Notes under the pieces: generated by a model | Database searches by the model: none | The model's input: only the letters and a program-made list of their open reading frames with translations | Told to the model about the DNA's origin: nothing | Program-made: the position numbers and the translations under genes | Assembly (NCBI RefSeq): GCF_006715145.1 | Contig: NZ_VFMR01000001.1 | Coordinates: forward strand, 1,364,001 to 1,428,000 | Length of the DNA: 64,000 bases | Reading direction: 5' to 3' | From: Microbacterium sp. SLBN-146 | GTDB lineage: Bacteria > Actinomycetota > Actinomycetes > Actinomycetales > Microbacteriaceae | Shown: piece after piece, positions 1-64,000 of the stretch | Layout of the letters: every line of letters begins with the position of its first letter | Position numbering within the stretch: the first letter of the stretch is position 1

Positions 1-3
1 TCA

Positions 4-504
4 ATGGAAGACGACGAGGTCTACGCGCAGAACGCGATCCGCTGGGCGATGACGCACCTCGGATCGACGGCCTACGCGACACGGTGCCTCGCTTTCGTCG
101 AGGACGCCATCGAACGGTCGAACGAACTCGAGATGTTCGGTGGCGACGACGCCGCCGAATCCGCCCGGATCTACGGTGCCGCGGCCAACTCGGGCACCCC
201 GCCCGTCGGCGCACTGGTCTTCTACGACAGTGTCGGCGACATGCTCGGAGAGCGGCGGAATTGGGGGCACGTGGGGCTCAGCCTCGGTGATGGCCGCGTC
301 ATCCACGCGTGGGACCGCGTTCGCATCGACGATCACATCGCGCTCGCGTCGATCACCCCCGCTCCCGGATGGGAACCCCTTGCTCCGGCGGGCTGGACTC
401 CGCTTCATCGAGCCCTCGAAGATCGCGTGCCCAAGGTCTATCCTCCCGACCAGGATGCCGCAGCGACCGCCCGGGCGATGCAGGCACAGCGCTTCCGCGC
501 CTGA
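4..504 (+). CDS. NlpC/P60- or CHAP-like cysteine peptidase candidate
   Basis: A 166-residue protein with a plausible papain-like layout: Cys28 in a helix (ATRCLAF), then a strand with His89 (WGHVGLSL) and a second polar position at His101 (VIHAW). This spacing resembles NlpC/P60 or CHAP amidase domains that act on cell-wall peptides, but overall similarity is not strong enough for a firm family call. No signal peptide is visible. The reading frame stays open to the window edge, so the ATG used may not be the true start and the protein could be the C-terminal part of something longer. A large palindrome follows the stop codon. Confidence 0.5.
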   Translation: MEDDEVYAQNAIRWAMTHLGSTAYATRCLAFVEDAIERSNELEMFGGDDAAESARIYGAAANSGTPPVGALVFYDSVGDMLGERRNWGHVGLSLGDGRVIHAWDRVRIDDHIALASITPAPGWEPLAPAGWTPLHRALEDRVPKVYPPDQDAAATARAMQAQRFRA

Positions 505-523
505 TCCCCCGCCCGCGCTGCTC

Positions 524-610
524 TCGCCGACACTCCGGCTTCTCGGCGAGCGACCCCGTTGTTGCGCGCAATCGACGGGGTGACTCGGCGAGAACCCGGG
601 GAGTCGGCGA
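524..610. repeat. 87-bp nested palindrome in intergenic space
   Basis: Outer arms TCGCCGAC (524-531) and GTCGGCGA (603-610) and inner arms CCCCGT (554-559) and ACGGGG (575-580) share one centre at 567, next to TTGCGCGCAA. Between them CTCGGCGAG appears on both sides. The whole stretch could fold as one long hairpin or cruciform. It lies between two plus-strand genes and could end transcription of the first. No second copy is seen in this window. The rest of the 505-746 gap shows nothing else except a Shine-Dalgarno sequence. Confidence 0.6.
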
Positions 611-746
611 ATGGGGACGCGGGCGGCAGGGGTCAGCCTGCGCGGCAGTCCGCACGGGACGGGACCAAGGGCCCGGAGCCGGCGCGTCGGCGCGCGCACA
701 GTGGAAGCAGTCCCGCCGTGCACGTCGACGAGAGAAGGGCCACGCG

Positions 747-1919
747 ATGAGCGCACTGCCGCATGTTCACCGTTCCCTGGCGGTGATCCTCGCAACCGGC
801 ATCCTCACGCTGGGTGCTGGCTCGGCCGCGTTCGCCGCGACTGAAGTCCCCCATGCCGACGTCACCGCCACGGTGCAGGACGGTGAGGGCCCGCAGTTCT
901 ATACGGGTGCCTTCGTCGACGTATCGGGGGATGTCGACGGCGACGTCTACGCTGCCGGGCAGAGCGTCACCGTCAGCGGAGACGTGACGGGCGATGTCAT
1001 CGCGGCGGCCCAGACGATCACCATCACCGGGACGGTCGAGGGGAACGTCCGTCTCGCGGCGCAGGATGTCACGATCACGGGAGACATCTCTCGAAGCGGG
1101 ACGATCTTCGCCGCGACCGTGACGGTCGGCGACGCGGGTTCGATCGAGAGCGACCTCGTCGCAGCCGCCGGCAGGATCCGCATCGCGGGAGACATCGGGC
1201 GCGACATGTTCGTCAGCGTGGACCGTCTGTCCATCGACGGGACCGTCGGGGGAGACCTGACGTACACGAGCGACAACGACGCTCGCATCGCCGACGGAGC
1301 CGTGGATGGCACGGTGGAGCGGATCGAGCCGCCCCAGGCTCCCCGCACCGAAGTGTCGCCCGCGGCCGTCTTCGTCGGCTGGCTGCTCGGAGCGATCTAC
1401 GCGCTCGTCGCGCTCAGCCTCCTCACCCTGTTCGCCGGGCTGCTTTTCCCGCGCTGGTTGGACCGTGTGACCGACCACCTCGTCCCCTCGCCGTGGAAGG
1501 CGCTCCTCGTCGGGTTCATCGCGGCGATCGCCGTGCCCCCGGCGCTGTTCGTCCTGGGCATCACGATCGTCGGCGCGCCCCTGGCGCTCGCGGGTGTCGT
1601 CGTCTGGACCGTCATGGTCCTCGCGACCTTCGTGTTCAGCGCGCACTATCTCGGGCGCCTCGTCCTCCGCGGCACGCAGCACCCGGTCGTCAGGTCGCTC
1701 GTCGGGGGAGTCATCCTCATCGTCGCCCTGCAGATCCCGTGGCTGAACATCCTCGTCTGGCTCGCGATGGTGTTCTTCGGGCTCGGTGCGCAACTCCTCG
1801 AGATCCACCGCCTGCGCCCCTGGCGCGTCTCCAGGGCGGTAGAGCCGAGGCCGCGGACCGAGGATGCCGCATCCCCGCCAGCAACGGAAAGCGCGGCGCC
1901 CGCGTCGGCGACGTCGTGA
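747..1919 (+). CDS. Bactofilin-like repeat protein with membrane domain
   Basis: A 390-residue protein with an N-terminal signal peptide (cleavage near AAFA-ATE, residue 30). Residues about 50-190 form a run of short beta repeats of the type GDVxGDVxAA/VTVSGDV, as in bactofilin-like polymer-forming (DUF583/DUF8173-type) proteins. About four hydrophobic segments follow between residues 205 and 350, then a polar, Ala/Pro-rich tail. The expected topology puts the beta solenoid outside and anchors it by the C-terminal half. GAGAAGG sits a suitable distance before the ATG. Role probably envelope organisation, but this is family inference only. Confidence 0.75.
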   Translation: MSALPHVHRSLAVILATGILTLGAGSAAFAATEVPHADVTATVQDGEGPQFYTGAFVDVSGDVDGDVYAAGQSVTVSGDVTGDVIAAAQTITITGTVEGNVRLAAQDVTITGDISRSGTIFAATVTVGDAGSIESDLVAAAGRIRIAGDIGRDMFVSVDRLSIDGTVGGDLTYTSDNDARIADGAVDGTVERIEPPQAPRTEVSPAAVFVGWLLGAIYALVALSLLTLFAGLLFPRWLDRVTDHLVPSPWKALLVGFIAAIAVPPALFVLGITIVGAPLALAGVVVWTVMVLATFVFSAHYLGRLVLRGTQHPVVRSLVGGVILIVALQIPWLNILVWLAMVFFGLGAQLLEIHRLRPWRVSRAVEPRPRTEDAASPPATESAAPASATS

Positions 1920-1929
1920 CTCGGGAGGT

Positions 1930-2637
1930 CTACGCCACTCGCTGCGTCGCGACGTAGACGGTGTTCGACGAAGCCGTCCCCGTCAGGCGGTTGTCGAAGG
2001 TGACGACGTGGGCCGTGGCATCCATGACCGAGGTCAGGGTCGACAGGAACTCTTCGTCGGGCGGGTCATCCGACCAGAGCGCGAAGACTCCGCGCTCGCT
2101 CAGGTGTCGCGTGAGGGATCCCAGGCCGGCGGCCGTGTAGAGATCGGCGTGACTGGGGTCGAGTGTGTGGCGGGGCGAGTGATCGACATCGAGCAGGATG
2201 GCGTCGTACGCCGGAGCACCGGGTCGGGGCATCCGCCTCATGACGTCGAAGAAGTCGTCGTGCACGAGTGTCGCTCGTCCGTCGTCGACGATCGATGCCG
2301 AGACCGGGAGGAGGCGCCGCTCATGCCAGCCGATCACGGCCGGGAGCGCGTCGATGACGTCGAGCCGCCGCACTCGCTCGTCGAGGAGAGCCGTCGCCGC
2401 GGTGTACCCGAGGCCCAGGCCGCCCACGAGAACGTTGAGTCCGTCCCCCTCGACCGAGGCGAGCCCCAGCGTCGCGAGCTCCTCTTCGGCCACGGTGAAA
2501 AGGCTCGACATGAGGTACTCGTCGCCGAGCTTCACCTCGTAGATCTGCTCGTCGGTCTCGGGGTCGGTGCGTCTGCGGAGGGTCAGTTCTCCCATCCGCG
2601 TCGGCTGCCAGTCGAGCTCCTCGAACCGCGCGATCAT
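1930..2637 (-). CDS. Spermidine synthase-fold protein
   Basis: A 235-residue Rossmann methyltransferase-fold protein of the spermidine/spermine synthase superfamily. The nucleotide-binding strand and loop are NVLVGGLGLGYTAATAL, followed by the acidic end of strand 2 (DVIDALPAVI) and an ILLDVDHSP motif. Actinobacterial homologues are annotated as spermidine synthase-like, but several lack proven aminopropyltransferase activity, so the substrate is open. The start chosen is the ATG with GGGGAGG upstream; an upstream in-frame start would add 14 residues without a better ribosome site. It stands alone, convergent with the bactofilin-like gene (10-bp gap), and the island repeat lies upstream of it. 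Confidence 0.75.
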   Translation of the reverse strand: MIARFEELDWQPTRMGELTLRRRTDPETDEQIYEVKLGDEYLMSSLFTVAEEELATLGLASVEGDGLNVLVGGLGLGYTAATALLDERVRRLDVIDALPAVIGWHERRLLPVSASIVDDGRATLVHDDFFDVMRRMPRPGAPAYDAILLDVDHSPRHTLDPSHADLYTAAGLGSLTRHLSERGVFALWSDDPPDEEFLSTLTSVMDATAHVVTFDNRLTGTASSNTVYVATQRVA

Positions 2638-2681
2638 GGTGCCTCCCCTCGCCCCTCTGTCGTCCATCCTCCCACCCACTC

Positions 2682-2793
2682 CGGAGGGCGCCCGGCGATG
2701 CTGAGGAGACCGGCGATACTGCGGGCGCCTGGTGCCCGAGCACCCTCAGGTCTGCGGATCTCCTCACAACCGCGCGGTCAGTCTTCTTGCGCG
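2682..2793. repeat. Left 112-bp direct repeat of the catabolic island
   Basis: Matches 13133-13244 without gaps with 8 mismatches over 112 bp, in the same orientation. It contains an imperfect form of the long palindrome seen intact in the right copy. Its last part is a vestige of the C-terminus of the hydrolase gene at the right end: read on the minus strand, 2778-2792 gives Ala-Gln-Glu-Asp-stop, as in the intact gene. It ends 1 bp before the stop codon of the SDR gene. This looks like a junction scar. Confidence 0.9.
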
Positions 2794-2794
2794 C

Positions 2795-3538
2795 TCACGG
2801 CATGTACGAGCCACCGTTGACGTGGAACACCTGACCCGTCACGTGCGCGAGCGTGTCGGACGCGAAGAGCGCGATGACGCGGCCCATCTCGTCGGCGCGC
2901 CCCGCACGGCCGAGAGGGATGGTCGAGATGAGCGCATCCATCGACGCGTCGTCATGGGCCGAGCGGGGCTGTGCCGTGTCGGTGAGACCCGGGGCGACCG
3001 CATTCACCCGGATGCCATGGGGAGCAAGCTCGAGCGCCAGTGAGCGCGTGAGCGAGACGACGCCCCCTTTGCTCGCCGCGTAGTGGGAGCCGTGGGGCTG
3101 CCCGCGAACCGCGGACGACGCGAGGTTGATGATGGATCCGCCGCCCTGCGCCGCCATGAGCCGGGCGGCGGCCTGGCTCGTGAACGCGACAGCGGTGAGG
3201 TTCACACTCATCACGGCGTTCCATTCGTCCTCCGTCATCTCGAGGAACGCCCGGCGGGGAAAGATCCCCGCATTGTTGACGAGGACATCCACGCGCCCCC
3301 ATGCGTCCGCCACGCGCGACACCATCGCCCGGATCTCCGTGACGGACGACACGTCGGCGCGGATCGGCAGTGCACGCCTCCCGCGATCGCGGACCTCTTG
3401 CGCGACCTCGGCGGCGCCCTGTTCGTCTGAGAGGTAGTTCACCGCAACGTCGAAACCGCTGTCAGCGAGCGCGAGCGCGGCCTCGCGACCGATTCCCTGC
3501 TGAGCGCCCGTCACGAGCGCTGTTCTCTGCGCCGTCAT
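2795..3538 (-). CDS. Short-chain dehydrogenase/reductase (FabG-like)
   Basis: A 247-residue classical SDR. It has the dinucleotide site TGAQQGIG (residues 10-17), the NNAG motif (VLVNNAGIF), the catalytic Ser and the YAASK Tyr-Lys pair, and ends with VTGQVFHVNGG as FabG-type enzymes do. It oxidises or reduces an alcohol/ketone with NAD(P)H; the substrate is not evident. It is the second gene of a minus-strand operon, overlapping the MmgE/PrpD stop-start by 4 bp. Its stop abuts the left island repeat. Confidence 0.9.
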   Translation of the reverse strand: MTAQRTALVTGAQQGIGREAALALADSGFDVAVNYLSDEQGAAEVAQEVRDRGRRALPIRADVSSVTEIRAMVSRVADAWGRVDVLVNNAGIFPRRAFLEMTEDEWNAVMSVNLTAVAFTSQAAARLMAAQGGGSIINLASSAVRGQPHGSHYAASKGGVVSLTRSLALELAPHGIRVNAVAPGLTDTAQPRSAHDDASMDALISTIPLGRAGRADEMGRVIALFASDTLAHVTGQVFHVNGGSYMP

Positions 3539-4878
3539 GCGTGCTCACCTTCCGGCGTGCCCAGGAGGCTGGACAGGATGGGCCGCCATCGCGTGCGGGA
3601 GTCGATTCCTCCCTCGATCAGCTGGCGCGCGATTCGGGAGAATTCCGGTGCGCGATGCGCCGTCAACTGCGAGATCTTTCCCACGAGCTGATCCGCGCTC
3701 ATCGGCCGGCCGGGCTCACCGATGGCGCTCAGGCATTCGGCGGCTTCCCTGCGTCCGTCGTCGAACACGAGAGTGACACGCGCCGGCCGGTCGTGCGGAT
3801 AGGGCGGCAGCGGCTCGAAAGAGTGGATTCGGACGAGGCTGCGAAGGCGCGCGACCGCGGGATGCGAGATCCAGGACTGCGAGTACACCTCCGGATCGGT
3901 GCGTCCGGCGACCAAGGTGGCGGCGACGACATGGGGGAGGGAGAACTTGCCGCCCAAGCTCGTCGTGGGATGCGCATCGCCGAGCTCGATGCCGAGGGGA
4001 TGCGTCGCGACGTCGATCGCCGCGATCCGCGCGACATCGAGGTGCTGCGCATCGGGGGAGGCGAGTGCAGACGCCGCTTCGATGGCGGAGTGCGTGTACT
4101 GGCAGGCCGCGTAGACCTTGTGATATCCGTCTTCCACAGCCCATGCGGCATCGTCGGCCCGTGCGCCGGTAGTCATGTCCGCGAGCGCGTCGGTGTCGGC
4201 GTCGATGCCTGCGAGCGTCGCGTCGGCGGCGAGGAAGCCCAGCCCCGCGCCCGCTGCCGCCCAGAGGTTGCGCGCGAGAATGCCGTCGTGGGCGAGTCGG
4301 TAGTCGCCCCGCGGAGCCAGTGTCGCGGCGACATCGACCGCCTTCACGACCATCGCGGGGTCGCGCGTGCGGAGCCAGACGAGGGTCGTGGCGGCGCCGA
4401 TGGGGGAGAGGTAGGAGTGCGGGTGCACGGCCCGCGCACGCGGGGGATCGATGTGCCGCGCGATGGTCGCGACGACTTCGTACCCGACTGTGATCGCCTC
4501 GAGAAGATCCTGGAGAGTGCGATCCTCCGCTTCGCACTCGGCCATCGCCGCGGGAACGGTGTAGAGACCGCCGTGGCACCCGGCCCGGCGGTAGCCCTCG
4601 TCGAGCTCGTCCCATCCCGCGAGGAGCCCGTTCTTCTGGGCCGCGACGATGCGGGAGTCGGATCCGCCGCTCACGATCGTGGCCTCCCCTCCGGAGGACG
4701 TGGACGCCGTCGCGAAAGCGCTGGCCCGTGGGTCATCGGCGCCGCTCAGCATCGCGGCGACATCGTCGACGAGGATGCGTGCAGCGTAGGGGGCGAGTCG
4801 CGTCTCGGACGCTGCCCCCAGGGCTCGGCCTCGGAGCGAAGCGCGCCACGAGTCGCGGTGCAAAGCAGAGTCGGTCAT
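3535..4878 (-). CDS. MmgE/PrpD family dehydratase-like protein
   Basis: A 447-residue member of the MmgE/PrpD family, which includes 2-methylcitrate dehydratase and cis-aconitate decarboxylase. Family features seen: the N-terminal helical part with DDVAAMLSGADD and the GG-containing loop (SSGGEATIVSGG), GYEVVATIARHI in the helical core, and the C-terminal lid domain with HPLGIELGDAHPTTSLGGKFSLPH. The family works on tricarboxylates or similar acids; here it probably handles an organic acid made by the linked pathway. It is transcribed divergently from the asparaginase-like gene, with the palindromic operator between them. Confidence 0.85.
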   Translation of the reverse strand: MTDSALHRDSWRASLRGRALGAASETRLAPYAARILVDDVAAMLSGADDPRASAFATASTSSGGEATIVSGGSDSRIVAAQKNGLLAGWDELDEGYRRAGCHGGLYTVPAAMAECEAEDRTLQDLLEAITVGYEVVATIARHIDPPRARAVHPHSYLSPIGAATTLVWLRTRDPAMVVKAVDVAATLAPRGDYRLAHDGILARNLWAAAGAGLGFLAADATLAGIDADTDALADMTTGARADDAAWAVEDGYHKVYAACQYTHSAIEAASALASPDAQHLDVARIAAIDVATHPLGIELGDAHPTTSLGGKFSLPHVVAATLVAGRTDPEVYSQSWISHPAVARLRSLVRIHSFEPLPPYPHDRPARVTLVFDDGRREAAECLSAIGEPGRPMSADQLVGKISQLTAHRAPEFSRIARQLIEGGIDSRTRWRPILSSLLGTPEGEHA

Positions 4879-4921
4879 GTCGGCCCCTTTGTTACGAATC
4901 GGAAAATTCCGTCCGGAACTC

Positions 4922-4951
4922 TTGACTGCGCAATCGTTCTTTCTGTCTAAT
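4922..4951 (+). promoter_or_regulatory. Promoter of the nine-gene island operon
   Basis: TTGACT (4922-4927) and TCTAAT (4946-4951), 18 bp apart, lie a suitable distance ahead of the asparaginase-like start. The left arm of the operator begins at the last base of the -35 hexamer and fills most of the spacer, so a bound repressor would block RNA polymerase. Confidence 0.55.
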
Positions 4952-4974
4952 CAGTCTAGAAGAACGATTGCGCA
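4927..4974. promoter_or_regulatory. 14-bp perfect inverted-repeat operator
   Basis: TGCGCAATCGTTCT (4927-4940) is exactly inverted as AGAACGATTGCGCA (4961-4974), separated by 20 bp. It lies between the divergent PrpD and asparaginase-like genes. Each arm contains an AATCGTT core with a central CG, as LacI-family half or full sites do. The LacI-type gene at the end of the same operon (12122) is the natural candidate ligand. Confidence 0.75.
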
Positions 4975-4984
4975 GGAGGAACCA

Positions 4985-5962
4985 TTGAAAGTCGGGCTAC
5001 TAGCGACGGGCGGCACTATCGCGTCGCGCCACGACGATCGCGGCGCGCTCGTCCCCGTGCTGCGCGGTGAGGCGCTGCTCGGCGGCATACGCCTGCACCC
5101 CGCATTGGAGGTGCAGGTCGTCGACCTCGAACCGGTCGCGAGCTACGCCACGACTCTCACGGCGATGGTCGACGTCGTCCTGCATGTGCGCGCCCTGCTC
5201 GAGACGGGATGCGAGGGCGTCGTCGTGACTCACGGCACGGACACGCTCGAGGAGATGGCGTTTCTCACCTCGATGCTTCTGCCCCTCGACGCACGGGTCG
5301 CATTGACCGGTGCGCAGCGCCCCGCGGGGGAAGCGGACACGGATGCTCTGAGGAACCTCGCGGATGCCTTCGCCGCGGTACGAGAAGGCCTGCCCGTCTC
5401 GGTCGTGATCGGTGGGCTCGCCATCGCTGGTGCGGAGGCCCGGAAGACGCACAGCTCTGCCATCGACGCCTTCTCCGGAGGGGCCGCAGGAGCGATCGCC
5501 CTCATCGACGATGACGAGGTGATCAGGCTGTCGCGTCCCTATCGAGGCGCCGTGTTCGCCGGCGTCGATCGGCCGATCGTCCCTCGCGTGGACATCGTGA
5601 AGTCGGGCGCGGGCACCAACGCCGATCACATCGACGCTTCCGTGCGGGGCGGTGCGGCTGGCATCGTGCTGGAAGCCATGGGTCGCGGCAACACGAGTCC
5701 GTCCGTGACGGCGGCGGTCGAGCGCGCCGTGCGTGCCGGAGTCGTCGTGCTCATCACATCCCGTACAGGTGCGGGGCTCGTGCGTCCCGCGTACGGAGTG
5801 GGGGGCGGCGCCGACCTCCGCGACGCCGGAGCGCTCTTCGCGGGCGACCTCACGACCTCACGAGCGCGCGTCGCCCTCTCGCTCGCGATCGGCCAGTCGG
5901 ATGCGGAGTCGGTCGAAGAACTCGTCACCCGGACGTGGAAGGTGGTGCCCGATGCGTGCTGA
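4985..5962 (+). CDS. L-asparaginase-family amidohydrolase (TTG start)
   Basis: A 325-residue asparaginase/glutaminase fold. The first catalytic Thr is in LATGGTIAS (Thr11) and the second in VVTHGTDTLEE (Thr85-Asp86), with the conserved Lys in VDIVKSGAGTN. It starts with TTG, chosen because AGGAGG lies 4-5 bp before it and homology begins at residue 1. The family hydrolyses amide side chains of asparagine or related half-amides. Because it follows a PuuE-like ring opener in the same operon, a half-amide of a dicarboxylic acid is a reasonable guess for the substrate. The 3' end overlaps the next gene by 11 bp. Confidence 0.85.
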   Translation: MKVGLLATGGTIASRHDDRGALVPVLRGEALLGGIRLHPALEVQVVDLEPVASYATTLTAMVDVVLHVRALLETGCEGVVVTHGTDTLEEMAFLTSMLLPLDARVALTGAQRPAGEADTDALRNLADAFAAVREGLPVSVVIGGLAIAGAEARKTHSSAIDAFSGGAAGAIALIDDDEVIRLSRPYRGAVFAGVDRPIVPRVDIVKSGAGTNADHIDASVRGGAAGIVLEAMGRGNTSPSVTAAVERAVRAGVVVLITSRTGAGLVRPAYGVGGGADLRDAGALFAGDLTTSRARVALSLAIGQSDAESVEELVTRTWKVVPDAC

Positions 5963-6983
5963 CGGTGTCGTCCTCACTCGATTCGGTGGGCCCGAGGTCC
6001 TCGACGTGACATCCATCGACATTCCCGAGCCGGGGCCGGGGGAGGTTCTCGTGCGCGTCACGGCCGTCTCCCTCAACCACCTCGATCTGGAGATCCGCGC
6101 CGGTGTCTCTCGCCTTCCCATCGACCTCCCGCACGTGCTCGGACGAGAGGTCGTCGGAGAAGTCGTCGCCGCCGCGGATGCGGACTCGCCGTGGTCGGCG
6201 GGAGACCGTGTTCTCGTGCTTCCGCATGTCGTGTGCGGTCGGTGCCGGAACTGCCTCACGGGTGCCGCCAACATCTGCCTGCGCGGCTGGATGCCCGGCA
6301 TCCACGGCTGGGGTGGAAACGCGGAACTCATGATCGCGCCGAGTCGAGGAATCGTCGCTGCCCCGGACCTCGACCCAGTCATCACCGCCGCGCTCCCGAT
6401 CTCGTTCGGCACCGCGTGGCGTGCGCTCCATGGAACGGCGCACGTCTCCACCGGAGAGTGGGTCGTCGTCGCGGGAGCGGGCGGTGCGCTGGGGCACGCC
6501 TGCCTTCAAGTCGCCGCCTTGGCCGGCGCCCGTCCCATCGCGCTCGTGCGTGATCCCGCCCGCGCGGACTTCGTTCGCCGCTGTGGAGCCGAGGAAGTGG
6601 TCGTCACGAGCGAGGCCGACTGGCCGGAGCGCGTGCGCACGATCACGGGCTCACGAGGCGCGGATGTCATCGTCGACCATGTCGGGGGCGCGAACTTCGA
6701 GGGAAGCATCCGCGCACTCGCCGATCGTGGGCGCCTCGTCGTGGCCGGCGGTCACGGGGGCGAGTTCCCGCAGCTCGATGTCGTCGACGTGTTCCGGCGA
6801 GAGCTGCGGATCCTCGGTGTCCGCAGTCAGCGCCCCGACGACATCGAGGCCGTTCTCGGGCTCGCCGTCGAAGGCCGGCTCACCCCGCACATCGCCGAGA
6901 CGATGGCGCTGAAAGATGTCCGAGCGGCGCACGATCTCGTCGCCAGCCGCTCCACGACGGGGAAGGTCGTGCTGCAGCCCTGA
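5952..6983 (+). CDS. Zinc-type MDR alcohol dehydrogenase
   Basis: A 343-residue medium-chain dehydrogenase/reductase. It has the GroES-like N-terminal domain with the catalytic GREVVGEV segment, a structural-zinc lobe CGRCRNCLTGAANIC, and a Rossmann domain with the binding loop VVVAGAGGALGHA (about residues 173-185). Similar enzymes reduce quinones or oxidise alcohols with NAD(P). The start ATG overlaps the asparaginase-like 3' end, so translation is likely coupled. The specific substrate is unknown. Confidence 0.85.
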   Translation: MRADGVVLTRFGGPEVLDVTSIDIPEPGPGEVLVRVTAVSLNHLDLEIRAGVSRLPIDLPHVLGREVVGEVVAAADADSPWSAGDRVLVLPHVVCGRCRNCLTGAANICLRGWMPGIHGWGGNAELMIAPSRGIVAAPDLDPVITAALPISFGTAWRALHGTAHVSTGEWVVVAGAGGALGHACLQVAALAGARPIALVRDPARADFVRRCGAEEVVVTSEADWPERVRTITGSRGADVIVDHVGGANFEGSIRALADRGRLVVAGGHGGEFPQLDVVDVFRRELRILGVRSQRPDDIEAVLGLAVEGRLTPHIAETMALKDVRAAHDLVASRSTTGKVVLQP

Positions 6984-7020
6984 GGCGGCACCGATCTCAC
7001 AACGAGGAAGAAGGAAGCGA

Positions 7021-7956
7021 ATGACCCACATCGGCGGACCCGACCGCGACTTCATCGGATACGGTCAGCACGCCCCGCAGATCGAGTGGCCCAACGGTGC
7101 TCGCGTCGCCGTGAGCCTGTGCATGAACTACGAGGAAGGGGCGGAGCGCAGCATCCTCGACGGGGATGAGCGCAATGAGTGGGTCGGTGAGATCAGCTAC
7201 ACGCCCGAAGATCAGACGGCACGCGATCTGTCGCAGGAGTCGGTCTACGAGTACGGGAGTCGTGCAGGCATCTGGCGTCTCATGCGCCTCTTCGATCGCA
7301 CCGAGACGCGCGTCACGTTCTACGCCGCAGCGCAGGCGCTGCAGCGCAACCCTGCCCTCGCTCGGCAGATCATCCCGGCAGGGCACGAGGTGTCCGGTCA
7401 CGGGCTCCGATGGGTCGAGCCGACGTCTTCGACACGTGAGCAGGAGCGCGACGACATCGCCCGCGCCGTCGAGATCATCGAGGAGACGACGGGGGAGGCT
7501 CCGAGAGGGTGGTACTCGCGCTACGCGCCGTCCGTCAACACCCGAGAGCTCCTCATCGAGCACGGCGGCTTCTCCTATGACTCCGACGCGTACAACGACG
7601 ACATTCCCTACTGGGTGATGGTCAAGGGGAAACGGCACCTGGTCGTGCCGTACACCCACACCTACAACGACGGCCGGTTCGCGTTCACGCCGGGATACAG
7701 CCACCCCGGGGACTTCTTCGAGAACTGCCGACGCGGCATCCAGTACCTCATCGACGAGGGCGAGACACACCCCCGGATGATGTCGATCGGGCTGCACGCC
7801 CGCCTCGTCGGACAGGCAGGTCGCACCTCAGCGCTTGCCGATCTCATCGAATGGGCCAACTCCACCGGAGCGGTCTGGTTCGCCCGCCGCGGCGACATCG
7901 CCGACTGGTTCACAGCCAACTACAGCGACACACCCACACTTGGAGGTGGTTCCTGA
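7021..7956 (+). CDS. PuuE-like polysaccharide-deacetylase-fold amidohydrolase
   Basis: A 311-residue NodB-fold protein closely resembling PuuE allantoinases. Signature stretches are DFIGYGQHAPQIEWP near the N-terminus, SLCMNYEEGAER, ESVYEYGSRAGIWRL, HEVSGHGLRW, YDSDAYNDDIPYW and MMSIGLHARLVG. The usual metal Asp-Asp of chitin deacetylases is replaced by NYEEG, as in the PuuE branch, whose members open cyclic amides such as allantoin and, as I recall, some cyclic imides. Without other ureide genes nearby, allantoin itself is less likely. AGGAAG precedes the ATG. It sits directly before the ABC transporter genes. Confidence 0.85.
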   Translation: MTHIGGPDRDFIGYGQHAPQIEWPNGARVAVSLCMNYEEGAERSILDGDERNEWVGEISYTPEDQTARDLSQESVYEYGSRAGIWRLMRLFDRTETRVTFYAAAQALQRNPALARQIIPAGHEVSGHGLRWVEPTSSTREQERDDIARAVEIIEETTGEAPRGWYSRYAPSVNTRELLIEHGGFSYDSDAYNDDIPYWVMVKGKRHLVVPYTHTYNDGRFAFTPGYSHPGDFFENCRRGIQYLIDEGETHPRMMSIGLHARLVGQAGRTSALADLIEWANSTGAVWFARRGDIADWFTANYSDTPTLGGGS

Positions 7957-8750
7957 TGCGCGTCGAAATCGACGGGATCAGCAAGTCCTACACCGACTCT
8001 GCCGGCAACCCGCTCCCCGTGGTCGGAGGTCTGAGTGCCTCCATCGAGCAGGGTGAGTTCGTCTGCATCATCGGACCCAGCGGATGCGGGAAGTCGACGC
8101 TGCTGGGGATGCTCGGCGGTCTGCTCCCACCGGATGCCGGAGTGATCCGGTTCTCGGGTACGCGCACCGCGACAGGCGAGATGACCTCGATCGTCTGGCA
8201 GGACTATGCGCTCATCCCCTGGCGTTCGATCATCGACAACGTCGCCTTCGGTCTCGAGGTGCGCGGCGTTCCGAAGCCCGAACGCAAGAAGACCGCGCAG
8301 AGCTATCTGGAGACGATGGGGATCGGTGCCTTCGCGGATGCTCGGCCGAAGCAGCTGTCGGGGGGAATGCGTCAGCGTGCGGGGATCGCGCGCGCACTCG
8401 CAAGCGATCCCGAAGTGCTCCTCATGGACGAGCCGTTCGCTGCCGTCGACGCGCAGACTCGGACGCTGCTTCAGGAAGAGCTTCTGGCGGTGTGGGAGAA
8501 GCACCGCAAGACGGTCATCTTCATCACCCACGGAATCGAGGAGGCTCTGCTTCTCGCGGACCGCGTCCTCGTCCTCAGCGGTCGTCCAACGCGTGTCGTC
8601 GAAGACCTGAAAGTCCCCTTCGCCCGTCCGCGGACCGCCGACATCGCGCAGACGCCTGTCTTCGCAGAGCTGAAGCAGCACCTGTGGGAGCGCCTTCGCG
8701 ACGCGACGCGCGCTGCCGAGTGGGCAGAAGTGGAAGGGGCAACGTCATGA
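7956..8750 (+). CDS. NitT/TauT-type ABC transporter ATP-binding protein
   Basis: A 264-residue ABC ATPase with Walker A GPSGCGKST, Q-loop VWQDYALIPWR, signature LSGGMRQR, Walker B VLLMDEPF and the switch His in FITHGIEEA. The PWR after the Q-loop and overall length match the SsuB/TauB/NrtD group that energises uptake of nitrate, sulfonates, and pyrimidine or riboflavin precursors. It starts in the TGATG junction with the PuuE-like gene. It works with the permease and lipoprotein encoded next. Confidence 0.92.
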   Translation: MRVEIDGISKSYTDSAGNPLPVVGGLSASIEQGEFVCIIGPSGCGKSTLLGMLGGLLPPDAGVIRFSGTRTATGEMTSIVWQDYALIPWRSIIDNVAFGLEVRGVPKPERKKTAQSYLETMGIGAFADARPKQLSGGMRQRAGIARALASDPEVLLMDEPFAAVDAQTRTLLQEELLAVWEKHRKTVIFITHGIEEALLLADRVLVLSGRPTRVVEDLKVPFARPRTADIAQTPVFAELKQHLWERLRDATRAAEWAEVEGATS

Positions 8751-9589
8751 CACTCAGCGAAACCGCTCAGCCGACCGTCGTCGAATACGGTCCGAACAAG
8801 CGCGCCCAGCGGGGGCCGAGCAAGGCGTTCCGCGCGATGGCCAGCCCCCTCGGCAGCCTCGTACCGGTCGTCGTGATCCTGACGCTGTGGCAGATCGGCT
8901 CGATGCTCGGACTCATCGATCGCACGTTCTTCCCGCCGCCGCTCGATTGCTTCGCAGCGCTCGTCAACCTCCTCGTCGAGGGCGACCTCCTCGTGAACAT
9001 CTGGATCACGGTTCAGCGCGTCCTGTCCGGCTTCGCGCTGGGGGTCATCCCCGCCGTCATCGTGGGCATCACGATGGGACTCCTCCCCTGGGCGCGCGTC
9101 GTGATCGACCCCGTCATCTCGATCCTGTATCCGATCCCGGCCGTCGCGCTGCTTCCCCTGCTCTTGGTGATCTTCGGCACGGGCAGCACGCCGATCGTGG
9201 TCCTCGCGGGGATCATCTCCTTCTTCCCCACAGCCGTGAACTCGATGGCCGGGGTGCTGCAGAACGACAAGCGCCTGTCCCAGATGGGACGGAACATGGG
9301 CGCCTCCCAGCGACAGCTGCTCTGGAAGATCATCCTGCCCGGTGCGCTGCCGTCGATCTTCGCCGGCATCCGCCTCTCTGCCGGACTGGCGCTCTTGGGC
9401 GTCATCGCCGGTGAATTCCTCGCCGGATCCGACGGAATCGGCTCTCTCACGTGGCAGTACTGGCAGGTGTACCAGATCACCAACATGTACGCGACGCTCG
9501 CCGTGATCGCGGCAATGGGCTTCACCCTCACCACCGTGACGCTGCGGATTCAGCGTCGCTACTTCAACTGGACGGAAGGCACCTCATGA
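8747..9589 (+). CDS. NitT/TauT-type ABC transporter permease
   Basis: A 280-residue membrane protein with about six transmembrane helices and the EAA-like cytoplasmic loop (GASQRQLLWKIILPGALPSIFAGIR, split here as GASQRQLLWKI and LPGALPSIFAG). This is the SsuC/TauC family permease. An unusually polar N-terminal tail of about 35 residues precedes the first helix. Start and stop overlap the ATPase gene as ATGA, and the lipoprotein gene begins 4 bp before its end. Confidence 0.92.
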   Translation: MTLSETAQPTVVEYGPNKRAQRGPSKAFRAMASPLGSLVPVVVILTLWQIGSMLGLIDRTFFPPPLDCFAALVNLLVEGDLLVNIWITVQRVLSGFALGVIPAVIVGITMGLLPWARVVIDPVISILYPIPAVALLPLLLVIFGTGSTPIVVLAGIISFFPTAVNSMAGVLQNDKRLSQMGRNMGASQRQLLWKIILPGALPSIFAGIRLSAGLALLGVIAGEFLAGSDGIGSLTWQYWQVYQITNMYATLAVIAAMGFTLTTVTLRIQRRYFNWTEGTS

Positions 9590-10671
9590 AACTCAGGAAG
9601 TCACTGGCCCTCGTCGTCGCGACGGGCCTGCTCTTCGGCACCGCCGCCTGCAGCAGCGGATCATCGGAGCCCGCCGCGAGCGGCTCCGGCGAGCCGGACC
9701 AGGTCGCGGTCAACTCGCTCAACATCGTCGGTATGGGACCGCTGTTCATCGCGGAGGAGAAGGGGTTCTTCGAAGAGCAGGGCATCGAGAACTCCTACAC
9801 CGACGCCGACATCTACGCGCAGATGGCGGTACAGAGCCAGGGCAACGTCGACGTCAACATCCCCGGTCTCGGTGGTGCGTTCTTCAACGCGATCAACCAG
9901 AACCTCAACCTCGTCGCCGTCGCCGACCGCAACCAGTACACCTGCACGGCGGACAGCCTTCTCGTCGTCCGGACCGAGCAGTACGACGCGGGCATCGACT
10001 CCGTCGCCGAGCTGGCGGGCAAGAACGTCGCAATCCTCGCCCGCGGTTCTTCGACGGAGTACTGGCTGAGTCGCGCGCTCGCCGAGGAAGGCCTCACGAT
10101 CGACGACCTCGGTGCGCTCACGACGCTCGGATACCCCGACATCGCGAACGCGCTCAAGACGGGTGCTGTCGACGCCGGGTTCCTGGCCCAGCCGATCGGC
10201 TACGGCGTCCTGGCCGACGGCACCGCCAAGCGACTGCTCGCCACGTACGAGATCGTGCCCGACGAGCAGCAGGGACTCATCACGATGTCGACGAAGTTCA
10301 TCGAGGAGCGCGGCGACGTCGCGACGCGGTGGATGGTGGCGTGGCTCGAAGGAGTGCGTTACTACATGGACCCCGCCAACCGTGACGAGGTCGTGCAGAT
10401 CATCGCCGAGAGCACGAGCGTCCCGGTCGAGACCGTCGACGCGCTGTACGGCACCGACCAGTGGCCCTACATGAACCCGAACGGCGAGGTCGACACCGAG
10501 ACCGCCATGAACGAAGACGGCGCCTGGCTCGTCGAGAACGGCATCGTCGAGTCGCTCCCGGCCGTCGACAAGTGGTACGACGAGTCTGTCGTGGCATCCG
10601 CACTCGAGATCGTCGGCGAAGTCGACAACGAGCGCACCTGCAGCGATGTCACGCGGTTGGACGTCCCGTGA
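9586..10671 (+). CDS. ABC transporter substrate-binding lipoprotein (NMT1/SsuA-like)
   Basis: A 361-residue lipoprotein with lipobox GTAAC (lipidated Cys about residue 22), then a Ser/Gly-rich linker and an NMT1/THI5-SsuA-type periplasmic-binding fold. Typical segments are GMGPLFIAEEKGFFEEQGI, VDVNIPGLGGAFFNAI and GKNVAILARGSSTEYWLSRAL (given as separate blocks). It would deliver the island's substrate to the permease. Family members bind small heterocycles, sulfonates or nitrate, consistent with an N-heterocycle or cyclic amide, but the ligand cannot be read from sequence. Confidence 0.9.
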   Translation: MKLRKSLALVVATGLLFGTAACSSGSSEPAASGSGEPDQVAVNSLNIVGMGPLFIAEEKGFFEEQGIENSYTDADIYAQMAVQSQGNVDVNIPGLGGAFFNAINQNLNLVAVADRNQYTCTADSLLVVRTEQYDAGIDSVAELAGKNVAILARGSSTEYWLSRALAEEGLTIDDLGALTTLGYPDIANALKTGAVDAGFLAQPIGYGVLADGTAKRLLATYEIVPDEQQGLITMSTKFIEERGDVATRWMVAWLEGVRYYMDPANRDEVVQIIAESTSVPVETVDALYGTDQWPYMNPNGEVDTETAMNEDGAWLVENGIVESLPAVDKWYDESVVASALEIVGEVDNERTCSDVTRLDVP

Positions 10672-11450
10672 TCGGATCGACCAACAAGGTCGTCGCTGCG
10701 CTGGAAGGGGGTGGGGTCGCCCTCGGCAGCCTCACCCTCCTCCAGGAGCCTGCCATCGGCGAGATCCTCGGCCAGTGCGGCTACGACTTCCTCATTATCG
10801 ATACCGAGCACGCCGGCGCGGACGAGCAGACGGTGCTGGCCATGGTGCGGGGCTCGCAGGCGGTGGGACTCACGCCGCTCGTGCGGCTGCGCAACGCCGA
10901 CCCGAAGCAGATCCTGTGGGCGCTCGACACAGGGGCGGGCGGAATCGTCATGCCGACGGTCGAGTCCGGCGAGGCCGCGCGGGCACTTGTCGAGGCGGCC
11001 TACTACCCGCCTCGCGGGCGCCGGACGGTATGTTCCGCCTCTCGTGCGGCAGGTCACGGGACTGCGCGCCGGGATTTCGGCCGCTACCTCGAGTGGGCGT
11101 CGGCGAACGTCGTGACGATCGCTCTCGTCGAGACCCGACGTGGGATGGAGGCTCTCGACGACATCCTCAGCTCTGGTATCGACGTCGTCATGCTCGGCCG
11201 CGCCGATCTGTCCCTCGACATGGGATTCGGCTACGCCCCGTGGCATCCGGAGGTCGTCGCGGCATCCGAACTCGTCGTCGAGAAGGCGCTCGAGGCGGGA
11301 GTCGTGCCGGGTGTTCTGGCCTACTCGCCCGCGGAAGCGAAAGAGTGGATGGACCGTGGAGTGCGCTTCGTGGCGTACTCGCAGCCCGAGATGATCCTGA
11401 GCGACGTCTATCAGCGGGGCATCTCCGAGATCCGCGGGGAGAGCGTGTGA
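10668..11450 (+). CDS. HpcH/HpaI family aldolase
   Basis: A 260-residue class II aldolase of the HpcH/HpaI family. Features: GSLTLLQEPAIGEILGQCGYD at the N-terminus, the IIDTEHAG strand with metal/acid residues, IVMPTVES, VETRRGMEALDDIL and IDVVMLGRADLSLDMG. These enzymes cleave 2-keto-4-hydroxy acids to pyruvate (or 2-oxoacid) and an aldehyde. The GTG start forms a GTGA overlap with the lipoprotein gene. It probably provides the carbon-carbon cleavage step of the island pathway. Confidence 0.88.
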   Translation: MIGSTNKVVAALEGGGVALGSLTLLQEPAIGEILGQCGYDFLIIDTEHAGADEQTVLAMVRGSQAVGLTPLVRLRNADPKQILWALDTGAGGIVMPTVESGEAARALVEAAYYPPRGRRTVCSASRAAGHGTARRDFGRYLEWASANVVTIALVETRRGMEALDDILSSGIDVVMLGRADLSLDMGFGYAPWHPEVVAASELVVEKALEAGVVPGVLAYSPAEAKEWMDRGVRFVAYSQPEMILSDVYQRGISEIRGESV

Positions 11451-12109
11451 CACTTCTTGTGACCGGCGGTGCCAATGGCATCGGAGCGGCGATCGTGGAG
11501 CAGGCCCGAGACCGCGGCGAGCACGTCATCAGCCTCGATCTGGAGAGCGGTGTGGATGCTGCCGATCCCGCCGCCGTCCGAGCGTTCCTCGACAGCGGCC
11601 CCGTGCCGACCCGCGTGGCACACATCGCGGGAGTCGTGGGCAAGGGCGGCATCGACGAGATCGGACTCGACGAATGGGACCGGGTCATCCGGGCCAACCT
11701 CACGAGCGCGTTCGTCGTGATGAGCGAGGTCGTGCCGCGGATGGCGGACGCGGGCGGTGGTGCGGTCGTCCTCATGAGCAGCCTCAACGCGCGCGACGGC
11801 GGCACGACCATGTCGGGCGCGGCATATGCATCGGCGAAGGCCGGCGTTCTGGGGCTCATGCGCCATATCGCCGTCCAGTGGGGTACGCGGAACGTCCGCG
11901 CGAACGGCATCGCGCCGGGTCCCGTCCGGACACGCATCCACGACCGCCTCGACGACGCGCAACGGGCCGGTATCCTCGCCAAGATGCCGTTGCCACGAGT
12001 GGCCGAGCCGCAGGAGATCGCGGAGATGGTGCTGTTCCTCCTGTCGGATGCGTGTGCCTCGGTGACGGGGACGACTTTCGATGTGAACGGTGGCAGCCAC
12101 CTCAATTGA
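11447..12109 (+). CDS. Short-chain dehydrogenase/reductase (second)
   Basis: A 220-residue SDR with TGGANGIG at residues 6-13, a catalytic Ser in LMSSLNARDG, YASAK, and the C-terminal VTGTTFDVNGGSH. It is shorter than the usual 245-250 residues because the region after the binding motif is trimmed (the usual first helix-strand repeat is compressed to DLESGVDAAD). Translation is coupled by a GTGA overlap to the aldolase gene. Substrate unknown; a hydroxy acid or aldehyde of the same pathway is likely. Confidence 0.88.
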   Translation: MTLLVTGGANGIGAAIVEQARDRGEHVISLDLESGVDAADPAAVRAFLDSGPVPTRVAHIAGVVGKGGIDEIGLDEWDRVIRANLTSAFVVMSEVVPRMADAGGGAVVLMSSLNARDGGTTMSGAAYASAKAGVLGLMRHIAVQWGTRNVRANGIAPGPVRTRIHDRLDDAQRAGILAKMPLPRVAEPQEIAEMVLFLLSDACASVTGTTFDVNGGSHLN

Positions 12110-12121
12110 GATCGGGACACG

Positions 12122-13120
12122 ATGAAGAGAGCCACTCTGCGTGACGTCGCTCTGGCGAGCGGCGTTCATGTATCCACGGTCTCGCGCATCCTGCGTGGCG
12201 ATTCGGAGCGAGTCCGACCCGACACGATCGTCCGCGTACGGGCGCACGCCGACGCGCTGGGCTACAGCGCCGACCGATGGGCGGCGAGCCTCCGCAGCGG
12301 GCGGACCAATCTCATCGGCATGCTGGTTCCGCGGATCACCGACATCGTCCTCGCGACGGTCTTCGAGGCCTTCGAGGAGGAAGCGGCGCGAAACGGATAT
12401 CTCGTTCTCGTGGCCAGCACATGGGATGCCGCGGATCGTCGCGCTGCGGCCCTCGCACGCTTCGTCTCCCAGCGCGTCGACGGAATCGTCATCGGGGATT
12501 CCCGCTTGAACGATGACGAGGTCGAGGACTTCGCGAGGTCGGGCCCGCCGGTGCTCCTCATCAGCCGCCGCACCGCCGACCTCCCCTTCGTGACCGGCGA
12601 CGACTACGGCGGCGGCGCACAAGCCGGTCACCACATCGCCGATGTCGGCGCGAAGTCGGCCCGTGTCATCGCCGGCCCTGACTACGCGAGCACGTCACGC
12701 GATCGTGTCGCCGGATTCTCCGACGCCTTCCTGGGCCGGGGCGACGGTCGTCACGTGGAGGTGCTTCCGGCGGGGTTCGACCTCGACAGCGGACGACGGG
12801 CGATGGAACGCGTCATCGAAGCGGGCGTCCCTGACGCGGTGTTCGTCGTGAACGACTTCGCCGCTATCGGTGCGATGTCGACGCTGCATCGCGCGGGAAT
12901 CGTCCCCGGCCGCGACATCGCCGTCGTCGGCTACAACGACATCCCCATCAGCGCGCAGCTACCTGTCCCCTTGAGCTCGGTGCGCGCGGACCTGTCGGCG
13001 ATGGGCCGGACCGCGTTCCAGAGCATGCGTTCCCTGATCGACACGAAGACCACCGAGAGCGTCTTCGTCGAGACGAAGCTCGTCGTCCGCGAGTCCAGCA
13101 GTCTGAGTCCCGCGCGCTGA
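12122..13120 (+). CDS. LacI-family transcriptional regulator
   Basis: A 332-residue LacI/GalR-type repressor. The DNA-binding helix-turn-helix is TLRDVALASGVHVSTVSRIL (residues 4-23) followed by a hinge (GYSADRWAASLRSGRTNLIG), then a periplasmic-binding-like effector domain ending with SSVRADLSAMGRTAF. It is the last gene of the nine-gene operon, 12 bp after the SDR, so it probably controls its own operon through the palindrome at 4927-4974. The effector is presumably the transported compound or an early intermediate. Confidence 0.92.
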   Translation: MKRATLRDVALASGVHVSTVSRILRGDSERVRPDTIVRVRAHADALGYSADRWAASLRSGRTNLIGMLVPRITDIVLATVFEAFEEEAARNGYLVLVASTWDAADRRAAALARFVSQRVDGIVIGDSRLNDDEVEDFARSGPPVLLISRRTADLPFVTGDDYGGGAQAGHHIADVGAKSARVIAGPDYASTSRDRVAGFSDAFLGRGDGRHVEVLPAGFDLDSGRRAMERVIEAGVPDAVFVVNDFAAIGAMSTLHRAGIVPGRDIAVVGYNDIPISAQLPVPLSSVRADLSAMGRTAFQSMRSLIDTKTTESVFVETKLVVRESSSLSPAR

Positions 13121-13132
13121 CAGGTCGCATCA

Positions 13133-13244
13133 CGGAGGGCGCCCGGCGATGCTGAGGAGATCGGCGATTCTGAGGGCGCCTGGCGCCCGAGCATCCTCAG
13201 GTCTGCGGATCTCCTCAGAACCGCGGGGTCAGTCTTCCTGCGCG
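13133..13244. repeat. Right 112-bp direct repeat of the catabolic island
   Basis: This copy carries an intact palindrome: CTGAGGAGATC (13152-13162) with GATCTCCTCAG (13207-13217), enclosing GGGCGCC-T-GGCGCCC. The repeat runs 16 bp into the coding end of the hydrolase gene (stop codon and last four codons). In the left copy the outer palindrome arms are mutated, so this right copy looks ancestral. It begins 12 bp after the LacI stop. Confidence 0.9.
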
Positions 13245-14041
13245 GCGAAGAACTCGATGAGGGCGTCCGAGATCAGGGCGTGGGCCTCGTCGTTCGAGAT
13301 CGTGCTGGGGGAGTCGCCGGGCTGATCGCCGTAGTCGCCGAACTGCGCGTGATTGACGCCGTCGAGTTCGACGTAGATCGTGTCCGGGGGCATGAGGCTC
13401 CGCGCATCCTCGAAGGAATCGAGCGAGAGCACGCCGTCCCGCGTTCCCGTGATCGAAAGTGCTGACAGGTCGTCGCGCCCGCTCAGATCCCCGAACGCGC
13501 AGTACGAGGCGAAGAGGACGAGGGCCGTCACCGCGGCATCCTCCGCATACGAGCAGGCCTTCACTCCGCCCGCGCTGTGCCCTCCGACGGCCCACGCCTC
13601 GACCTCCGGCGCGGCCGCGGTGAACTCGGACAGGTCCCGCCACTCGATGATCGCGAGGTTGAGGATCGGGCGGACGATGACGACGGTGACGCCCGCCGCG
13701 GCCAGATCGCGGAACGTCGAGACATAGGCTTTCGGCTCCACCTTCGCGCCGGCGAGGAACACCAAGCCCTGTTCCGACTCGCCGCCGGCGGGGGACATGA
13801 CGACGAGGTTGTCGTCGCCGCCGAGGGAGATGCGGTCGTCCGTCTCTGCCGCGGCGAGTCCGTCGGGGGCTGCGGGGTAGGTGATGTTCGTCCAGACGAG
13901 GAACGTCACGATCGCGGCGGCGATCAGACCCAGGATGCTGAAACCGGCGATCCGGATGACGCGGCGGGCGCGGGAGCGCCGGCGACGCGGTTCGGGTTCG
14001 TGAGCGGGTTCGGGAACGATCGCGTCCGGGTCTTGCGTCAT
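13229..14041 (-). CDS. Membrane-anchored alpha/beta hydrolase
   Basis: A 270-residue protein with an Arg-rich N-terminal cytoplasmic tail, one hydrophobic segment (about residues 31-52, FSILGLIAAAIVTFLVW) and an extracytoplasmic alpha/beta-hydrolase domain. The nucleophile elbow is GGHSAGG, a candidate Asp lies in ITGTRDGVLS and the His in DGVNHAQFGDY. The family is related to dienelactone hydrolase/AB hydrolase 5 proteins; the substrate is unknown. It follows a membrane-protein gene with an ATGA overlap. Its last codons lie inside the right island repeat. Confidence 0.82.
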   Translation of the reverse strand: MTQDPDAIVPEPAHEPEPRRRRSRARRVIRIAGFSILGLIAAAIVTFLVWTNITYPAAPDGLAAAETDDRISLGGDDNLVVMSPAGGESEQGLVFLAGAKVEPKAYVSTFRDLAAAGVTVVIVRPILNLAIIEWRDLSEFTAAAPEVEAWAVGGHSAGGVKACSYAEDAAVTALVLFASYCAFGDLSGRDDLSALSITGTRDGVLSLDSFEDARSLMPPDTIYVELDGVNHAQFGDYGDQPGDSPSTISNDEAHALISDALIEFFAAQED

Positions 14042-15363
14042 TGACCGGACTCTACCGGTGTCGGCGCGTCGTCGGAGCGCACCTGTAGGAACTCGAGCAC
14101 GAAGCCCGCGATGAGGCTCGTGATGACGACGAGCACGACATCTCCGAACCCGAGGGGGCGGAGGGCGAAGAGCCACAGCACCGCGAGGACCGCGATCAGA
14201 ACGCGCACCAGGATGCGATTGCGACCGAGCCATCGACCGAATCCGCCGGTGTCGAGACCGCGCTCGGCGAGCTGGCCACGTGCCGAGTCGTTGAGCGACT
14301 CGACGGTCGCGCGCGTGCGCATCGCGGCACGGGAGCGACCCATGAGCCAGCCCGTGAGGGCGATCACGACACCCAGGAGCGCGATGACCCACGCCGTCTG
14401 CGCCATGTCGCCCACGAGCTGGCGGTAGATCACGTCGAGGGCCGAAGGAGACAGATCGAGGTTGCCCGCGACCATCGTCATCGCGGCAGCTCCCACCGAA
14501 AGGGTCACCGCCAGCGTCGCTCCGCCGATCGCGAACCCCGCCCCGGTCCCGAGGACGGCGGTGCTCCGTCGCCGTGCGAGCGCGATTCCGAGCGCGAAGA
14601 GCCCCAGCGTGAGGACGGGCAGCCACCAGCCGACGGCGGATGCGAGGGCGTACGACGTGCGGATCGTCGTGAGGGTCTCGCCGGATCCGATGATGACGAC
14701 CCGGTCCACGGCCGGGATGAGCTCGGCGACCCCGACGCCCTGGTCGACGAGGCGCTGCTTGACCTCGTCGACGATCGGACCGAGGCTGATGCCCGCGCCG
14801 TCCGCCGTCAGGACGACGATGCCGCCCCCGTCGGAGGTCGACGCCAGGGTGAGCGCGCGGTGAGCCCCGCGGACGGCCGTCGCCCAGACGTCCGAGAACG
14901 CGTCGGACTCCACGACGGTGGTGACGGTCCGCTCGACGAGGCCGTCGAGACCGCTTGCGATGGGAGCTTCGAGGAGTCGAAGGGCGGCGGAGGCTCGCGG
15001 GCCGAGGCCGAGCTCGGAGATCCCGTCGATCGCTTCGGCTGTCAGGGCGTCGAAGTCGACTTGCGCACGGATGCCGTCCATGGCCTCATCGATCACAAGA
15101 CCCTGCACCGCGGGGTCGTCGACGAGCGGCGCGAGCGTCTGGACGAAGGCATCCTCTTCGACCAACTGCACGCGCGCCCACGCCGCTGCGATCGAGACGG
15201 GCACGAGGATCGCGGCGATCACGATGACGAGGGCGGAAAGCACCGCTCGCCATCGTCCGCGTGAGGGCGGTCGTCGCGTCGTCTCGAGGAGCCGGGCGTT
15301 CTCCGCTTCGAGCTCTTCGATCTTCGCCTGGAGAAGTGCTGTCGGGTCTGCGGTGTCAGCCAT
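14038..15363 (-). CDS. Multi-pass membrane protein with N-terminal coiled coil
   Basis: A 441-residue protein of no family I can name. Residues about 8-28 form a heptad-like helix (LLQAKIEELEAENARLLE). A first transmembrane helix at about 43-65 is followed by a roughly 180-residue extracytoplasmic domain rich in Val, Asp and Leu, then about three to four helices and a final helix pair near the C-terminus. The arrangement is like actinobacterial DUF-type envelope proteins. It is the first gene of a two-gene minus-strand operon with the hydrolase. Confidence 0.7.
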   Translation of the reverse strand: MADTADPTALLQAKIEELEAENARLLETTRRPPSRGRWRAVLSALVIVIAAILVPVSIAAAWARVQLVEEDAFVQTLAPLVDDPAVQGLVIDEAMDGIRAQVDFDALTAEAIDGISELGLGPRASAALRLLEAPIASGLDGLVERTVTTVVESDAFSDVWATAVRGAHRALTLASTSDGGGIVVLTADGAGISLGPIVDEVKQRLVDQGVGVAELIPAVDRVVIIGSGETLTTIRTSYALASAVGWWLPVLTLGLFALGIALARRRSTAVLGTGAGFAIGGATLAVTLSVGAAAMTMVAGNLDLSPSALDVIYRQLVGDMAQTAWVIALLGVVIALTGWLMGRSRAAMRTRATVESLNDSARGQLAERGLDTGGFGRWLGRNRILVRVLIAVLAVLWLFALRPLGFGDVVLVVITSLIAGFVLEFLQVRSDDAPTPVESGQ

Positions 15364-15428
15364 CTCGTGATGCCCCGTTCGGTCGCGTCAGACCACGCCG
15401 GACTCTCGCCCGGCCCTGATGAGGCCCA

Positions 15429-15842
15429 TTATGGCCCGAAGCGGCGGATCCGGTCAGGGGTGAAGATCATGCGGACGAGCTCCGTGTCGCTCCAGTCCTC
15501 GATGACATCCGGATGCCAGTAGCGCTTCGACAGCCGCGTCGCGAGTTCCTGGGCGCCGTCGTCGTGCAGGGTCACGACGCCCTCCGCTGCCACCCACTGC
15601 TCCATCTCGCCGACGGGAGCGGTCACGAGGAGCGATGCGCGCGGGTCGACAGCGAGCCTGCGCAGCCGCGTCGTTCCGGCGACGGAGAACATCTCGATCG
15701 TGGCATCCTCACCCAGCGCGAACCACACCGGCCGGGGTGCGGGCACGCGATCTCCCGAAGACATGGCGGTGAAGATCGCGTACAACGGCCGCGACAGCAA
15801 CGCGATGTCGGACGCACTGAATGTCGGGATGCTCGCGGCCAT
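15429..15842 (-). CDS. Pyridoxamine 5'-phosphate oxidase-fold protein
   Basis: A 137-residue split-barrel flavin- or F420-binding protein. The segments YAIFTAMSSGD, PRPVWFALGEDATIEMFS, TTRLRRLAVDPRASLLVTAP and the MEQWVAAEGVVTL strand match the PNPOx-like family TIGR03618/PF01243. Members use FMN, F420 or haem and reduce diverse substrates, so no reaction is assigned. It has no close operon partner: two hairpin repeats lie upstream. Confidence 0.8.
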   Translation of the reverse strand: MAASIPTFSASDIALLSRPLYAIFTAMSSGDRVPAPRPVWFALGEDATIEMFSVAGTTRLRRLAVDPRASLLVTAPVGEMEQWVAAEGVVTLHDDGAQELATRLSKRYWHPDVIEDWSDTELVRMIFTPDRIRRFGP

Positions 15843-15885
15843 CCGCCCACTCTACTTTCACCCCCGTGTTCCCCTCCCCCCTCCG

Positions 15886-15945
15886 CCGAGAAGACCCGAA
15901 CTGCTCGCTTGCGCCTCGAAAACGAGCAGTCCGGGTCTTCTCGGG
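15886..15945. repeat. Hairpin repeat family A, copy 1
   Basis: Arms CCGAGAAGACCCGAACTGCTCG and its near-exact inverse (one mismatch) enclose a short loop with CGAAAA, total about 60 bp (arm given in two parts: CCGAGAAGACCC, GAACTGCTCG). Two further copies with the same length and loop occur at 15983 and 18659. The gap 15843-16165 contains only these hairpins and GC-rich filler. Confidence 0.85.
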
Positions 15946-15982
15946 AGGTGGGGCCGGCCTCCGCGTACCGCCGAGGCCGATC

Positions 15983-16042
15983 CCCGAGAAGACGCGAACT
16001 GTTGGCCCGGAGCCCGAAAGTGCGCAGTTCGGGTCTTCTCGG
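15983..16042. repeat. Hairpin repeat family A, copy 2
   Basis: Same 60-bp layout: CCGAGAAGACGCGAACTG opening, CGAAAG loop, CAGTTCGGGTCTTCTCGG closing. The arm mismatch (GACGCG versus GACCCG) is on one side only. It lies 37 bp after copy 1. Confidence 0.85.
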
Positions 16043-16165
16043 CGGAAGGGGGGCGGGCTGGGATCGGGTGAAGGACGGGCGACGGAGTCGGGCGACGGAG
16101 TATGGCGACGGAGTGTGGCGGCGTGTCGGGCGAGCGGGGCGCCCCGGAGCGGCTTACCTGAGTCG

Positions 16166-17518
16166 GTGAGAAGGATGCGGCGGAACGGATGGTGGGCTGC
16201 GGTGGTGGAGTCGGTCGACTCCCGACTGTGGCCCGTGCCGGTCGTGGCGGTGGTCGCCGCGGTGATCCTCGGCATCGCACTTCCGCGGATCGACCTCCTC
16301 ATCGACGCGAGTCTGCCGACCGCCGTCGACTCGATCGTCTTCAACGGTGGCGCTGACACCGCGCGCTCGGTGCTCTCCTCGATCGCGGGGTCCCTCATCA
16401 CCGCGACGTCGCTGACCTTCTCGCTGACCGTCGTCGCGCTGCAGCTTGCGAGCAGCCAGGCCTCACCGCGCGTCCTGCGCCTCTTCGCCCGCGACCGACA
16501 GGTGCACTGGACGCTCGCCGTCTTCCTCGGCACGTTCGCCTACTCGATCACCGTGCTCAGGTCGGTGCGATCGTCCACGGAGGACATTCCCGAGTTCATT
16601 CCGCGCGTCGCCGTGACGGTCGCGTTCGGTCTCACCCTCCTGAGCGTCATCATGCTCGTCTTCTTCCTCGCCCACCTCGCCGCTCAGCTGCGAGTCGAGA
16701 CGATGCTGAAAGACATCCACGCCGAAACGGACAGATCTATCGACCGGCTGGGCGAGAGGAACGCGTCGGCGCCGGCCTTCACGGGTCCCGTCGATATCCC
16801 CGCTGACCGGCACATCGTCCGCGCCACGTCGAGCGGCTTCGTCACGGCACACGATCACCCGCGACTCATGCGCCTCGCGGTCGAGAACGCGATCGTGATC
16901 CAGGAACACAAGCGCGTCGGCGAGAACGTCGTCGCGGGGACCCCTCTGGCGCTCTGGTGGAGCATTGATCCGGCGCGGCCGGTCGACGATGTCGACAGCC
17001 TCGACGGAGGCATCCGCGACGCCTATGCCATCGGCTACGAACGCACGTCGGCCGAAGACATCGGGCACGGCGTTCAGCAGATCCTCGACATCGGACTCCG
17101 CGCCCTCTCGGCGGGCGTCAACGACCCGACGACGGCCGTGAATGCGTTGGGGCACCTCACCGCCGTGACAGCGCGGATGATCGCGATGCCACCTCTCCCG
17201 GCCGCGCTCGCCGACCGGGAAGGTCGCCTCTGCATCCTGACGCTCTCGCCGAGCGCGGCTGATCATGTCGATGCGGCGCTCTCGCCCCTGCGCCACTACT
17301 GCACCGACCACCCTGCTGTCGTGACGCGTTTCGTTCAGGCAGTCGACGAGCTCTTTCACCTCTCGGACGATCCGGGTGTGACGACAGCGCTGATGGGTCA
17401 GCTCGATGCGTTGGCGGACCAGCTGCGCGTCCGGGACGAGGATCCCGCCTCCACGAGCCAGCTCCTCGCCATGATCACGCGCGTACGGCATGACCGGGGA
17501 AGCGTGACCATCGACTAG
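16166..17518 (+). CDS. DUF2254 membrane protein
   Basis: A protein of about 450 residues of the DUF2254 family. Four hydrophobic segments lie in the first 170 residues (WPVPVVAVVAAVILGIALP; SSIAGSLITATSLTFSLTVVAL given in part; TLAVFLGTFAYSITVL; VAFGLTLLSVIMLVFFLAHL), then a soluble C-terminal domain with GIRDAYAIGYERTSAEDIGHG and ILDIGLRALSAGVNDPTTA (blocks). Function is not established for the family. The start is uncertain: GTG 16166 or ATG 16175, neither with a good ribosome site. It converges with the YihY gene, the two stops sharing a CTAG. Confidence 0.85.
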   Translation: MRRMRRNGWWAAVVESVDSRLWPVPVVAVVAAVILGIALPRIDLLIDASLPTAVDSIVFNGGADTARSVLSSIAGSLITATSLTFSLTVVALQLASSQASPRVLRLFARDRQVHWTLAVFLGTFAYSITVLRSVRSSTEDIPEFIPRVAVTVAFGLTLLSVIMLVFFLAHLAAQLRVETMLKDIHAETDRSIDRLGERNASAPAFTGPVDIPADRHIVRATSSGFVTAHDHPRLMRLAVENAIVIQEHKRVGENVVAGTPLALWWSIDPARPVDDVDSLDGGIRDAYAIGYERTSAEDIGHGVQQILDIGLRALSAGVNDPTTAVNALGHLTAVTARMIAMPPLPAALADREGRLCILTLSPSAADHVDAALSPLRHYCTDHPAVVTRFVQAVDELFHLSDDPGVTTALMGQLDALADQLRVRDEDPASTSQLLAMITRVRHDRGSVTID

Positions 17519-18603
17519 TCGCGCCGTGTCATCCGCTGCCACAGGTCGCGGAGGAGCTGCACCGCCTTCGCGAACATCGTGTCGTCTCGCGGGGGAAGGT
17601 CTTCGCCGCGTCTCAGGAGGGCGCCGCGTTCTTCCGTGACCCGCGTCGAGCGCGCGACTCTCTCGCTCGCGGTCGTGTCCCGCGGGGGCAGCTGCAGGTG
17701 CTTCTCGGCGCGGATCCCGGCCTGGAGCTGTCGGCCGCGTTCCAGTTCGGCGTTGAACTCGGCGCCGAAGAGGAGCGCGAGGTTCACCAGGAAGAGCCAG
17801 AGCAAGAAGATCACGACGCCCGCGAGTGCGCCGAAGGTGCGGTTGTAGCTGGCGAAAGCTGAGACATAGAACGCGAATCCGGCGGATGCCACGCCGAGGA
17901 GCACGATCGCCAGGATGGCACCGAGGCCGAGCCACCGGAACCGGGGCTGCTGCAGGTTGGAGGTGCCCTTGTAGAGCACCGCCGTCATCGCGATGACAGC
18001 CGCTGCGAGGAGCGGCCACTTGGCGACGTCCCACACGAGGAGCGCCGTCTCGCCGATGTCGAACAGGTCTCCGATTCCCCGGGCGACGGGGCCGGAGAGC
18101 GCCACGACACCCACGACGATCGTCGCCAGCACGATGAGCAGGATCGTCAGCGCGAGCTGCGCAGGCTTTCGCTTCCAATAGGGTCGTCCCTCGGTGATGC
18201 CGTAGATGCGGTTGAGCGCGCGGCCGAACGCTCCGACGTAGAGCGACGCCGACCACACGGCCGTCGCGATGGCGACGATGAGAGTGAGCCCCGCCCCCGA
18301 GGCTCCCGCGATCTCGGTGAGCGGACCCCGGATCGTCTCGACCACGGGGGTGGGTGCCACCTGGTCGACGAGGGAGAGGAGTCGTTCGAGCACCCGCTCG
18401 CTGTCGCCGACGATGCCGACCACGGCGACGATAGCGAGGCCGGCGGGGAAGAAAGAGAGCACGGCGAAGAAGGTGAGACCGGCGGCGGCATCCGCGCAGT
18501 GGTCGGAGATGAACTCTTGTATCGTCCGGCGCACGACATAGGACCACGTCTGCGGCCGAATCTGCGTCGGACGAGTCGCCTTGGCCTCCTCCGTGGCATC
18601 CAT
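17515..18603 (-). CDS. YihY/UPF0761 family inner-membrane protein
   Basis: A 362-residue protein with six transmembrane helices and the family hallmarks: AAGLTFFAVLSFFPAGLA in the first helix pair, TAVWSASLYVGAFGRALNRIYG, RPYWKRKPAQLALTI, and LPFL-type NLALLFGAEFNAELERGR near the end. Earlier called ribonuclease BN, the family is now regarded as transport or lipid-related with unknown substrate. The chosen ATG has GAGGGG upstream; the longer frame would run toward the upstream hairpin repeat, so it is not used. The C-terminal tail is long and charged. Confidence 0.9.
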   Translation of the reverse strand: MDATEEAKATRPTQIRPQTWSYVVRRTIQEFISDHCADAAAGLTFFAVLSFFPAGLAIVAVVGIVGDSERVLERLLSLVDQVAPTPVVETIRGPLTEIAGASGAGLTLIVAIATAVWSASLYVGAFGRALNRIYGITEGRPYWKRKPAQLALTILLIVLATIVVGVVALSGPVARGIGDLFDIGETALLVWDVAKWPLLAAAVIAMTAVLYKGTSNLQQPRFRWLGLGAILAIVLLGVASAGFAFYVSAFASYNRTFGALAGVVIFLLWLFLVNLALLFGAEFNAELERGRQLQAGIRAEKHLQLPPRDTTASERVARSTRVTEERGALLRRGEDLPPRDDTMFAKAVQLLRDLWQRMTRRD

Positions 18604-18658
18604 CTCACCCCTCGCCCTCCGCGCGTCGCATCCCGCCCCTGTGCCCGAGCCACTCTGC

Positions 18659-18718
18659 CCGAGAAGACCCAAACTGCTGGCTTGAGCCGCGAAAGGCGAC
18701 GGTTCGGGTCTTCTCGGC
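18659..18718. repeat. Hairpin repeat family A, copy 3
   Basis: CCCGAGAAGACCCAAACTGC opens and TTCGGGTCTTCTCGG closes, again with a CGAAAG loop and about 60 bp length. It lies between the divergent YihY and thioredoxin genes. The middle of the three copies differs at many positions while the outer stem and the GAAA loop are kept. Confidence 0.85.
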
Positions 18719-18745
18719 GTTCGTAGTCGACGTTATCTCGCGGGA

Positions 18746-18764
18746 TCCGTTCGCGGTTCGTAAT
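18746..18764. promoter_or_regulatory. Candidate response-regulator box upstream of thioredoxin operon
   Basis: ATCCGTTCGCGGTTCGTAA contains GTTCG twice at 7-bp spacing. The same sequence (16 of 19 identical) is found at 22034-22052 in front of the response regulator gene. OmpR-type regulators bind such direct repeats. It is 80 bp upstream of the thioredoxin start. Confidence 0.5.
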
Positions 18765-18843
18765 CCCCGGGGGCTGTCGACGCGAGGCGGGCTGGCTACC
18801 GTGGTGTCAGTTGGCCGATTCGGCCCTGACGAGGGGATACAAG

Positions 18844-19335
18844 ATGCGCGCGCGATACACCGGGACTGCGGTGGTCCTCCTCGGGATGCTCGCACTGACA
18901 GCGTGCGCAGGGCCGATGACGGATGCCACGGCGGACGCCCCGAGCTCCTCGCCCAGCGCGAGCGCCTCCATGATGGAAGAGTCCGACGAGATGGCCGAAG
19001 CGACCCCCGAGATGCAAGCACCTGTCGCCGACGGTGCTTACGTCGACTACACCGACGGCATCATCGAGCAGACGGCGGGACCGAAGGCGCTGTTCTTCCA
19101 CGCGTCATGGTGCCCCAACTGCCGGCAGCTCGACGAGGAACTCGTCGCCGAGGGTGCGCCCGACGGACTCACCGTCTTCAAGGTCGACTACGACTCGCGA
19201 ACCGACCTGCGCCAGAAGTACGGCGTCACGCTGCAGACGACCGTCGTCTTCGTCGATGATGCCGGAGAAGCGATCTCGAGCAGCGTCCTCTACGACGATC
19301 CGTCGATCGCCTCGCTCGTCGCGGCGATCCCGTGA
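18844..19335 (+). CDS. Thioredoxin-like lipoprotein
   Basis: A 163-residue exported protein with lipobox LTAC (lipid-modified Cys21), a Ser/Glu/Met-rich linker to about residue 65, and a thioredoxin domain with active site WCPNC (Cys90, Cys93) and the cis-Pro-like region LQTTVVFVDD. It would reduce or form disulfides at the outer face of the membrane and take electrons from the CcdA-like protein encoded next. GAGGGG lies about 9 bp before the ATG; an upstream in-frame ATG lacks this. Met-rich stretches in the linker (SMMEESDEM) are unusual. Confidence 0.88.
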   Translation: MRARYTGTAVVLLGMLALTACAGPMTDATADAPSSSPSASASMMEESDEMAEATPEMQAPVADGAYVDYTDGIIEQTAGPKALFFHASWCPNCRQLDEELVAEGAPDGLTVFKVDYDSRTDLRQKYGVTLQTTVVFVDDAGEAISSSVLYDDPSIASLVAAIP

Positions 19336-19373
19336 CACTGTCTCGACCGCACAAGACCCCGGAGGGCTGAGCC

Positions 19374-20114
19374 GTGTGGGCGACGCTGGGCCTGAGTGTG
19401 GCTGCCGGCATCCTGACGGTCGCGGCGCCGTGCGTCCTGCCGCTTCTGCCGGTCGTCGTGGGTGGCACGATCGCCGGCGGAGGCGACGAGCGTCGCGCGC
19501 GCTGGCGGCCGTTCGTCATCGCGGGCTCTCTCGCGGTGAGCGTCGTGCTGTTCACCCTCCTCCTCAAAGCGTCCACCGCGTTGCTCGGCGTGCCGCCTCA
19601 GGTGTGGCAGGTCATCTCGGGCGGGATCCTCATCGTGCTCGGTGTCGACCTCGTCTTCCCGACGCTGTGGGACCGCCTGTCGTCGGCGCTTCGTCTGCAG
19701 TCCCGCAGCGGCGACATGCTCAATCGGTCGATGTCGCGGCAGAGCGTCGGGGGTGACATCCTCACCGGTGCCGCGCTGGGTCCCGTGTTCTCGAGCTGCA
19801 GTCCGACGTATGCGCTCATCATCGCCACGATCCTGCCGGTCTCGTTCGCCGAGGGTGTTCTGAACATCGTGGCCTATGCCCTCGGGCTGGCCGGGATGCT
19901 CCTCCTCATCGCCCTCCTCGGACGCAGGCTCGTCGCGTGGCTCGGCTGGATGTCGAACCCGAACGGCTGGTTCCGACGGGTGATCGGCGTCGTCTTCGTC
20001 CTCGTCGGGATCATGGTCGTCACGGGGTTCGACAAGCAGCTGCAGACCTGGATCCTCGACGCGGGCCTCTACGACCCGATCGCCCGGCTCGAGGAGATCC
20101 TCGGCGCGGGCTGA
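19374..20114 (+). CDS. ccdA: CcdA/DsbD-type electron-transfer membrane protein
   Basis: A 246-residue membrane protein with six helices and the two redox-active Cys motifs of CcdA: AAPCVLPLLP in helix 1 and FSSCSPTYA in helix 4. It carries reducing equivalents across the membrane to extracytoplasmic thioredoxins, here most likely the lipoprotein just upstream. A stop codon two codons before the GTG fixes the start. The 3' end overlaps the convergent histidine kinase gene by 46 bp. Confidence 0.88.
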   Translation: MWATLGLSVAAGILTVAAPCVLPLLPVVVGGTIAGGGDERRARWRPFVIAGSLAVSVVLFTLLLKASTALLGVPPQVWQVISGGILIVLGVDLVFPTLWDRLSSALRLQSRSGDMLNRSMSRQSVGGDILTGAALGPVFSSCSPTYALIIATILPVSFAEGVLNIVAYALGLAGMLLLIALLGRRLVAWLGWMSNPNGWFRRVIGVVFVLVGIMVVTGFDKQLQTWILDAGLYDPIARLEEILGAG

Positions 20115-21242
20115 TCCGCGATGGGCACCGTCAGTTCGAACCGGCAGCCTCCGGGAACGTTCTGCGCCGTGACCGAGCCCCCGTGCGCCACGGCGATCCC
20201 GCGGACGATCGCGAGCCCGAGGCCGGCGCCGCTCGAGCGCAGCGAGTCAGCCGCGGTCGCCGGGATCTGCGGAGTCCGCGCCGCCGCTCCCCGCCAGCCG
20301 GGATCGAAGATGCGGTCGAGATCCTCTTCGTGGATGCCCTCTCCGGCATCCACGATCGCGATGCATGCCCCGTCCGGCACGCGCGACGTCGCGACGGTGA
20401 TCGGCGCTCCCTGGGGTGTGTGCTGCACGGCGTTGACGAGCAGGTTCGACACGGCGCGGGAAAGCTGCCGCGGGTCGGCGAGCACCGTGAGGTCGTCGTC
20501 TGCCGGGTCGATGCGGATCTCGCGCCCGTCCGAGACGGCTCGGAGATCCGCGACGGCGTCGGAGATGACGTCGTAGAGCGTGATCTCCTGCAGGGACAGT
20601 CGGAGAGCGCCCGAGTCGATCTTGGAGAGTTCGAAGAGGTCGTCCACCAGTGCGGACAAACGTGCGACCTGCTCGCGCATCTGTCGGTGATATCGGCTTG
20701 GATCGCTTGCGAGGTCGTCCTCCAGTGCCTCGGCCATCGACATGATCCCCGCGAGCGGCGTCCGCAGATCGTGCGCGATCCACGCGACGAGTTCGCGCCG
20801 GGACTCGTCCATGCGCTGCTCCCGATCGCGGGACTCCGCGAGCCTCGTGCTCGTCGCTAAGAGCTCTCTGGCAAGTGCGTCGAACTCGGCACTCGACTGA
20901 CGTCCCACGGCGTCGAGCCGTTCCCCCGCACCGATGCGGCGCGCCGCGCGAGACAGGCTGCGGGTATTGCGTACGACGACGGCGCCGAGCCCTGCCACGA
21001 GAGCGAGCGAGGCGGTCCCTGATATCGCGGCGACGTTGACCGCGACGGTGAGGTCGTGGGCCGAGAGGTACATCATCCAGGATGCCGCGACCATGCTCAG
21101 CACGACCGAGAGGAGCGAGGCGAAGACCAGGACGCACACCTGGACGATCAGCGAGGAGCGCCGCAGTGCAAGGAGGACGAGAACGGATGCTCCGCCGACG
21201 GCCGCGGTGATCGCGAGCGACAGCCCCGCGACCTGCAGGAGT

Positions 21243-21256
<14 letters not shown>
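20069..21256 (-). CDS. Sensor histidine kinase
   Basis: A 395-residue kinase. The first 95 residues hold about three hydrophobic segments, with little extracytoplasmic sequence, then a HAMP-like linker. The phospho-acceptor box is ELVAWIAHDLRTPLAGI, followed by N box (NLLVNAVQHTPQ), G1 (VDAGEGI), F and G2 (SSGAGLGLAIV) motifs. Small sensory domains like this usually sense the membrane itself or depend on a partner. It is co-transcribed after the response regulator (14-bp overlap). The C-terminal codons overlap the ccdA-like 3' end. Confidence 0.93.
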
Positions 21257-21986
<730 letters not shown>

Positions 21987-22033
21987 GCACTCAGGGTACG
22001 CGCGGTGGACGCTCGCGGTCGCGACCTCGCGAC

Positions 22034-22052
22034 ATCCGTTCCGGTTTCGTAA
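22034..22052. promoter_or_regulatory. Candidate response-regulator box upstream of the two-component genes
   Basis: ATCCGTTCCGGTTTCGTAA matches 18746-18764 at 16 of 19 positions. Its place about 50 bp before the regulator start suggests autoregulation, and a possible effect on the divergent GH10 gene. Confidence 0.5.
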
Positions 22053-22064
22053 GACCTTGTGCTC

Positions 22065-22078
22065 TGTTACCGGTATCA
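22065..22078. promoter_or_regulatory. LacI-type operator in the GH10 promoter
   Basis: TGTTACCGGTATCA fits TGTTANCGNTAACA with one mismatch. It lies wholly inside the spacer of a promoter TTGTGC (22057-22062) / TACGGT (22080-22085) with 17-bp spacing. Related sites precede the GH43-1, GH43-2 and WxL genes. Confidence 0.65.
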
Positions 22079-22158
22079 CTACGGTGTGCAGGGAACGGGA
22101 TGCCGGAGCGCCCCCCACCGCATCCGTTCGACCACCCAGCGCAAAGGAGTGCTTCGTG

Positions 22159-23571
22159 ATGACTGTGCCCGCAGCAAGACGCGCAGGGCGGTGGACGACC
22201 TCGATCGCCATCGGTGTCCTCGCCAGCGCCCTCGCCCTCTCCGCCGTGACGGCAGCTTCGGCGGCCGATCCTGAGACGCGTCTGAAGGACACGGCGCCGT
22301 TCCGTGTCGGCGTCGCGATCGACCAGCGCGAGACGAGCGGTGACCCCGGACGCGTCGTGACAGAGCACTTCGACCAGGTCACGGCTGAGAACCACATGAA
22401 ACCCGACGCGTGGTACGACGGGCAGCGGACGCTCCGCATCCATCCGCAAGCCGCCGCGATCGTGGACTTCGCGGACGAGCGGGGTCTCGACGTCTACGGC
22501 CACACGCTCGTGTGGCACAACCAGACGCCCGCGTGGTTCTTCCAGACGGCCTCGGGGCAGCCGCTGTCGACGAGCGACGCGGATCGTTCGATCCTCCGCG
22601 AGCGCATGCGCACGCACATCTTCGGCGTCGCACGACTGCTCTCCGAACGCGACGGACTCTTCGGTGCGGGCAACCCGCTCACGGCGTTCGATGTCGTGAA
22701 CGAAGTCATCAGCGACGGGCCGGAGGCCGATGGCCTCCGTCGGAGCGAGTGGTACCGCGTCCTGGGCGAGGAGTTCATCGACCTCGCGTTCCGCTACGCG
22801 GACGAGGCATTCAACGAGACCTACGCGGCACCGGACACCGATCGCCCGGTCGTTCTCTTCATCAACGACTACAGCACCGAATGGGATGCCAAGCGCGCCC
22901 GGTATCTCGCGCTCGTGGATCGCCTTCTGGCGCGAGGGGTGCCCGTCGACGGCGTAGGACACCAGTTCCACGTCAGCATGTCGCTGAACGTCGCTGCCCT
23001 CGCCCGCGCGATCGACGCGTTCGCGGATCGACCCGTGACGCAGGCCGTCACGGAGTTCGACGTCCCCACCGGTACGCCCGTGACGACCGCCGCGCTCGAC
23101 GCGCAGGGCGCGTACTACCGAGCGGCGTTCGAGGTGTTCCACGCGCGCAAGGACCACCTGTACTCCGTGAGCGTATGGGGCCTCAATGATTCGCGCAGCT
23201 GGCGTGCGGCCGACGGGGCACCCTTGATGTTCTTCGACGATCTGACAGCCAAACCCGCCCTCGTCGGAGCGCTCGCGGCGGCGCCCGCGCCCGCTGTCGC
23301 CGTCGCGGCCTCGTCTCGCTGCGTCGGCGGGCGGGTCGTCCTCGTCGTGACGTCGACGAACCTCGCAGACGCGGCGAAGACCTTGCAGACATCCTCGGCC
23401 TTCGGGGGCCGTGACTTCTCGGATGTCGCGAGCGGCCGAAGCGTCGCGCACGCTCTCTCGACGCGTGCTGTCTCCATCCCGGCGGGTGGCGTGACGGTGA
23501 CTGCGGAAGGGGGAGCGACCGTATCGGCGCTCTACCCGGCTGTGACGTGCTCCGCTGCCGCGCCCCGCTGA
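22159..23571 (+). CDS. Secreted GH10 endo-beta-1,4-xylanase
   Basis: A 470-residue secreted xylanase. Signal peptide 1-35 (TAASA-ADPE), GH10 domain about 45-370 with acid/base Glu182 in DVVNEVIS and nucleophile Glu299 in VTEFDVPTG, plus HTLVWHNQTPAWFF and SVWGLNDSRSW as expected for the subsite loops. It cleaves internal bonds of (arabino)xylan outside the cell. Residues about 383-470 form the two-cysteine C-terminal module shared with the three GH43 enzymes downstream. AAAGGAG precedes; GTG 22156 is an alternative start one codon upstream. Confidence 0.95.
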   Translation: MTVPAARRAGRWTTSIAIGVLASALALSAVTAASAADPETRLKDTAPFRVGVAIDQRETSGDPGRVVTEHFDQVTAENHMKPDAWYDGQRTLRIHPQAAAIVDFADERGLDVYGHTLVWHNQTPAWFFQTASGQPLSTSDADRSILRERMRTHIFGVARLLSERDGLFGAGNPLTAFDVVNEVISDGPEADGLRRSEWYRVLGEEFIDLAFRYADEAFNETYAAPDTDRPVVLFINDYSTEWDAKRARYLALVDRLLARGVPVDGVGHQFHVSMSLNVAALARAIDAFADRPVTQAVTEFDVPTGTPVTTAALDAQGAYYRAAFEVFHARKDHLYSVSVWGLNDSRSWRAADGAPLMFFDDLTAKPALVGALAAAPAPAVAVAASSRCVGGRVVLVVTSTNLADAAKTLQTSSAFGGRDFSDVASGRSVAHALSTRAVSIPAGGVTVTAEGGATVSALYPAVTCSAAAPR

Positions 23572-23648
23572 ACGGCCGTTCGACGTGTCGGACGGGACGA
23601 TCTACAACGTAGGTGATAAATCGCTGCAAGGGGTTGCATCCACGTGAC

Positions 23649-23662
23649 TGTTAACGGTAACA
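23649..23662. promoter_or_regulatory. LacI-type operator before GH43-1
   Basis: TGTTAACGGTAACA is a palindrome about a central CG and defines the TGTTANCGNTAACA pattern. It overlaps the -10 region of a possible promoter TTGCAT (23634-23639) / TAACAC (23658-23663). A second CG-centred palindrome, CTACAACGTAG, lies at 23602-23612 and resembles the other operator class at 43.8 and 46.7 kb. Confidence 0.7.
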
Positions 23663-23730
23663 CTTAAGAGATTCCGAGGTCATTCATATGACCTTCACGC
23701 GGAAACCACGATACGAAGGAGTATCACCGA

Positions 23731-26664
23731 ATGCCCGAAACCTCGACCGCACCCGCGTCGCGCACAGTGAGATGGGTCGTCTTCGCAGCGGCCGCATCGC
23801 TGTGCCTCGGGGTCGTCGCACCGACGCCCGCGACGGCTGAGCCGATCGACGACGTGACCGAAGGTCTCGTTCATCACTTCCCGCTCGACGAGACCTCCGG
23901 AACCGTTCTGGCGAACACCGGATCGGCAGGTGCCGCGGCCAACGCGAGCATCGTCAACGCCGACAATGTCGAGCTGACCGGCGAGGGAGTGCGTTTCAAC
24001 CCGGAGGAGTACGCCTACTCGCTCGCGGGCGGATACGCGCAGCTTCCGAACGACCTCACGGCCGGGATGACAAACGTCACGATCGACTACGACATCTGGA
24101 TCGATCCCGCAAACGTCGGCGAGCACCAGATCTGGAGCCTCGGCAACAAGACGTCCTGCGACGCCACGACGGGTCAGCAGGGCCAGCTGTTCTCCTCGAA
24201 CACGCAGCGCCTCCGTGTCGGGGCGGGCAACGTCAACGTCCAGCAGAACCGCGTGCGTCTGCCCGAGGGTGTCTGGAAGCACGTCACCTATACGCAGGCG
24301 CTGAACGAGAACGGCACGAGCTGGACGGGCACCCTCTTCGTCGACGGCGTGCAGCACGCCCAGGCGACGAACATCACGACGGCTCCGTCCGTCAATGCCG
24401 CCGGAACGAACTGCAACTACCTCGCGCGGTCGCAGAACCCCGGCAACTACGCCTTCCGTGGCACGCTGTCCGACTTCCGCGTCTATGACCGGGCGCTCAG
24501 CACGGGCGAGATCACGCAGCGCGCGCACACGGGCAACGAGACGGGTGTGCAGGAGGATGCCGCGGCGATCGACCTCGGACTCACGTCGGCGGTTGTGGAG
24601 AACCTCGAGCTGCCCAAGACGGGCTCCGTCGCGGGATCGACGATCACGTGGTCGACGTCCGACCCGTCGGTCATCGACGTCGTGACGCCGCCCGCGGCCA
24701 ACAGTGCGCGCAAGGTCCCGATCCGCGGTGTCATCACGAGGCCCGCGCTCGGCCAGCCCGACGCGACCGCCGTCCTGACGGCCACGCTCCGCAAGGGCTC
24801 CGATTCGCAGACCGTGCGGGAGATCCCCATCACGGTGAAGGCCGAGATGGGCACGACGGAGTCCGTCGCCCGCGACACGCTCGAGCTCGAGCTGCACTCC
24901 ATCGACAGCATCCGGGGCAACATCGACCTTCCTTCGACGGGAACCTGGGGCTCCACGATCACGTGGGAGTCGACCACCGAGGCCATCTCTGCCACGGGTG
25001 AGGTCACGCGGCCGTCCTACGGTCACGAGGAGATCTCGGCGACGCTCACGGCGACGATCACGAAGGACGGGGAGTCGCTCACGAAGTCGTTCGACGTCGT
25101 CGTCGAGCCGCTTCCTCGCGAGGAAGAGATGGAGCGATACTTCCTCGGCTACTTCAAGGGAGAGGGGCAGGCGGACGGCGAGCAGATCATGTTCGCGACC
25201 TCCAACGGCAACACGGCCCTCGACTGGACAGGCCTCACGGGCGGAATGCCGTCGCTCGTCTCGCAGCTCGGCGACCAGGGTCTGCGCGACCCGCACATCG
25301 TCCGCTCGCCCGACGGTGACACGTTCTACATGATCGCGACCGACCTCAACTGGTACGACCAGGGCGGATACGCCATCAACGACACCCAGTACATCGAGGT
25401 GTTCGAGTCGAACGACCTCGTGAACTGGACGCCGCAACGCCACGTCAAGGTGGCTCCCGACAACGCCGGCAACGCGTTCGCTCCCGAGTCGCTGTGGGTC
25501 GACGAGATCGGCGCCTACGCCGTCTTCTGGGCGCAGTCGCTGTGGAACGACCCGATCAACCGCACGGGTCAGGGCAACGCGCAGATGTGGTACAACATCA
25601 CGCGCGATTTCCAGACCTTCTCGGAGCCGAAGGTCTGGCAGAACCCCGCGCCGCTGTCGCGCATCGACACCACGGCGATCAAGGTCGGCGACACGTACTA
25701 CCGCGTCACCAAGAACGAGGCGGGCAACGCGGGGTCGGACCTCTTCTCTGAGAAGAACACCGACTTCCTCGACAGCGACATCAACGCGTGGGAGCTCATC
25801 GCTCCGGCGCTCGGACGCACGACGTGGCAGGCGAACGCCGGCTACGAGGGTCCCGTCATCTTCGAGGCCAACCCGGGTGACACCGCATGCCCCGGTCAGT
25901 TCTACCTGTGGGGCGACCGCTACACCAACGGCGGCGGGTACCAGGCGGCGTGCGAGGCGAACATCGAGGCCCCGACGTGGCAGCCCAAGGCGATCACGAT
26001 GACCAACGCGGGCGTCCAGCGCCCCCGCCACGGCACCGTGATCCCGCTGACGCTGCGCGAGTGGAACAACATCCGCGGCATCCCGAACAGCGACGTCGAC
26101 ACCACGACCGAGGTCTCGGTCGACGACGTCACCGTGGGCGAAGCCGCGGTTGCCACGGCATCCGTGACGGCTGCCGACACGTTCGAGACCGGCGGTCAGG
26201 TGCGCTTCTCGCTCGGCGAGTGGTCGCAGACCGCGTACCTCGAGAACGGTGAGGCGTCGGTGACGCTGCCGGCCGACCTCGAGGTCGGGGCGCAGGAGAT
26301 CACGGCCGAGTTCCTGGGCCACGACATCCTGCTCGCGTCGGATGCCACGGCATCCTTCGAGGTCGCTCCGAGCGTGGCCGCATCGGTCACGGTGACGAGC
26401 CGCTGCATCGCAGGCAAGGTGCTCCTCACGGTCGTGACGAAAAACGACGACGCGCGCCCGCTGACCGCCACGATCGAGACCGCCTTCGGAAAGCGCGAGA
26501 GCGTGTCGATCGCCGCCGGGAAGAGCGCCGCGCACGCGTTCACGACCCGGATGTCGTCGGTCCCCGCGGGGTCGGTGACGGTATCGGTCACGGCTGCCGG
26601 GGACTCCGGCACCGATGACGCCGTGTACGTGACGGAGCATCGCCCTCTGTCCTGCACGTCCTGA
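23731..26664 (+). CDS. Secreted multidomain GH43 glycosidase (GH43-1)
   Basis: A 977-residue secreted enzyme. Order: signal peptide (to about 36, ATA-EPID), LamG/concanavalin-like domain (about 45-265, LVHHFPLDETSGTVLANTGS to FRGTLSDFRVYDRALS), two small bacterial Ig-like domains (about 275-460), GH43 five-blade propeller (about 460-775; base Asp in LRDPHIVRS, general acid Glu in NAGYEGPVIFE), an Ig-like domain (about 785-880) and the shared two-cysteine C-terminal module. GH43 enzymes of this build remove arabinose or xylose side groups or cut arabinan; the exact bond is uncertain. A strong terminator follows, so it is probably its own unit. Confidence 0.92.
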   Translation: MPETSTAPASRTVRWVVFAAAASLCLGVVAPTPATAEPIDDVTEGLVHHFPLDETSGTVLANTGSAGAAANASIVNADNVELTGEGVRFNPEEYAYSLAGGYAQLPNDLTAGMTNVTIDYDIWIDPANVGEHQIWSLGNKTSCDATTGQQGQLFSSNTQRLRVGAGNVNVQQNRVRLPEGVWKHVTYTQALNENGTSWTGTLFVDGVQHAQATNITTAPSVNAAGTNCNYLARSQNPGNYAFRGTLSDFRVYDRALSTGEITQRAHTGNETGVQEDAAAIDLGLTSAVVENLELPKTGSVAGSTITWSTSDPSVIDVVTPPAANSARKVPIRGVITRPALGQPDATAVLTATLRKGSDSQTVREIPITVKAEMGTTESVARDTLELELHSIDSIRGNIDLPSTGTWGSTITWESTTEAISATGEVTRPSYGHEEISATLTATITKDGESLTKSFDVVVEPLPREEEMERYFLGYFKGEGQADGEQIMFATSNGNTALDWTGLTGGMPSLVSQLGDQGLRDPHIVRSPDGDTFYMIATDLNWYDQGGYAINDTQYIEVFESNDLVNWTPQRHVKVAPDNAGNAFAPESLWVDEIGAYAVFWAQSLWNDPINRTGQGNAQMWYNITRDFQTFSEPKVWQNPAPLSRIDTTAIKVGDTYYRVTKNEAGNAGSDLFSEKNTDFLDSDINAWELIAPALGRTTWQANAGYEGPVIFEANPGDTACPGQFYLWGDRYTNGGGYQAACEANIEAPTWQPKAITMTNAGVQRPRHGTVIPLTLREWNNIRGIPNSDVDTTTEVSVDDVTVGEAAVATASVTAADTFETGGQVRFSLGEWSQTAYLENGEASVTLPADLEVGAQEITAEFLGHDILLASDATASFEVAPSVAASVTVTSRCIAGKVLLTVVTKNDDARPLTATIETAFGKRESVSIAAGKSAAHAFTTRMSSVPAGSVTVSVTAAGDSGTDDAVYVTEHRPLSCTS

Positions 26665-26668
26665 GGAG

Positions 26669-26704
26669 ACGGGGCGCGGGAGTTTCCCCCCTCCCGCGCC
26701 CCGT
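26669..26704 (+). terminator. Stem-loop terminator after GH43-1
   Basis: ACGGGGCGCGGGAG and CTCCCGCGCCCCGT form a perfect 14-bp stem around an 8-nt loop, starting 5 bp after the stop codon. No T-run follows, as is common in high-GC actinobacteria. Confidence 0.85.
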
Positions 26705-26753
26705 CCTCCGTCCCCTCATGACACCCGAACAAGACCGGAGGCGCCTTACCGAG

Positions 26754-26779
26754 AGTTAGCGCTCACATAACGATGTGAG
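26754..26779. promoter_or_regulatory. Operator region before GH43-2
   Basis: AGTTAGCGCTCACA (26754-26767) fits TGTTANCGNTAACA at 12 effective positions, and an overlapping perfect inverted repeat CTCACAT-AACG-ATGTGAG occupies 26762-26779. A promoter TTACCG (26746-26751) / TAACGA (26769-26774) has 17-bp spacing and is covered by both. One or two repressors could act here. Confidence 0.5.
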
Positions 26780-26848
26780 CCCACGTCCCACCCCATGAGA
26801 AACAGCGCTCCGACGACGGAGCAGAAAAGACGGCGAGGGAGCCGAAAC

Positions 26849-29809
26849 ATGATGGAACAGACACCGGTCACAGCGCGACCGCAGTCGGGAGGGCGACGCT
26901 TCCGGCGACGCGCCCTGGCAGCTCTCACGGCGGGGGCGGTGGTGGGGGCGATGCTCCTGCCCGCCGCGCAATCCGCCGTCGCGGCGGAGGACTGGAATCC
27001 CGACTCCGGGTACACCTCCACCGACAACGGCGACGGCACGTATCGCGTACCGCTCATGAACGCCGACGTCCCCGATGTCTCGGTCGAGCGGATCCCCGCG
27101 TCCGAGAACGACGAGGGCCGCGACCTCTATTACATGATCAGCACGACGATGCACCTGAGCCCCGGTGCCCCCATCATGAAGTCCTACGACCTCGTGAACT
27201 GGGAGATCGTCAACTACGTCTTCAACCGCGCCGACATCAGCGACTCGTTTTCGCTGCGCAACGGCCAGACCTCTTACGGTCAGGGTCAGTGGGCGTCGTC
27301 GATCCGCTATCACGACGGCCTCTGGTACGTCGCGTTCAACACGAACAACCTCGGGGGCTCCTACCTCTACACGACCGACGACATCGACGACGGCACGTGG
27401 GATCGCATCAAGCTCCCCGGCACGTACCACGACCCGTCGCTCTTCTTCGATCTCGACGGCACGCCCTACATCTTCTACGGCTCGGGTTCGACGAGCGCGG
27501 TGCGCCTGAGCGCCGACTTCACGACGGTCCTCCAGACCTACAACCAGATCATCCGCCCGGCCGACTACCCCGGTGCTCCCGTCGGCGGCCTCTTCGAGGG
27601 CGCGCAGGTCACCTACATCGACGGCAAGTACTACATCGTGATCATCACGTGGCCGTCGGGACAGGGCCGCCAGGTCGTGCTGTTCCGTTCGGACCACCTG
27701 CTCGGACGCTATGCGACCGAAGACGGATCGAACCCCTACGAGGCGAAGGGCGTTCTCAACTCCAACGGCTTCGCCCAGGGCAGCCTTGTTCCGATCGAGC
27801 AGGAGGACGGCGAGCTCAACTACTGGGGCATGTTCTTCCGCGACACGTTCCCGATCGGCCGCATCCCTGCCCTCATCCCCGCGACGTGGGGCGAAGACGG
27901 ATGGCCGGTGTTCGGCAACAACGGCAGCGTGCCCCTCAACGGCTCGTTCGCCAAGCCGATCCAGCTGAGTCCTGAGGAGGAACTCCTCGAGCGTCAGAAG
28001 AGCATCGTCGTCTCGGACGACTTCGCCAACGACGCGCCCCACCGGTCCTACATGGACGAGATCTGGGAGATCCCGGCCGGACCCGACATCGACGAGTCCC
28101 TGCTGGGCGTCGAGCTCATCGAGAACGGCGGCTTCGAGAACGGCACCGCGGGCTGGATCGTGAACGACACGGCGACGCTCGCAACGACGACGGATGCCGC
28201 AACGGGCACCGCTGCGGCGCAGGTCACGGCGCGGCAGACGACAGGCTCCGGTCCGGCTCAGGTCGTTTCGGGCAAGGTGCAGCACAACGTCACGTACGAC
28301 ATCACGGCGCGCGTCAAGTACGAGAACCCTGCGAGCCCCGCGACGAAGCAGTTCTTCGTGACCGCGCGCTACGGCTCGAGCACCTTCACCAACCTGGCGT
28401 CGGTGACGGCGCAGCGCGGCCAGTGGGCGACCATCACGGGATCCTTCACGGTGCCGGCGTCGCAGAACCTCGACACGATGCGCATCTTCGTCGAGACCCC
28501 GTGGACCGCGTCGCCCCAGACAGCCCCTGACACGCACCTCATGGACTTCAAGGTCGATGACGTGTCGCTCAAGGGCCGTTCGATCCCCGCGGGGCCGCAC
28601 CCCGATGAGATCGCACCGACCGACTCGCGCCTGGACATCCAGTGGGAGTGGAACCACGCTCCCGACAACCGCTACTGGTCGCTGACCGACCGCGACGGTT
28701 GGCTGCGACTGACCAACGGCACGACGGTCACCGGTGAGTTCCGCCACTACAAGCTCGCGAACGACGACGAGCTCACGTGGCTGGAAGAGACGCGCAACAC
28801 GCTGTCGCAGCGCACGTTCGGCCCGAGCCAGTCGGCCGAGACGAAGCTCGACATCAGCGGCATGAAGAACGGGGATGTCGCGGGTCTCGCGGCCTACAAC
28901 CGGAACTTCTCCTACGTCGCCGTCAAGCGTGTCAACGGGGTCAACACGGTCGGTGTCGTCAACCGCTCGCTGCCCTTCACGGCAGCGATCGATCAGGCGG
29001 CGATCGAGACGTTCATCCCCGGGACGACGGCCAACCTCGGCACCGCGACCGAAGTCCACCTCAAGGCGGACCTCGACTTCGCGAACCCGACGGGTCAGCT
29101 GTGGACGACGTTCTACTACAGCCTCGACGGCCTCACGTGGAACCAGCTCGGCAACCGCGTCGGTCCGCAGGCGCTCGATGGGGCGCTGTCGCACTTCATG
29201 GGCCACCGCGTGGGTCTGTTCACGTATGCGACGCAGGAGACGGGCGGTCACGTCGACTTCGACCACTACCTGCTGAGCAAGGTGCGGACGGCCCAGAACC
29301 TGCCGCTCGACACGTCTGACCTCGACGCCGCCATCGCGCACGCGCAGGGCCTCGACGCGTCGGACTACCCGGCCGAGAGCTGGACGGCGATGCAGAAGGA
29401 ACTCACGAAGGCCGTCTCGGCCCGCGCGGGTCAGTTCGGGTCGCAGAACCAGGTCGACGCTCCCGAACGTGCGCTCAGCCTCGAACTGGCACGACTGGGA
29501 GTCGCGAAGCTCGACGAACCCTCGCTCGCCGTCACGATGTCGACCACCACGCGTTGCGTGGCCGGCAAGGTCGTGCTCGCGGTCCAGGTGAAGAACGAGG
29601 ACGAGGTCCCCGTCAGCGTCGAGATCGAGACCGACTTCGGAAAGAAGACCGTGGCTGTGGCAGCCGGCAAGGCGTCCGCGCACGCGTTCACGACGCGCGC
29701 CGTGTCCGTCCCTGCCGGTGACGTCACCGCCACGGTGTCGGCGACCGTCGACGGAGAACCCGTCACGGTGAACGTCGAAAGCCCCTACGAGCCGCGCAGC
29801 TGCAGCTGA
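26849..29809 (+). CDS. Secreted GH43 beta-xylosidase-like enzyme with inserted CBM (GH43-2)
   Basis: A 986-residue secreted protein. Signal peptide to about 46 (AVA-AEDW). The GH43 propeller (about 50-400) is of the beta-xylosidase/arabinofuranosidase type: ADVPDVSVERI (base Asp), TMHLSPGAPIMKSYDLVNWE, YHDPSLFFD, and general acid Glu in GGLFEGAQV. The C-terminal beta-sandwich normally runs from SDDF to LDIQWEWNHAPDNRYWSL, but here a CBM4_9/22-like domain (about 430-585, ENGGFENG to HLMDFKVDDVSL) is inserted within it. A short helical segment and the two-cysteine module finish the protein. GAGGGAG precedes the chosen start; an ATG 54 bp earlier has no ribosome site. Confidence 0.9.
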   Translation: MMEQTPVTARPQSGGRRFRRRALAALTAGAVVGAMLLPAAQSAVAAEDWNPDSGYTSTDNGDGTYRVPLMNADVPDVSVERIPASENDEGRDLYYMISTTMHLSPGAPIMKSYDLVNWEIVNYVFNRADISDSFSLRNGQTSYGQGQWASSIRYHDGLWYVAFNTNNLGGSYLYTTDDIDDGTWDRIKLPGTYHDPSLFFDLDGTPYIFYGSGSTSAVRLSADFTTVLQTYNQIIRPADYPGAPVGGLFEGAQVTYIDGKYYIVIITWPSGQGRQVVLFRSDHLLGRYATEDGSNPYEAKGVLNSNGFAQGSLVPIEQEDGELNYWGMFFRDTFPIGRIPALIPATWGEDGWPVFGNNGSVPLNGSFAKPIQLSPEEELLERQKSIVVSDDFANDAPHRSYMDEIWEIPAGPDIDESLLGVELIENGGFENGTAGWIVNDTATLATTTDAATGTAAAQVTARQTTGSGPAQVVSGKVQHNVTYDITARVKYENPASPATKQFFVTARYGSSTFTNLASVTAQRGQWATITGSFTVPASQNLDTMRIFVETPWTASPQTAPDTHLMDFKVDDVSLKGRSIPAGPHPDEIAPTDSRLDIQWEWNHAPDNRYWSLTDRDGWLRLTNGTTVTGEFRHYKLANDDELTWLEETRNTLSQRTFGPSQSAETKLDISGMKNGDVAGLAAYNRNFSYVAVKRVNGVNTVGVVNRSLPFTAAIDQAAIETFIPGTTANLGTATEVHLKADLDFANPTGQLWTTFYYSLDGLTWNQLGNRVGPQALDGALSHFMGHRVGLFTYATQETGGHVDFDHYLLSKVRTAQNLPLDTSDLDAAIAHAQGLDASDYPAESWTAMQKELTKAVSARAGQFGSQNQVDAPERALSLELARLGVAKLDEPSLAVTMSTTTRCVAGKVVLAVQVKNEDEVPVSVEIETDFGKKTVAVAAGKASAHAFTTRAVSVPAGDVTATVSATVDGEPVTVNVESPYEPRSCS

Positions 29810-29817
29810 TGCGGACC

Positions 29818-29848
29818 GCCGGGAGCGCCCGATGACGGCGCTCCCGGC
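29818..29848 (+). terminator. Stem-loop between GH43-2 and GH43-3
   Basis: GCCGGGAGCGCC and GGCGCTCCCGGC form a perfect 12-bp stem with a 7-nt loop. With no promoter elements seen in the 50 bp after it, it may only attenuate read-through into GH43-3. Confidence 0.75.
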
Positions 29849-29897
29849 GCCCCGAGTGCCCATCCCCATCACTCACACCCCATAAGAAGGAGAGAAC

Positions 29898-32315
29898 GTG
29901 CAACCACACGAAAAGCGACGGACCCGAATCCGGGCCGTCGCGATGGCAGCAGCAGGCGTGCTGCTCGCGGCGGGAATCGCCGTCACAGCACCGGCGAACG
30001 CAGCCGACGAAGAGCTCATCGTCAACGGTGGCTTCGAGAGCGGCGTGCAGCCGTGGTTCCCGAACAACGGCAACGCCACTGACGGCGCGACGTTGAACGT
30101 CACCACCGACGCCTACTCCGGCAGCTCGGCGATCCGGGTCACGGGCCGCACGACGACCGGTTCCGGTCCGATGCAGGACCTGTCGGGCAAGGTGCAGGCA
30201 GGGCAGACCTACACGGTCAAGGCCCGCGTCAAGTACGACAACCCGGAGAGCCCTGCGACGAAGCAGTTCTTCATCACGATGCACTACGGCGGCGGGACAT
30301 ACACGAACCTCGCCAGCACGACCCCGGCGCGCGGCGCATGGGGCTCGATCAACGCGACGTTCACCATCCCGGCCAGCCAGAACGTCACGACGGCCCGCAT
30401 CTTCGTCGAGACGCCCTGGACCGCGTCGCCCCAGGATGCCCCGAACACCCACCTCATGGACTTCGTCGTCGATGACGTCTCGGTGATCGGAACGCCTCCG
30501 CCCCCGCCGCCCTCGAAGACCGTCGAGGTCGTCGGCAAGCTCCCCGGTGAGCACAACCCGCTCATGGGGCACAAGTTCGGAGCCGACGGCTACGGATTCG
30601 TGCACGAGGGTCGCGTGTACATGTACATGACGAACGACACGCAGGGATACGCCCCGGACCCCGTCACGGGCATCTCGCCGTCGATCAACTACGGCAACAT
30701 CAACCAGATCACGCTGATCTCGTCGACCGACCTCGTCAACTGGGTCGATCACGGTGAGGTCCAGGTCGCAGGATCGACCGGCGTCGCGCCGTTCACGAAC
30801 AACTCGTGGGCGCCCGGCATGGCGAGCAAGGTCGTCAACGGTCAGGAGAAGTTCTTCCTGTACTACGCCAACGGTGGTGGATCGAGCAACGTGATCACCG
30901 GTGACTCGCCCATCGGTCCGTGGACGAGCCAGCGTACGAGCACGCTCATCAACGGCAGCACCCCCGGTGCCGCCGGTGTCAGCTGGCTCTTCGACCCGGC
31001 TCCGCTCGTGGACGATGACGGAAAGGCGTACCTCTACTTCGGTGGTGGCCCCGCCTCGACGAGCTTCCCCGCTGCCGAGCGCTTCAACAACCCGAAGAAC
31101 ATCCGCGTGATCGAGCTCGGCGACGACATGGTGTCGACGCAGGGCACGGCGGCAGTCGTCGACGCGCCCGTCGCGTTCGAGGCGGCGCAGGTGTTCAAGC
31201 GCGGCGAGAAGTACTACCTGTCCTACTCGTCGCACTTCGGCGGAAACGACTTCGGCGGCAGCCAGACGCCGGCTCCGGGCTACCCCGGTGGCGGTCAGAT
31301 CGGCTACATGATGTCGGATGACCCGATGTCGTGGCCGAAGGAGACCTACGCCGGTGTCATGTTCCCGAACCAGTCGCAGTTCTTCGGAACCGGGACCGGC
31401 GGCAACAACCACCAGTCGGTGTTCGAGTACGAGGGCAAGTACTACTTCACGTACCACGCCCCCACGCTCAACAAGCGGATCAACGGCAACACGACGCAGG
31501 GTTACCGCAGCGCCCACATCCAGGAGCTCACGTTCAAGGAAGACGGCACGGTCAACCAGGTGGTCGGCACGTACGCCGGAGTCGACCAGGTTCGCGACTT
31601 CGACCCGTTCCGCACGTTCGAGGCGGAGACGCTCGGATGGACGAAGGGCATCGCGACGGCGAAGATCGACGGCGCATCGACCGAGTTCGGTGCAGGCACG
31701 CCGAACCTCGTCGTGAAGGACATCGACAACGGTGACTGGACCGGTCTGTCGTCGGTCGCCTTCGGCGACAACGGCGCCCAGTCGGTGACCGTCAAGGTGA
31801 AGCCGCTGCAGACCGGCGGCCAGATCCAGGTGCGCGCGGGAAGCGAAGACGGTCAGGTTCTCGGCACCATTCCGGTGACCGGTACCGTCGGCCAGTGGAC
31901 CGAGCTGACGGCCGACCTCGAAGGTGCAACGGGGACGCACGACGTCTTCTTCACCTACAGCGGCCCGGCCGGCGATCTGTTCGAGCTCGACACGTGGGCC
32001 TTCACGGAGGCGTCCGCTGCACCGCAGCTCGACGTCACCGCGTCGGCGTCGCTCCGCTGTGTCGCAGGCAAGGCGATCGTCGCCGTCACGGTTACTAACA
32101 ACGACGAGGCCGCGGCTGCGGTCGAGATCTCGTCGATGTACGGGTCCAAGACGGTCGCATCCGTCGCACCGGGCAAGGCCTCGAGCCACGCGTTCACGAC
32201 GCGTCTCGCGAACCTGCCGGCGGGGGAGATCTCGGTCTCCGCTTCCGCGACGGTCGGCGGCGAGCTGGTCGGGTCCGACGTAACCGCGTCGTACCCGGCG
32301 CGTAGCTGCGGCTGA
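29898..32315 (+). CDS. Secreted GH43 arabinofuranohydrolase-like enzyme (GH43-3)
   Basis: An 805-residue secreted protein with GTG start behind AAGGAGAG. Order: signal peptide (to about 35), CBM4_9/22-like domain (about 38-195), proline linker (PPPPPPS), GH43 domain (about 205-560) with NPLMGHKFGADGYGFV (base Asp), FDPAPLVDDDGKAYLYFGG and FEAAQVFKRGEKYYLSYS (general acid Glu), CBM6-like domain (about 572-705, FEAETLGWTKGI to FELDTWAFTE), and the two-cysteine module. The GH43 plus CBM6 arrangement is that of arabinoxylan arabinofuranohydrolases such as XynD. Its CBM is the closest relative in the window of the one inserted in GH43-2. Confidence 0.92.
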   Translation: MQPHEKRRTRIRAVAMAAAGVLLAAGIAVTAPANAADEELIVNGGFESGVQPWFPNNGNATDGATLNVTTDAYSGSSAIRVTGRTTTGSGPMQDLSGKVQAGQTYTVKARVKYDNPESPATKQFFITMHYGGGTYTNLASTTPARGAWGSINATFTIPASQNVTTARIFVETPWTASPQDAPNTHLMDFVVDDVSVIGTPPPPPPSKTVEVVGKLPGEHNPLMGHKFGADGYGFVHEGRVYMYMTNDTQGYAPDPVTGISPSINYGNINQITLISSTDLVNWVDHGEVQVAGSTGVAPFTNNSWAPGMASKVVNGQEKFFLYYANGGGSSNVITGDSPIGPWTSQRTSTLINGSTPGAAGVSWLFDPAPLVDDDGKAYLYFGGGPASTSFPAAERFNNPKNIRVIELGDDMVSTQGTAAVVDAPVAFEAAQVFKRGEKYYLSYSSHFGGNDFGGSQTPAPGYPGGGQIGYMMSDDPMSWPKETYAGVMFPNQSQFFGTGTGGNNHQSVFEYEGKYYFTYHAPTLNKRINGNTTQGYRSAHIQELTFKEDGTVNQVVGTYAGVDQVRDFDPFRTFEAETLGWTKGIATAKIDGASTEFGAGTPNLVVKDIDNGDWTGLSSVAFGDNGAQSVTVKVKPLQTGGQIQVRAGSEDGQVLGTIPVTGTVGQWTELTADLEGATGTHDVFFTYSGPAGDLFELDTWAFTEASAAPQLDVTASASLRCVAGKAIVAVTVTNNDEAAAAVEISSMYGSKTVASVAPGKASSHAFTTRLANLPAGEISVSASATVGGELVGSDVTASYPARSCG

Positions 32316-32323
32316 GCAGTTCC

Positions 32324-32353
32324 CCCGGGGGCGGGATTCGTCCCGCCCCCGGG
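32324..32353 (+). terminator. Stem-loop terminator after GH43-3
   Basis: CCCGGGGGCGGGA and TCCCGCCCCCGGG form a perfect 13-bp stem closed by a TTCG tetraloop, 8 bp after the stop codon. Confidence 0.9.
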
Positions 32354-32383
32354 ATTCCTCTCCGGAATCTTGTGAGCACTGCG

Positions 32384-32397
32384 TGTTCGCGGTAACA
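32384..32397. promoter_or_regulatory. LacI-type operator in the WxL gene promoter
   Basis: TGTTCGCGGTAACA fits TGTTANCGNTAACA with one mismatch and overlaps the -10 of a good promoter, TTGTGA (32370-32375) / TAACAT (32393-32398), spacing 17. This ties the surface-protein genes to the xylanase regulon. Confidence 0.65.
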
Positions 32398-32513
32398 TGA
32401 ACGCGCGTCGCCTGACCACAAATCCCGGGCCAGACACAATGCGACGACCGGACTGTCCGGTGGTCTTGCGTTCCGATCGACGTAGGTGTCGATCGGAGAA
32501 AAGGAGTCATACA

Positions 32514-33164
32514 ATGAAGTTTTCCCAGGGGCTGTCAGCCCGTATCGCCGTCGCCGCGGCGGGGAGCCTCGTGCTCGCGGGCGCAGCTGGAGCAGCGTTC
32601 GCCGCAGACCCGTACGGTGACGAGAACGTCGACGTCAACGTCGAGATCTCGCCGCTCGTCGAGCCCGGCTCGCTGAGCCTCACGGTCGCGGGCACGTCGT
32701 CGACGCTGACGGAGGTCGCTTCGGGCGATGCCGAACTCCGACAGTTCGACGGCGAACTGCCTGTCGTGACCGTCACCGACACGCGTACCGCCGATGAGAT
32801 CGGCGCGGACCGCTTCTGGTACGTCCTCGGCCAGTCGACCGACTTCGTCGGCTCGAACGGTCAGCCCAACATCTCCGCGGGCAACCTCGGATGGACGCCG
32901 GACCTCGTCGACGACGCCGGCGACGGTCTTGTCATCCTGGGAGACCAGGTCGACACCGTCGAGGACACCGGTCCGAACGCGGTCGGACTGGTCGACCAGG
33001 AGTTCCTGTACTCGGCGTTCGACTCGGCGGCGCTCGTCGAGGCCGGCGGTACGTCGTGGTCGGCGACGGCCGGACTGTTCCTCAAGACGGGCATCGATGT
33101 CGCCCCCGGTTCGTACCAGTCGACCCTGACCCTCTCGCTCTTCGAGGACGTCTACGAAGACTGA
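32514..33164 (+). CDS. WxL-like secreted surface protein
   Basis: A 216-residue protein with a signal peptide (to about 31, AAFA-ADPY) and one beta-rich domain. The pattern (GELPVVTVTDTRT, FWYVLGQSTDF, ISAGNLGWTPDL, then AGLFLKTGIDVAPGSYQSTLTLSLFED) matches the WxL-like domain that in Firmicutes binds the cell wall and the DUF916 partner. A homologous domain forms the C-terminus of the esterase at 43863. AAAAGGAG precedes the ATG. It is followed by a stem-loop and then its likely membrane partner. No cysteines are visible. Confidence 0.75.
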   Translation: MKFSQGLSARIAVAAAGSLVLAGAAGAAFAADPYGDENVDVNVEISPLVEPGSLSLTVAGTSSTLTEVASGDAELRQFDGELPVVTVTDTRTADEIGADRFWYVLGQSTDFVGSNGQPNISAGNLGWTPDLVDDAGDGLVILGDQVDTVEDTGPNAVGLVDQEFLYSAFDSAALVEAGGTSWSATAGLFLKTGIDVAPGSYQSTLTLSLFEDVYED

Positions 33165-33198
33165 CCGGTAGCCTTCTCCTCGCGGGAAGACACCCTCT

Positions 33199-33230
33199 GA
33201 GAACCGGGGTCCTCACAGACCCCGGTTCTC
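33199..33230 (+). terminator. Stem-loop between WxL and DUF916-like genes
   Basis: GAGAACCGGGGTC and GACCCCGGTTCTC form a perfect 13-bp stem with a 6-nt loop. No promoter is obvious behind it, so it may reduce but not abolish expression of the next two genes, giving more WxL protein than membrane partner. Confidence 0.8.
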
Positions 33231-33266
33231 GGCATCCGGCCTCGATTCGAAACTGGTGATGCGAGC

Positions 33267-34370
33267 ATGCACAAGAGCGCCTCTCGATCGGCACACATCG
33301 TCGCGTGGGCGACCATGGGGTTGCTGGCGTTGCTCTCGGTGTTCCCTGCGAATGCGGCGACGGCAGACGACGCCGCCGACATCACCTGGTCGGTCACTCC
33401 GGCGACGGAGGCCGGTCCCGACCAGCGAGGCGTCATCCAGCAGGAACTCGATCCCGGTGCGACGGCAAACGACTACTTCGCCGTCCGCAACCTCAGCCGC
33501 ATCGAGGTCACCTTCAGCCTCAGCGCGGCCGACGGGTACTACACCGACACCGGCCGGTTCAACATGCTCCCCTCCGACCAGGAGTCGGTGGATGCCGGCA
33601 CCTGGATCGAGCTTCCCGACACCGTGACGGTCGGACCCAACGAGACCGTCGTCGTGCCGTTCACGATGACGGTTCCCGACGACGCGATCCCCGGCGATCA
33701 CGCGGCCGGGATCGCGGCATCCGTCCTCTCCACCGGGACAGATGCGGGCGGGTCGTCCGTCGGCGTCGAGAGCCGTGTCGGTTTCCGGGTCCTGACCCGG
33801 GTGACGGGCGACATCGTGCCGGCCGTCGAGGTCGCCCAGGTCGAGACATCGTACGCGACATCGTGGAACCCGTTCCGGCCCGGTGCGGGGTCGGTGACCT
33901 ACGAAGTGCGCAACACCGGCAACGCGAGCGTCATCGTGGCCGGCGTCGTGAGCGCAGGAACCGGTTCCGCCGAGTTCCCGGGGGCCGACGAGCCGCGGCA
34001 AGAGCTTCTCCCCGGCGAGAGTCGCCGGTTCACCACTGTCGTGACCGACGTGTGGCCGACGTTCATCGCTCCCGTGTCGGTCGCGCTGGCGCCGACGGCA
34101 TACGACTTCGGTGGCGATCCCGTCGCCATCGATCCCCTCGTCGCCGATGCGACGATGTGGGCCATCCCGATCCCGCAGCTGATCGTGCTGCTCGGTATCG
34201 GACTCATCCTGGCGGCGATGTTCTGGGGCCGCCGACGCTCACGCCGCAAGCTCGAGGCGGCACTCGCGGTGGCACGCGAAGAAGGAATGGCGGCGGCAAT
34301 GCAGACGCCTGCCACAAGCTCCATGGTTCTGGGGAACCATCCGACTGAAGAAAGCAAGGACAGTTCATGA
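33267..34370 (+). CDS. DUF916/WxLIP-like membrane protein
   Basis: A 367-residue protein with a signal peptide (to about 31), two extracytoplasmic beta-sandwich domains (about 36-175: ITWSVTPATEAGPDQRGVI, ELDPGATANDYFAVRNLS, VVPFTMTVPDDAIPGDHAAG; about 185-285: VTYEVRNTGNASV), one transmembrane helix (about 292-313) and a basic cytoplasmic tail (RRRSRRK). This is the layout of DUF916 WxL-interacting proteins, which hold WxL proteins at the surface. It overlaps the next gene as ATGA. Confidence 0.75.
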   Translation: MHKSASRSAHIVAWATMGLLALLSVFPANAATADDAADITWSVTPATEAGPDQRGVIQQELDPGATANDYFAVRNLSRIEVTFSLSAADGYYTDTGRFNMLPSDQESVDAGTWIELPDTVTVGPNETVVVPFTMTVPDDAIPGDHAAGIAASVLSTGTDAGGSSVGVESRVGFRVLTRVTGDIVPAVEVAQVETSYATSWNPFRPGAGSVTYEVRNTGNASVIVAGVVSAGTGSAEFPGADEPRQELLPGESRRFTTVVTDVWPTFIAPVSVALAPTAYDFGGDPVAIDPLVADATMWAIPIPQLIVLLGIGLILAAMFWGRRRSRRKLEAALAVAREEGMAAAMQTPATSSMVLGNHPTEESKDSS

Positions 34371-34630
34371 GTTTCCCCATTTCGCTCCGTCCGGGTGACG
34401 TCGACGGTGACGCCGTCGTCGTCGACGTCGACATCACGCCGATGCCGACGCCGACGCTCTCCCCGACGCCCAGTCCGTCGCCGACGAGCGGTGGAACTCC
34501 CGATTGGCTCGCCGTGACCGGCATGGAGCCAGGGTGGATGCTGCTGGCGGCCGCGGCCGTCCTGATCGCGGTGGGTGTCGTCTTCACGCTGCGTCACCGG
34601 CTCCGCACGCGCGGCCGCGCCGACGACTGA
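34367..34630 (+). CDS. Small protein with LPXTG-like C-terminal sorting signal
   Basis: An 87-residue protein: acidic N-terminus (residues 10-25), a Pro/Thr/Ser stretch (PMPTPTLSPTPSPSPTSGG), then LAVTG, a hydrophobic segment (about 56-72) and a basic tail (RHRLRTRGR). The C-terminal half is a variant cell-wall sorting signal (LAVTG in place of LPXTG). There is no N-terminal signal peptide from the ATG, which has AAGGA 7 bp upstream and overlaps the previous stop. In Firmicutes csc loci a small LPXTG protein also accompanies WxL and DUF916 genes. Confidence 0.65.
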   Translation: MSFPISLRPGDVDGDAVVVDVDITPMPTPTLSPTPSPSPTSGGTPDWLAVTGMEPGWMLLAAAAVLIAVGVVFTLRHRLRTRGRADD

Positions 34631-34640
34631 CACCTCGCCG

Positions 34641-34698
34641 TTCACTTGTCGTGAATGGCGGGGTGGGATGCCGCGAAGTCGCCCTTTGCGACAAGTGA
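34641..34698. repeat. Hairpin repeat family B, copy 1
   Basis: TTCACTTGTC at the left and GACAAGTGA at the right give 9-bp perfect arms; the centre holds GGTGGGATGCCGCGAAGTCGCC. It starts 11 bp after the sorting-signal gene. Two other full copies lie at 34729 and 62085. Confidence 0.85.
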
Positions 34699-34728
34699 GC
34701 CGGCTGGCGGGTAGGCGTCGCGGTCCCG

Positions 34729-34787
34729 TTCACTTGTCGTGGATGGTGGGGTGGGATGCGGTGGGGTCGCCGTTCGGGACAGGTGAA
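34729..34787. repeat. Hairpin repeat family B, copy 2
   Basis: Same unit with TTCACTTGTC at the left and a decayed right arm GACAGGTGAA, centre GGTGGGATGCGGTGGGGTCGCC. It is tandem to copy 1, 88 bp start to start. The 34631-34841 gap holds nothing else recognisable except the HNH gene leader. Confidence 0.8.
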
Positions 34788-34841
34788 GTGGGGTGTGGAT
34801 AGTTTCGGGTGGGTGTCGGTGGGGGTCGCTAACCTTGGAAC

Positions 34842-36305
34842 ATGCATTCGAAGCGGCTGGTGGTCTTCACCGACGGTGACGCGGCGATCCTCGCCGACGT
34901 TGTTGCCGAGGTGCAGAAGACGCAGGCGGTTATCGCCGCCGCGCAGGCCGTGCAAACCCGGGCGCTCGCCCGGGCCGGGGACCTTGCTCGCACCCAGGCG
35001 GTACGCAGCCGCCGGAACGTGCGTGATCACGACATGGCGTTACGGGGGATCGCCGCTGAAGTCGCCGGGGTGATGAGACTCGCGGACCGGTCGGTGCAAC
35101 GTCAGATCGGGGATGCGCTGAACCTCGTCGAGGAGTACCCGCAGACGGTGGACGCGTGGGAGGCCGGGGAGATCACCCGCGGGCACGTGCGAGTGATCGT
35201 GGAGGCGGGAGCACCGTTGCCGCCGGAGGCGCGTGCCGGGTTCGAACACGAGGCGCTGCGACGGTGCGAGGGGCAGACCCCCGGCCGGGTGCAAGGCGAA
35301 CTGCGGTTGCTGGCTGAACGGCTGCACCCTCGCACGCTGGCCGAGCGGCACGTCGAGGCGTGCGAGACGCGTTCGGTGCGTGTGATCCCGGTCGGGGATG
35401 GGATGTCCGACCTGTGCGCGACGGTCCCGTCACTGTTGGCGGATGCGATCTATGACCGGCTCACCCAACAAGCGCGGAGCATTGTGGATGTGCGGGGACA
35501 GGCTGCCGCCGACGCGCGCGCTGCGAATCAGGCGCCCGGTGGCGGCGGAACGGACGGTGGGGAGGACTCCGAAGCAGTGTCGCGGCTTGAGGTGATCGGA
35601 TCGGACACGCGCACGATGGACCAGTTGCGGGCGGATCTGCTCACCGACATGCTCCTCACCACCCAACCCGGCGCTGACCCCACCCGCACCGACGACGGAC
35701 CCGGAGCTTTGGGTGCGATCCGCGCGAAGGTGCAGGTCGTCGTGCCGGTCCTCACCCTCCTCGGTCGTGATGACGCGGCGGCGGATCTCGTCGGGCACGC
35801 CCCCATCGACCCCGCCACCGCCCGGGAACTGGCCGGCGCGACCCGGTCACCCCTGGAGCGGATCCTCACCCACCCCGTGACGGGGGCGGTGCTGCACGTC
35901 GACACGTATCAGCGGACCGCGGCGATCGACCGGTACCTGCGGGCCCGGGATCAGCACTGCCGATTCCCCGGATGCCGGCTCCCCGCCATCCGATGCGAGG
36001 TGGATCACACGATAGACGCCGCCCACGGAGGTCCCACGCGGGTCGAGAACCTCGCGCACCTGTGTCAACGACACCACAGCATGAAGCAGTTCACCGCCTG
36101 GAGGGTGACACAACTCCCCGGCGGGGTGCTCCAGTGGACCTCACCCCTCGGCAGGGACACCCTCGACCACCCACCCTCACTCGGCGTCCACTTCCGCCCC
36201 ACCGGCGACTCCGGCGACACCGACGACCCACCCGACGCCGAAGGCCAACCCGACACCGACGACTCACCGCCGACGGCGTCAGGCCATACTCGAGCGCCGT
36301 TCTGA
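34842..36305 (+). CDS. DUF222/HNH endonuclease-type protein (13E12 family)
   Basis: A 487-residue protein of the actinobacterial DUF222-HNH (mycobacterial 13E12 repeat) family. Residues about 1-300 are the helical DUF222 part; the HNH nuclease motif lies at about 370-410 (CRFPGCRLPAIRCEVDHTI ... NLAHLCQRHHSMK) with the Cys pairs for zinc. The family is multi-copy in Microbacteriaceae and often behaves like a mobile or selfish gene; no function is proven. The C-terminal 50 residues are a low-complexity Asp/Pro/Thr tail, and the stop codon lies inside a 16-bp tandem repeat. Confidence 0.9.
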   Translation: MHSKRLVVFTDGDAAILADVVAEVQKTQAVIAAAQAVQTRALARAGDLARTQAVRSRRNVRDHDMALRGIAAEVAGVMRLADRSVQRQIGDALNLVEEYPQTVDAWEAGEITRGHVRVIVEAGAPLPPEARAGFEHEALRRCEGQTPGRVQGELRLLAERLHPRTLAERHVEACETRSVRVIPVGDGMSDLCATVPSLLADAIYDRLTQQARSIVDVRGQAAADARAANQAPGGGGTDGGEDSEAVSRLEVIGSDTRTMDQLRADLLTDMLLTTQPGADPTRTDDGPGALGAIRAKVQVVVPVLTLLGRDDAAADLVGHAPIDPATARELAGATRSPLERILTHPVTGAVLHVDTYQRTAAIDRYLRARDQHCRFPGCRLPAIRCEVDHTIDAAHGGPTRVENLAHLCQRHHSMKQFTAWRVTQLPGGVLQWTSPLGRDTLDHPPSLGVHFRPTGDSGDTDDPPDAEGQPDTDDSPPTASGHTRAPF

Positions 36306-36401
36306 CGCAGCACCGTTCTGACACAGCACCGTTCTGACACAGCACCGTTCTGACACAGCACCGCTCCGACACAGCACCGCTCCGACACAGCACGTTCTGA
36401 C
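36299..36401. repeat. 16-bp tandem repeat overlapping the HNH stop codon
   Basis: Unit GTTCTGACACAGCACC repeated about 6.4 times: the first unit has one change (GACGCAG), the next three are identical, and units five and six carry GCTCCGAC. Each unit contains TGA, so the array supplies several in-frame stops. Nothing else is seen in 36402-36504. Confidence 0.9.
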
Positions 36402-36504
36402 GTGCGTTGTCGAGGGCTTCGCGCGTCGCGCCGCCACCGGGGACTGCTCGCGCTTTCGGGAATCTCCCAGCACCGCTGCTCTCGGACAGGCGCATCCTGG
36501 AAGA

Positions 36505-36729
36505 GTGACCGTGACGAACCCGGCGAGCGAATACGAGGCTCTCGTGCATATCGTCGAGCGGATCGCCTGGCGTTTCCCCGAGGTTCCCGAGAGTCAGCTG
36601 TTCGACATGGTCGCCGAGGAACTCGTCAGGTTCGACCGTGCACGGCTTCGCGCCTACGTTCCCGCGATCGTCGAGGGGAACGTCCTGCGTGCGCTCCGTG
36701 CGAGAGAGGCGACTGCGCTCGCGAGCTGA
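36505..36729 (+). CDS. Small three-helix protein (paralogue 1)
   Basis: A 74-residue all-helical protein, GTG start. Pattern: EALVHIVERIAWRFPEVPES, QLFDMVAEELVRFDRARLR, AYVPAIVEGNVLRALRA (blocks). It resembles the small three-helix dimerisation-domain proteins of actinobacteria, of unknown role. The protein encoded on the opposite strand 6 bp beyond shows the same FP(E/D)...(V/F)VP...E pattern. Confidence 0.6.
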   Translation: MTVTNPASEYEALVHIVERIAWRFPEVPESQLFDMVAEELVRFDRARLRAYVPAIVEGNVLRALRAREATALAS

Positions 36730-36735
36730 GTCCGC

Positions 36736-36942
36736 TCAGCGCTTGCCTTTCAGGCGGGCCTTGGCTTCCTTCTCGATCAGCACCGGCACGAAGTCGCGGA
36801 CCTTCGCGGACTCGAACGAGGCGCGCGCGTGCTCGATCGCCGCTCCGATCTCCGCGTCGCTCGCATCGGGGAATCGCTCGCGGAGACGCCCGTGGATCTC
36901 CGCGATCGCTTTGCCCTCGTCGACCGGCTTGTCTTCGCGCAC
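36736..36942 (-). CDS. Small three-helix protein (paralogue 2)
   Basis: A 68-residue protein: IAEIHGRLRERFPDASDAEI, GAAIEHARASFESAKVR, DFVPVLIEKEAKARLKGKR (blocks). The order of motifs (RFP, then a helix with a central Phe, then R-x-FVP-hydrophobic-hydrophobic-E) matches the neighbouring plus-strand gene, so the two are likely ancient paralogues in convergent orientation. The C-terminus is basic, which would suit nucleic-acid or membrane contact, but no role is known. Confidence 0.6.
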   Translation of the reverse strand: MREDKPVDEGKAIAEIHGRLRERFPDASDAEIGAAIEHARASFESAKVRDFVPVLIEKEAKARLKGKR

Positions 36943-37076
36943 TGTCGTCTCTCCTCGACCGCGGAGCAGGAACCTCCGCTTCGGGCAGACTCTACTCGCC
37001 TCGGGTGGAGGAGAGCACCCATCGCGACGTCACCGCCACCGTGCGACCACGGTGACGGTGACGACGGCAACCGATG

Positions 37077-38771
37077 TCAGCCGCGGGGGCCGAGCCAAAG
37101 CGTGCTTTCGCCCGGAACAATGAGCGCGGCGTCGCCGGTGCTCGCGAGCAGCGGGTCGGCGTCGGACCCGGTCACCGTGTAGGGCTCCCCGCCGAAGTTC
37201 GTCACGACCTCCCACCCGTTCGGCCGCCGGTAGCGCAGCACGTCGGGACGCCCGGTCGGGATCCACTCGAGCTGTTCAGCGGTCTGGAGACGCTCGCGCA
37301 GAGTGAGAGCCCGTCGGTAGAGCCGCAGCGTCGAGGTGGGGTCCTGTTCGGCAACGTCGACGGCGAGGTCGCCGAACCACGCGGGTTGCGGGAGGTGCGG
37401 CCTCCCCGCGCCGAATCCGAAGGATGCCTCCGACGACACCCACGGCAGCGGCACGCGGCATCCGTCCCGCCCATAGTCCTCACCGCCGGTGCGGAAGAAC
37501 GTCGGGTCCTGCCTCTCCCCGTCGGGGATCTCGGCGACCTCGTGCAGTCCGAGTTCTTCGCCCTGGTAGAGGTACGCCGATCCGGGAAGACCGAGCATGA
37601 AGAGCGTGGCCGCTCGTCCGCGACGGAGACCCGCTTCCGCGTCCAGTGCCGCGGGGTCACCGCCTCCGCGCACCCACTCGGTTCCGTGCTTGACGGCGGG
37701 GCGGCCGTCCTCGCGCCGCTCGGGCCGCGCGAGGCCGTAGCGGGTCGCGTGGCGCACGACATCGTGGTTGGACAGGACCCACGTGCTCGACGAGCCCGAC
37801 TCGGCGGCGAGCGCGAGGTTGTCCGCCACGATGCGGCGGAACATGCCGGCGTCGAAGTCCGCTTCGAGAAGATCGAAGTTGAACGCCTGACCGAGGCTCT
37901 CCGGGCTCGCGTAGAGCGGGATGCGCGACGGGTCGACCCATGCCTCCGCGACCGCCGTGCGCGGGGGGTCGTACTCATTGAGCACGGCGCGCCACTGGGC
38001 GTAGACCTCGTGCACGTCATCCCGATCGATGAGAGGGTGGTGACCGTCGCGCGGCAGTGCATCGAGCGTCGCGCGCGACGGCAGCGGATCGGTCAGGTCC
38101 TTCGTGAGCATGTGGGCGACATCGATCCGGAACCCGTCGACCCCGCGGTCCGCCCAGAAGCGCAGCGTTGTGACGAAGTCCGCGCGCACGTCGGGGTGGT
38201 CCCAGTTGAGATCGGGCTGCTCGGGCGCGAAGTTGTGCAGGTACCACTGCCCGTCGGCAACGCGTCGCCAGGCGGGTCCGCCGAAAGCCGACTCCCAGTC
38301 GGCGGGAGGTTCGGAACCGTCCGGGCCCGTCCCCTCGCGGAAGATGTACCGCTCCCTGGCCGGGGCCCCCCGACCCGCGGCCAGGGCCTCCTGGAACCAG
38401 AGGTGCTGGTCGGAGGTGTGGTTGGGCACGATGTCGACGACGACACGGATGCCGCGGGCGTGCAGCGCGGCCACCATGTCGTCGAAGTCGTCGAGCGTGC
38501 CCAGGCGCGGGTCGACGTTGCGGTAGTCGGCGACGTCGTATCCGCCGTCGGCGAGAGCCGAGGGGTAGAACGGGCTCAGCCAGACGGCGTCGATGCCGAG
38601 CTCCGCGAGGTAGTCGGCGCGCGACGTGATGCCCGGGATGTCGCCGAGCCCGTCGCCGTTCGCGTCGGCGAAGCTGCGGGGATAGATCTGGTACACGGCG
38701 GCCTGACGCCACCAGGGCGGTACCTCCTCCTCGTCGGGGCGGGTGAGAGGCGAGACATCGACGGTCGTCAT
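37077..38771 (-). CDS. GH13 alpha-glucosidase
   Basis: A 564-residue cytoplasmic enzyme of the GH13 oligo-1,6-glucosidase/alpha-glucosidase type. Conserved regions: YQIYPRSFADANGDGLGDIPG, region I DIVPNHTS, region II GFRIDVAHM (nucleophile Asp217), region III AVAEAWVDP (acid/base Glu276) and region IV VLSNHDVVR (Asp337). It would split alpha-glucosides brought in by the ABC transporter encoded upstream in the same minus-strand operon. GGAG precedes the chosen ATG; a longer frame lacks a ribosome site. Confidence 0.93.
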   Translation of the reverse strand: MTTVDVSPLTRPDEEEVPPWWRQAAVYQIYPRSFADANGDGLGDIPGITSRADYLAELGIDAVWLSPFYPSALADGGYDVADYRNVDPRLGTLDDFDDMVAALHARGIRVVVDIVPNHTSDQHLWFQEALAAGRGAPARERYIFREGTGPDGSEPPADWESAFGGPAWRRVADGQWYLHNFAPEQPDLNWDHPDVRADFVTTLRFWADRGVDGFRIDVAHMLTKDLTDPLPSRATLDALPRDGHHPLIDRDDVHEVYAQWRAVLNEYDPPRTAVAEAWVDPSRIPLYASPESLGQAFNFDLLEADFDAGMFRRIVADNLALAAESGSSSTWVLSNHDVVRHATRYGLARPERREDGRPAVKHGTEWVRGGGDPAALDAEAGLRRGRAATLFMLGLPGSAYLYQGEELGLHEVAEIPDGERQDPTFFRTGGEDYGRDGCRVPLPWVSSEASFGFGAGRPHLPQPAWFGDLAVDVAEQDPTSTLRLYRRALTLRERLQTAEQLEWIPTGRPDVLRYRRPNGWEVVTNFGGEPYTVTGSDADPLLASTGDAALIVPGESTLWLGPRG

Positions 38772-38790
38772 TGCGGGAGGTTCTCCTATT

Positions 38791-38840
38791 CGTGGTGGAT
38801 GGATGCCGTGGTGGATGGATGCCGTGGTGGTTGCGGATGC
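38791..38840. repeat. Short 16-bp tandem repeat
   Basis: CGTGGTGGATGGATGC occurs twice in perfect tandem (38791-38806, 38807-38822) and a third time as an 18-bp variant. It fills most of the gap between the permease gene and the GH13 gene. Confidence 0.8.
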
Positions 38841-38844
38841 CGCG

Positions 38845-39759
38845 TCAGCCCTTGACCGCACCCTGCGTGACGCCCTCCATGACCCATCGCTGGGTGAAGA
38901 GGTAGACGACGATGGCGGGCGCCATGGCCATCAGGTACGACGCGAACGAGACGTTGTAGTTGTTGCTGAACTGGGTCTGGAAGATGCTCTGCACGACGGG
39001 GAGCGTCTGGAGTGCGGGGTCGGACGTGATGAGCGACGGCATCATGAAGTCGTTCCACGACGCGAGGAACGCGAAGATCCCCACGGTGGCGCTCATCGGC
39101 GCGAGCAGCGGGAAGATGAGTTTCCAGAACGTCTGCCAGGTCGACGCGCCGTCGATGCGCGCGCTCTCCTCGAGCTCAGCCGGGATCGACCGCAGGAACG
39201 CCGTGAAGAGAAGGATGCTGAAGCTCAGCTGGAACATGATGTGCAGGATCGTGACGCCGACGGGGTTGTCGAGGCCGACGAGTCCCGTCAGCTGGATCTG
39301 GGGGAGCGCGACGACCGGGAAGGGCAGGAACATCGCGGCGAGCAGATAGAAGAACGACCAGCGGAAGAGTCGGCGATCCCAGTTGCGTGAGATGGCGAAC
39401 GACGCGAAGGCCGCGAGCACGATCGTCCCTGCCACGGTTCCCGCCGTGACGAGGACCGAGATGGTGAACGCGACGGGGAAGTCCGTGAGGTTCCACGCCG
39501 TCACGAATCCGTCGATGCTGAACGGTGCCGGCAGCGAGAAGGCGTTCCCGTCGACGGCCTGGCTCTGCGTCTTGAAGGCGGTGACGATCGTGACGTACAG
39601 CGGGATCAGCACCGTGACGGCGCAGAGGATCAGGATGATCGTGGTCGACCAGCTGGGTCGGCCGTTCGACGGACGAGCGGTGCGCCGGCGAGCGCGGCGA
39701 TCTTCGAGGGTGACGGTGGCATCCACGTCATCGACGACGAGGGCGGGCTGAACAGTCAT
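38845..39759 (-). CDS. CUT1 ABC transporter permease (MalG-like)
   Basis: A 304-residue permease with six transmembrane helices after a polar 35-residue leader. The EAA loop is ELEESARIDGASTWQTFWKL, ending in FPLLAP as usual for MalG-type subunits. Typical MalG end pattern: WNDFMMPSLITSD near the C-terminus and RWVMEGVTQGAVKG. It pairs with the MalF-like subunit encoded just before it (TGATG junction). An ATPase (MsiK-type) is not encoded here, as is usual in actinobacteria, where one ATPase serves many CUT1 systems. Confidence 0.95.
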   Translation of the reverse strand: MTVQPALVVDDVDATVTLEDRRARRRTARPSNGRPSWSTTIILILCAVTVLIPLYVTIVTAFKTQSQAVDGNAFSLPAPFSIDGFVTAWNLTDFPVAFTISVLVTAGTVAGTIVLAAFASFAISRNWDRRLFRWSFFYLLAAMFLPFPVVALPQIQLTGLVGLDNPVGVTILHIMFQLSFSILLFTAFLRSIPAELEESARIDGASTWQTFWKLIFPLLAPMSATVGIFAFLASWNDFMMPSLITSDPALQTLPVVQSIFQTQFSNNYNVSFASYLMAMAPAIVVYLFTQRWVMEGVTQGAVKG

Positions 39760-40703
39760 CAGAACGCGTTCCTTCCACGAGTGATCCGGAGTTGGATCAG
39801 GGAGATGACGATGACGATCACGAAGAAGACGGTCGCGTTGGCCATCTGGTAGGCGTAGTCGCCGCTCGTGAAGCCCGTCACGATCGTCATCGCAATCGAT
39901 CGGGTCGAGGTTCCCGGGCCGCCGTTGGTGAGGCCGACGATGATGTCGTAGGCGTTGAGAAAGTTCTTGAAGCCGAGGATGACGTTGATGACGACGTACC
40001 CGGCGACGAGGGGGACGGTGATCCGCAGCAGCTGCTGCGTCTTGTTGGCGCCGTCGAGGTCTGCGGCCTCATACACGTCTCCCGGGATGGAGAGCAGGCC
40101 CGCGATGTAGATCAGGAGCGTTCCCGGGATGGCCTGCCAGGCGGTGACGATGACGATGGCTACCCAGGCGAGGTCGGGATTGGCGAGGATGCTCTCGCTC
40201 AACCATCCGATTCCCCAGGCCTGTCCCAGTGAGGGGACGGAGGTGGAGAAGAGGAAGTTGAAGACGAAGGCGATGATGATGCCGGAGATGACCATCGGGA
40301 TGACGAAGATCGTCCGCAGCCCGGTCGTGAATCGGATGCGGGACGTCAGGCCGACCGCGAGGAGGAACGCGATCACGTTGACGAGGATGACCGTCACGAG
40401 AGCGAACCCGAAGGTGAAGAGGTAGCTCTGCAGGATCGCGGGGTCGGAAAACATCGCGACGTAGTTGATGAGTCCGACGAACTCCCAGTCGCCGAACCCG
40501 ATCGAGTTCGTGAAGCTGAAGAAGATGCCGATGAGCGCCGGCACCGTGATGCACAGGGTGAAGAGGATGAGGCTCGGCAGAAGGAAGAGGTAGTAGACGC
40601 CCTCGACCTTCCGCCGCCTCCGCGGAGCCGTGCTGCCTGGTGCTGTTCTGCGTCCGCCGCGGGGGGCGGCCGACGTCGTCAGCGTCGCCGTCGTCGTTGC
40701 CAT
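39759..40703 (-). CDS. CUT1 ABC transporter permease (MalF-like)
   Basis: A 314-residue permease with a basic N-terminus (RRRRKVEG) and six helices. The EAA loop is DVYEAADLDGANKTQQLLRI. The short form without the extra periplasmic domain of E. coli MalF fits Gram-positive sugar importers. The chosen start lies after the SBP gene (37-bp gap); a longer frame would overlap it. Confidence 0.95.
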   Translation of the reverse strand: MATTTATLTTSAAPRGGRRTAPGSTAPRRRRKVEGVYYLFLLPSLILFTLCITVPALIGIFFSFTNSIGFGDWEFVGLINYVAMFSDPAILQSYLFTFGFALVTVILVNVIAFLLAVGLTSRIRFTTGLRTIFVIPMVISGIIIAFVFNFLFSTSVPSLGQAWGIGWLSESILANPDLAWVAIVIVTAWQAIPGTLLIYIAGLLSIPGDVYEAADLDGANKTQQLLRITVPLVAGYVVINVILGFKNFLNAYDIIVGLTNGGPGTSTRSIAMTIVTGFTSGDYAYQMANATVFFVIVIVISLIQLRITRGRNAF

Positions 40704-40740
40704 TCGTCTGCCTGCTCTCTGTTCTCGTGATCGTCGCGGT

Positions 40741-42009
40741 CTATTGGCGAAGGGCCAGTCGGGCCCAATCGGCATCCATCACGCGCAGCGTCGATTCGAC
40801 GTCGGCTCCGAGGGCAACGGCCTGCATGTAGTTCTCGGTCGGGATCGTGAGGGGGATCGCCTTCGACGCACCCTGATAGAACCGCGCCTCGTCGAAGTAC
40901 TCCTTCATGCCGAGAATGCGCGGGTCGGTCACGGGCGCGGCATCCGTCGTCGTGCCGTAGCCCAGTTGCGCCGCGTTGTAGGCGTCCATCACATCGGGCT
41001 GGAAGAGGTACGACAGGAACGACCGCGCGGCCTCCTTGTGCCGGGATGCCTCGGGGATCCAGGCGGCGAGGTCGATGTTCACGCGGACTTCGAGGTCGGC
41101 CGGATCGTCGGTCATCGGGAGCGGGAAGGTTCCGAGCTCGAGGTCGGGGTTCGTCTTGGCGATCTCGCCGAACGCCCACGGGCCCTGGAGGTACATCGCG
41201 GCCTCGCCCTGCGCGAAGGCCAGGTTGCCGTCTCCGTAGCCTCGACTTGCGGCATCCGCGTTGGTGTAGTTCTCCGCGAGTTCCTGCATACGGGTCGTCG
41301 GCTCGCCCAGCGTCTTCTCGAACGAGACATCGGAGTCGGGTCCGACCTCGGTGCCGAGTTCGTTCATCTCGTCGTAGAACGCGGCGACGTCGACCATGCC
41401 GCCGACGGAGTAGTCGAACCACCCCTGCGCGACGGTCCACGGGTCCTTGAAGGTGCCGTAGAAGGGGTCGATGCCGGCCTCCTGGAAGGCCTCGCACGCG
41501 GCGATGAGCTCGTCCCACGTCTGTGGAACCTCGACGCCGAGCGACTCGAAGATCTCCACGTTGTAGATGACCGAGGCGGCCATGACCGAGTAGGGGAGCA
41601 CGCTCGTGCGGCCGGGGTAGGTCGCGTACTGGTCGACGAGATCCTGCACTTCGGGAAGGATCCGATCGGCTTCGGGCATGTCCGACAGGTCGCTCAGGGC
41701 GCCGCGCTCCATGAAGCGCGCCATCTCCATGTTGTAGTTGAGGAGACCGAGGTCCGGGGGATTGTTGCGGAGGAACCCCGCTTGCAGGTTGGACGACGTG
41801 TCGAGAACGACCCGCACGTCACTCTGCGACGAGTTGTACTGCGAGATGAGGTCGCGGAAATAGGGGATGGCCTCGGGCTTGCTCAGGTGGAACCGCACGG
41901 TCTCGGCGCCCCGGGCGCCTGCGGTCGCGCATCCTGCGAAGGTCGTCGCTGCCACCGCCATGCCGAGCACGGCCGAGAGCAGCCGTGTACGTCGTCGAAG
42001 TTCAGGCAC
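40741..42009 (-). CDS. CUT1 sugar-binding lipoprotein
   Basis: A 422-residue extracellular solute-binding protein (family 1) with lipobox FAGC (lipidated Cys about 27). Recognisable segments: LPYSVMAASVIYNVEIFESLG, WDELIAACEAFQEAGI, FAQGEAAMYLQGPWAFGEI (blocks). It starts with GTG behind AAAGGA. As first gene of the SBP-permease-permease-GH13 operon it probably binds alpha-glucosides such as maltodextrin, isomaltose or similar; the exact sugar is inferred from the glucosidase partner. Confidence 0.93.
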   Translation of the reverse strand: MPELRRRTRLLSAVLGMAVAATTFAGCATAGARGAETVRFHLSKPEAIPYFRDLISQYNSSQSDVRVVLDTSSNLQAGFLRNNPPDLGLLNYNMEMARFMERGALSDLSDMPEADRILPEVQDLVDQYATYPGRTSVLPYSVMAASVIYNVEIFESLGVEVPQTWDELIAACEAFQEAGIDPFYGTFKDPWTVAQGWFDYSVGGMVDVAAFYDEMNELGTEVGPDSDVSFEKTLGEPTTRMQELAENYTNADAASRGYGDGNLAFAQGEAAMYLQGPWAFGEIAKTNPDLELGTFPLPMTDDPADLEVRVNIDLAAWIPEASRHKEAARSFLSYLFQPDVMDAYNAAQLGYGTTTDAAPVTDPRILGMKEYFDEARFYQGASKAIPLTIPTENYMQAVALGADVESTLRVMDADWARLALRQ

Positions 42010-42040
42010 GTCGTCGTCCTTTCATCCGTCATCGGAGTAT

Positions 42041-42076
42041 TTTGGTTCGAAGACTAAATTTTGTAACCGAATCAAA
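42041..42076. promoter_or_regulatory. ROK-type operator between divergent transporter and regulator genes
   Basis: TTTGGTTCG (42041-42049) and CGAATCAAA (42068-42076) form an 8-of-9 inverted repeat with an AT-rich centre (TAAATTTTGTAA). The site lies 32 bp from the transporter start and 46 bp from the regulator start, so one bound protein could control both. Confidence 0.6.
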
Positions 42077-42121
42077 TGGTGTTCGACCATAATGCAACAA
42101 GAGACCAGGGAGGTCAAGAGG

Positions 42122-43342
42122 ATGTTCGACCCCGGCGAGGAGGCGCGCAGATCCGGCCGCGCGAGCGTGGATGCGATCCTCCAGTTCGCGTGGGACGCCG
42201 AAACGTTCACCTCCAACGACGCGATGCCCGTCGTGGGACTCACGCGATCGACGACGATCGAGGCGATCGACGAGCTCATCGCGCGCGGCCTCGTCCACGA
42301 ACTCTCCAATGCCCGGGCGGGCGGCGAGTATCGCAAGGGACGCCCCGCCCGCCGGTTCGCGTTCCGCGCCGATGCGGGGGTCGTCGTGGGGGTGGATGCC
42401 GGGCGGGCGCACATCGTCGCGATGGTGGCCGACCTGCGCGGCCGCGTCCTCCATTCGGCGACGAGCGAACCCGGCGAGGACCACGACTCCGTCGACGAGC
42501 GGCGGGAGGCGGTGGAGTCCGCCATCGACGACGCGCTGATCGCTGCGGGGGTGTCGCGGGCCGACGTCGTCGCGGTCTGCCTCGGGGTTCCCGCGCCCGT
42601 CGATCGCTCAGGTCGATCGCCGCGACATCGTGACGGCTTCTGGGATCGGATGAACCCCGGCTTGATCGATCTCGTCGCCGAATGGGCGCCGGTCGTGCGG
42701 GTCGAGAACGACGCGTCGCTCACGGCGGTCGCCGAAGGGAGCGTGGGGGCAGCTGTGGGTTGCCGCGACTTCGTCGCGCTCCTGGCCGGCATGCGGCTCG
42801 GCGCCGGGATCGTCGTGGACGGCGCACTCTTGCGGGGCACGCACGGCGGCGCGGGTGAAATGGTCGCGTTCGACAACGTCGTCGGTGTCGGAGAGGTCGG
42901 GGGCATCGGCTATCGCATCGGTGAATGGGTGCGCGAAGCGGTCGCGGCGGGCGACATCCTGCCCGGACATCCGTTGGCTCGAGGTGGCATCACGGTGGAC
43001 ACTCCGCGCAGGGTGCTGCAGCTCGCGCGCGAGGGCGACGTCTCGGCGCAGGGCATCGTCGAAAGGGCGGGGTCGATGGTGGCGCGCGTGGCCGGCGTCT
43101 TCGGCAGCATCCTGGACAGTGAGCGGATCGTCGTCTCGGGCGCGGTGTCCGATGACATCGAGGACGTCCTCGTCGTTGCTCGGCGGCTGCTTCCGACGGA
43201 GCTCGATCTGCCCGCACCGCACCTGGTCGCCTCCCCTCTCGGCGCCGAGGTGGTGGCGGTCGGCGCGGTGGCCGCGGCGGTGGAGTCCGCTCGTCGCGGC
43301 ATCCTCGCCCTGGCTTCCATGTCCGTGCCGGCGAGCGTCTAG
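42122..43342 (+). CDS. ROK-family transcriptional regulator
   Basis: A 406-residue protein: winged helix in the first 80 residues (ASVDAILQFAWDAETFTSND, LTRSTTIEAIDELIARGLV), then a ROK/actin-fold domain with VVVGVDAGRAHIVAMVADLRG and the VENDASLTAVAEGS segment. The ROK zinc motif (CxCGxxGC) is absent; around its usual place the sequence reads VGVGEVGGIGYRI. GGGAGG precedes the ATG; ATG 42092 is a weaker alternative. It is divergent from the sugar uptake operon and is its likely repressor. Confidence 0.88.
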   Translation: MFDPGEEARRSGRASVDAILQFAWDAETFTSNDAMPVVGLTRSTTIEAIDELIARGLVHELSNARAGGEYRKGRPARRFAFRADAGVVVGVDAGRAHIVAMVADLRGRVLHSATSEPGEDHDSVDERREAVESAIDDALIAAGVSRADVVAVCLGVPAPVDRSGRSPRHRDGFWDRMNPGLIDLVAEWAPVVRVENDASLTAVAEGSVGAAVGCRDFVALLAGMRLGAGIVVDGALLRGTHGGAGEMVAFDNVVGVGEVGGIGYRIGEWVREAVAAGDILPGHPLARGGITVDTPRRVLQLAREGDVSAQGIVERAGSMVARVAGVFGSILDSERIVVSGAVSDDIEDVLVVARRLLPTELDLPAPHLVASPLGAEVVAVGAVAAAVESARRGILALASMSVPASV

Positions 43343-43343
43343 G

Positions 43344-43658
43344 TCACCTCGCCCCGCGCGTCCGGCGACGCAGAGGCGGGCGAGCGGGGATGGGGTTCGG
43401 CCGCCGACCTGACCGCGGGACGACGGCGCGGCCATGTTCCATCGCGGCGTCGAGGACCTCTTTGAGGGTCGTGTACGTCTGCACTCCACCCCCGCCGCGC
43501 ACCCAGGCGACCTCGTACTCGCCCGTGCCGCGGAGCTCGATGTAGGCCACGATGCTGTCGGCGTCGCTGGGGTCGAAAGCGCGGTCGCACAGACGCCACG
43601 CGGTGCGGTTGAGCGCGTGGACGATGAGCCGGTGTTCCGCGTCGGACTCGATCGTCAT
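43344..43658 (-). CDS. Small protein of unknown function
   Basis: A 104-residue protein I do not recognise. Residues 1-75 look folded, with two helices (EHRLIVHALNRTAWRLCDRA; TLKEVLDAAMEHGRAVV) around a beta hairpin (SIVAYIELRGTGEYEVAWVR). The last 25 residues are Arg/Pro-rich and may be disordered. It converges with the ROK gene (1-bp gap). The chosen ATG has AGAGG upstream; longer frames run into the esterase promoter. Confidence 0.55.
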   Translation of the reverse strand: MTIESDAEHRLIVHALNRTAWRLCDRAFDPSDADSIVAYIELRGTGEYEVAWVRGGGGVQTYTTLKEVLDAAMEHGRAVVPRSGRRPNPIPARPPLRRRTRGAR

Positions 43659-43733
43659 GAGGCAAGCCTCTGTCACATTCGCTGTCTCCTGAAGGGGGTT
43701 GACAAGGCGATCGCGGTGAATCGCAACCAAATA

Positions 43734-43811
43734 TACAACGTGAGAAATTGCACCTTGACAGGCCTGCGCGTGACGGCCAGTGTGGTGAAGAGATGGATGT
43801 ACGACGTTGTA
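43734..43811. promoter_or_regulatory. Two TACAACGTTGTA-like operators before the esterase gene
   Basis: TACAACGTGAGA (43734-43745, 9 of 12 to TACAACGTTGTA) and TACGACGTTGTA (43800-43811, 11 of 12) are 66 bp apart, close to six helical turns, and flank a TTGACA hexamer at 43755-43760. A pair of such sites also precedes the isomerase gene at 46744, so both units probably share one LacI-type regulator. Confidence 0.6.
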
Positions 43812-43862
43812 AATCCGCTTCGGGATTCTCGTTGTCGTGCACACGATGAGAGGAAATCGAAG

Positions 43863-46574
43863 GTGAGAGAGACCCAATCAAGACGGCGTCGCCGTCATCG
43901 CCGTACGTGGACCGCACTGGTTACAGCGGTCGTCGTGGGAGCGGGGTCGCTTCTCGCGGCGCAGCCCGCCACCGCGGCGGACGACCCGTGGGTGGCGGAA
44001 GTGCCCAACCCGTTCCCCGACCTGTACCGCTTCACGGTTCCCAATGCCGCGATTCAGCCGGCGACGGGCATCACCGGGACGGTCGTCGCCGTGGAAGGCA
44101 ACTTCGCGCCCGGGAAGACCTGGACGACGCTCAACATGGGGTCGAGCGGAGGGAACTGGACGTCGACGATCGGCCCCCTCGATCCCGGCCTCTACTACTA
44201 CCAGTACACCGCGCGGCCGGCATGGAATCAGGATGCCGTCGCCTTCCGCAACCCGGCGAGCCCGCAGCAGGTCACGTCGAAGCCGGCATGGAACACGCTC
44301 TTTGTGCCGGGTCCGGGTGCCGAGTGGTTGGCGGACGTGCCGTCGGGCGGTGAGCTGCAGGAGATCACGTACGAGAGCACGGTCGCGGACGCGGATCGCT
44401 CGGCACTCGTATGGACTCCGCCGAGCTACGACGAAGACCGCGAGGAGCCCTATCCCGTGCTCTACCTCCTGCCGGATCAGGGGCGGAGCTATCGCGAGTG
44501 GACGGAGCTCGGGCGGCTGAAGCAGATCCTCGACAATCTCGCCGTGGAGGGCGACATCGAGCCGATGGTCGTCGTCATGGGCGACGGTGATTCGACCGAC
44601 GCGCGCGTGGAGGTGCTGGACAACATCGTTCCGGCCGCCGAGGACGGATTCAACGTCTCCGACGATCCGGCGGATCGTGCGATCGCCGGCATCGGGCGCG
44701 GCGCGTCGCAAGCGCTGACCCTGCTCCTGACCGACACGGGTGAGTTCTCGCAGGTCGGGTCGTTCTCGGGACGACTGGTCAGCAGCGTCAGTGCGACCAA
44801 GGCTGCGCAGATCAACGACGCGACGGACCTCATCCGGATCTACGCGGGCAACGTCACCGACCCCGCCTATGGCTCCACGGTCAGCCTCGTCGACAAGTTC
44901 GCCGCCGCGGGGGTCGAGTTCCAGTCGGACGGCTCCGACCCCGAAACCGGCGGCACGTGGGACACGTGGCAGAAGAGCCTTCACGACTTCGCCCAGCGAC
45001 TGTTCCAGGCGGACGGTGACGCAGGACCGAGTGAGGGCCATCTTCCGTTCACGCCGCACTCCCTTCCGGCGCCGGGGACGACGCCGACGCCGTGGGTCGA
45101 CGAGAACGGTGTCGTGACCTTCGAGACCGGCGCGGAGTTCGCCGATGCGAACAACGTCACGGTCTGGGGCAACTTCGGACCGTCCGGCAGTTGGCCGAGG
45201 ACGCCCATGGTCAAGCAGCCCGATGGACGCTGGCGGCTCACGATCCCGCTCGAGGGCGGCTCCTACTACTACAAGTTCGTCGTGGAGGGCTCCGATCGCA
45301 AGGACGCGAGCAACCCGACGAGCGTCACCTCGGAGCCGAACTGGAGCACGTTCTTCGTGCCGGGAGACACTCTTCGCGGTCGCTATACGGGCGATGTCCC
45401 TGAGGGCGAGCGCGGAGCGGTCTCGATCATGTCGTACACGAGCACGGCGAACAGTCAGGAGCGTTCGGCGTACGTGTGGACGCCACCCGGGTACGACCCG
45501 GAGCGCCAGGATGCATACCCCGTCTTCTATCTCCAGCACGGCGGTGGGCAGACCTGGACCGACTGGATCGAGGTGGGGCGCGCGGCGCAGATCCTCGACA
45601 ACCACTACCGCAACGGCGACATCGTTCCGATGGTGGTCGTGATGGCCAACGGCAACGGGGTCAACTTCCCGAACGAGATCCGTACGCGGATCGTTCCGGC
45701 CGCGGAAGCCTCGTACAACGTCAGCGACGATCCCGAGGACCGTGCCCTCGCGGGCCTGTCGATGGGGTCGGGTGCCGCCCTCAGCACGCTGTGGGCCGCG
45801 CCGGGCGAGTTCGCCTACATCTCCGGATTCTCGGCGTTCGGCAGTGTGCCGGGCAACGCGGATGTCGAGGCCATCAACGCCGGGACCACACTGCTGCGCA
45901 TCTACACCGGCGACGTACAGGACTTCACGTACCAGAACACGCTGAGTCTCATCGCGTCGATGGAGAACCGCGGAGTCGAGCACGAGTTCGCTCCCGTGAT
46001 CCCCGGTCCGCACAGCTGGGACGTCTGGCAGAAGGCGCTCATCGACCTCCTCCCACGGTTGTTCACGGCCGACACGAGCGCGGGCATTCCGCTGGAAGCC
46101 GTCATCCCGGAGGGTGAGAACGGCGTCCTCGCCGTGTCGGTGGCCGACTTCGGTGAGCTCGTGTCCTTCTCGTCCCCCGAGAACGTCGGAGATCGCCTGC
46201 GGATGACCACGATGCTGCCGGAGGTGACGATCACGGATTCGCGGACGGCGCAGCAGGCCGGCGTCGGTGGATGGTCGGTGAGCGGTCACGCCGATGCCTT
46301 CACCTCGGCGGGTCAGACTCTGACGGCGGATCACCTCGGGTGGACGCCCCAGCTGCTGACGCCGCGTCCTGGTCTGTCGGCGGGCGCGCCGGTGGAAACG
46401 ATTCTCGACGGCGGTCCGGGGCTCGAGGCGCCGGCCGATCTGGGGTCGGCGACGGCCGAAGGGCGCTTCGGCACCGCGACGTTCGGAGCGGACCTCGAGC
46501 TGGAGGTGCCGGTCGGCACGCAGCCCGGCACGTACTCCGGGCTGCTCATGGTGTCGCTCTTCCCCATCGACTGA
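43863..46574 (+). CDS. Secreted tandem CE1-type esterase with WxL-like C-terminus
   Basis: A 903-residue secreted protein, GTG start with AGAGG upstream. Order: signal peptide (to about 39), [early-set/CBM48-like domain + CE1-type esterase domain] twice, then a WxL-like domain (about 745-903). The second esterase has GLSMGSG with nucleophile Ser633 and PGPHSWDVW with His717. In the first copy the same places read GIGRGAS (Gly278) and TGGTWDTW (Gly364), so it should be inactive. The second copy likely removes feruloyl or acetyl groups from arabinoxylan (XynZ/feruloyl esterase relatives); the exact ester is uncertain. The C-terminal domain suggests surface attachment. Confidence 0.88.
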   Translation: MRETQSRRRRRHRRTWTALVTAVVVGAGSLLAAQPATAADDPWVAEVPNPFPDLYRFTVPNAAIQPATGITGTVVAVEGNFAPGKTWTTLNMGSSGGNWTSTIGPLDPGLYYYQYTARPAWNQDAVAFRNPASPQQVTSKPAWNTLFVPGPGAEWLADVPSGGELQEITYESTVADADRSALVWTPPSYDEDREEPYPVLYLLPDQGRSYREWTELGRLKQILDNLAVEGDIEPMVVVMGDGDSTDARVEVLDNIVPAAEDGFNVSDDPADRAIAGIGRGASQALTLLLTDTGEFSQVGSFSGRLVSSVSATKAAQINDATDLIRIYAGNVTDPAYGSTVSLVDKFAAAGVEFQSDGSDPETGGTWDTWQKSLHDFAQRLFQADGDAGPSEGHLPFTPHSLPAPGTTPTPWVDENGVVTFETGAEFADANNVTVWGNFGPSGSWPRTPMVKQPDGRWRLTIPLEGGSYYYKFVVEGSDRKDASNPTSVTSEPNWSTFFVPGDTLRGRYTGDVPEGERGAVSIMSYTSTANSQERSAYVWTPPGYDPERQDAYPVFYLQHGGGQTWTDWIEVGRAAQILDNHYRNGDIVPMVVVMANGNGVNFPNEIRTRIVPAAEASYNVSDDPEDRALAGLSMGSGAALSTLWAAPGEFAYISGFSAFGSVPGNADVEAINAGTTLLRIYTGDVQDFTYQNTLSLIASMENRGVEHEFAPVIPGPHSWDVWQKALIDLLPRLFTADTSAGIPLEAVIPEGENGVLAVSVADFGELVSFSSPENVGDRLRMTTMLPEVTITDSRTAQQAGVGGWSVSGHADAFTSAGQTLTADHLGWTPQLLTPRPGLSAGAPVETILDGGPGLEAPADLGSATAEGRFGTATFGADLELEVPVGTQPGTYSGLLMVSLFPID

Positions 46575-46595
46575 CGACCGTCGAGGAAAGGAGCG

Positions 46596-46627
46596 CGGTC
46601 GGCCGGAACTCTCCTCCCGGCCGACCG
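46596..46627 (+). terminator. Stem-loop terminator after the esterase gene
   Basis: CGGTCGGCCGG and CCGGCCGACCG form a perfect 11-bp stem with a 10-nt loop, 21 bp after the stop codon. Confidence 0.85.
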
Positions 46628-46676
46628 TGCTTCACTCTGCCCGGTGGAGTGCACCTGCGAGATCCAGTGACCCAAG

Positions 46677-46701
46677 TACAACGTTGAAGAGCAACGTTGT
46701 A
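46677..46701. promoter_or_regulatory. Paired TACAACGTTGTA-like operators before the isomerase operon
   Basis: TACAACGTTGAA (46677-46688, 11 of 12) and AGCAACGTTGTA (46690-46701, 10 of 12) are 13 bp centre to centre, forming an overall inverted arrangement, about 45 bp before the ATG. Confidence 0.65.
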
Positions 46702-46743
46702 ATTTCCTGTACCGTACTCGTGTGCGAGACGAAGGAGTGCCAT

Positions 46744-47724
46744 ATGCTGACCGCTGACACGTGGCCCATCGCCGCCGCGATGCTCCCGCAGGGAAACGCC
46801 GATCCGCTCGGGCCGGGCTCGGCGCCCAGCGAGCGATGGCTCGCGGACCTGACCGAGGTCGCCGGGGCGGGATTCGACCTCGTCGATCTCACCGACTCGT
46901 GGATCCACTACGGCGATCTCACTGCGCGGCAGCTCGAAGACCTCAAGTCCGCGCTCACGCAGGCCGGCGTCGGAGCCGCGAGCATGTCGGCGATCCGGCA
47001 GAGCATCATCGACGAAGAGCGCGGCGAGCAGCACCTGGCCTACCTCCACCGCTGCATCGACGCGGCGGCCTTCCTCGGCGCGGGCGTTCTCTCGGTCGGT
47101 CTCCATCGTGCGCTCACCCCCGAGCAGTCGGCTCAGCTCTGGTTCTGGACGGCACCCGGGCACCGGGATCCCGACGGCGATGTCGACGCCTGGGCCCGCG
47201 CAGTGCACGGTTTCCGCGAGCTGGGCGCGCACGCGAGCGATGTCGGACTCCTTCTCTCGCTCGAGATGTACGAGGACACCTACCTCGGGACGGCGGCATC
47301 CGCCGTGCGACTCGTGGAGGAGATCGGCGACGATGCCGTCGGACTCAACCCGGACATCGGCAACCTCGTCCGGCTCGCCCGTCCGGTCGAAGGGTGGCGC
47401 GAGCTTCTCGAGGCGACCCTCCCGTACGCGAACTTCTGGCACGTCAAGAACTACGCCAGGTACGAGGATGCCGCGGCGGGGCTCGCGTGGGCGGTGCCGA
47501 CGTACCTCGAAGCCGGTGTCATCGACTACCGCACGGCGATCAAGATCGCGCTCGCGAACGGTTTCCAGGGCGTCATCTGCACGGAGCACTACGGGGGCGA
47601 CGGACTCAGCATGAGTGCTGCCAATCGCGACTATCTGCGCCAACGCGTGCTCCCCAGAGGACCCGTGAGTCTGGGGGAGAGTCGTGTGCGGCAGGCGGGG
47701 CCGAGGCGGGAGATCTCCTCGTGA
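46744..47724 (+). CDS. TIM-barrel sugar (phosphate) isomerase/epimerase
   Basis: A 326-residue protein of the AP-endonuclease-2/xylose-isomerase-like TIM barrel superfamily. Metal-binding candidates: Glu in LLLSLEMYEDTYLG, Asp/Asn in GLNPDIGNLVRL, His in NFWHVKNYARYE and Glu in GVICTEHYGGDG. Such proteins isomerise or epimerise sugars and sugar phosphates. First gene of an operon with a DhaK-type kinase and RpiB, it may act on a ketotetrose or ketopentose phosphate. AAGGAG precedes the ATG. The last 25 residues are polar and poorly conserved in appearance. Confidence 0.82.
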   Translation: MLTADTWPIAAAMLPQGNADPLGPGSAPSERWLADLTEVAGAGFDLVDLTDSWIHYGDLTARQLEDLKSALTQAGVGAASMSAIRQSIIDEERGEQHLAYLHRCIDAAAFLGAGVLSVGLHRALTPEQSAQLWFWTAPGHRDPDGDVDAWARAVHGFRELGAHASDVGLLLSLEMYEDTYLGTAASAVRLVEEIGDDAVGLNPDIGNLVRLARPVEGWRELLEATLPYANFWHVKNYARYEDAAAGLAWAVPTYLEAGVIDYRTAIKIALANGFQGVICTEHYGGDGLSMSAANRDYLRQRVLPRGPVSLGESRVRQAGPRREISS

Positions 47725-49472
47725 CACGGATCTTGACAGACCCTGACACCTTCGTCGCGCGGTCCCTCGACGGCTTCGTGCGCGCGCACGCCGACGAGGT
47801 CGCCGCCGTCGACGGCGGTGTCGTGAGAGCTGCTCCGCTTGCGCCGGGCACGGTCGCGGTCCTGATCGGCGGGGGTTCGGGGCACTACCCCGCCTTCGCC
47901 GGATACGTCGGCGCCGGAATGGCCGCCGGCGCCATCTGCGGGAACATCTTCACCTCCCCGTCGACGGCGCAGGCGCTGCGGGTCGCGCACGCCGCCGAGG
48001 CGGGGGGCGGCGTGCTCTTCACGTACGGCAACTACGCGGGCGACGTCATCCACTTCGGCGAAGCCGCGCGCCGGCTGCGCGCCGAAGGGATCGACGCGCG
48101 CACGGTCCTCATCACCGACGACATCGCCAGCGCCCCCCGCGACGCGGTCCAGGAGCGTCGGGGGATCGCGGGGATCGTGAGCGTGTTCCATCTCGCCGGC
48201 GCTGCCGCCGAACGCGGTGACGACCTCGACGAGGTCGAGCGGATCGCGCGTCTCGCGAACGACCGCACGTTCACCCACGGGGTCGCCTTCGCGGGGTGCA
48301 CGATGCCCGGTGCCGAGCACCCGCTGTTCGAGGTGCCGCCGGGCATGATGTCGATCGGCCTCGGCATCCACGGCGAACCGGGGGTGCGCGATGTCCCGAT
48401 GCAGTCGGCACCGGATCTCGCACGCACGCTCATCGGCCCGCTCCTCGAGGAACGACCCGGCGACGCGTCGCGCGTCGTCGTGCTCGTCAACGGACTCGGC
48501 GCGGTCGCGTATGAAGAGCTGTACCTGCTCTACGCCGAGGTCGAAGACGTGCTCCATGACGAGGGTGTCCCCATCGCGGACGCCGTCGTCGGAGACCTCG
48601 TCACGAGCCTCGACATGGCCGGGGTGTCGCTGACGTTCCTCTGGCTCGACGACGAACTCGAGGAGCTGTGGCGGTCACCTGCGTCGGCGCCGGCCTTCCG
48701 GAGAGGATCGGCTGCTCCTTCCACGGAAGGTCCGGGCAGTCGTGACAGGACGAGACCTCGCAGGGCGCCATCGACGGGCGACGTCGCCCAGGTCGACGCG
48801 GCTGTCGTCGTCTTGCCGGCGTCACGGGACGCGGCGCGGACCGCACGCCGGGCACTCGAGACGGCACGCCAGGTGATCGCCGTCCACGCGGGCGAGCTCG
48901 GGGAACTCGACGCGATCGCGGGCGACGGCGACCACGGCGTCGGCATGCTCCGTGGTCTCACGGCTGCGGTCTCCGCTGCGGGTCGGCTCCCCGACGACAG
49001 CAGCCTGTCGGCCGTCCTCACCGCGGCCGGCGACGACTGGGCAGAAGTGGCGGGAGGAACGTCGGGCGCGCTGTGGGGCGCGGCACTCGCATCCTTCGGT
49101 GAGTCGCTCGATGCCGACGCCGACTACTCACTCACGGGCGTCGCCCGAGCCGTGACGCGGTCGAGGGAGCGGATCGTCGAGCTCGGTGGCGCGAATCCCG
49201 GCGACAAGACGATGATCGACGCGCTGATCCCCTTCGAGGCGGCGCTCGCCGCGGCGGGTTCGTCGGGTTCGTCGGGTTCGTCTCTAGGTGCCGCCCTCGC
49301 CGTCGCGGCGCGTGCGGCGGCGGAAGCCGCCGCAGCGACGGCCGACCTCACGCCGCGTCGGGGCCGTGCGCGGCCGCTCGCCGAACGCAGCATGGGACAC
49401 CCGGATCCGGGGGCGACGTCGTTCTCGATCATCGTCGACGCGCTCGCGCGTCGCAGCGAAACGAAGGGCTGA
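47721..49472 (+). CDS. DhaK-DhaL type ketose kinase
   Basis: A 583-residue fused dihydroxyacetone-kinase-type enzyme. The DhaK domain (about 1-335) has GGGSGHYPAFAGYVG, GNYAGDVIHF and the substrate-binding covalent His in LGIHGEPGV; the DhaL domain (about 365-583) has the ATP-Mg site DAIAGDGDHGVGM and GGTSGALWGAAL. A poorly ordered Arg/Ser/Pro linker (about 337-360) joins them. Apart from dihydroxyacetone, relatives phosphorylate erythrulose or apulose. Neighbouring isomerase and RpiB genes favour a tetrulose or branched sugar. Coupled to the previous gene by GTGA. Confidence 0.88.
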   Translation: MTRILTDPDTFVARSLDGFVRAHADEVAAVDGGVVRAAPLAPGTVAVLIGGGSGHYPAFAGYVGAGMAAGAICGNIFTSPSTAQALRVAHAAEAGGGVLFTYGNYAGDVIHFGEAARRLRAEGIDARTVLITDDIASAPRDAVQERRGIAGIVSVFHLAGAAAERGDDLDEVERIARLANDRTFTHGVAFAGCTMPGAEHPLFEVPPGMMSIGLGIHGEPGVRDVPMQSAPDLARTLIGPLLEERPGDASRVVVLVNGLGAVAYEELYLLYAEVEDVLHDEGVPIADAVVGDLVTSLDMAGVSLTFLWLDDELEELWRSPASAPAFRRGSAAPSTEGPGSRDRTRPRRAPSTGDVAQVDAAVVVLPASRDAARTARRALETARQVIAVHAGELGELDAIAGDGDHGVGMLRGLTAAVSAAGRLPDDSSLSAVLTAAGDDWAEVAGGTSGALWGAALASFGESLDADADYSLTGVARAVTRSRERIVELGGANPGDKTMIDALIPFEAALAAAGSSGSSGSSLGAALAVAARAAAEAAAATADLTPRRGRARPLAERSMGHPDPGATSFSIIVDALARRSETKG

Positions 49473-49478
49473 AGCACC

Positions 49479-49940
49479 ATGGGATGGCGGATCGTGGTCG
49501 GCGCGGACGACGCGGGACTCGCGTACAAAGACGCACTCACGCAGTACCTCCGGGCCGACCCGCGCGTCTCGGAGGTCGTCGACGTCGGCGTCGCAGCGGG
49601 CGAGGCCACGCCCTACCCGAACGTCGCGATCGCCGCGGCGCAGCGCGTGGCATCCGGTGAGTCCGATCGCGCCCTCCTCGTATGCGGCACGGGACTCGGC
49701 GTCGCGATCACGGCGAACAAGGTGCGCGGGATCCGGGCGGTGACGGCGCACGACAGCTATTCCGTCGAGCGGTCGGTGCTGAGCAACGACGCGCAAGTGC
49801 TCACCTTCGGTGCGCGGGTCATCGGATTGGAGCTCGCGAAGAAGCTCGTCTCGGAGTGGCTGAGCCACCGGTTCGATCCGGAGTCGGCGTCCGCGGCCAA
49901 AGTGCGCCTCATCGACGACTACGAAGGAGAAGCATCGTGA
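49479..49940 (+). CDS. RpiB/LacAB-type sugar-phosphate isomerase
   Basis: A 153-residue RpiB-family isomerase: [16 protein letters not shown] at the N-terminus, active-site Cys in [34 protein letters not shown] and [14 protein letters not shown]. The family interconverts aldose and ketose phosphates (ribose 5-P, allose 6-P, erythrulose 4-P). In erythritol/threitol catabolism of Brucella and mycobacteria an RpiB homologue makes D-erythrose 4-phosphate, which fits the kinase and TIM barrel enzymes upstream. It follows the kinase after 6 bp. Confidence 0.9.
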
Positions 49941-50890
49941 CATCTCACACGGCCGTCGTCGGCTCGGGATACATGGGCGGCGGCATCGCGCAGGTGCTGG
50001 CGCTCTCCGGGAGGAACGTCGCGCTCGCCGACGTCGACGCGGATACCGCCGCGGCCAGTCGCCGACGGATCATCGCCGAGGCCGACGACTACGCCTCTCG
50101 CGGGCTGTTCCCGGCCGACGCCGCGTCTCGCATCGCGGAGCGCGTGCGCGCCGCCGAGTCGATCGAGGATGCCGTCGCCTCGGCGGGCGTCGTGGAGGAG
50201 GCCGTCCCGGAGATCCTCGAGCTCAAGAGCGAGACCCTGAGCCGCATCAGCGCGGCCTGCGCGCCGGACGCGATCATCGGCAGCAACACCTCGACGATCG
50301 CGATCGGCGTGTTGGCAGAGGCGGTCCACCTCCCCGAGCGCTTCCTCGGAGTGCACTTCAGCAATCCGGCACCCTTCATCCCCGGCGTAGAGGTCATTCC
50401 TCACGAGACCACGCGCAAGGATGTCGTCGAGGCCGTCGTGACGCTCCTCGGTGAGTGCGGCAAGACGGGCGTGCCGATCAAGGATGTGACGGGCTTCGTG
50501 CTCAACAGGCTGCAGTACGCCCTGTTCGGGGAAGCATCCCGTCTCGTCGAAGAAGGAGTCGCGACCGCCGAGCAGGTCGACCTCATCACGCGCACGACAT
50601 TCGGTTTCCGCCTGCCGTTCTTCGGCCCGTTCGCCATCGCGGACATCGCAGGATTGGACGTCTACCGGTTCTGCTACGGCTCGCTCCACGACGCGTACCC
50701 GGATCGCTACACCGCTCCGGCGTCGCTCGTCGAACACGTCGAGCGCGGAGAGAAGGGCGTCAAGACCGGTCGCGGGTACCTCGCGACTCCCACGGAGCGC
50801 ACGGGAGACCTGACGGCCTATCGTGACGAGGCCTACGCCGCACTCGCGGCGCTGCTCGCTCGCCTCGGCCCGCCACCCGTCGCGTATTGA
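49937..50890 (+). CDS. 3-hydroxyacyl-CoA dehydrogenase-like NAD(P) enzyme
   Basis: A 317-residue protein with Rossmann motif [16 protein letters not shown], the catalytic region [13 protein letters not shown] / [19 protein letters not shown] (Ser and His of the family), [12 protein letters not shown] and [15 protein letters not shown]. The family includes 3-hydroxybutyryl-CoA dehydrogenase but also L-gulonate 3-dehydrogenase and carnitine dehydrogenase, which oxidise free hydroxy acids. In a sugar operon the second type is more likely, but this is inference. GTG start coupled to the rpiB-like stop. Confidence 0.85.
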
Positions 50891-50936
50891 CGCGTTCCGT
50901 TCGTCCGCTCGCCCCACACTCCACCGAAAGACACGC

Positions 50937-52448
50937 GTGATCACAGCACACCTGACCATCGACCCGCACTTCACCGTCGGGCCCGTCAACCGGCGCCTTT
51001 TCGGGGCTTTCGTCGAGCACCTCGGCCGGTGCGTCTACGACGGCATCTACGAGCCGGGCCATCCCTCGGCCGACGGCGCGGGATTCCGCGGCGACGTGAT
51101 CGACCTCGTTCGCGAGCTCGGTGTCTCGACGATCCGGTACCCCGGCGGCAACTTCGTCTCGGGGTACCGGTGGGAGGACGGGGTCGGACCGCGTGGTGAG
51201 CGACCGCGCCGGCTCGACCTCGCGTGGCATTCGACGGAGACGAACGAGATCGGATTGAACGAGTTCGTCGACTGGGCGCGGATCGTCGGCAGCGAGGTGA
51301 TGTACGCCGTCAATCTCGGCACCCGCGGAATCCAGGAAGCGCTGGACGTCCTCGAGTACGCCAACATCCCGTCGGGAACCCGCCTGTCCGACGCGCGCAT
51401 CGCCCACGGGTCTGCCGAGCCGCACGACATCCGGATGTGGTGCCTGGGCAACGAGATGGACGGACCGTGGCAGCTCGGTCACGGCACGGCGCTCGAATAC
51501 GGACAGCTCGCGTCGAAGACCGCGCGGGCGATGCGGCAGGTCGACCCCGATCTGGAGTTCGTGGCATGTGGCAGCTCGGGGGCTCAGATGCCGACCTTCG
51601 GTGAGTGGGAGCGGATCGTCCTGGAGCAGACCTACGACGACGTCGACTACATCTCCTGCCACGCCTACTACGAGCCGAAGGACGGCGACTACGAGAGCTT
51701 CCTCGCCTCGGCTGTCGACATGGACCGTTTCATCGACGATGTCGTCGCCACCGCAGACCACGTCAAGGCCGTGCGGCACAGCGACAAGACCATCGACATC
51801 TCGTTCGATGAGTGGAACATCTGGTACCAGTCGCGCTACAACGACGTCGAGAAGATCACGGATCCCCGCGAGTGGCCGGTCGCTCCGCGCCTGCTGGAGG
51901 ACGCGTACTCGGTCATCGACGCGGTCGTCTTCGGCAATCTGCTGATCTCGCTGCTGCGCCATGCCGATCGCGTGACGTCCGCGAGCCTCGCGCAGCTCGT
52001 CAACGTCATCGCCCCCATCATGACCGAGCCCGGCGGACAGGCCTGGCGCCAGACGACGTTCTTCCCCTTCGCGATCACGTCCGAGCTCGCCCGCGGTGCC
52101 GCCCTCGAGCTCAAGCTCGACGTGGCGACCTATCCCACCGCCGAGTACGGCGACGTGCCCCTCGTGGACGCGGTCGCGACGCACGACGAGGACGGTCGGC
52201 GCACCGCCGTCTTCGCCGTCAACCGCAGCCTCACGGAAGAGGCGACGCTCACGATCGACAGCACGACGCTCGGCGGTCTCACGGTGACATCGGCGGTGAC
52301 GCTGAGTGACGACGACATCCACGCCGCGAACACTCTGGAGGATCCCGAGCGGGTCGCACCCCGCCACAACACGTCTGCTCGACGCGACGGCGATGCCGTC
52401 GTCATCACGCTGCCGCCTGTTTCGTGGACGGCGATCTCACTCGAGTAG
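50937..52448 (+). CDS. GH51 alpha-L-arabinofuranosidase
   Basis: A 503-residue intracellular enzyme (no signal peptide) of family GH51. Acid/base Glu173 lies in WCLGNEMDGPW and nucleophile Glu292 in DISFDEWNIWY, with RRLFGAFVEHLGRCVYDGIY at the N-terminus and RYPGGNFVSGYRWEDGVGPR in the substrate pocket. It releases arabinose from imported arabino(xylo)oligosaccharides, complementing the secreted GH43 enzymes. The start GTG has only a weak GAAAG site. It follows the dehydrogenase by 46 bp. Confidence 0.95.
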   Translation: MITAHLTIDPHFTVGPVNRRLFGAFVEHLGRCVYDGIYEPGHPSADGAGFRGDVIDLVRELGVSTIRYPGGNFVSGYRWEDGVGPRGERPRRLDLAWHSTETNEIGLNEFVDWARIVGSEVMYAVNLGTRGIQEALDVLEYANIPSGTRLSDARIAHGSAEPHDIRMWCLGNEMDGPWQLGHGTALEYGQLASKTARAMRQVDPDLEFVACGSSGAQMPTFGEWERIVLEQTYDDVDYISCHAYYEPKDGDYESFLASAVDMDRFIDDVVATADHVKAVRHSDKTIDISFDEWNIWYQSRYNDVEKITDPREWPVAPRLLEDAYSVIDAVVFGNLLISLLRHADRVTSASLAQLVNVIAPIMTEPGGQAWRQTTFFPFAITSELARGAALELKLDVATYPTAEYGDVPLVDAVATHDEDGRRTAVFAVNRSLTEEATLTIDSTTLGGLTVTSAVTLSDDDIHAANTLEDPERVAPRHNTSARRDGDAVVITLPPVSWTAISLE

Positions 52449-52478
52449 GACGGGCGCCCACGTCGAGCGGGCGATCCG

Positions 52479-53744
52479 TCAGAGGAACCGAGCGAGGAAC
52501 TCGTTGACGAAGACGCCGCGCGGATCGAGCTCTTCGCGGAGAGCGAGGAAGTCTCCCCATCGCGGGTAGAGGTGTGCGACGCGATCGACGGTGCCGTCGA
52601 GGTCGAACAGCTTGCCCCAGTGCGGCCGAGCATCGAAACCCGCGAGGGCGTCCTCGATGCGGGGGAGCGCCCGGCTGACGGCATCCTGATCCGGCTTCCA
52701 CGTGAAATGGATGCCGATGACGTCGGTGTCGTACGCGGGCGACAACCACAGCCCATCGGCCGCGACCGTGCGGATCTCGCACACCTGGAGGAGGGGCGAG
52801 ACAAGCCCGGTGAGGCTCCGGATGGCCTGGATCGCGTCGATGGCGTGACGGCGGGGGACGAGGTACTCGCTCTGCAGCTCCTCGCCGTTGGACGGTGTGA
52901 ACTCGAGCTTGAAGTGAGGAAGGCGCGCGAGCCACGGTCCCGGCTGGGACAGCTGCTCCGTGCAGGACTCCGCCGAGATCCCTTCGAGAGGATGCACGGG
53001 CTCGCGGGCCTCCTGCTCGGTCGTGAGGAAGCCGGGAAGCTGCGCCGGCGCATCGAGGCGGCGCTTCACCCAGAGCTGGTCGATCGTGTCGGGATCGCGC
53101 CACGTCGTGAACATCGACGTGCTGTATCCCGACGACGTCACCGCCCCGAGGTCATCGAGCACGGCGTCGAGGGGGATGCCGCGATACACCGTCTGGGCGA
53201 CGTCGAAGCTCGGCTCGATCGCCAGCTCGAGTCGCGTGACGACCCCGAGCGCGCCGAGGGACACGACCGCGCCGTCGAAGCGGGAGTCGCCCTCGCGCAG
53301 CTCGACGACGTCTCCTGATGCCGTGACGAACTCGACTCCCCTGACGGCGGAGGCGAGCGAGCCCACGGCATCCCCCGACCCGTGCGTTCCCGTCGCAACC
53401 GCACCGGCGATCGAGATGTGCGGCAGCGACGCGAGGTTCGACAGCGCCCAGCCCTCGGCGTCGAGTCCGCGCGCGAGTTCTCCGTACCGCATCCCGCCCG
53501 AGACACGGACGCGCTTCGCGGCTGCGTCGATCTCGATCCGGGCAGAGAGGCCCGCCATCGAGACATGTGTCCCCGTCGTGTCGGCGATCGCGTTGAAGCT
53601 ATGGCGGGAGCCGACCGCCTTCGCGGCATCCGCGTGCGACAGGATGCCGCGCAGCTCGTCGATGCTCGTCGGCTCGACAAACCGGGAGAATCCGTATCGC
53701 AGGTTTCCCGACCAGTTGCGGTCGATGCGGGGCGCAGCTGTCAC
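52479..53744 (-). CDS. FAD-linked alditol oxidase (AldO/xylitol oxidase-like)
   Basis: A 421-residue VAO-family flavoprotein. Covalent-FAD His48 is in AVGSRHSFNAIAD; FAD-binding blocks are LASLPHISIAGAVATGTHGSG and GALGVVTRLELAIEPSF; the C-terminal part ends with HLYPRWGDFLALREELDPRG and VNEFLARFL. AldO and xylitol oxidase turn alditols such as xylitol, sorbitol or erythritol into aldoses with oxygen as acceptor, giving hydrogen peroxide. It could feed xylitol or tetritols into the neighbouring sugar operon, although it is on the other strand and convergent. Confidence 0.92.
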   Translation of the reverse strand: MTAAPRIDRNWSGNLRYGFSRFVEPTSIDELRGILSHADAAKAVGSRHSFNAIADTTGTHVSMAGLSARIEIDAAAKRVRVSGGMRYGELARGLDAEGWALSNLASLPHISIAGAVATGTHGSGDAVGSLASAVRGVEFVTASGDVVELREGDSRFDGAVVSLGALGVVTRLELAIEPSFDVAQTVYRGIPLDAVLDDLGAVTSSGYSTSMFTTWRDPDTIDQLWVKRRLDAPAQLPGFLTTEQEAREPVHPLEGISAESCTEQLSQPGPWLARLPHFKLEFTPSNGEELQSEYLVPRRHAIDAIQAIRSLTGLVSPLLQVCEIRTVAADGLWLSPAYDTDVIGIHFTWKPDQDAVSRALPRIEDALAGFDARPHWGKLFDLDGTVDRVAHLYPRWGDFLALREELDPRGVFVNEFLARFL

Positions 53745-53834
53745 GGATCGAGCGTATCCGACGGGGGAGGACGATCGGCGGGAGATAGCTAGGCTGGTTA
53801 GCCGGAATTAGCCGTAGCGGCGCGGAGAACTAGT

Positions 53835-54182
53835 TTGGCCCACGTGGGAAAACTGCACTACGGCGGGCACCAGCGCACGTTCGACATCGACGATCGCCTG
53901 CTCTCCCATCTGCGTATCGTCTTCATGAACAAGCTGCGCCGAGCCGAGCCGTTCATGTTCCACCACTCCGACGCCGCCGGCACGACGAGCCTGTGGATCC
54001 ACCCGGCCGTCTCGCTCGTCTTCCACTTCTACGGCGGACGCCCCGCGGAGATCAACCGCATGTGGGTCGAGCAGCTCATGCACGAGGCCAACAGTTCAGG
54101 CGGGCTGAAGGCGGCTCCCGAACCGACTGCCTCGATGGCCGGCGTCGGGGCTAACGGCACTCACGCTCGACTGCGGAAGTGA
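53835..54182 (+). CDS. DUF7882-like small actinobacterial protein
   Basis: A 115-residue protein, TTG start with GGAGAA upstream. Pattern: VGKLHYGGHQRTFDIDDRLLS, HLRIVFMNKLRRAEPFMFHH, TTSLWIHPAVSLVFHFYGGRP (blocks). This family is very common in Microbacteriaceae, often mislabelled ATP-dependent DNA ligase; its role is unknown. A C-terminal tail of about 30 residues is polar. Its 3' end overlaps the convergent MarR gene by 32 bp. Confidence 0.75.
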   Translation: MAHVGKLHYGGHQRTFDIDDRLLSHLRIVFMNKLRRAEPFMFHHSDAAGTTSLWIHPAVSLVFHFYGGRPAEINRMWVEQLMHEANSSGGLKAAPEPTASMAGVGANGTHARLRK

Positions 54183-54618
54183 CCTGATCGAGGAAGTGCG
54201 ACAGCACCGCGGCATCCTCGGCCGACAGTCGCTCGGCAAGCCGGCGGATGTGGGTCGTGAGGGGGTCGAAGTCCTCCAGGTCGGCGTTGCGGTCGAGTGG
54301 CACGACGAACTTGCTCCGGCCGTCGTCGGGGTTCTTCGTGAACGTGACGAGACCGCCTTGGCGGAGGCCGTGGAGGATGCCGGCCATCGACGCCGTCGAA
54401 ACGCCGACGTGCTCGGCGATGTCGGTCGGCGTGATGGGGCGGGATTCGTCCGCGCTGTCGTAGATGAAACGCATCGCCGCGCGGGCGGTCTCGCTGGGGC
54501 CGCACTGCGTCTGGCGTCTCCGTGACAGGCGGGCTTCCGCGACCCGCAGGCGCTCGACGGCGCGCGCGGCTTCATCCTTCGTGGCGGTAGCCGATTCCTT
54601 CGTCGCGGTAGTCGACAT
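54151..54618 (-). CDS. MarR-family transcriptional regulator
   Basis: A 155-residue regulator with a winged helix: TPTDIAEHVGVSTASMAGIL (recognition helix region), HGLRQGGLVTFTKNPDDGRS (wing with the D-x-R motif). The first 40 residues are a low-complexity Thr/Lys/Ala and Arg stretch. Last gene of a five-gene minus-strand operon. Ligand and targets unknown. Confidence 0.88.
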   Translation of the reverse strand: MSTTATKESATATKDEAARAVERLRVAEARLSRRRQTQCGPSETARAAMRFIYDSADESRPITPTDIAEHVGVSTASMAGILHGLRQGGLVTFTKNPDDGRSKFVVPLDRNADLEDFDPLTTHIRRLAERLSAEDAAVLSHFLDQVTSAVERECR

Positions 54619-54633
54619 CGTGACCTGTTCCCT

Positions 54634-55491
54634 TCACGCGGAGGTCTGTGGAGCGAGTGTCTCATGCAGGGCAAGGGTCAGCTCGGCGGCGATGTCGCGC
54701 GCCAGGAAGCCGAGCCCCTCGCGGTCCGTGAGCCGGTCGCCCGCGCGAGCGTGGACCCATGCTCCCCAGGCCGCCGCCGCAGCGGGCTCCAGGCCCCGCG
54801 CCGCCATGCCCGCGATCGCCCCCGCAAGGACGTCGCCAGAGCCGGATGTCCCGAGTCCGGGCCCGCCCGCGGCGATCCGCCATGAGTTCCCGACGGCGTC
54901 CACGATGTCGCCGTAGCAGTTCACGACCGCGTCGTAGCGCTCGGCCACATCGCCGAGGTCGGCGATCCGGTCGTCGCCGAGGTCACGGCCGAGCAGGATC
55001 GCCGTCTCCTCGGTGTTGGGGTTCAGGATGAGCCGATCGGGGAGCATCGTGCGGTCGACATCGGGAAGGATGCCGAGGGCGTACGCGTCCAGGACGAGGG
55101 TTCGCGGCTCGCACTCCGCAACCCGCGTCAGCGTCGCGCGGGTCTCGCCGGGATCGTCGAACCCCGGGCCGACGAGGACGGCGTCCGCGCGTGCGATCTC
55201 GTCGCGGACGACGCGGGACAGTGGCTCCGTGGAGTCGTCGGGAAGCGCGAAGACCGCGGCCTCTGGGATGACAGCGCCCAGCTGCGCGTCCACCGACTTC
55301 GGGACGACGACTCCCAGCCGGCCCGCGCCGACCCGGAGCGACGCCTCGCCCGCCAGCACGACGGCTCCCGGCGTCCGCCTCGACCCGCCGACGACGATGA
55401 TCCGTCCTCTGCTCTTCTTGGACTCACCGGGGTCGGGAAGCCCCCACGCACGCAGCGTGGACGGCGTGATCGTCTCACTCCGGTTCGACAT
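54634..55491 (-). CDS. nnrD: ADP-dependent NAD(P)H-hydrate dehydratase
   Basis: A 285-residue carbohydrate-kinase-fold (CARKD) enzyme. It has GRIIVVGGSRRTPGAVVLAGE, VGPGFDDPGETRATL, LILNPNTEETAILLG, and the catalytic/ATP motif GTSGSGDVLAGAIAGM. It repairs damaged NAD(P)H hydrates using ADP. It is a stand-alone dehydratase, without the fused epimerase domain of E. coli YjeF. Starts within the last codons of the phosphatase gene (17-bp overlap). Confidence 0.92.
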   Translation of the reverse strand: MSNRSETITPSTLRAWGLPDPGESKKSRGRIIVVGGSRRTPGAVVLAGEASLRVGAGRLGVVVPKSVDAQLGAVIPEAAVFALPDDSTEPLSRVVRDEIARADAVLVGPGFDDPGETRATLTRVAECEPRTLVLDAYALGILPDVDRTMLPDRLILNPNTEETAILLGRDLGDDRIADLGDVAERYDAVVNCYGDIVDAVGNSWRIAAGGPGLGTSGSGDVLAGAIAGMAARGLEPAAAAAWGAWVHARAGDRLTDREGLGFLARDIAAELTLALHETLAPQTSA

Positions 55492-56206
55492 CGGGGCTCC
55501 CCGGGTGCGCCGTCACATCTGCGCCCTCGACCTGGAGATGCGCGACGTTCGAAAATTCGACGAGACCCCAACCGTCGGACGATCTCTCGAGGTGCGTGAC
55601 GGAGGCATTGAGCACGGTGCGCGATGCCGCGAACTCGAGGAGCTGAGACTCGTCGAGGGGAAGGAGGAGCGACAGGATCAGCATCACGACGGCGTCGTGC
55701 GCGACGATCAGGGCCGACTCCTCATGGCGCGCCTCCGCATCAGCGAGGAAGGACCTCAGTCGCAGTGCGACGTCGGCCCACGACTCACCGCCGGGCGGGC
55801 GATGGTAGTACTTGCCGAGGTGGCGGCGGCGCTCGGCCTCTTCGGGATGACGCCGCGCCACGCCCGTGCGGGTGAGCAGATCGAGGATCCCCAACTCGCG
55901 ATCGCGGAGGCGCTCATCGATGAAGACGGAAGCGTCGGTGTCCCGTCCGGAAGCGTCGAGCCCGATCGCGAGCGTCTCGCGCGCACGCAGATACGGAGAC
56001 GCGTAGAAGGCCTCGATCCCATCGCCGTGCCGAGCGAGCCAGTGGCCGAGGGCGGCGGCCTGTTCCCTCCCCGTCGACGACAGGGGGACGTCTGCGTCGC
56101 GCACGTCGATGGGGATGACCTCGACACCGTCGCGCTCCGCCCTCGTCGCGGCGACGTTCGCGATGCTCTCTCCGTGCCTCACGAGCCACAGTCTCGTGAG
56201 CATCAT
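55475..56206 (-). CDS. Histidine phosphatase family protein
   Basis: A 243-residue phosphoglycerate-mutase-like phosphatase: catalytic RHGES in LWLVRHGESIANVAA, substrate Arg in SPYLRARETLAI, acid Glu in RLRDRELGILD, and second His in LIVAHDAVVM. Substrate not evident. Two consecutive ATGs start the protein within an ATGA overlap with the CDGSH gene. Confidence 0.88.
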   Translation of the reverse strand: MMLTRLWLVRHGESIANVAATRAERDGVEVIPIDVRDADVPLSSTGREQAAALGHWLARHGDGIEAFYASPYLRARETLAIGLDASGRDTDASVFIDERLRDRELGILDLLTRTGVARRHPEEAERRRHLGKYYHRPPGGESWADVALRLRSFLADAEARHEESALIVAHDAVVMLILSLLLPLDESQLLEFAASRTVLNASVTHLERSSDGWGLVEFSNVAHLQVEGADVTAHPGSPDVEPE

Positions 56207-56427
56207 CGCCCGCCCACGTCCGCGGCGCCCGGCGACGTCCGGAAGCCCGTCAGTTTGTGCGTACCGTCGCACCACGGCTTGATCGCAGAGACGCCGCACC
56301 GGCACAGCGCGACAGTTCGGCGCGGCTGGCGGATCGGCTCCCCGTGCTCGTCGATGAGGACCGCCTCCCCGCGGACGATGAGGGGTCCGTCGGGGTACGC
56401 CGTGATGGTCGTGGGGCGGGGCTCCAT
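56203..56427 (-). CDS. CDGSH-type iron-sulfur protein
   Basis: A 74-residue small protein with one CDGSH motif, CRCGVSAIKPWCDGTH, which binds a labile [2Fe-2S] cluster by three Cys and one His. The N-terminal half is a beta sheet (TITAYPDGPLIVRGEAVLID). In actinobacteria such genes are regularly placed next to haem-oxygenase-fold iron proteins, as here (TGATG junction). Confidence 0.9.
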   Translation of the reverse strand: MEPRPTTITAYPDGPLIVRGEAVLIDEHGEPIRQPRRTVALCRCGVSAIKPWCDGTHKLTGFRTSPGAADVGGR

Positions 56428-57476
56428 CACATGGCCTCGCGCGCCCGCAGCGAGCTGCGGCCATCCTGCCAGGCCGCCAGGATGTGCTCGCCCACGCGCG
56501 CGTCGTAGGCGAGGCATGCGGCGGCGCCGAACACGATGTCGGCGAGCAGCGCGGGCTCGTCCTCGGCGAGAGCACCCGCCAGATCGTGGCCTGCGATCTG
56601 CTCGTGGACGGCGTCGGCTTCGACGTGCTCGTCGAAGTACGCGGTGACCTCATCGCCGAAGCCGAGGCGGCGGAACCCGTCGCCGTACATGCGGTTGGGG
56701 ATCGACGAGGTCATCTCGAACGCCGCGAGGTGACCGACGATGGCGCCCCGTAGTCGCGCGTGCAGGCCGAAGAAGGACATGAGGTTGTGGGACGCGAGCG
56801 TGACAGCCGGTACGGCGTTCAGGTAGACGCCGTACGCGTCGTCGAGGCCGACGCCGCGGACCGTCCGCGCGAACATCGTGGCGTGGACGCGCGCGGGGTC
56901 ACCCCCGCCGTACTCGTCGGACTGGATCTCGACGAGTGCGGCCTTGGCCCGGCCCGTCAGTCGCGGGATCGCCCACGAGTGCGGGTCGGCTTCACGCAGC
57001 GTGTAGATCGTGCGATGGATGAGGAATTCCCGCACCTGCTCGAGGGTCGCCGACTTCGCGACGAACCGCGACAGGCTCGGCCCGGGCTCGGGTGCCGTCA
57101 GTGCGAAGAGGAGTTCGGCGACGGCGGGTGCGGACGCTTCTGGGAGCTCCGGCAGATCGACGTCCCGGCGGATCTGCTCCTCGAACGCGCGCTCCAGGAC
57201 GGCACGCGCCGCGAGCAGATGCGGATCCCACTCGCGGTCGGCGGCTCCGACACCGGCGTCCTGAAGCGATCCGTAGTGCAGGGAGTACAGCAGGAAGAGA
57301 GCGAGCTGCACGTCCTCGTCGCGCGAGACGTCGGTGCTCTCCGCGACGGCGCGCGCGGCGAGGCGGACGAGCGAATCTTCGGGGCCGTCGACGAGAGCGT
57401 CCAGAACCGCGCGGCTGAGCGGGCCGCGGGAATCCGCGATGGTCGAGCGTCGATCGAGCGGGACGGCTAGCGTCAT
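56427..57476 (-). CDS. Iron-containing haem-oxygenase-fold redox enzyme
   Basis: A 349-residue all-helical protein of the iron-containing redox enzyme (haem oxygenase-like) family. Candidate iron ligands: Glu/Asp/His in VEIQSDEYGGGDPARVHATMF (given in part), NLMSFFGLH, GHLAAFEMTSSIPNRMYGDG and YFDEHVEADAVHEQIA. Related proteins are diiron oxidases such as UndA/CADD relatives. The partner CDGSH protein may deliver electrons or clusters. First gene of the five-gene operon. Confidence 0.82.
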   Translation of the reverse strand: MTLAVPLDRRSTIADSRGPLSRAVLDALVDGPEDSLVRLAARAVAESTDVSRDEDVQLALFLLYSLHYGSLQDAGVGAADREWDPHLLAARAVLERAFEEQIRRDVDLPELPEASAPAVAELLFALTAPEPGPSLSRFVAKSATLEQVREFLIHRTIYTLREADPHSWAIPRLTGRAKAALVEIQSDEYGGGDPARVHATMFARTVRGVGLDDAYGVYLNAVPAVTLASHNLMSFFGLHARLRGAIVGHLAAFEMTSSIPNRMYGDGFRRLGFGDEVTAYFDEHVEADAVHEQIAGHDLAGALAEDEPALLADIVFGAAACLAYDARVGEHILAAWQDGRSSLRAREAM

Positions 57477-57666
57477 TTGGGCTCCTCCTCGTGCCGGTGC
57501 ACACCAGATTGTGCGTCAGCGTTCCCGCCTACACAGGAGGGTTGCGCCATGCGTGTGCCCGCGCTACACCCGGCGGTCTAGCGGCGACGTCGGGGCCCGT
57601 CAACCGCCTCGCGATCATCGAACCCGCCGTGACAAGCTGGAGGCTCGTCGCGATGAGGGGAGTCCC

Positions 57667-58143
57667 ATGGCCAGGAACACGCGATTCCTCCACTGCTCAC
57701 CGGACGACGTCTTCCGGGTCTTCCGCGACGCCTGGCTCTACCCCTCGTGGGTCGTCGGAGCCTCCCGCATGCGCGACGTCGACGACGCATGGCCGGCGGT
57801 CGGCAGCAGGCTCCACCACTCGTTCGGGGTCTGGCCGCTCGTGATCGACGACGTCACCGAGGTCGTGGACTGGTCGCCGTCGCACCGCTTCGCGATGCGC
57901 GCGAAAGGGTGGCCGATCGGCGAGGCGGGGATCGTCATCGACGTCAAGCCGCGCGGGGACGGCTGCGTCGTGCGCATCCAGGAAGAAGCCGTGCGGGGCC
58001 CGGGCCACTGGGTTCCCCGCGTGATCTTCGATCCGCTCATGCGGTGGCGGAACGCCGAGACACTCCATCGCCTCGCCTACCTCGCCGAAGGCATGGCCGC
58101 CCGTGCTGTCGAGCCCACGACCGCCGATCGAGAGAGGGACTGA
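57667..58143 (+). CDS. SRPBCC family protein
   Basis: A 158-residue START/Bet v1-like domain: an N-terminal strand, [42 protein letters not shown] and a long C-terminal helix. Such proteins bind hydrophobic ligands or act as cyclases. GAGGGGAG precedes the ATG. It is followed after 3 bp by an FAD oxidoreductase and probably works with it. The 57477-57666 gap upstream shows no recognisable signal. Confidence 0.8.
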
Positions 58144-58146
58144 CGG

Positions 58147-59619
58147 ATGCCGCAGGCGAGCGCCCGATCCGACCTCGACGCCGTCGTGGTCGGCGCCGGA
58201 CCGAATGGGCTCGCGGCGGCCGTCACGCTCGCACGCGCCGGTCTGCGCGTCATCGTCTTCGAGGCATCGGACGAGATCGGTGGTGGAACCGCGACGCGGG
58301 AGCTGACGCTTCCCGGGTTCCGTCACGACGTCTGCTCCGCGGTTCATCCGCTCGCCTTCGAGTCGCGCTTCTTCCGGGAGTTCGGACTGCGCGAGCGGAT
58401 CCCGTTCGTGCTGCCCGAGGTCTCCTACGCGCATCCGCTCGACGGTGGACGGGCCGGGATCGCCTACCGTGACCTCGCACGCACGGCAGAGGCACTCGGA
58501 CGCGACGGCCGTTCGTACGAGGCGCTCATGCGCCCGCTCGTCCAGCGCGCAGGACGCGTCGCAGCCTTCACGGGGTCGCCCCTCGTGCGGATCCCCGACG
58601 ATCCCGTCACGGCGGCGCTCTTCGCGCTCAGGTCGGCCGAGCAGGGGTCGTTCCTGTGGAACACGCGATTCACCGAGGACGTCGCGCCCGCCATGCTGAC
58701 AGGCGTCTCCGCGCACGCGATCCTGCCGCTCCCGAGCATCCCGGCCGCCGGCGCGGGACTCGCGCTCACCGCCTACGCGCACGGTCGCGGCTGGCCCATC
58801 CCCCTCGGTGGCAGCCAGTCGATCGCCGATGCGCTCGCGGATGATCTCCGCGCGCACGGCGGTGAGATCGTGACGGGGACGCGCATCCGGGACCTCGACG
58901 AGCTGCCGCGCGCCCGCGCGACGCTCCTCGACGTCACGCCGCACGCCCTCGTGCGGATGGCGGGGAAGGGTCTCCCGGATCGGTACCGCCGCGCACTCAC
59001 GCGCTTCCGGTACGGCAACGCGGCGGCGAAGGTCGACTTCGCGCTCAGCGCGCCCGTGCCGTGGAGCGATCCGCGCGTCGGCGAGGCGGCGGCCGTTCAC
59101 GTGGGCGGCTCACGCGCCGAGCTCGCGGCGGGGGAGCGCGAGGTCGCGAGGGGTCGGATGCCCGACTCGCCCTACGTGCTGGCGTCGCAGCCGACGACGT
59201 GGGACCCGGGTCGTGCGCCGGAGGGTGCGCACACGCTCTGGACGTACACGCACGTTCCGGCCGGGTCCGACGTCGATCGGGCCGACGCCGTCATCGCGCA
59301 GATCGAGCGCTTCGCGCCGGGGTTCCGCGACACGATCCTCGCCGTCTCGTCGCGTACGGCGATGGACCTCGATCAGCACAACCCCAACTATCCGCTCGGC
59401 GACATCGCCGCCGGCGCCCCTGACCTGTGGCAGCTCGCCCGTCGGCCCATCCTGAGCCCGCGCCCGTGGCGCACACCCGTGGCCGGACTGTACCTGAGCT
59501 CGGCCTCGACCGCCCCCGGTCCGGGCGTGCACGGCCTCGCCGGGTGGTACGCAGCGCTCACGGCGCTCGAGGAGCGCTTCGGCACCCGCATCCGTCCCGA
59601 TCTCTCCCCGCACGCCTGA
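58147..59619 (+). CDS. Phytoene-desaturase-like FAD oxidoreductase
   Basis: A 490-residue flavoprotein. N-terminal FAD site [20 protein letters not shown] with the [10 protein letters not shown] follow-on, a central substrate domain, and the C-terminal FAD motif [19 protein letters not shown]. It belongs to the CrtI-like NAD(P)/FAD-dependent oxidoreductases common in actinobacteria; no carotenoid genes are nearby, so a lipid or prenyl substrate is only a guess. Confidence 0.88.
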
Positions 59620-59632
59620 CCCCGCGGAGCGC

Positions 59633-59658
59633 CTCGCCCTTTGAGACGAGCGAGCTGG
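59633..59658. repeat. Decayed half of hairpin repeat family B
   Basis: CTCGCCCTTTGAGACGAGCG and the following AGCTGG match the right end of the copy at 62085 (22 of 26 positions). The left half is missing. It lies 13 bp after the FAD oxidoreductase stop codon. Confidence 0.5.
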
Positions 59659-59677
59659 GGGTTGCGGCATCCGCTAT

Positions 59678-59713
59678 TCAGTGTCACTATGTACCGGTAG
59701 TTAGCAACACTGA
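59678..59713. promoter_or_regulatory. Candidate PadR operator
   Basis: TCAGTGT (59678-59684) and ACACTGA (59707-59713) form a perfect 7-bp inverted repeat around an 8-bp palindrome TACCGGTA (59692-59699), 15 bp before the PadR start. Position and symmetry fit autoregulation by the PadR repressor. Confidence 0.6.
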
Positions 59714-59727
59714 GTAGTAGGGATGCC

Positions 59728-60057
59728 ATGGGCAAGCAGGCCACGGAGATGCTGAAGGGCGTGCTCGAGGGGATCGTCCTCGCGGTCCTCGCCCAGCGTG
59801 CGGCATACGGATACGAGATCACGTCGTGGCTCCGAGACGAGGGGTTCGCCGACATCGCCGAGGGCACGGTCTACGCGCTCCTCGTGCGGATCGAGCAGCG
59901 CGGACTCGTCGACGTCGAGAAGGTCCCCTCCGAGAAGGGCCCTCCGCGCAAGGTGTACTCGCTCAACGAGCAGGGGTGCGAGTACTTGAACGAGTTCTGG
60001 AGGACGTGGAGCTTCCTCTCAGAGCGACTGGAGCAGCTCCGCGAAGGGAAGAACTGA
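59728..60057 (+). CDS. PadR-family transcriptional regulator
   Basis: A 109-residue PadR-s1 regulator: VLEGIVLAVLAQRAAYGYEI, FADIAEGTVYALLVRIEQRG (HTH) and KGPPRKVYSLNEQGCEYL (wing). The short form lacks the long C-terminal domain. It heads a four-gene operon with a DUF1048 protein and an ABC exporter and probably represses it in the absence of a drug-like ligand. Confidence 0.93.
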   Translation: MGKQATEMLKGVLEGIVLAVLAQRAAYGYEITSWLRDEGFADIAEGTVYALLVRIEQRGLVDVEKVPSEKGPPRKVYSLNEQGCEYLNEFWRTWSFLSERLEQLREGKN

Positions 60058-60058
60058 C

Positions 60059-60421
60059 ATGGCGCCGAAGTGGATCGAGGTCCTCACCGGATCGCTCGAG
60101 CAGAAGAAGCAGTGGCGGGCCTACAAGGCGCGCGTGGCCGGGTTCCCGAGCCCCTACCGAGAGAGCGTCGATGCGATCGAACGCTATCTCCTGTACGCGG
60201 GCGGCTCCGACACCGAGAGCATGATGACGATGCTCGACGACCTCGCCGATCTGTTCGAGCGCGCAGCCGCCGACGGCACTCCCGTGCACGACATCGTCGG
60301 TGACGACGCCGTCGAGTTCGTCGAGACGTTCAAGAGCAACTACGGCATCGGCGCATGGATCGCCAAAGAGCAGAACCGGCTCCGCGACGCGATCGGGCAG
60401 GCCGAGAAGGAGCAGTCGTGA
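60059..60421 (+). CDS. DUF1048 protein
   Basis: A 120-residue helical protein with EVLTGSLEQKKQWRAYKARV, YRESVDAIERYLLYAG, DIVGDDAVEFVETFKSNYG and WIAKEQNRLRDAI, the pattern of DUF1048. The family is regularly found next to PadR genes and exporters; function unknown. One base separates it from the padR stop. Confidence 0.9.
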   Translation: MAPKWIEVLTGSLEQKKQWRAYKARVAGFPSPYRESVDAIERYLLYAGGSDTESMMTMLDDLADLFERAAADGTPVHDIVGDDAVEFVETFKSNYGIGAWIAKEQNRLRDAIGQAEKEQS

Positions 60422-61185
60422 CCGAGGCGGCCATCCATGTCCAGGGCGTCGAGAAGTCGTTCGGCGCGCTCCACGTCCTCCGCGGCGTCGACCTCGACGT
60501 CGCGCGGGGCACGATCTTCGCGCTCCTCGGCTCGAACGGCGCGGGAAAGACGACTCTCGTGCGCATCCTCTCGACGCTCGCGAAAGCCGATGCCGGGACG
60601 GTCGCCGTTCACGGCTTCGACGTCGGTGCGCAGGCCGCCGAGGTGCGGCGGTCGATCAGCCTCACGGGCCAGTTCGCGGCCGTCGACGAGATCCTCACCG
60701 GGCGCGAGAACCTCGTGCTGGTGGCGCGGCTCCGCCACCTCGACGACCCTGGCCGCATCGCGGACGGTCTGCTGCGGCGCTTCGCGCTGACGGATGCCGC
60801 GAACCGTCGTGCCGGGACGTATTCGGGAGGCATGCGCCGTCGGCTCGACATCGCGATGAGCCTCATCGGGGACCCGCCGGTGATCTTCCTCGACGAGCCG
60901 ACGACGGGACTCGATCCCGAGGGTCGCATCGACGTCTGGAACGCCATCAGGGAGCTCGCAGCGGGCGGTACGACCGTCCTCCTGACGACCCAGTACCTCG
61001 ACGAGGCCGAGCAGCTCGCCGATCGGATCGCCATCCTCCACGAAGGGCGGATCATCGTGAACGGCACCCTCGCCGAGCTGAAGGCCCTCCTCCCGCCGGC
61101 GAAGGTCGAGTACGTCGAGAAGCAGCCGACGCTCGAGGAGATCTTCCTCGCCCTCATCGGCACCGACAAGAAGGAGGTCGCGTGA
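60418..61185 (+). CDS. DrrA-type ABC exporter ATP-binding protein
   Basis: A 255-residue ATPase with Walker A GSNGAGKTT, signature TYSGGMRRRLDIAMSL, Walker B VIFLDEPTTGLDP and switch Gln/His region LLTTQYLDEAEQLADRI. The TTQYLDEA motif and the C-terminal PPAKVEYVEKQPTLEEIFL match daunorubicin-resistance DrrA proteins. GTGA overlap with the DUF1048 gene. It energises the permease encoded next. Confidence 0.94.
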   Translation: MTEAAIHVQGVEKSFGALHVLRGVDLDVARGTIFALLGSNGAGKTTLVRILSTLAKADAGTVAVHGFDVGAQAAEVRRSISLTGQFAAVDEILTGRENLVLVARLRHLDDPGRIADGLLRRFALTDAANRRAGTYSGGMRRRLDIAMSLIGDPPVIFLDEPTTGLDPEGRIDVWNAIRELAAGGTTVLLTTQYLDEAEQLADRIAILHEGRIIVNGTLAELKALLPPAKVEYVEKQPTLEEIFLALIGTDKKEVA

Positions 61186-61946
61186 TGACCGCGCACGTCG
61201 TCGGCGACACGACCGTCCTCACCGGCAGGTCGCTGCGTCACATCCTCCGCAGCCCCGACACGATCGTCACGACCGCCGTCATGCCGATCGCCATCATGCT
61301 CCTGTTCGTCTTCGTCTTCGGGGGTGCGATCGAGACCGGGGCGATGCCCTACGTGGACTATCTGCTCCCCGGCATCCTGCTCATCACGATCGCTTCGGGG
61401 ATCGCCTACACGTCGTATCGGTTGTTCCTCGACCTGCAGGGCGGGGTGTTCGAGCGGTTCCAGTCGATGCCGATCGTGCGATCGAGCATCCTGTGGGCGC
61501 ACGTCCTGACGTCGCTCGTGGCGAATCTCGTCTCGCTCGCCATCGTCGTCGGCGTCGCGCTCCTCCTCGGGTTCCGCACCGGTGCGGGTGTGCTCGCGTG
61601 GCTCGCGGTGTTCGGCATCCTCGTCCTCTTCACGCTCGCGCTGACGTGGGTCGCCGTCATCGCAGGGCTCTCGGCCTCGACCGTCGACGGCGCCAGCGCG
61701 TTCTCGTATCCGCTCATCTTCCTGCCGTTCCTCAGCTCGGCCTTCGTGCCGACCGACACGATGCCCGCGCCCGTCGCGTGGTTCGCCGAGAACCAGCCGG
61801 TGACCCCGATCGTCGACACGATCCGCGCGCTCTTCGCGGGGGATCCCGTGGGCGGCGCCATCTGGGTCGCGCTGGCGTGGTGCGTCGGCATCCTCGTCGC
61901 GGCCTACCTCGTCGCGAACCTGGTCTACCGCCGCCGCTTCCGCTGA
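61185..61946 (+). CDS. DrrB-type ABC exporter permease
   Basis: A 253-residue ABC-2 permease with six helices: RHILRSPDTIVTTAVMPIAI at the start, GAMPYVDYLLPGILLITIAS, GVFERFQSMPIVRSSILWAH, and FLSSAFVPTDTMPAPVAWFAENQPVTPIVDTIRAL (given here only as landmarks FLSSAFVPTDTMP and NQPVTPIVDTIRAL). The ENQPVTP motif is typical for DrrB. It likely exports a hydrophobic compound with the ATPase upstream. GTG 61182 is an alternative start. Confidence 0.94.
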   Translation: MTAHVVGDTTVLTGRSLRHILRSPDTIVTTAVMPIAIMLLFVFVFGGAIETGAMPYVDYLLPGILLITIASGIAYTSYRLFLDLQGGVFERFQSMPIVRSSILWAHVLTSLVANLVSLAIVVGVALLLGFRTGAGVLAWLAVFGILVLFTLALTWVAVIAGLSASTVDGASAFSYPLIFLPFLSSAFVPTDTMPAPVAWFAENQPVTPIVDTIRALFAGDPVGGAIWVALAWCVGILVAAYLVANLVYRRRFR

Positions 61947-61965
61947 CGGGTGGCGCTCCGCCCCG

Positions 61966-62086
61966 GCTCTCCGCCTCCGCTCTCCGCCTCCGCTCTCCGC
62001 CTCCGCTCTCCGCCTCCGCTCTCCGCCTCCGCTCTCCGCCTCCGCTCTCCGCCTCCGCTCTCCGCCTCCGCTCTCCGCCTCCGCTC
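61966..62086. repeat. 13-bp minisatellite, nine units
   Basis: Nine perfect tandem copies of GCTCTCCGCCTCC (61966-62082) plus the first four bases of a tenth. As 13 is not a multiple of 3, all frames run open through it, but no coding role is likely. It joins directly to hairpin repeat B. The rest of 61947-62241 has only the leader of the regulator gene. Confidence 0.95.
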
Positions 62087-62141
62087 ATTTGTCGCAAATG
62101 GTGGCCCCCGCGGCGTGGACCTCGCCCTTTGCGACAAGTGA
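62085..62141. repeat. Hairpin repeat family B, copy 3
   Basis: TTGTCGCAAA (62089-62098) and TTTGCGACAA (62128-62137) form a perfect 10-bp stem, with CACTT/AAGTG-type flanks as in the copies at 34641 and 34729. The centre is GGTGGCCCCCGCGGCGTGG. Confidence 0.85.
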
Positions 62142-62241
62142 ACTGGTGGAGAGGTGCGAGCGGCGCGGGCCACGGGTAGGTGAGTGCGCGGGTGAACGCG
62201 TGCTCGGCCATACTGGGGGCGGGGGAGAGAGGAACGGCGCG

Positions 62242-62889
62242 GTGTCGGATGCCACGATGATCGCGATCGTCGACGACCACGAGCTCATCGCCCTCGCCAT
62301 CCAGGGGATCCTCGCCGACACGGACGGCCTGGCGTTCGCGCGACACGCGCCCACCGTCTCTGCCCTCGTATCCCGCCCGCGCGATGCGGACATCGTGCTG
62401 CTGGACCTCAGCCTCCGCGACGGGAGCAGCCCCGCCGAGAACGTCGAGGCTTTGCGCGAGTGGGGTGCCGCGGTCGTCGTGCTGACCTCGGCGGAAGATC
62501 CCTACCTCGTCCGCGAGGCCGCGCGCACCGCCGCGGAGGGGCTCTTGCGCAAGTCCGCGCGGAGCGAGGTGCTGCGCGCCTCGCTGCTCGACGCGGCACG
62601 AGGACGGCTGGCGGTCAGCCCCGAGTGGGCCTCAGCGCTCGACACCGACCCGCTCATGGATGCCGCTCCCCTGACCGACCGGGAGCGACAGGTGCTCTCC
62701 CTCTACGCCTCCGGCTTGGGGGCGAAGCAGGTCGCGAGCCGGCTGTACGTCAGCGAGAACACGGTCGACGATCACCTTCGCCGCATCCGGAGTATCTATC
62801 AGCAGATCGGTCGGCCGGCGGCGACGAAGATCGACCTGTATCGGCGGGGCGTGGAGGACGGCTTCCTGCCGGGACCGACGCGTGGCTGA
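62242..62889 (+). CDS. NarL/LuxR-family response regulator
   Basis: A 215-residue regulator. Receiver: IAIVDDHELIALAIQGILAD, phospho-Asp in IVLLDLSLRDG, Thr/Ser in VVLTSAEDP, Lys in GLLRKSARS. LuxR-type HTH: LTDRERQVLSLYASGLGAKQ and VASRLYVSENTVDDHLRRIR. GAGAGGAA precedes the GTG start. The next gene, its kinase partner, begins 8 bp before the stop. Confidence 0.93.
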   Translation: MSDATMIAIVDDHELIALAIQGILADTDGLAFARHAPTVSALVSRPRDADIVLLDLSLRDGSSPAENVEALREWGAAVVVLTSAEDPYLVREAARTAAEGLLRKSARSEVLRASLLDAARGRLAVSPEWASALDTDPLMDAAPLTDRERQVLSLYASGLGAKQVASRLYVSENTVDDHLRRIRSIYQQIGRPAATKIDLYRRGVEDGFLPGPTRG

Positions 62890-64000
62890 CGTCGGGGGGA
62901 CGGAGCTCGTCAGTCGGCGCGTCCTCGCCGTCACGGCGGCCTGCATCGTGGTCGTCATCGCTCTCGCCGCACCCCCCATGACCGGCGGCGGTGCGACGCT
63001 CCCCGACTGGTACATCGCCCTCGTCGGCACGGTCGTCGTCCTGGTCGTCGCCGTCGGCGTGCTCGCACCGTGGCTGAACATCCGGATGCTCCGCGTCGGC
63101 GCCGGCATCGGGGCGGCCGGATACCTTCTCGCGGTGATGGGCTTCACCGCGGCCATCCCCTTCACCGTCTCGCTCGAACGCGTGCCGTGGATGCTCTCGA
63201 CGGTCGGACTGGGGTCGGGCCTCGCGCTTCTGGCCGGCGGGGTGCCGTTCGCGAGCTTCACCCTCGTCTACGGCGCGGTCATGGGCTTCTCGTACCGCCT
63301 GCTGTTCGGCGGACTCGACCTTGACGGTATCGTCAACGACCTGCAGAGCGTCATGACCGCTGCGGTCGGATGCTTGCTCGTCGCGCGCCTTCTCGACGTG
63401 AGCAGATCGACCGACCGTGCGCGGGCGACGGAGGCCGAGGCGAGCGCACGTGCAGCAGCCGAGCGAGGGCGACTGGCCGCGCGCAGCCGCGCCGCGGCGC
63501 TCGTGCACGACGAAGTGCTCGCGACTCTGACGATCGCTGCGACGACGGGGGCGGCGGCATCCATGATCCCGCGCGGCGCGGTGTCTCATCAGGCGGCGAA
63601 GGCGCGGACACTCGTCGAGCAGCTCGATCGGGAGGGCGCGTCGCCCGTGGGCGAGTTGCGCGCGCGGCTCGAGGCGCTCACGACGGCAGCGGATGCCGAA
63701 CTCGACGTCGCACTCGCGTCGACCGTCGAACCGACCCCCGCCGCCGAGGAGGCGTTGCTCGCGGCGGTCCGCCAAGCGCTCGACAACAGCGTCCGGCATG
63801 CGGGTGCGGGGGCGACCCGGCGCGTTTCGCTGCGCGCGACGGCGGACGGCATCACGATCGAGGTCGTCGACGACGGGTGCGGGTTCGACCCAGATGCCGT
63901 CCCTCGGGACCGGCTCGGGATCGCGACGAGCGTGCTGCGCCGTGTCCGGGACGTGCCGGGCGGGGTCGCGTCGGTCCGGAGCGCCCCCGGTCAAGGGACC
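62882..64000 (+). CDS. Sensor histidine kinase, NarX/DesK-like (3' end outside window)
   Basis: At least 373 residues, read without a stop to the window edge. About five to six hydrophobic segments occupy residues 10-190, then a basic/alanine-rich helix, the HisKA_3-like dimerisation box AALVHDEVLATLTI, the N box AVRQALDNSVRHAGA and G1 VDDGCGFD of the ATPase domain. The G2 region (RLGIATSVLRRV) is present, so only the last residues are missing. It overlaps the NarL-type regulator and is its partner. Confidence 0.88.
   Translation, partial: MADVGGTELVSRRVLAVTAACIVVVIALAAPPMTGGGATLPDWYIALVGTVVVLVVAVGVLAPWLNIRMLRVGAGIGAAGYLLAVMGFTAAIPFTVSLERVPWMLSTVGLGSGLALLAGGVPFASFTLVYGAVMGFSYRLLFGGLDLDGIVNDLQSVMTAAVGCLLVARLLDVSRSTDRARATEAEASARAAAERGRLAARSRAAALVHDEVLATLTIAATTGAAASMIPRGAVSHQAAKARTLVEQLDREGASPVGELRARLEALTTAADAELDVALASTVEPTPAAEEALLAAVRQALDNSVRHAGAGATRRVSLRATADGITIEVVDDGCGFDPDAVPRDRLGIATSVLRRVRDVPGGVASVRSAPGQGT

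Follow-up and report, generated by a model that had tools for sequence, protein, structure and literature searches.

WxL-type genes of Microbacterium sp. SLBN-146 occur with predicted xylan-degrading enzymes that share a C-terminal domain and a predicted operator

The analyzed window is a stretch of 64,000 nucleotides from the genome of Microbacterium sp. SLBN-146. Three adjacent co-directional genes in this window, herein referred to as A, B, and C, encode a small WxL-like secreted protein, a WxL-interacting protein (WxLIP), and a small protein with a sorting-type signal (Table 1). All three genes were found as described in an earlier sequence-only reading of this DNA. That reading also placed three GH43 genes before the trio; of these, the genes at 26795 and 29898 score over the Pfam cut-off and the one at 23731 under it.

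Table 1. Features of the trio and of the associated enzyme genes (positions in the window)
Feature	Position	Strand	Basis
Operator upstream of GH10	22065..22078	.	≤1 mismatch, genome scan
GH10 xylanase with C-terminal CTD; start GTG 22156 or ATG 22159 (by eye)	22156..23571	+	PF00331
CTD of GH10 enzyme	23299..23559	+	CTD search
Perfect operator upstream of 23731 gene	23649..23662	.	Window and genome scan
GH43-type protein: LamG, Ig, C-terminal CTD; GH43 match under Pfam cut-off	23731..26664	+	28.1 vs 32.2
CTD of 23731 protein	26383..26661	+	CTD search
Operator, 2 mismatches, upstream of 26795 gene	26754..26767	.	Window scan
GH43 enzyme with C-terminal CTD	26795..29809	+	Pfam over cut-off
CTD of 26795 enzyme	29534..29806	+	CTD search
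GH43-CBM6 enzyme with C-terminal CTD	29898..32315	+	Pfam over cut-off
CTD of 29898 enzyme	32037..32312	+	CTD search, AF2
13-bp perfect hairpin, TTCG loop, between last GH43 gene and operator	32324..32353	+	-33 kcal/mol, z -3.7
LacI-type palindromic operator TGTTCGCGGTAACA upstream of gene A	32384..32397	.	≤1 mismatch, genome scan
Gene A, small WxL-like secreted protein, 216 aa	32514..33164	+	Profile-profile comparison; signal peptide by eye
Mature N-terminal strand of A, DENVDVNVEIS, residues 36-46; proposed exchangeable	32619..32651	+	Recurs in relatives' alignment
Gene B, WxL-interacting protein (PF06030/DUF916), 367 aa	33267..34370	+	Pfam 28.6 bits, cut-off 27.3
Gene C, 87 aa: strand VVVDVDITP, Pro/Thr/Ser spacer, LAVTG sorting-type signal	34367..34630	+	Sequence reading; NF058582
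Esterase (PF00756) ending in WxL-like domain (about 46104-46562), not CTD	43434..46574	+	E 7.4e-9

Judged by profile comparison, gene A is a divergent WxL homologue. When a profile of its relatives (40 rows) was compared by hhalign with one built from ten WxL-cluster proteins of Bacillota, the two aligned over 121 columns with a probability of 93.8% (E 1.7e-7). These columns take in the D-x-R...W-x motif and the last strand, and 30 column-shuffled controls reached a maximum of 1.0%. Comparison of A with one Bacillota WxL sequence alone gave 0.7%; the link appeared only with the ten-row profile. The small secreted WxL-like protein proposed earlier was therefore borne out as a homologue. It has no literal W-x-L motif; all 33 aligned small relatives carry W-x-V and L-x-L instead. 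Nothing in Pfam or NCBIfam matched gene A at E ≤ 1, and its assignment to the Pfam WxL model PF13731 was dropped. In the whole genome this model had no match over cut-off and five sub-threshold matches (E 0.05-0.22), gene A not among these. The UniRef label "WxL domain-containing protein" was found on 4 of 120 relatives of A among the matches listed. Eight A-like places were found in the genome, including the C-terminus of the 43434 esterase, for which a WxL-like end had rightly been noted.

The AF2 monomer model of A has a pLDDT of 83.6, and its N-terminal strand is placed with low confidence. Donor-strand subunits (chaperone-usher, TasA) rank high among the fold matches of this model, but the match is weak; type II cohesins are also among the weak matches (E 0.045 and 0.086). 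By sequence, solved structures gave no credible match for A, B, or the enzyme domain described below.

The identification of B as a DUF916-like protein with one C-terminal membrane helix was upheld by its Pfam match and by a single hydrophobic C-terminal helix recognized by eye. No Pfam match to DUF3324 was found in gene B at E ≤ 1. The genome has eight B-related places. In work on a type of protein from a Microbacterium, DUF916 genes are mentioned as its frequent neighbors (PMC12537917, available in part), and thus their presence in this genus may not be new as such.

The start of gene C overlaps the end of gene B by 4 bases. The protein terminates, as had been noticed, in a sorting-signal-like end: LAVTG, a hydrophobic stretch, and a basic tail, although its match to NF058582 (LAVTG) is 24.4 bits, under the cut-off of 27. 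No signal peptide was seen by eye in C as annotated or in its three closest relatives (P0141-P0143), and signal peptides are present in foreign C copies such as L074 and L055. C might be inserted N-out through its single helix. Five sortases were found in the genome.

The GH10 enzyme and the three GH43-type enzymes share one Ig-like C-terminal domain of about 90 residues, herein referred to as CTD. This tail had been overlooked by the sequence-only reading and is the strongest link of the enzymes to the proposed platform. In the copies scanned, no Pfam or NCBIfam family matched the CTD over cut-off, and it is unnamed there. In total, 16 CTD copies were found in this genome. The domain ends within 5 residues of the stop codon in 50 of the 51 copies examined first and in the other 8 copies of this genome. 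In its consensus, one arginine is invariant, two cysteines are nearly so, and tryptophan is absent. The CTD of the 29898 enzyme was modeled by AF2 as a seven-stranded Ig-like domain (pLDDT 97.2); its best sequence match among solved structures was a designed barrel (E 0.0096, not credible). Carriers of the CTD in many actinobacteria include GH10, GH43, GH30, GH127, GH95, and esterase proteins, and the PF00756 esterase class bears a CTD at one locus and a WxL domain at another. The signal peptides of the CTD enzymes in the window appear ordinary by eye.

The trio and the enzymes also have a palindrome in common. With up to two mismatches, TGTTANCGNTAACA was found at four sites in the window (22065, 23649, 26754, and 32384) vs 0.24 expected, and 0 of 100 shuffles reached four. 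All of these sites are located upstream of a CTD gene or A, namely GH10, two GH43-type genes, and A, in agreement with the earlier claim of the same LacI-type operator at the promoters of the trio, GH10, and GH43. In the 3.6 Mb genome, seven sites with at most one mismatch were found, vs one for a reversed-pattern control: three in the window, two before a CTD gene at 1509 kb, one before an A gene at 1513 kb, and one before a CTD gene at 1565 kb. Thus, 7/7 are upstream of CTD or A-type genes. In 32 relative loci (630 kb), the operator was found 19 times with at most one mismatch vs 0, 0, 0, 2, 5, and 8 times for control palindromes, and 42 times with at most two mismatches vs 0-35 for the six controls; part of this enrichment is built in, since the loci were chosen by A. 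Read by position, 18 of the 19 sites precede an A gene, or a CTD gene (its start or its open frame), by no more than about 450 bp. By eye, A-B is followed by a LacI-type gene at three loci, namely the one at 1513 kb and the relative loci L065 and L070. The palindrome is a predicted control site, rare in the genome and common to the trio and the xylan enzymes. The hairpin ahead of it, matched in stability by 1 of 200 shuffles, is a possible transcript end.

The distribution of the CTD was compared with that of small A proteins, defined by E below 1e-34 in 120 genomes of the family and below 1e-27 in 396 genomes of the order; both limits were the author's choice at an E-value gap, and looser limits give A matches in 14/120 and 44/396 genomes. 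In the family, small A was found in 8 genomes (19 copies) and the CTD in 16, including all 8 small-A genomes (p 1.5e-8), which hold 70 of the 80 CTD copies. A CTD is located within 5 kb of 19/19 small A genes and lies 74-533 bp upstream on the same strand for 13 of them. Relatives of B were found in 36 of the 120 genomes, beside 11 of the 19 A genes (one at 1.5 kb). In the order, among the matches listed, small A was found in 29 genomes, the CTD in at least 47, and both in at least 28 (p 2.9e-29), with up to 13 CTD copies counted per genome. Genomes with three or more CTDs among the matches listed have A in 20 of 22 cases. Only weaker, mostly large WxL matches were found in 15 of the 396 genomes; just 2 of these have a CTD among the matches listed, and therefore it is small A to which the CTD is linked.

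At the named loci found by A, a CTD is present in 22 of 29. Among the 27 fully flanked foreign loci, a CTD protein lies within 10 kb in 22 and B is present in 10; the stop codon of a CTD gene is less than 700 bp upstream of A in 13. The association of the trio with glycoside hydrolases proposed from the single locus therefore holds across genera, and the loci are not scattered without it. CTD and small A occur together in Microbacterium, Rathayibacter, Agromyces, Arthrobacter, Glycomyces, and Sanguibacter, among others. Fourteen plasmid records matched B, and five of these were read. CTD proteins were found beside A-B with small A in Cellulosimicrobium pCPRO01, Clavibacter phaseoli pCCh, and Nonomuraea, and no CTD was found in the stretch read of the Embleya (large WxL) and Rossellomorea (Bacillota) plasmid records.

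The CTD is not strictly dependent on small A, because some genomes have CTD enzymes without nearby WxL genes. In another genome of the same genus (G106), a trio of GH43-CTD genes was found, and WxL genes are absent from the 16.5 kb read. Among the eight CTD genomes of the family without A, the CTD surroundings of seven include a WxL/WxLIP pair only in one (G007), and a WxLIP is present somewhere in the genome in five of the eight. Conversely, A-B was found with no CTD in 19 kb in G194. Overall, position, co-occurrence, and operator give strong support to a link between the CTD enzymes and the WxL set.

The published accounts of WxL systems cited here were available in part, and comparisons are with what those parts describe. 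The locus resembles the csc clusters of Bacillota (CscA-D; PMC1534035, PMC9772566, PMC10599100) in having a small WxL protein, a WxLIP with a C-terminal helix, and a very small sortase-type protein, and these clusters have a proposed role in plant polysaccharide use. It differs in the absence of literal W-x-L, of a large WxL gene inside the trio, and, at E ≤ 1, of a DUF3324 match, in having a C protein without a signal peptide, in its actinobacterial host, and in a tie to CAZymes through a common enzyme domain and a common operator. More than 91% of 938 known WxL sequences are in Firmicutes (PMC9772566). To count as a WxL cluster, a locus must contain one WxLIP gene and two or more WxL genes, with a spacing of four genes at most (PMC10599100); here, A is the only WxL gene beside B, the WxL-ended esterase being about 9 kb off. 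CscD has been defined by a signal peptide and an LPxTG-type motif with 40-60 residues between them (PMC1534035); C has the LAVTG-type end (below cut-off) and no signal peptide. The csc-like composition attributed to the trio stands, and the locus, failing several features of the published cluster, is not a strict member, though it would work like one.

Other known systems share single aspects. WxL proteins of L. brevis and Enterococcus are likewise tied to arabinoxylan; there, the WxL protein itself binds polysaccharide, and no enzyme tail domain is described in the abstract (PMC9026416). Cellulosomes also combine secreted CAZymes carrying a common terminal module with a nearby surface-protein gene, whereas the CTD is an Ig-like sandwich, and no dockerin or cohesin Pfam match was found in A, B, C, and the enzymes scanned (E 1, 0.01, 1e-5). 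Chaperone-usher pili and TasA fibers share the proposed logic of an incomplete sandwich completed by a partner strand; here, the system is Gram-positive with a sortase-type strand, the fold match is weak, polymerization is hypothetical, and no usher was seen.

The strand in C was analyzed in C-type proteins gathered by sorting-signal searches near A/B and by reading downstream of B in nine loci. In total, 11 were found in 30 Actinobacteria loci (the window and L047-L075). The copies from the window, L048, L051, L062, L063, L066, L073, and L074 were first found by sorting-signal criteria alone, and those from L055, L056, and L070 were picked by eye with the motif in mind; a script requiring the strand re-extracted the latter together with L074. 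Copies L051, L063, L066, and L073 are close relatives. The sorting-signal criteria also returned a 540-aa protein beside a different WxLIP (L021), which is without the strand. The feature common to the 11 proteins is a strand [VIL]x[VIL]xVxIxP (without P in L062), and most also have the sorting end; the mature L074 peptide has about 24 residues. As read from these sequences, C consists of hardly more than a sorting signal and one beta-strand, which is similar to the N-terminus of mature A.

Against a profile built from 28 N-terminal strands of A, 11/11 C peptides scored above nearly all of their own shuffles (p 0.0002-0.007); C of the window was taken whole up to the sorting motif because it is without a signal peptide. 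In the bodies of CTD enzymes, 0 of 42,247 sequence windows reached 8 bits. A donor strand ahead of the CTD was rejected: sequence windows scoring at least 7 were found in just 4 of 51 enzymes, and therefore such a strand is not general. An A-like strand at the N-terminus of B was also unsupported, with 2/19 at p<0.05 and several of the segments not cut at the mature end.

In csc loci of Bacillota plasmids, the mature N-termini of the sorted protein and the small WxL protein also appear similar, with a consensus different from that of Actinobacteria. Examples are the pairs VETEGTVSFTG/VTTDGTIEFTA in E. mundtii and YDSNGVTSF/YNSNGQITF in E. innesii; the E. faecium pair has hardly any such likeness. 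The six Bacillota pairs were taken from five of the seven loci read, out of 17 plasmid records, the other two being without an annotated sorted gene; in E. innesii, the third of three WxL genes was paired with its CscD. Among 15 C-A pairs, from which L063 and L073 were excluded, 6 passed the shuffle test at 0.05. Matched pairs scored higher overall than permuted ones (p 0.0014), vs p 0.064 inside Bacillota and p 0.64 inside Actinobacteria. The mean score was higher within than across phyla for 14 of the 15 C peptides, which are partly related. Locus-specific pairing was supported neither within Bacillota nor within Actinobacteria, so that C and A match phylum by phylum rather than locus by locus.

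On balance, we favor the explanation that A, B, and C form a wall-anchored platform to which the co-encoded predicted xylan-degrading enzymes attach through the CTD, with strand donation. Physical display of the CTD enzymes on the WxL platform is likely, the holding itself being what we infer; a role of C as the wall-anchored donor of a strand to WxL is plausible. When breakdown products of arabinoxylan are present, a repressor of the LacI type would let the whole set be expressed. The enzymes would leave the cell with the CTD at their C-terminus, and the CTD would dock on the WxL platform or the adjoining wall; the esterase would use its own WxL domain rather than a CTD. WxL would be an incomplete beta-sandwich, to which membrane-anchored B first lends a strand. 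The strand of C, fixed to the peptidoglycan by sortase, would then replace that of B, and one A protein could likewise offer its N-terminal strand to the next. In a published AF2 complex of WxL and WxLIP from E. faecium, the WxL gap is completed by a partner strand. The N-terminal WxL strand is on a long loose linker and may rearrange (PMC9772566, in the part available).

The CTD may have another role. If the function of A is to bind xylan and so hold the cell to its substrate, the CTD could be a substrate or wall module of freely secreted enzymes, with regulation alone in common. L. brevis WxL proteins do bind cellulose and xylan (PMC9026416, in part), CTD enzymes occur without WxL genes nearby, and CBM4_9 or CBM6 modules are already present in two of the enzymes. 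This adhesion role is rather unlikely given the C-terminal position of the CTD in all but one of 51 copies and its near absolute presence from the A side (28/29 small-A genomes, among the matches listed). The consensus without tryptophan also speaks against it, as many carbohydrate-binding modules have this residue. It is very improbable that the CTD serves as a signal for export or sorting, recognized by dedicated machinery that includes the WxL set, by analogy with type 9 secretion of Bacteroidota, in which a C-terminal domain acts in this way. The terminal position, the invariant arginine, and the nearly invariant cysteines would suit such a signal, but the ordinary signal peptides of these enzymes argue against it, as does the lack of any protease or ligase family match over cut-off in A, B, and C.

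As for the strands, the N-terminal strand of A might complete its own sandwich, and C might bind B through its strand or use it as a spacer, the likeness reflecting generic beta-strand composition. In published models, the N-terminal strand sits on the WxL platform of the domain to which it belongs (PMC9772566, in part), and the lack of locus-specific likeness in either phylum points the same way. Against this stand the fit of 11/11 C peptides to the A strand profile, the higher same-phylum means for nearly all of the partly related peptides, and the poor placement of the strand in the monomer model of A, which leave self-completion possible but somewhat doubtful.

Beyond the wall-anchored platform, we tentatively suggest that WxL clusters of Actinobacteria and Bacillota represent a Gram-positive donor-strand surface-assembly pathway, in which Actinobacteria carry xylan enzymes via the CTD as a counterpart of the cellulosome. 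WxL would be a pilin-like subunit with a gap, WxLIP a membrane-tethered strand-lending chaperone, and large WxL proteins and WxL-ended enzymes the tips; the CscD peptide would be a sortase-anchored strand by which the assembly is plugged into the wall at its base. Siezen et al. found very little homology among CscD peptides and proposed them as anchors of other Csc proteins via unknown interactions (PMC1534035, in part).

Among the titles and abstract openings listed from the open-licence literature, none describes a CTD-WxL link or a strand role for CscD; for enzyme anchoring in Microbacteriaceae, no report was found in the open-licence literature. A new enzyme-anchoring module would serve surface display. 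Two questions become testable: the purpose of the very short CscD proteins and the way in which WxL proteins are fixed to the wall. For the unnamed CTD of many actinobacterial enzymes, attachment to the surface becomes a likely function, and positional and operator evidence ties a little-understood surface system to plant polysaccharide breakdown.

Judged by eye, a signal peptide is missing from the window's sortase-type protein C and from its closest relatives, P0141-P0143, four proteins altogether. Protein C may be inserted N-out via its single helix. The C-type proteins of two other loci (L055 and L070) carry long GNPG or KPDKPD repeats C-terminal to the strand; the stretch read showed no plain sorting signal for them. 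Sortase genes were found in five copies in the genome. Two of these lie near genes for WxLIP proteins or for proteins with the CTD, the Ig-like C-terminal domain of the GH10 and GH43-type enzymes; one of the five directly adjoins a CTD gene, and another has a WxLIP gene about 1 kb away.

A hairpin lies in the gap that separates the last GH43 gene from the operator of the small WxL-like gene A.

Coordinates of the features
Feature	Location	Strand	Description
Hairpin	window 32324-32353		perfect 13-bp stem, TTCG loop, -33 kcal/mol
Protein C	window 34367-34630		
C-type protein	L055:11750-12600		
C-type protein	L070:11782-12500		
Sortase gene	G000:1569464-1569877	-	
Sortase gene	G000:2090934-2091185	+	
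WxL-ended protein	L023:3186-4454 and 5773-7041		tandem pair
CTD protein	L019:17-5596		1859 aa; ThuA, sorbosone dehydrogenase, PKD, CBM6, CTD

The WxL-ended copies of L023 adjoin a WxLIP gene, and their first and last residues as printed are identical. The multidomain protein of L019 is directly followed downstream by a small WxL gene.

Three GH43-CTD enzymes closely resembling the window's trio were found in a same-genus genome (L093, G106:C1:353000-369500), with no A-type or B-type (WxLIP) genes in that stretch. Modules of CTD enzyme, A and B are carried by plasmids of Cellulosimicrobium and Clavibacter phaseoli (L081, L085), and therefore this set could move as one unit.
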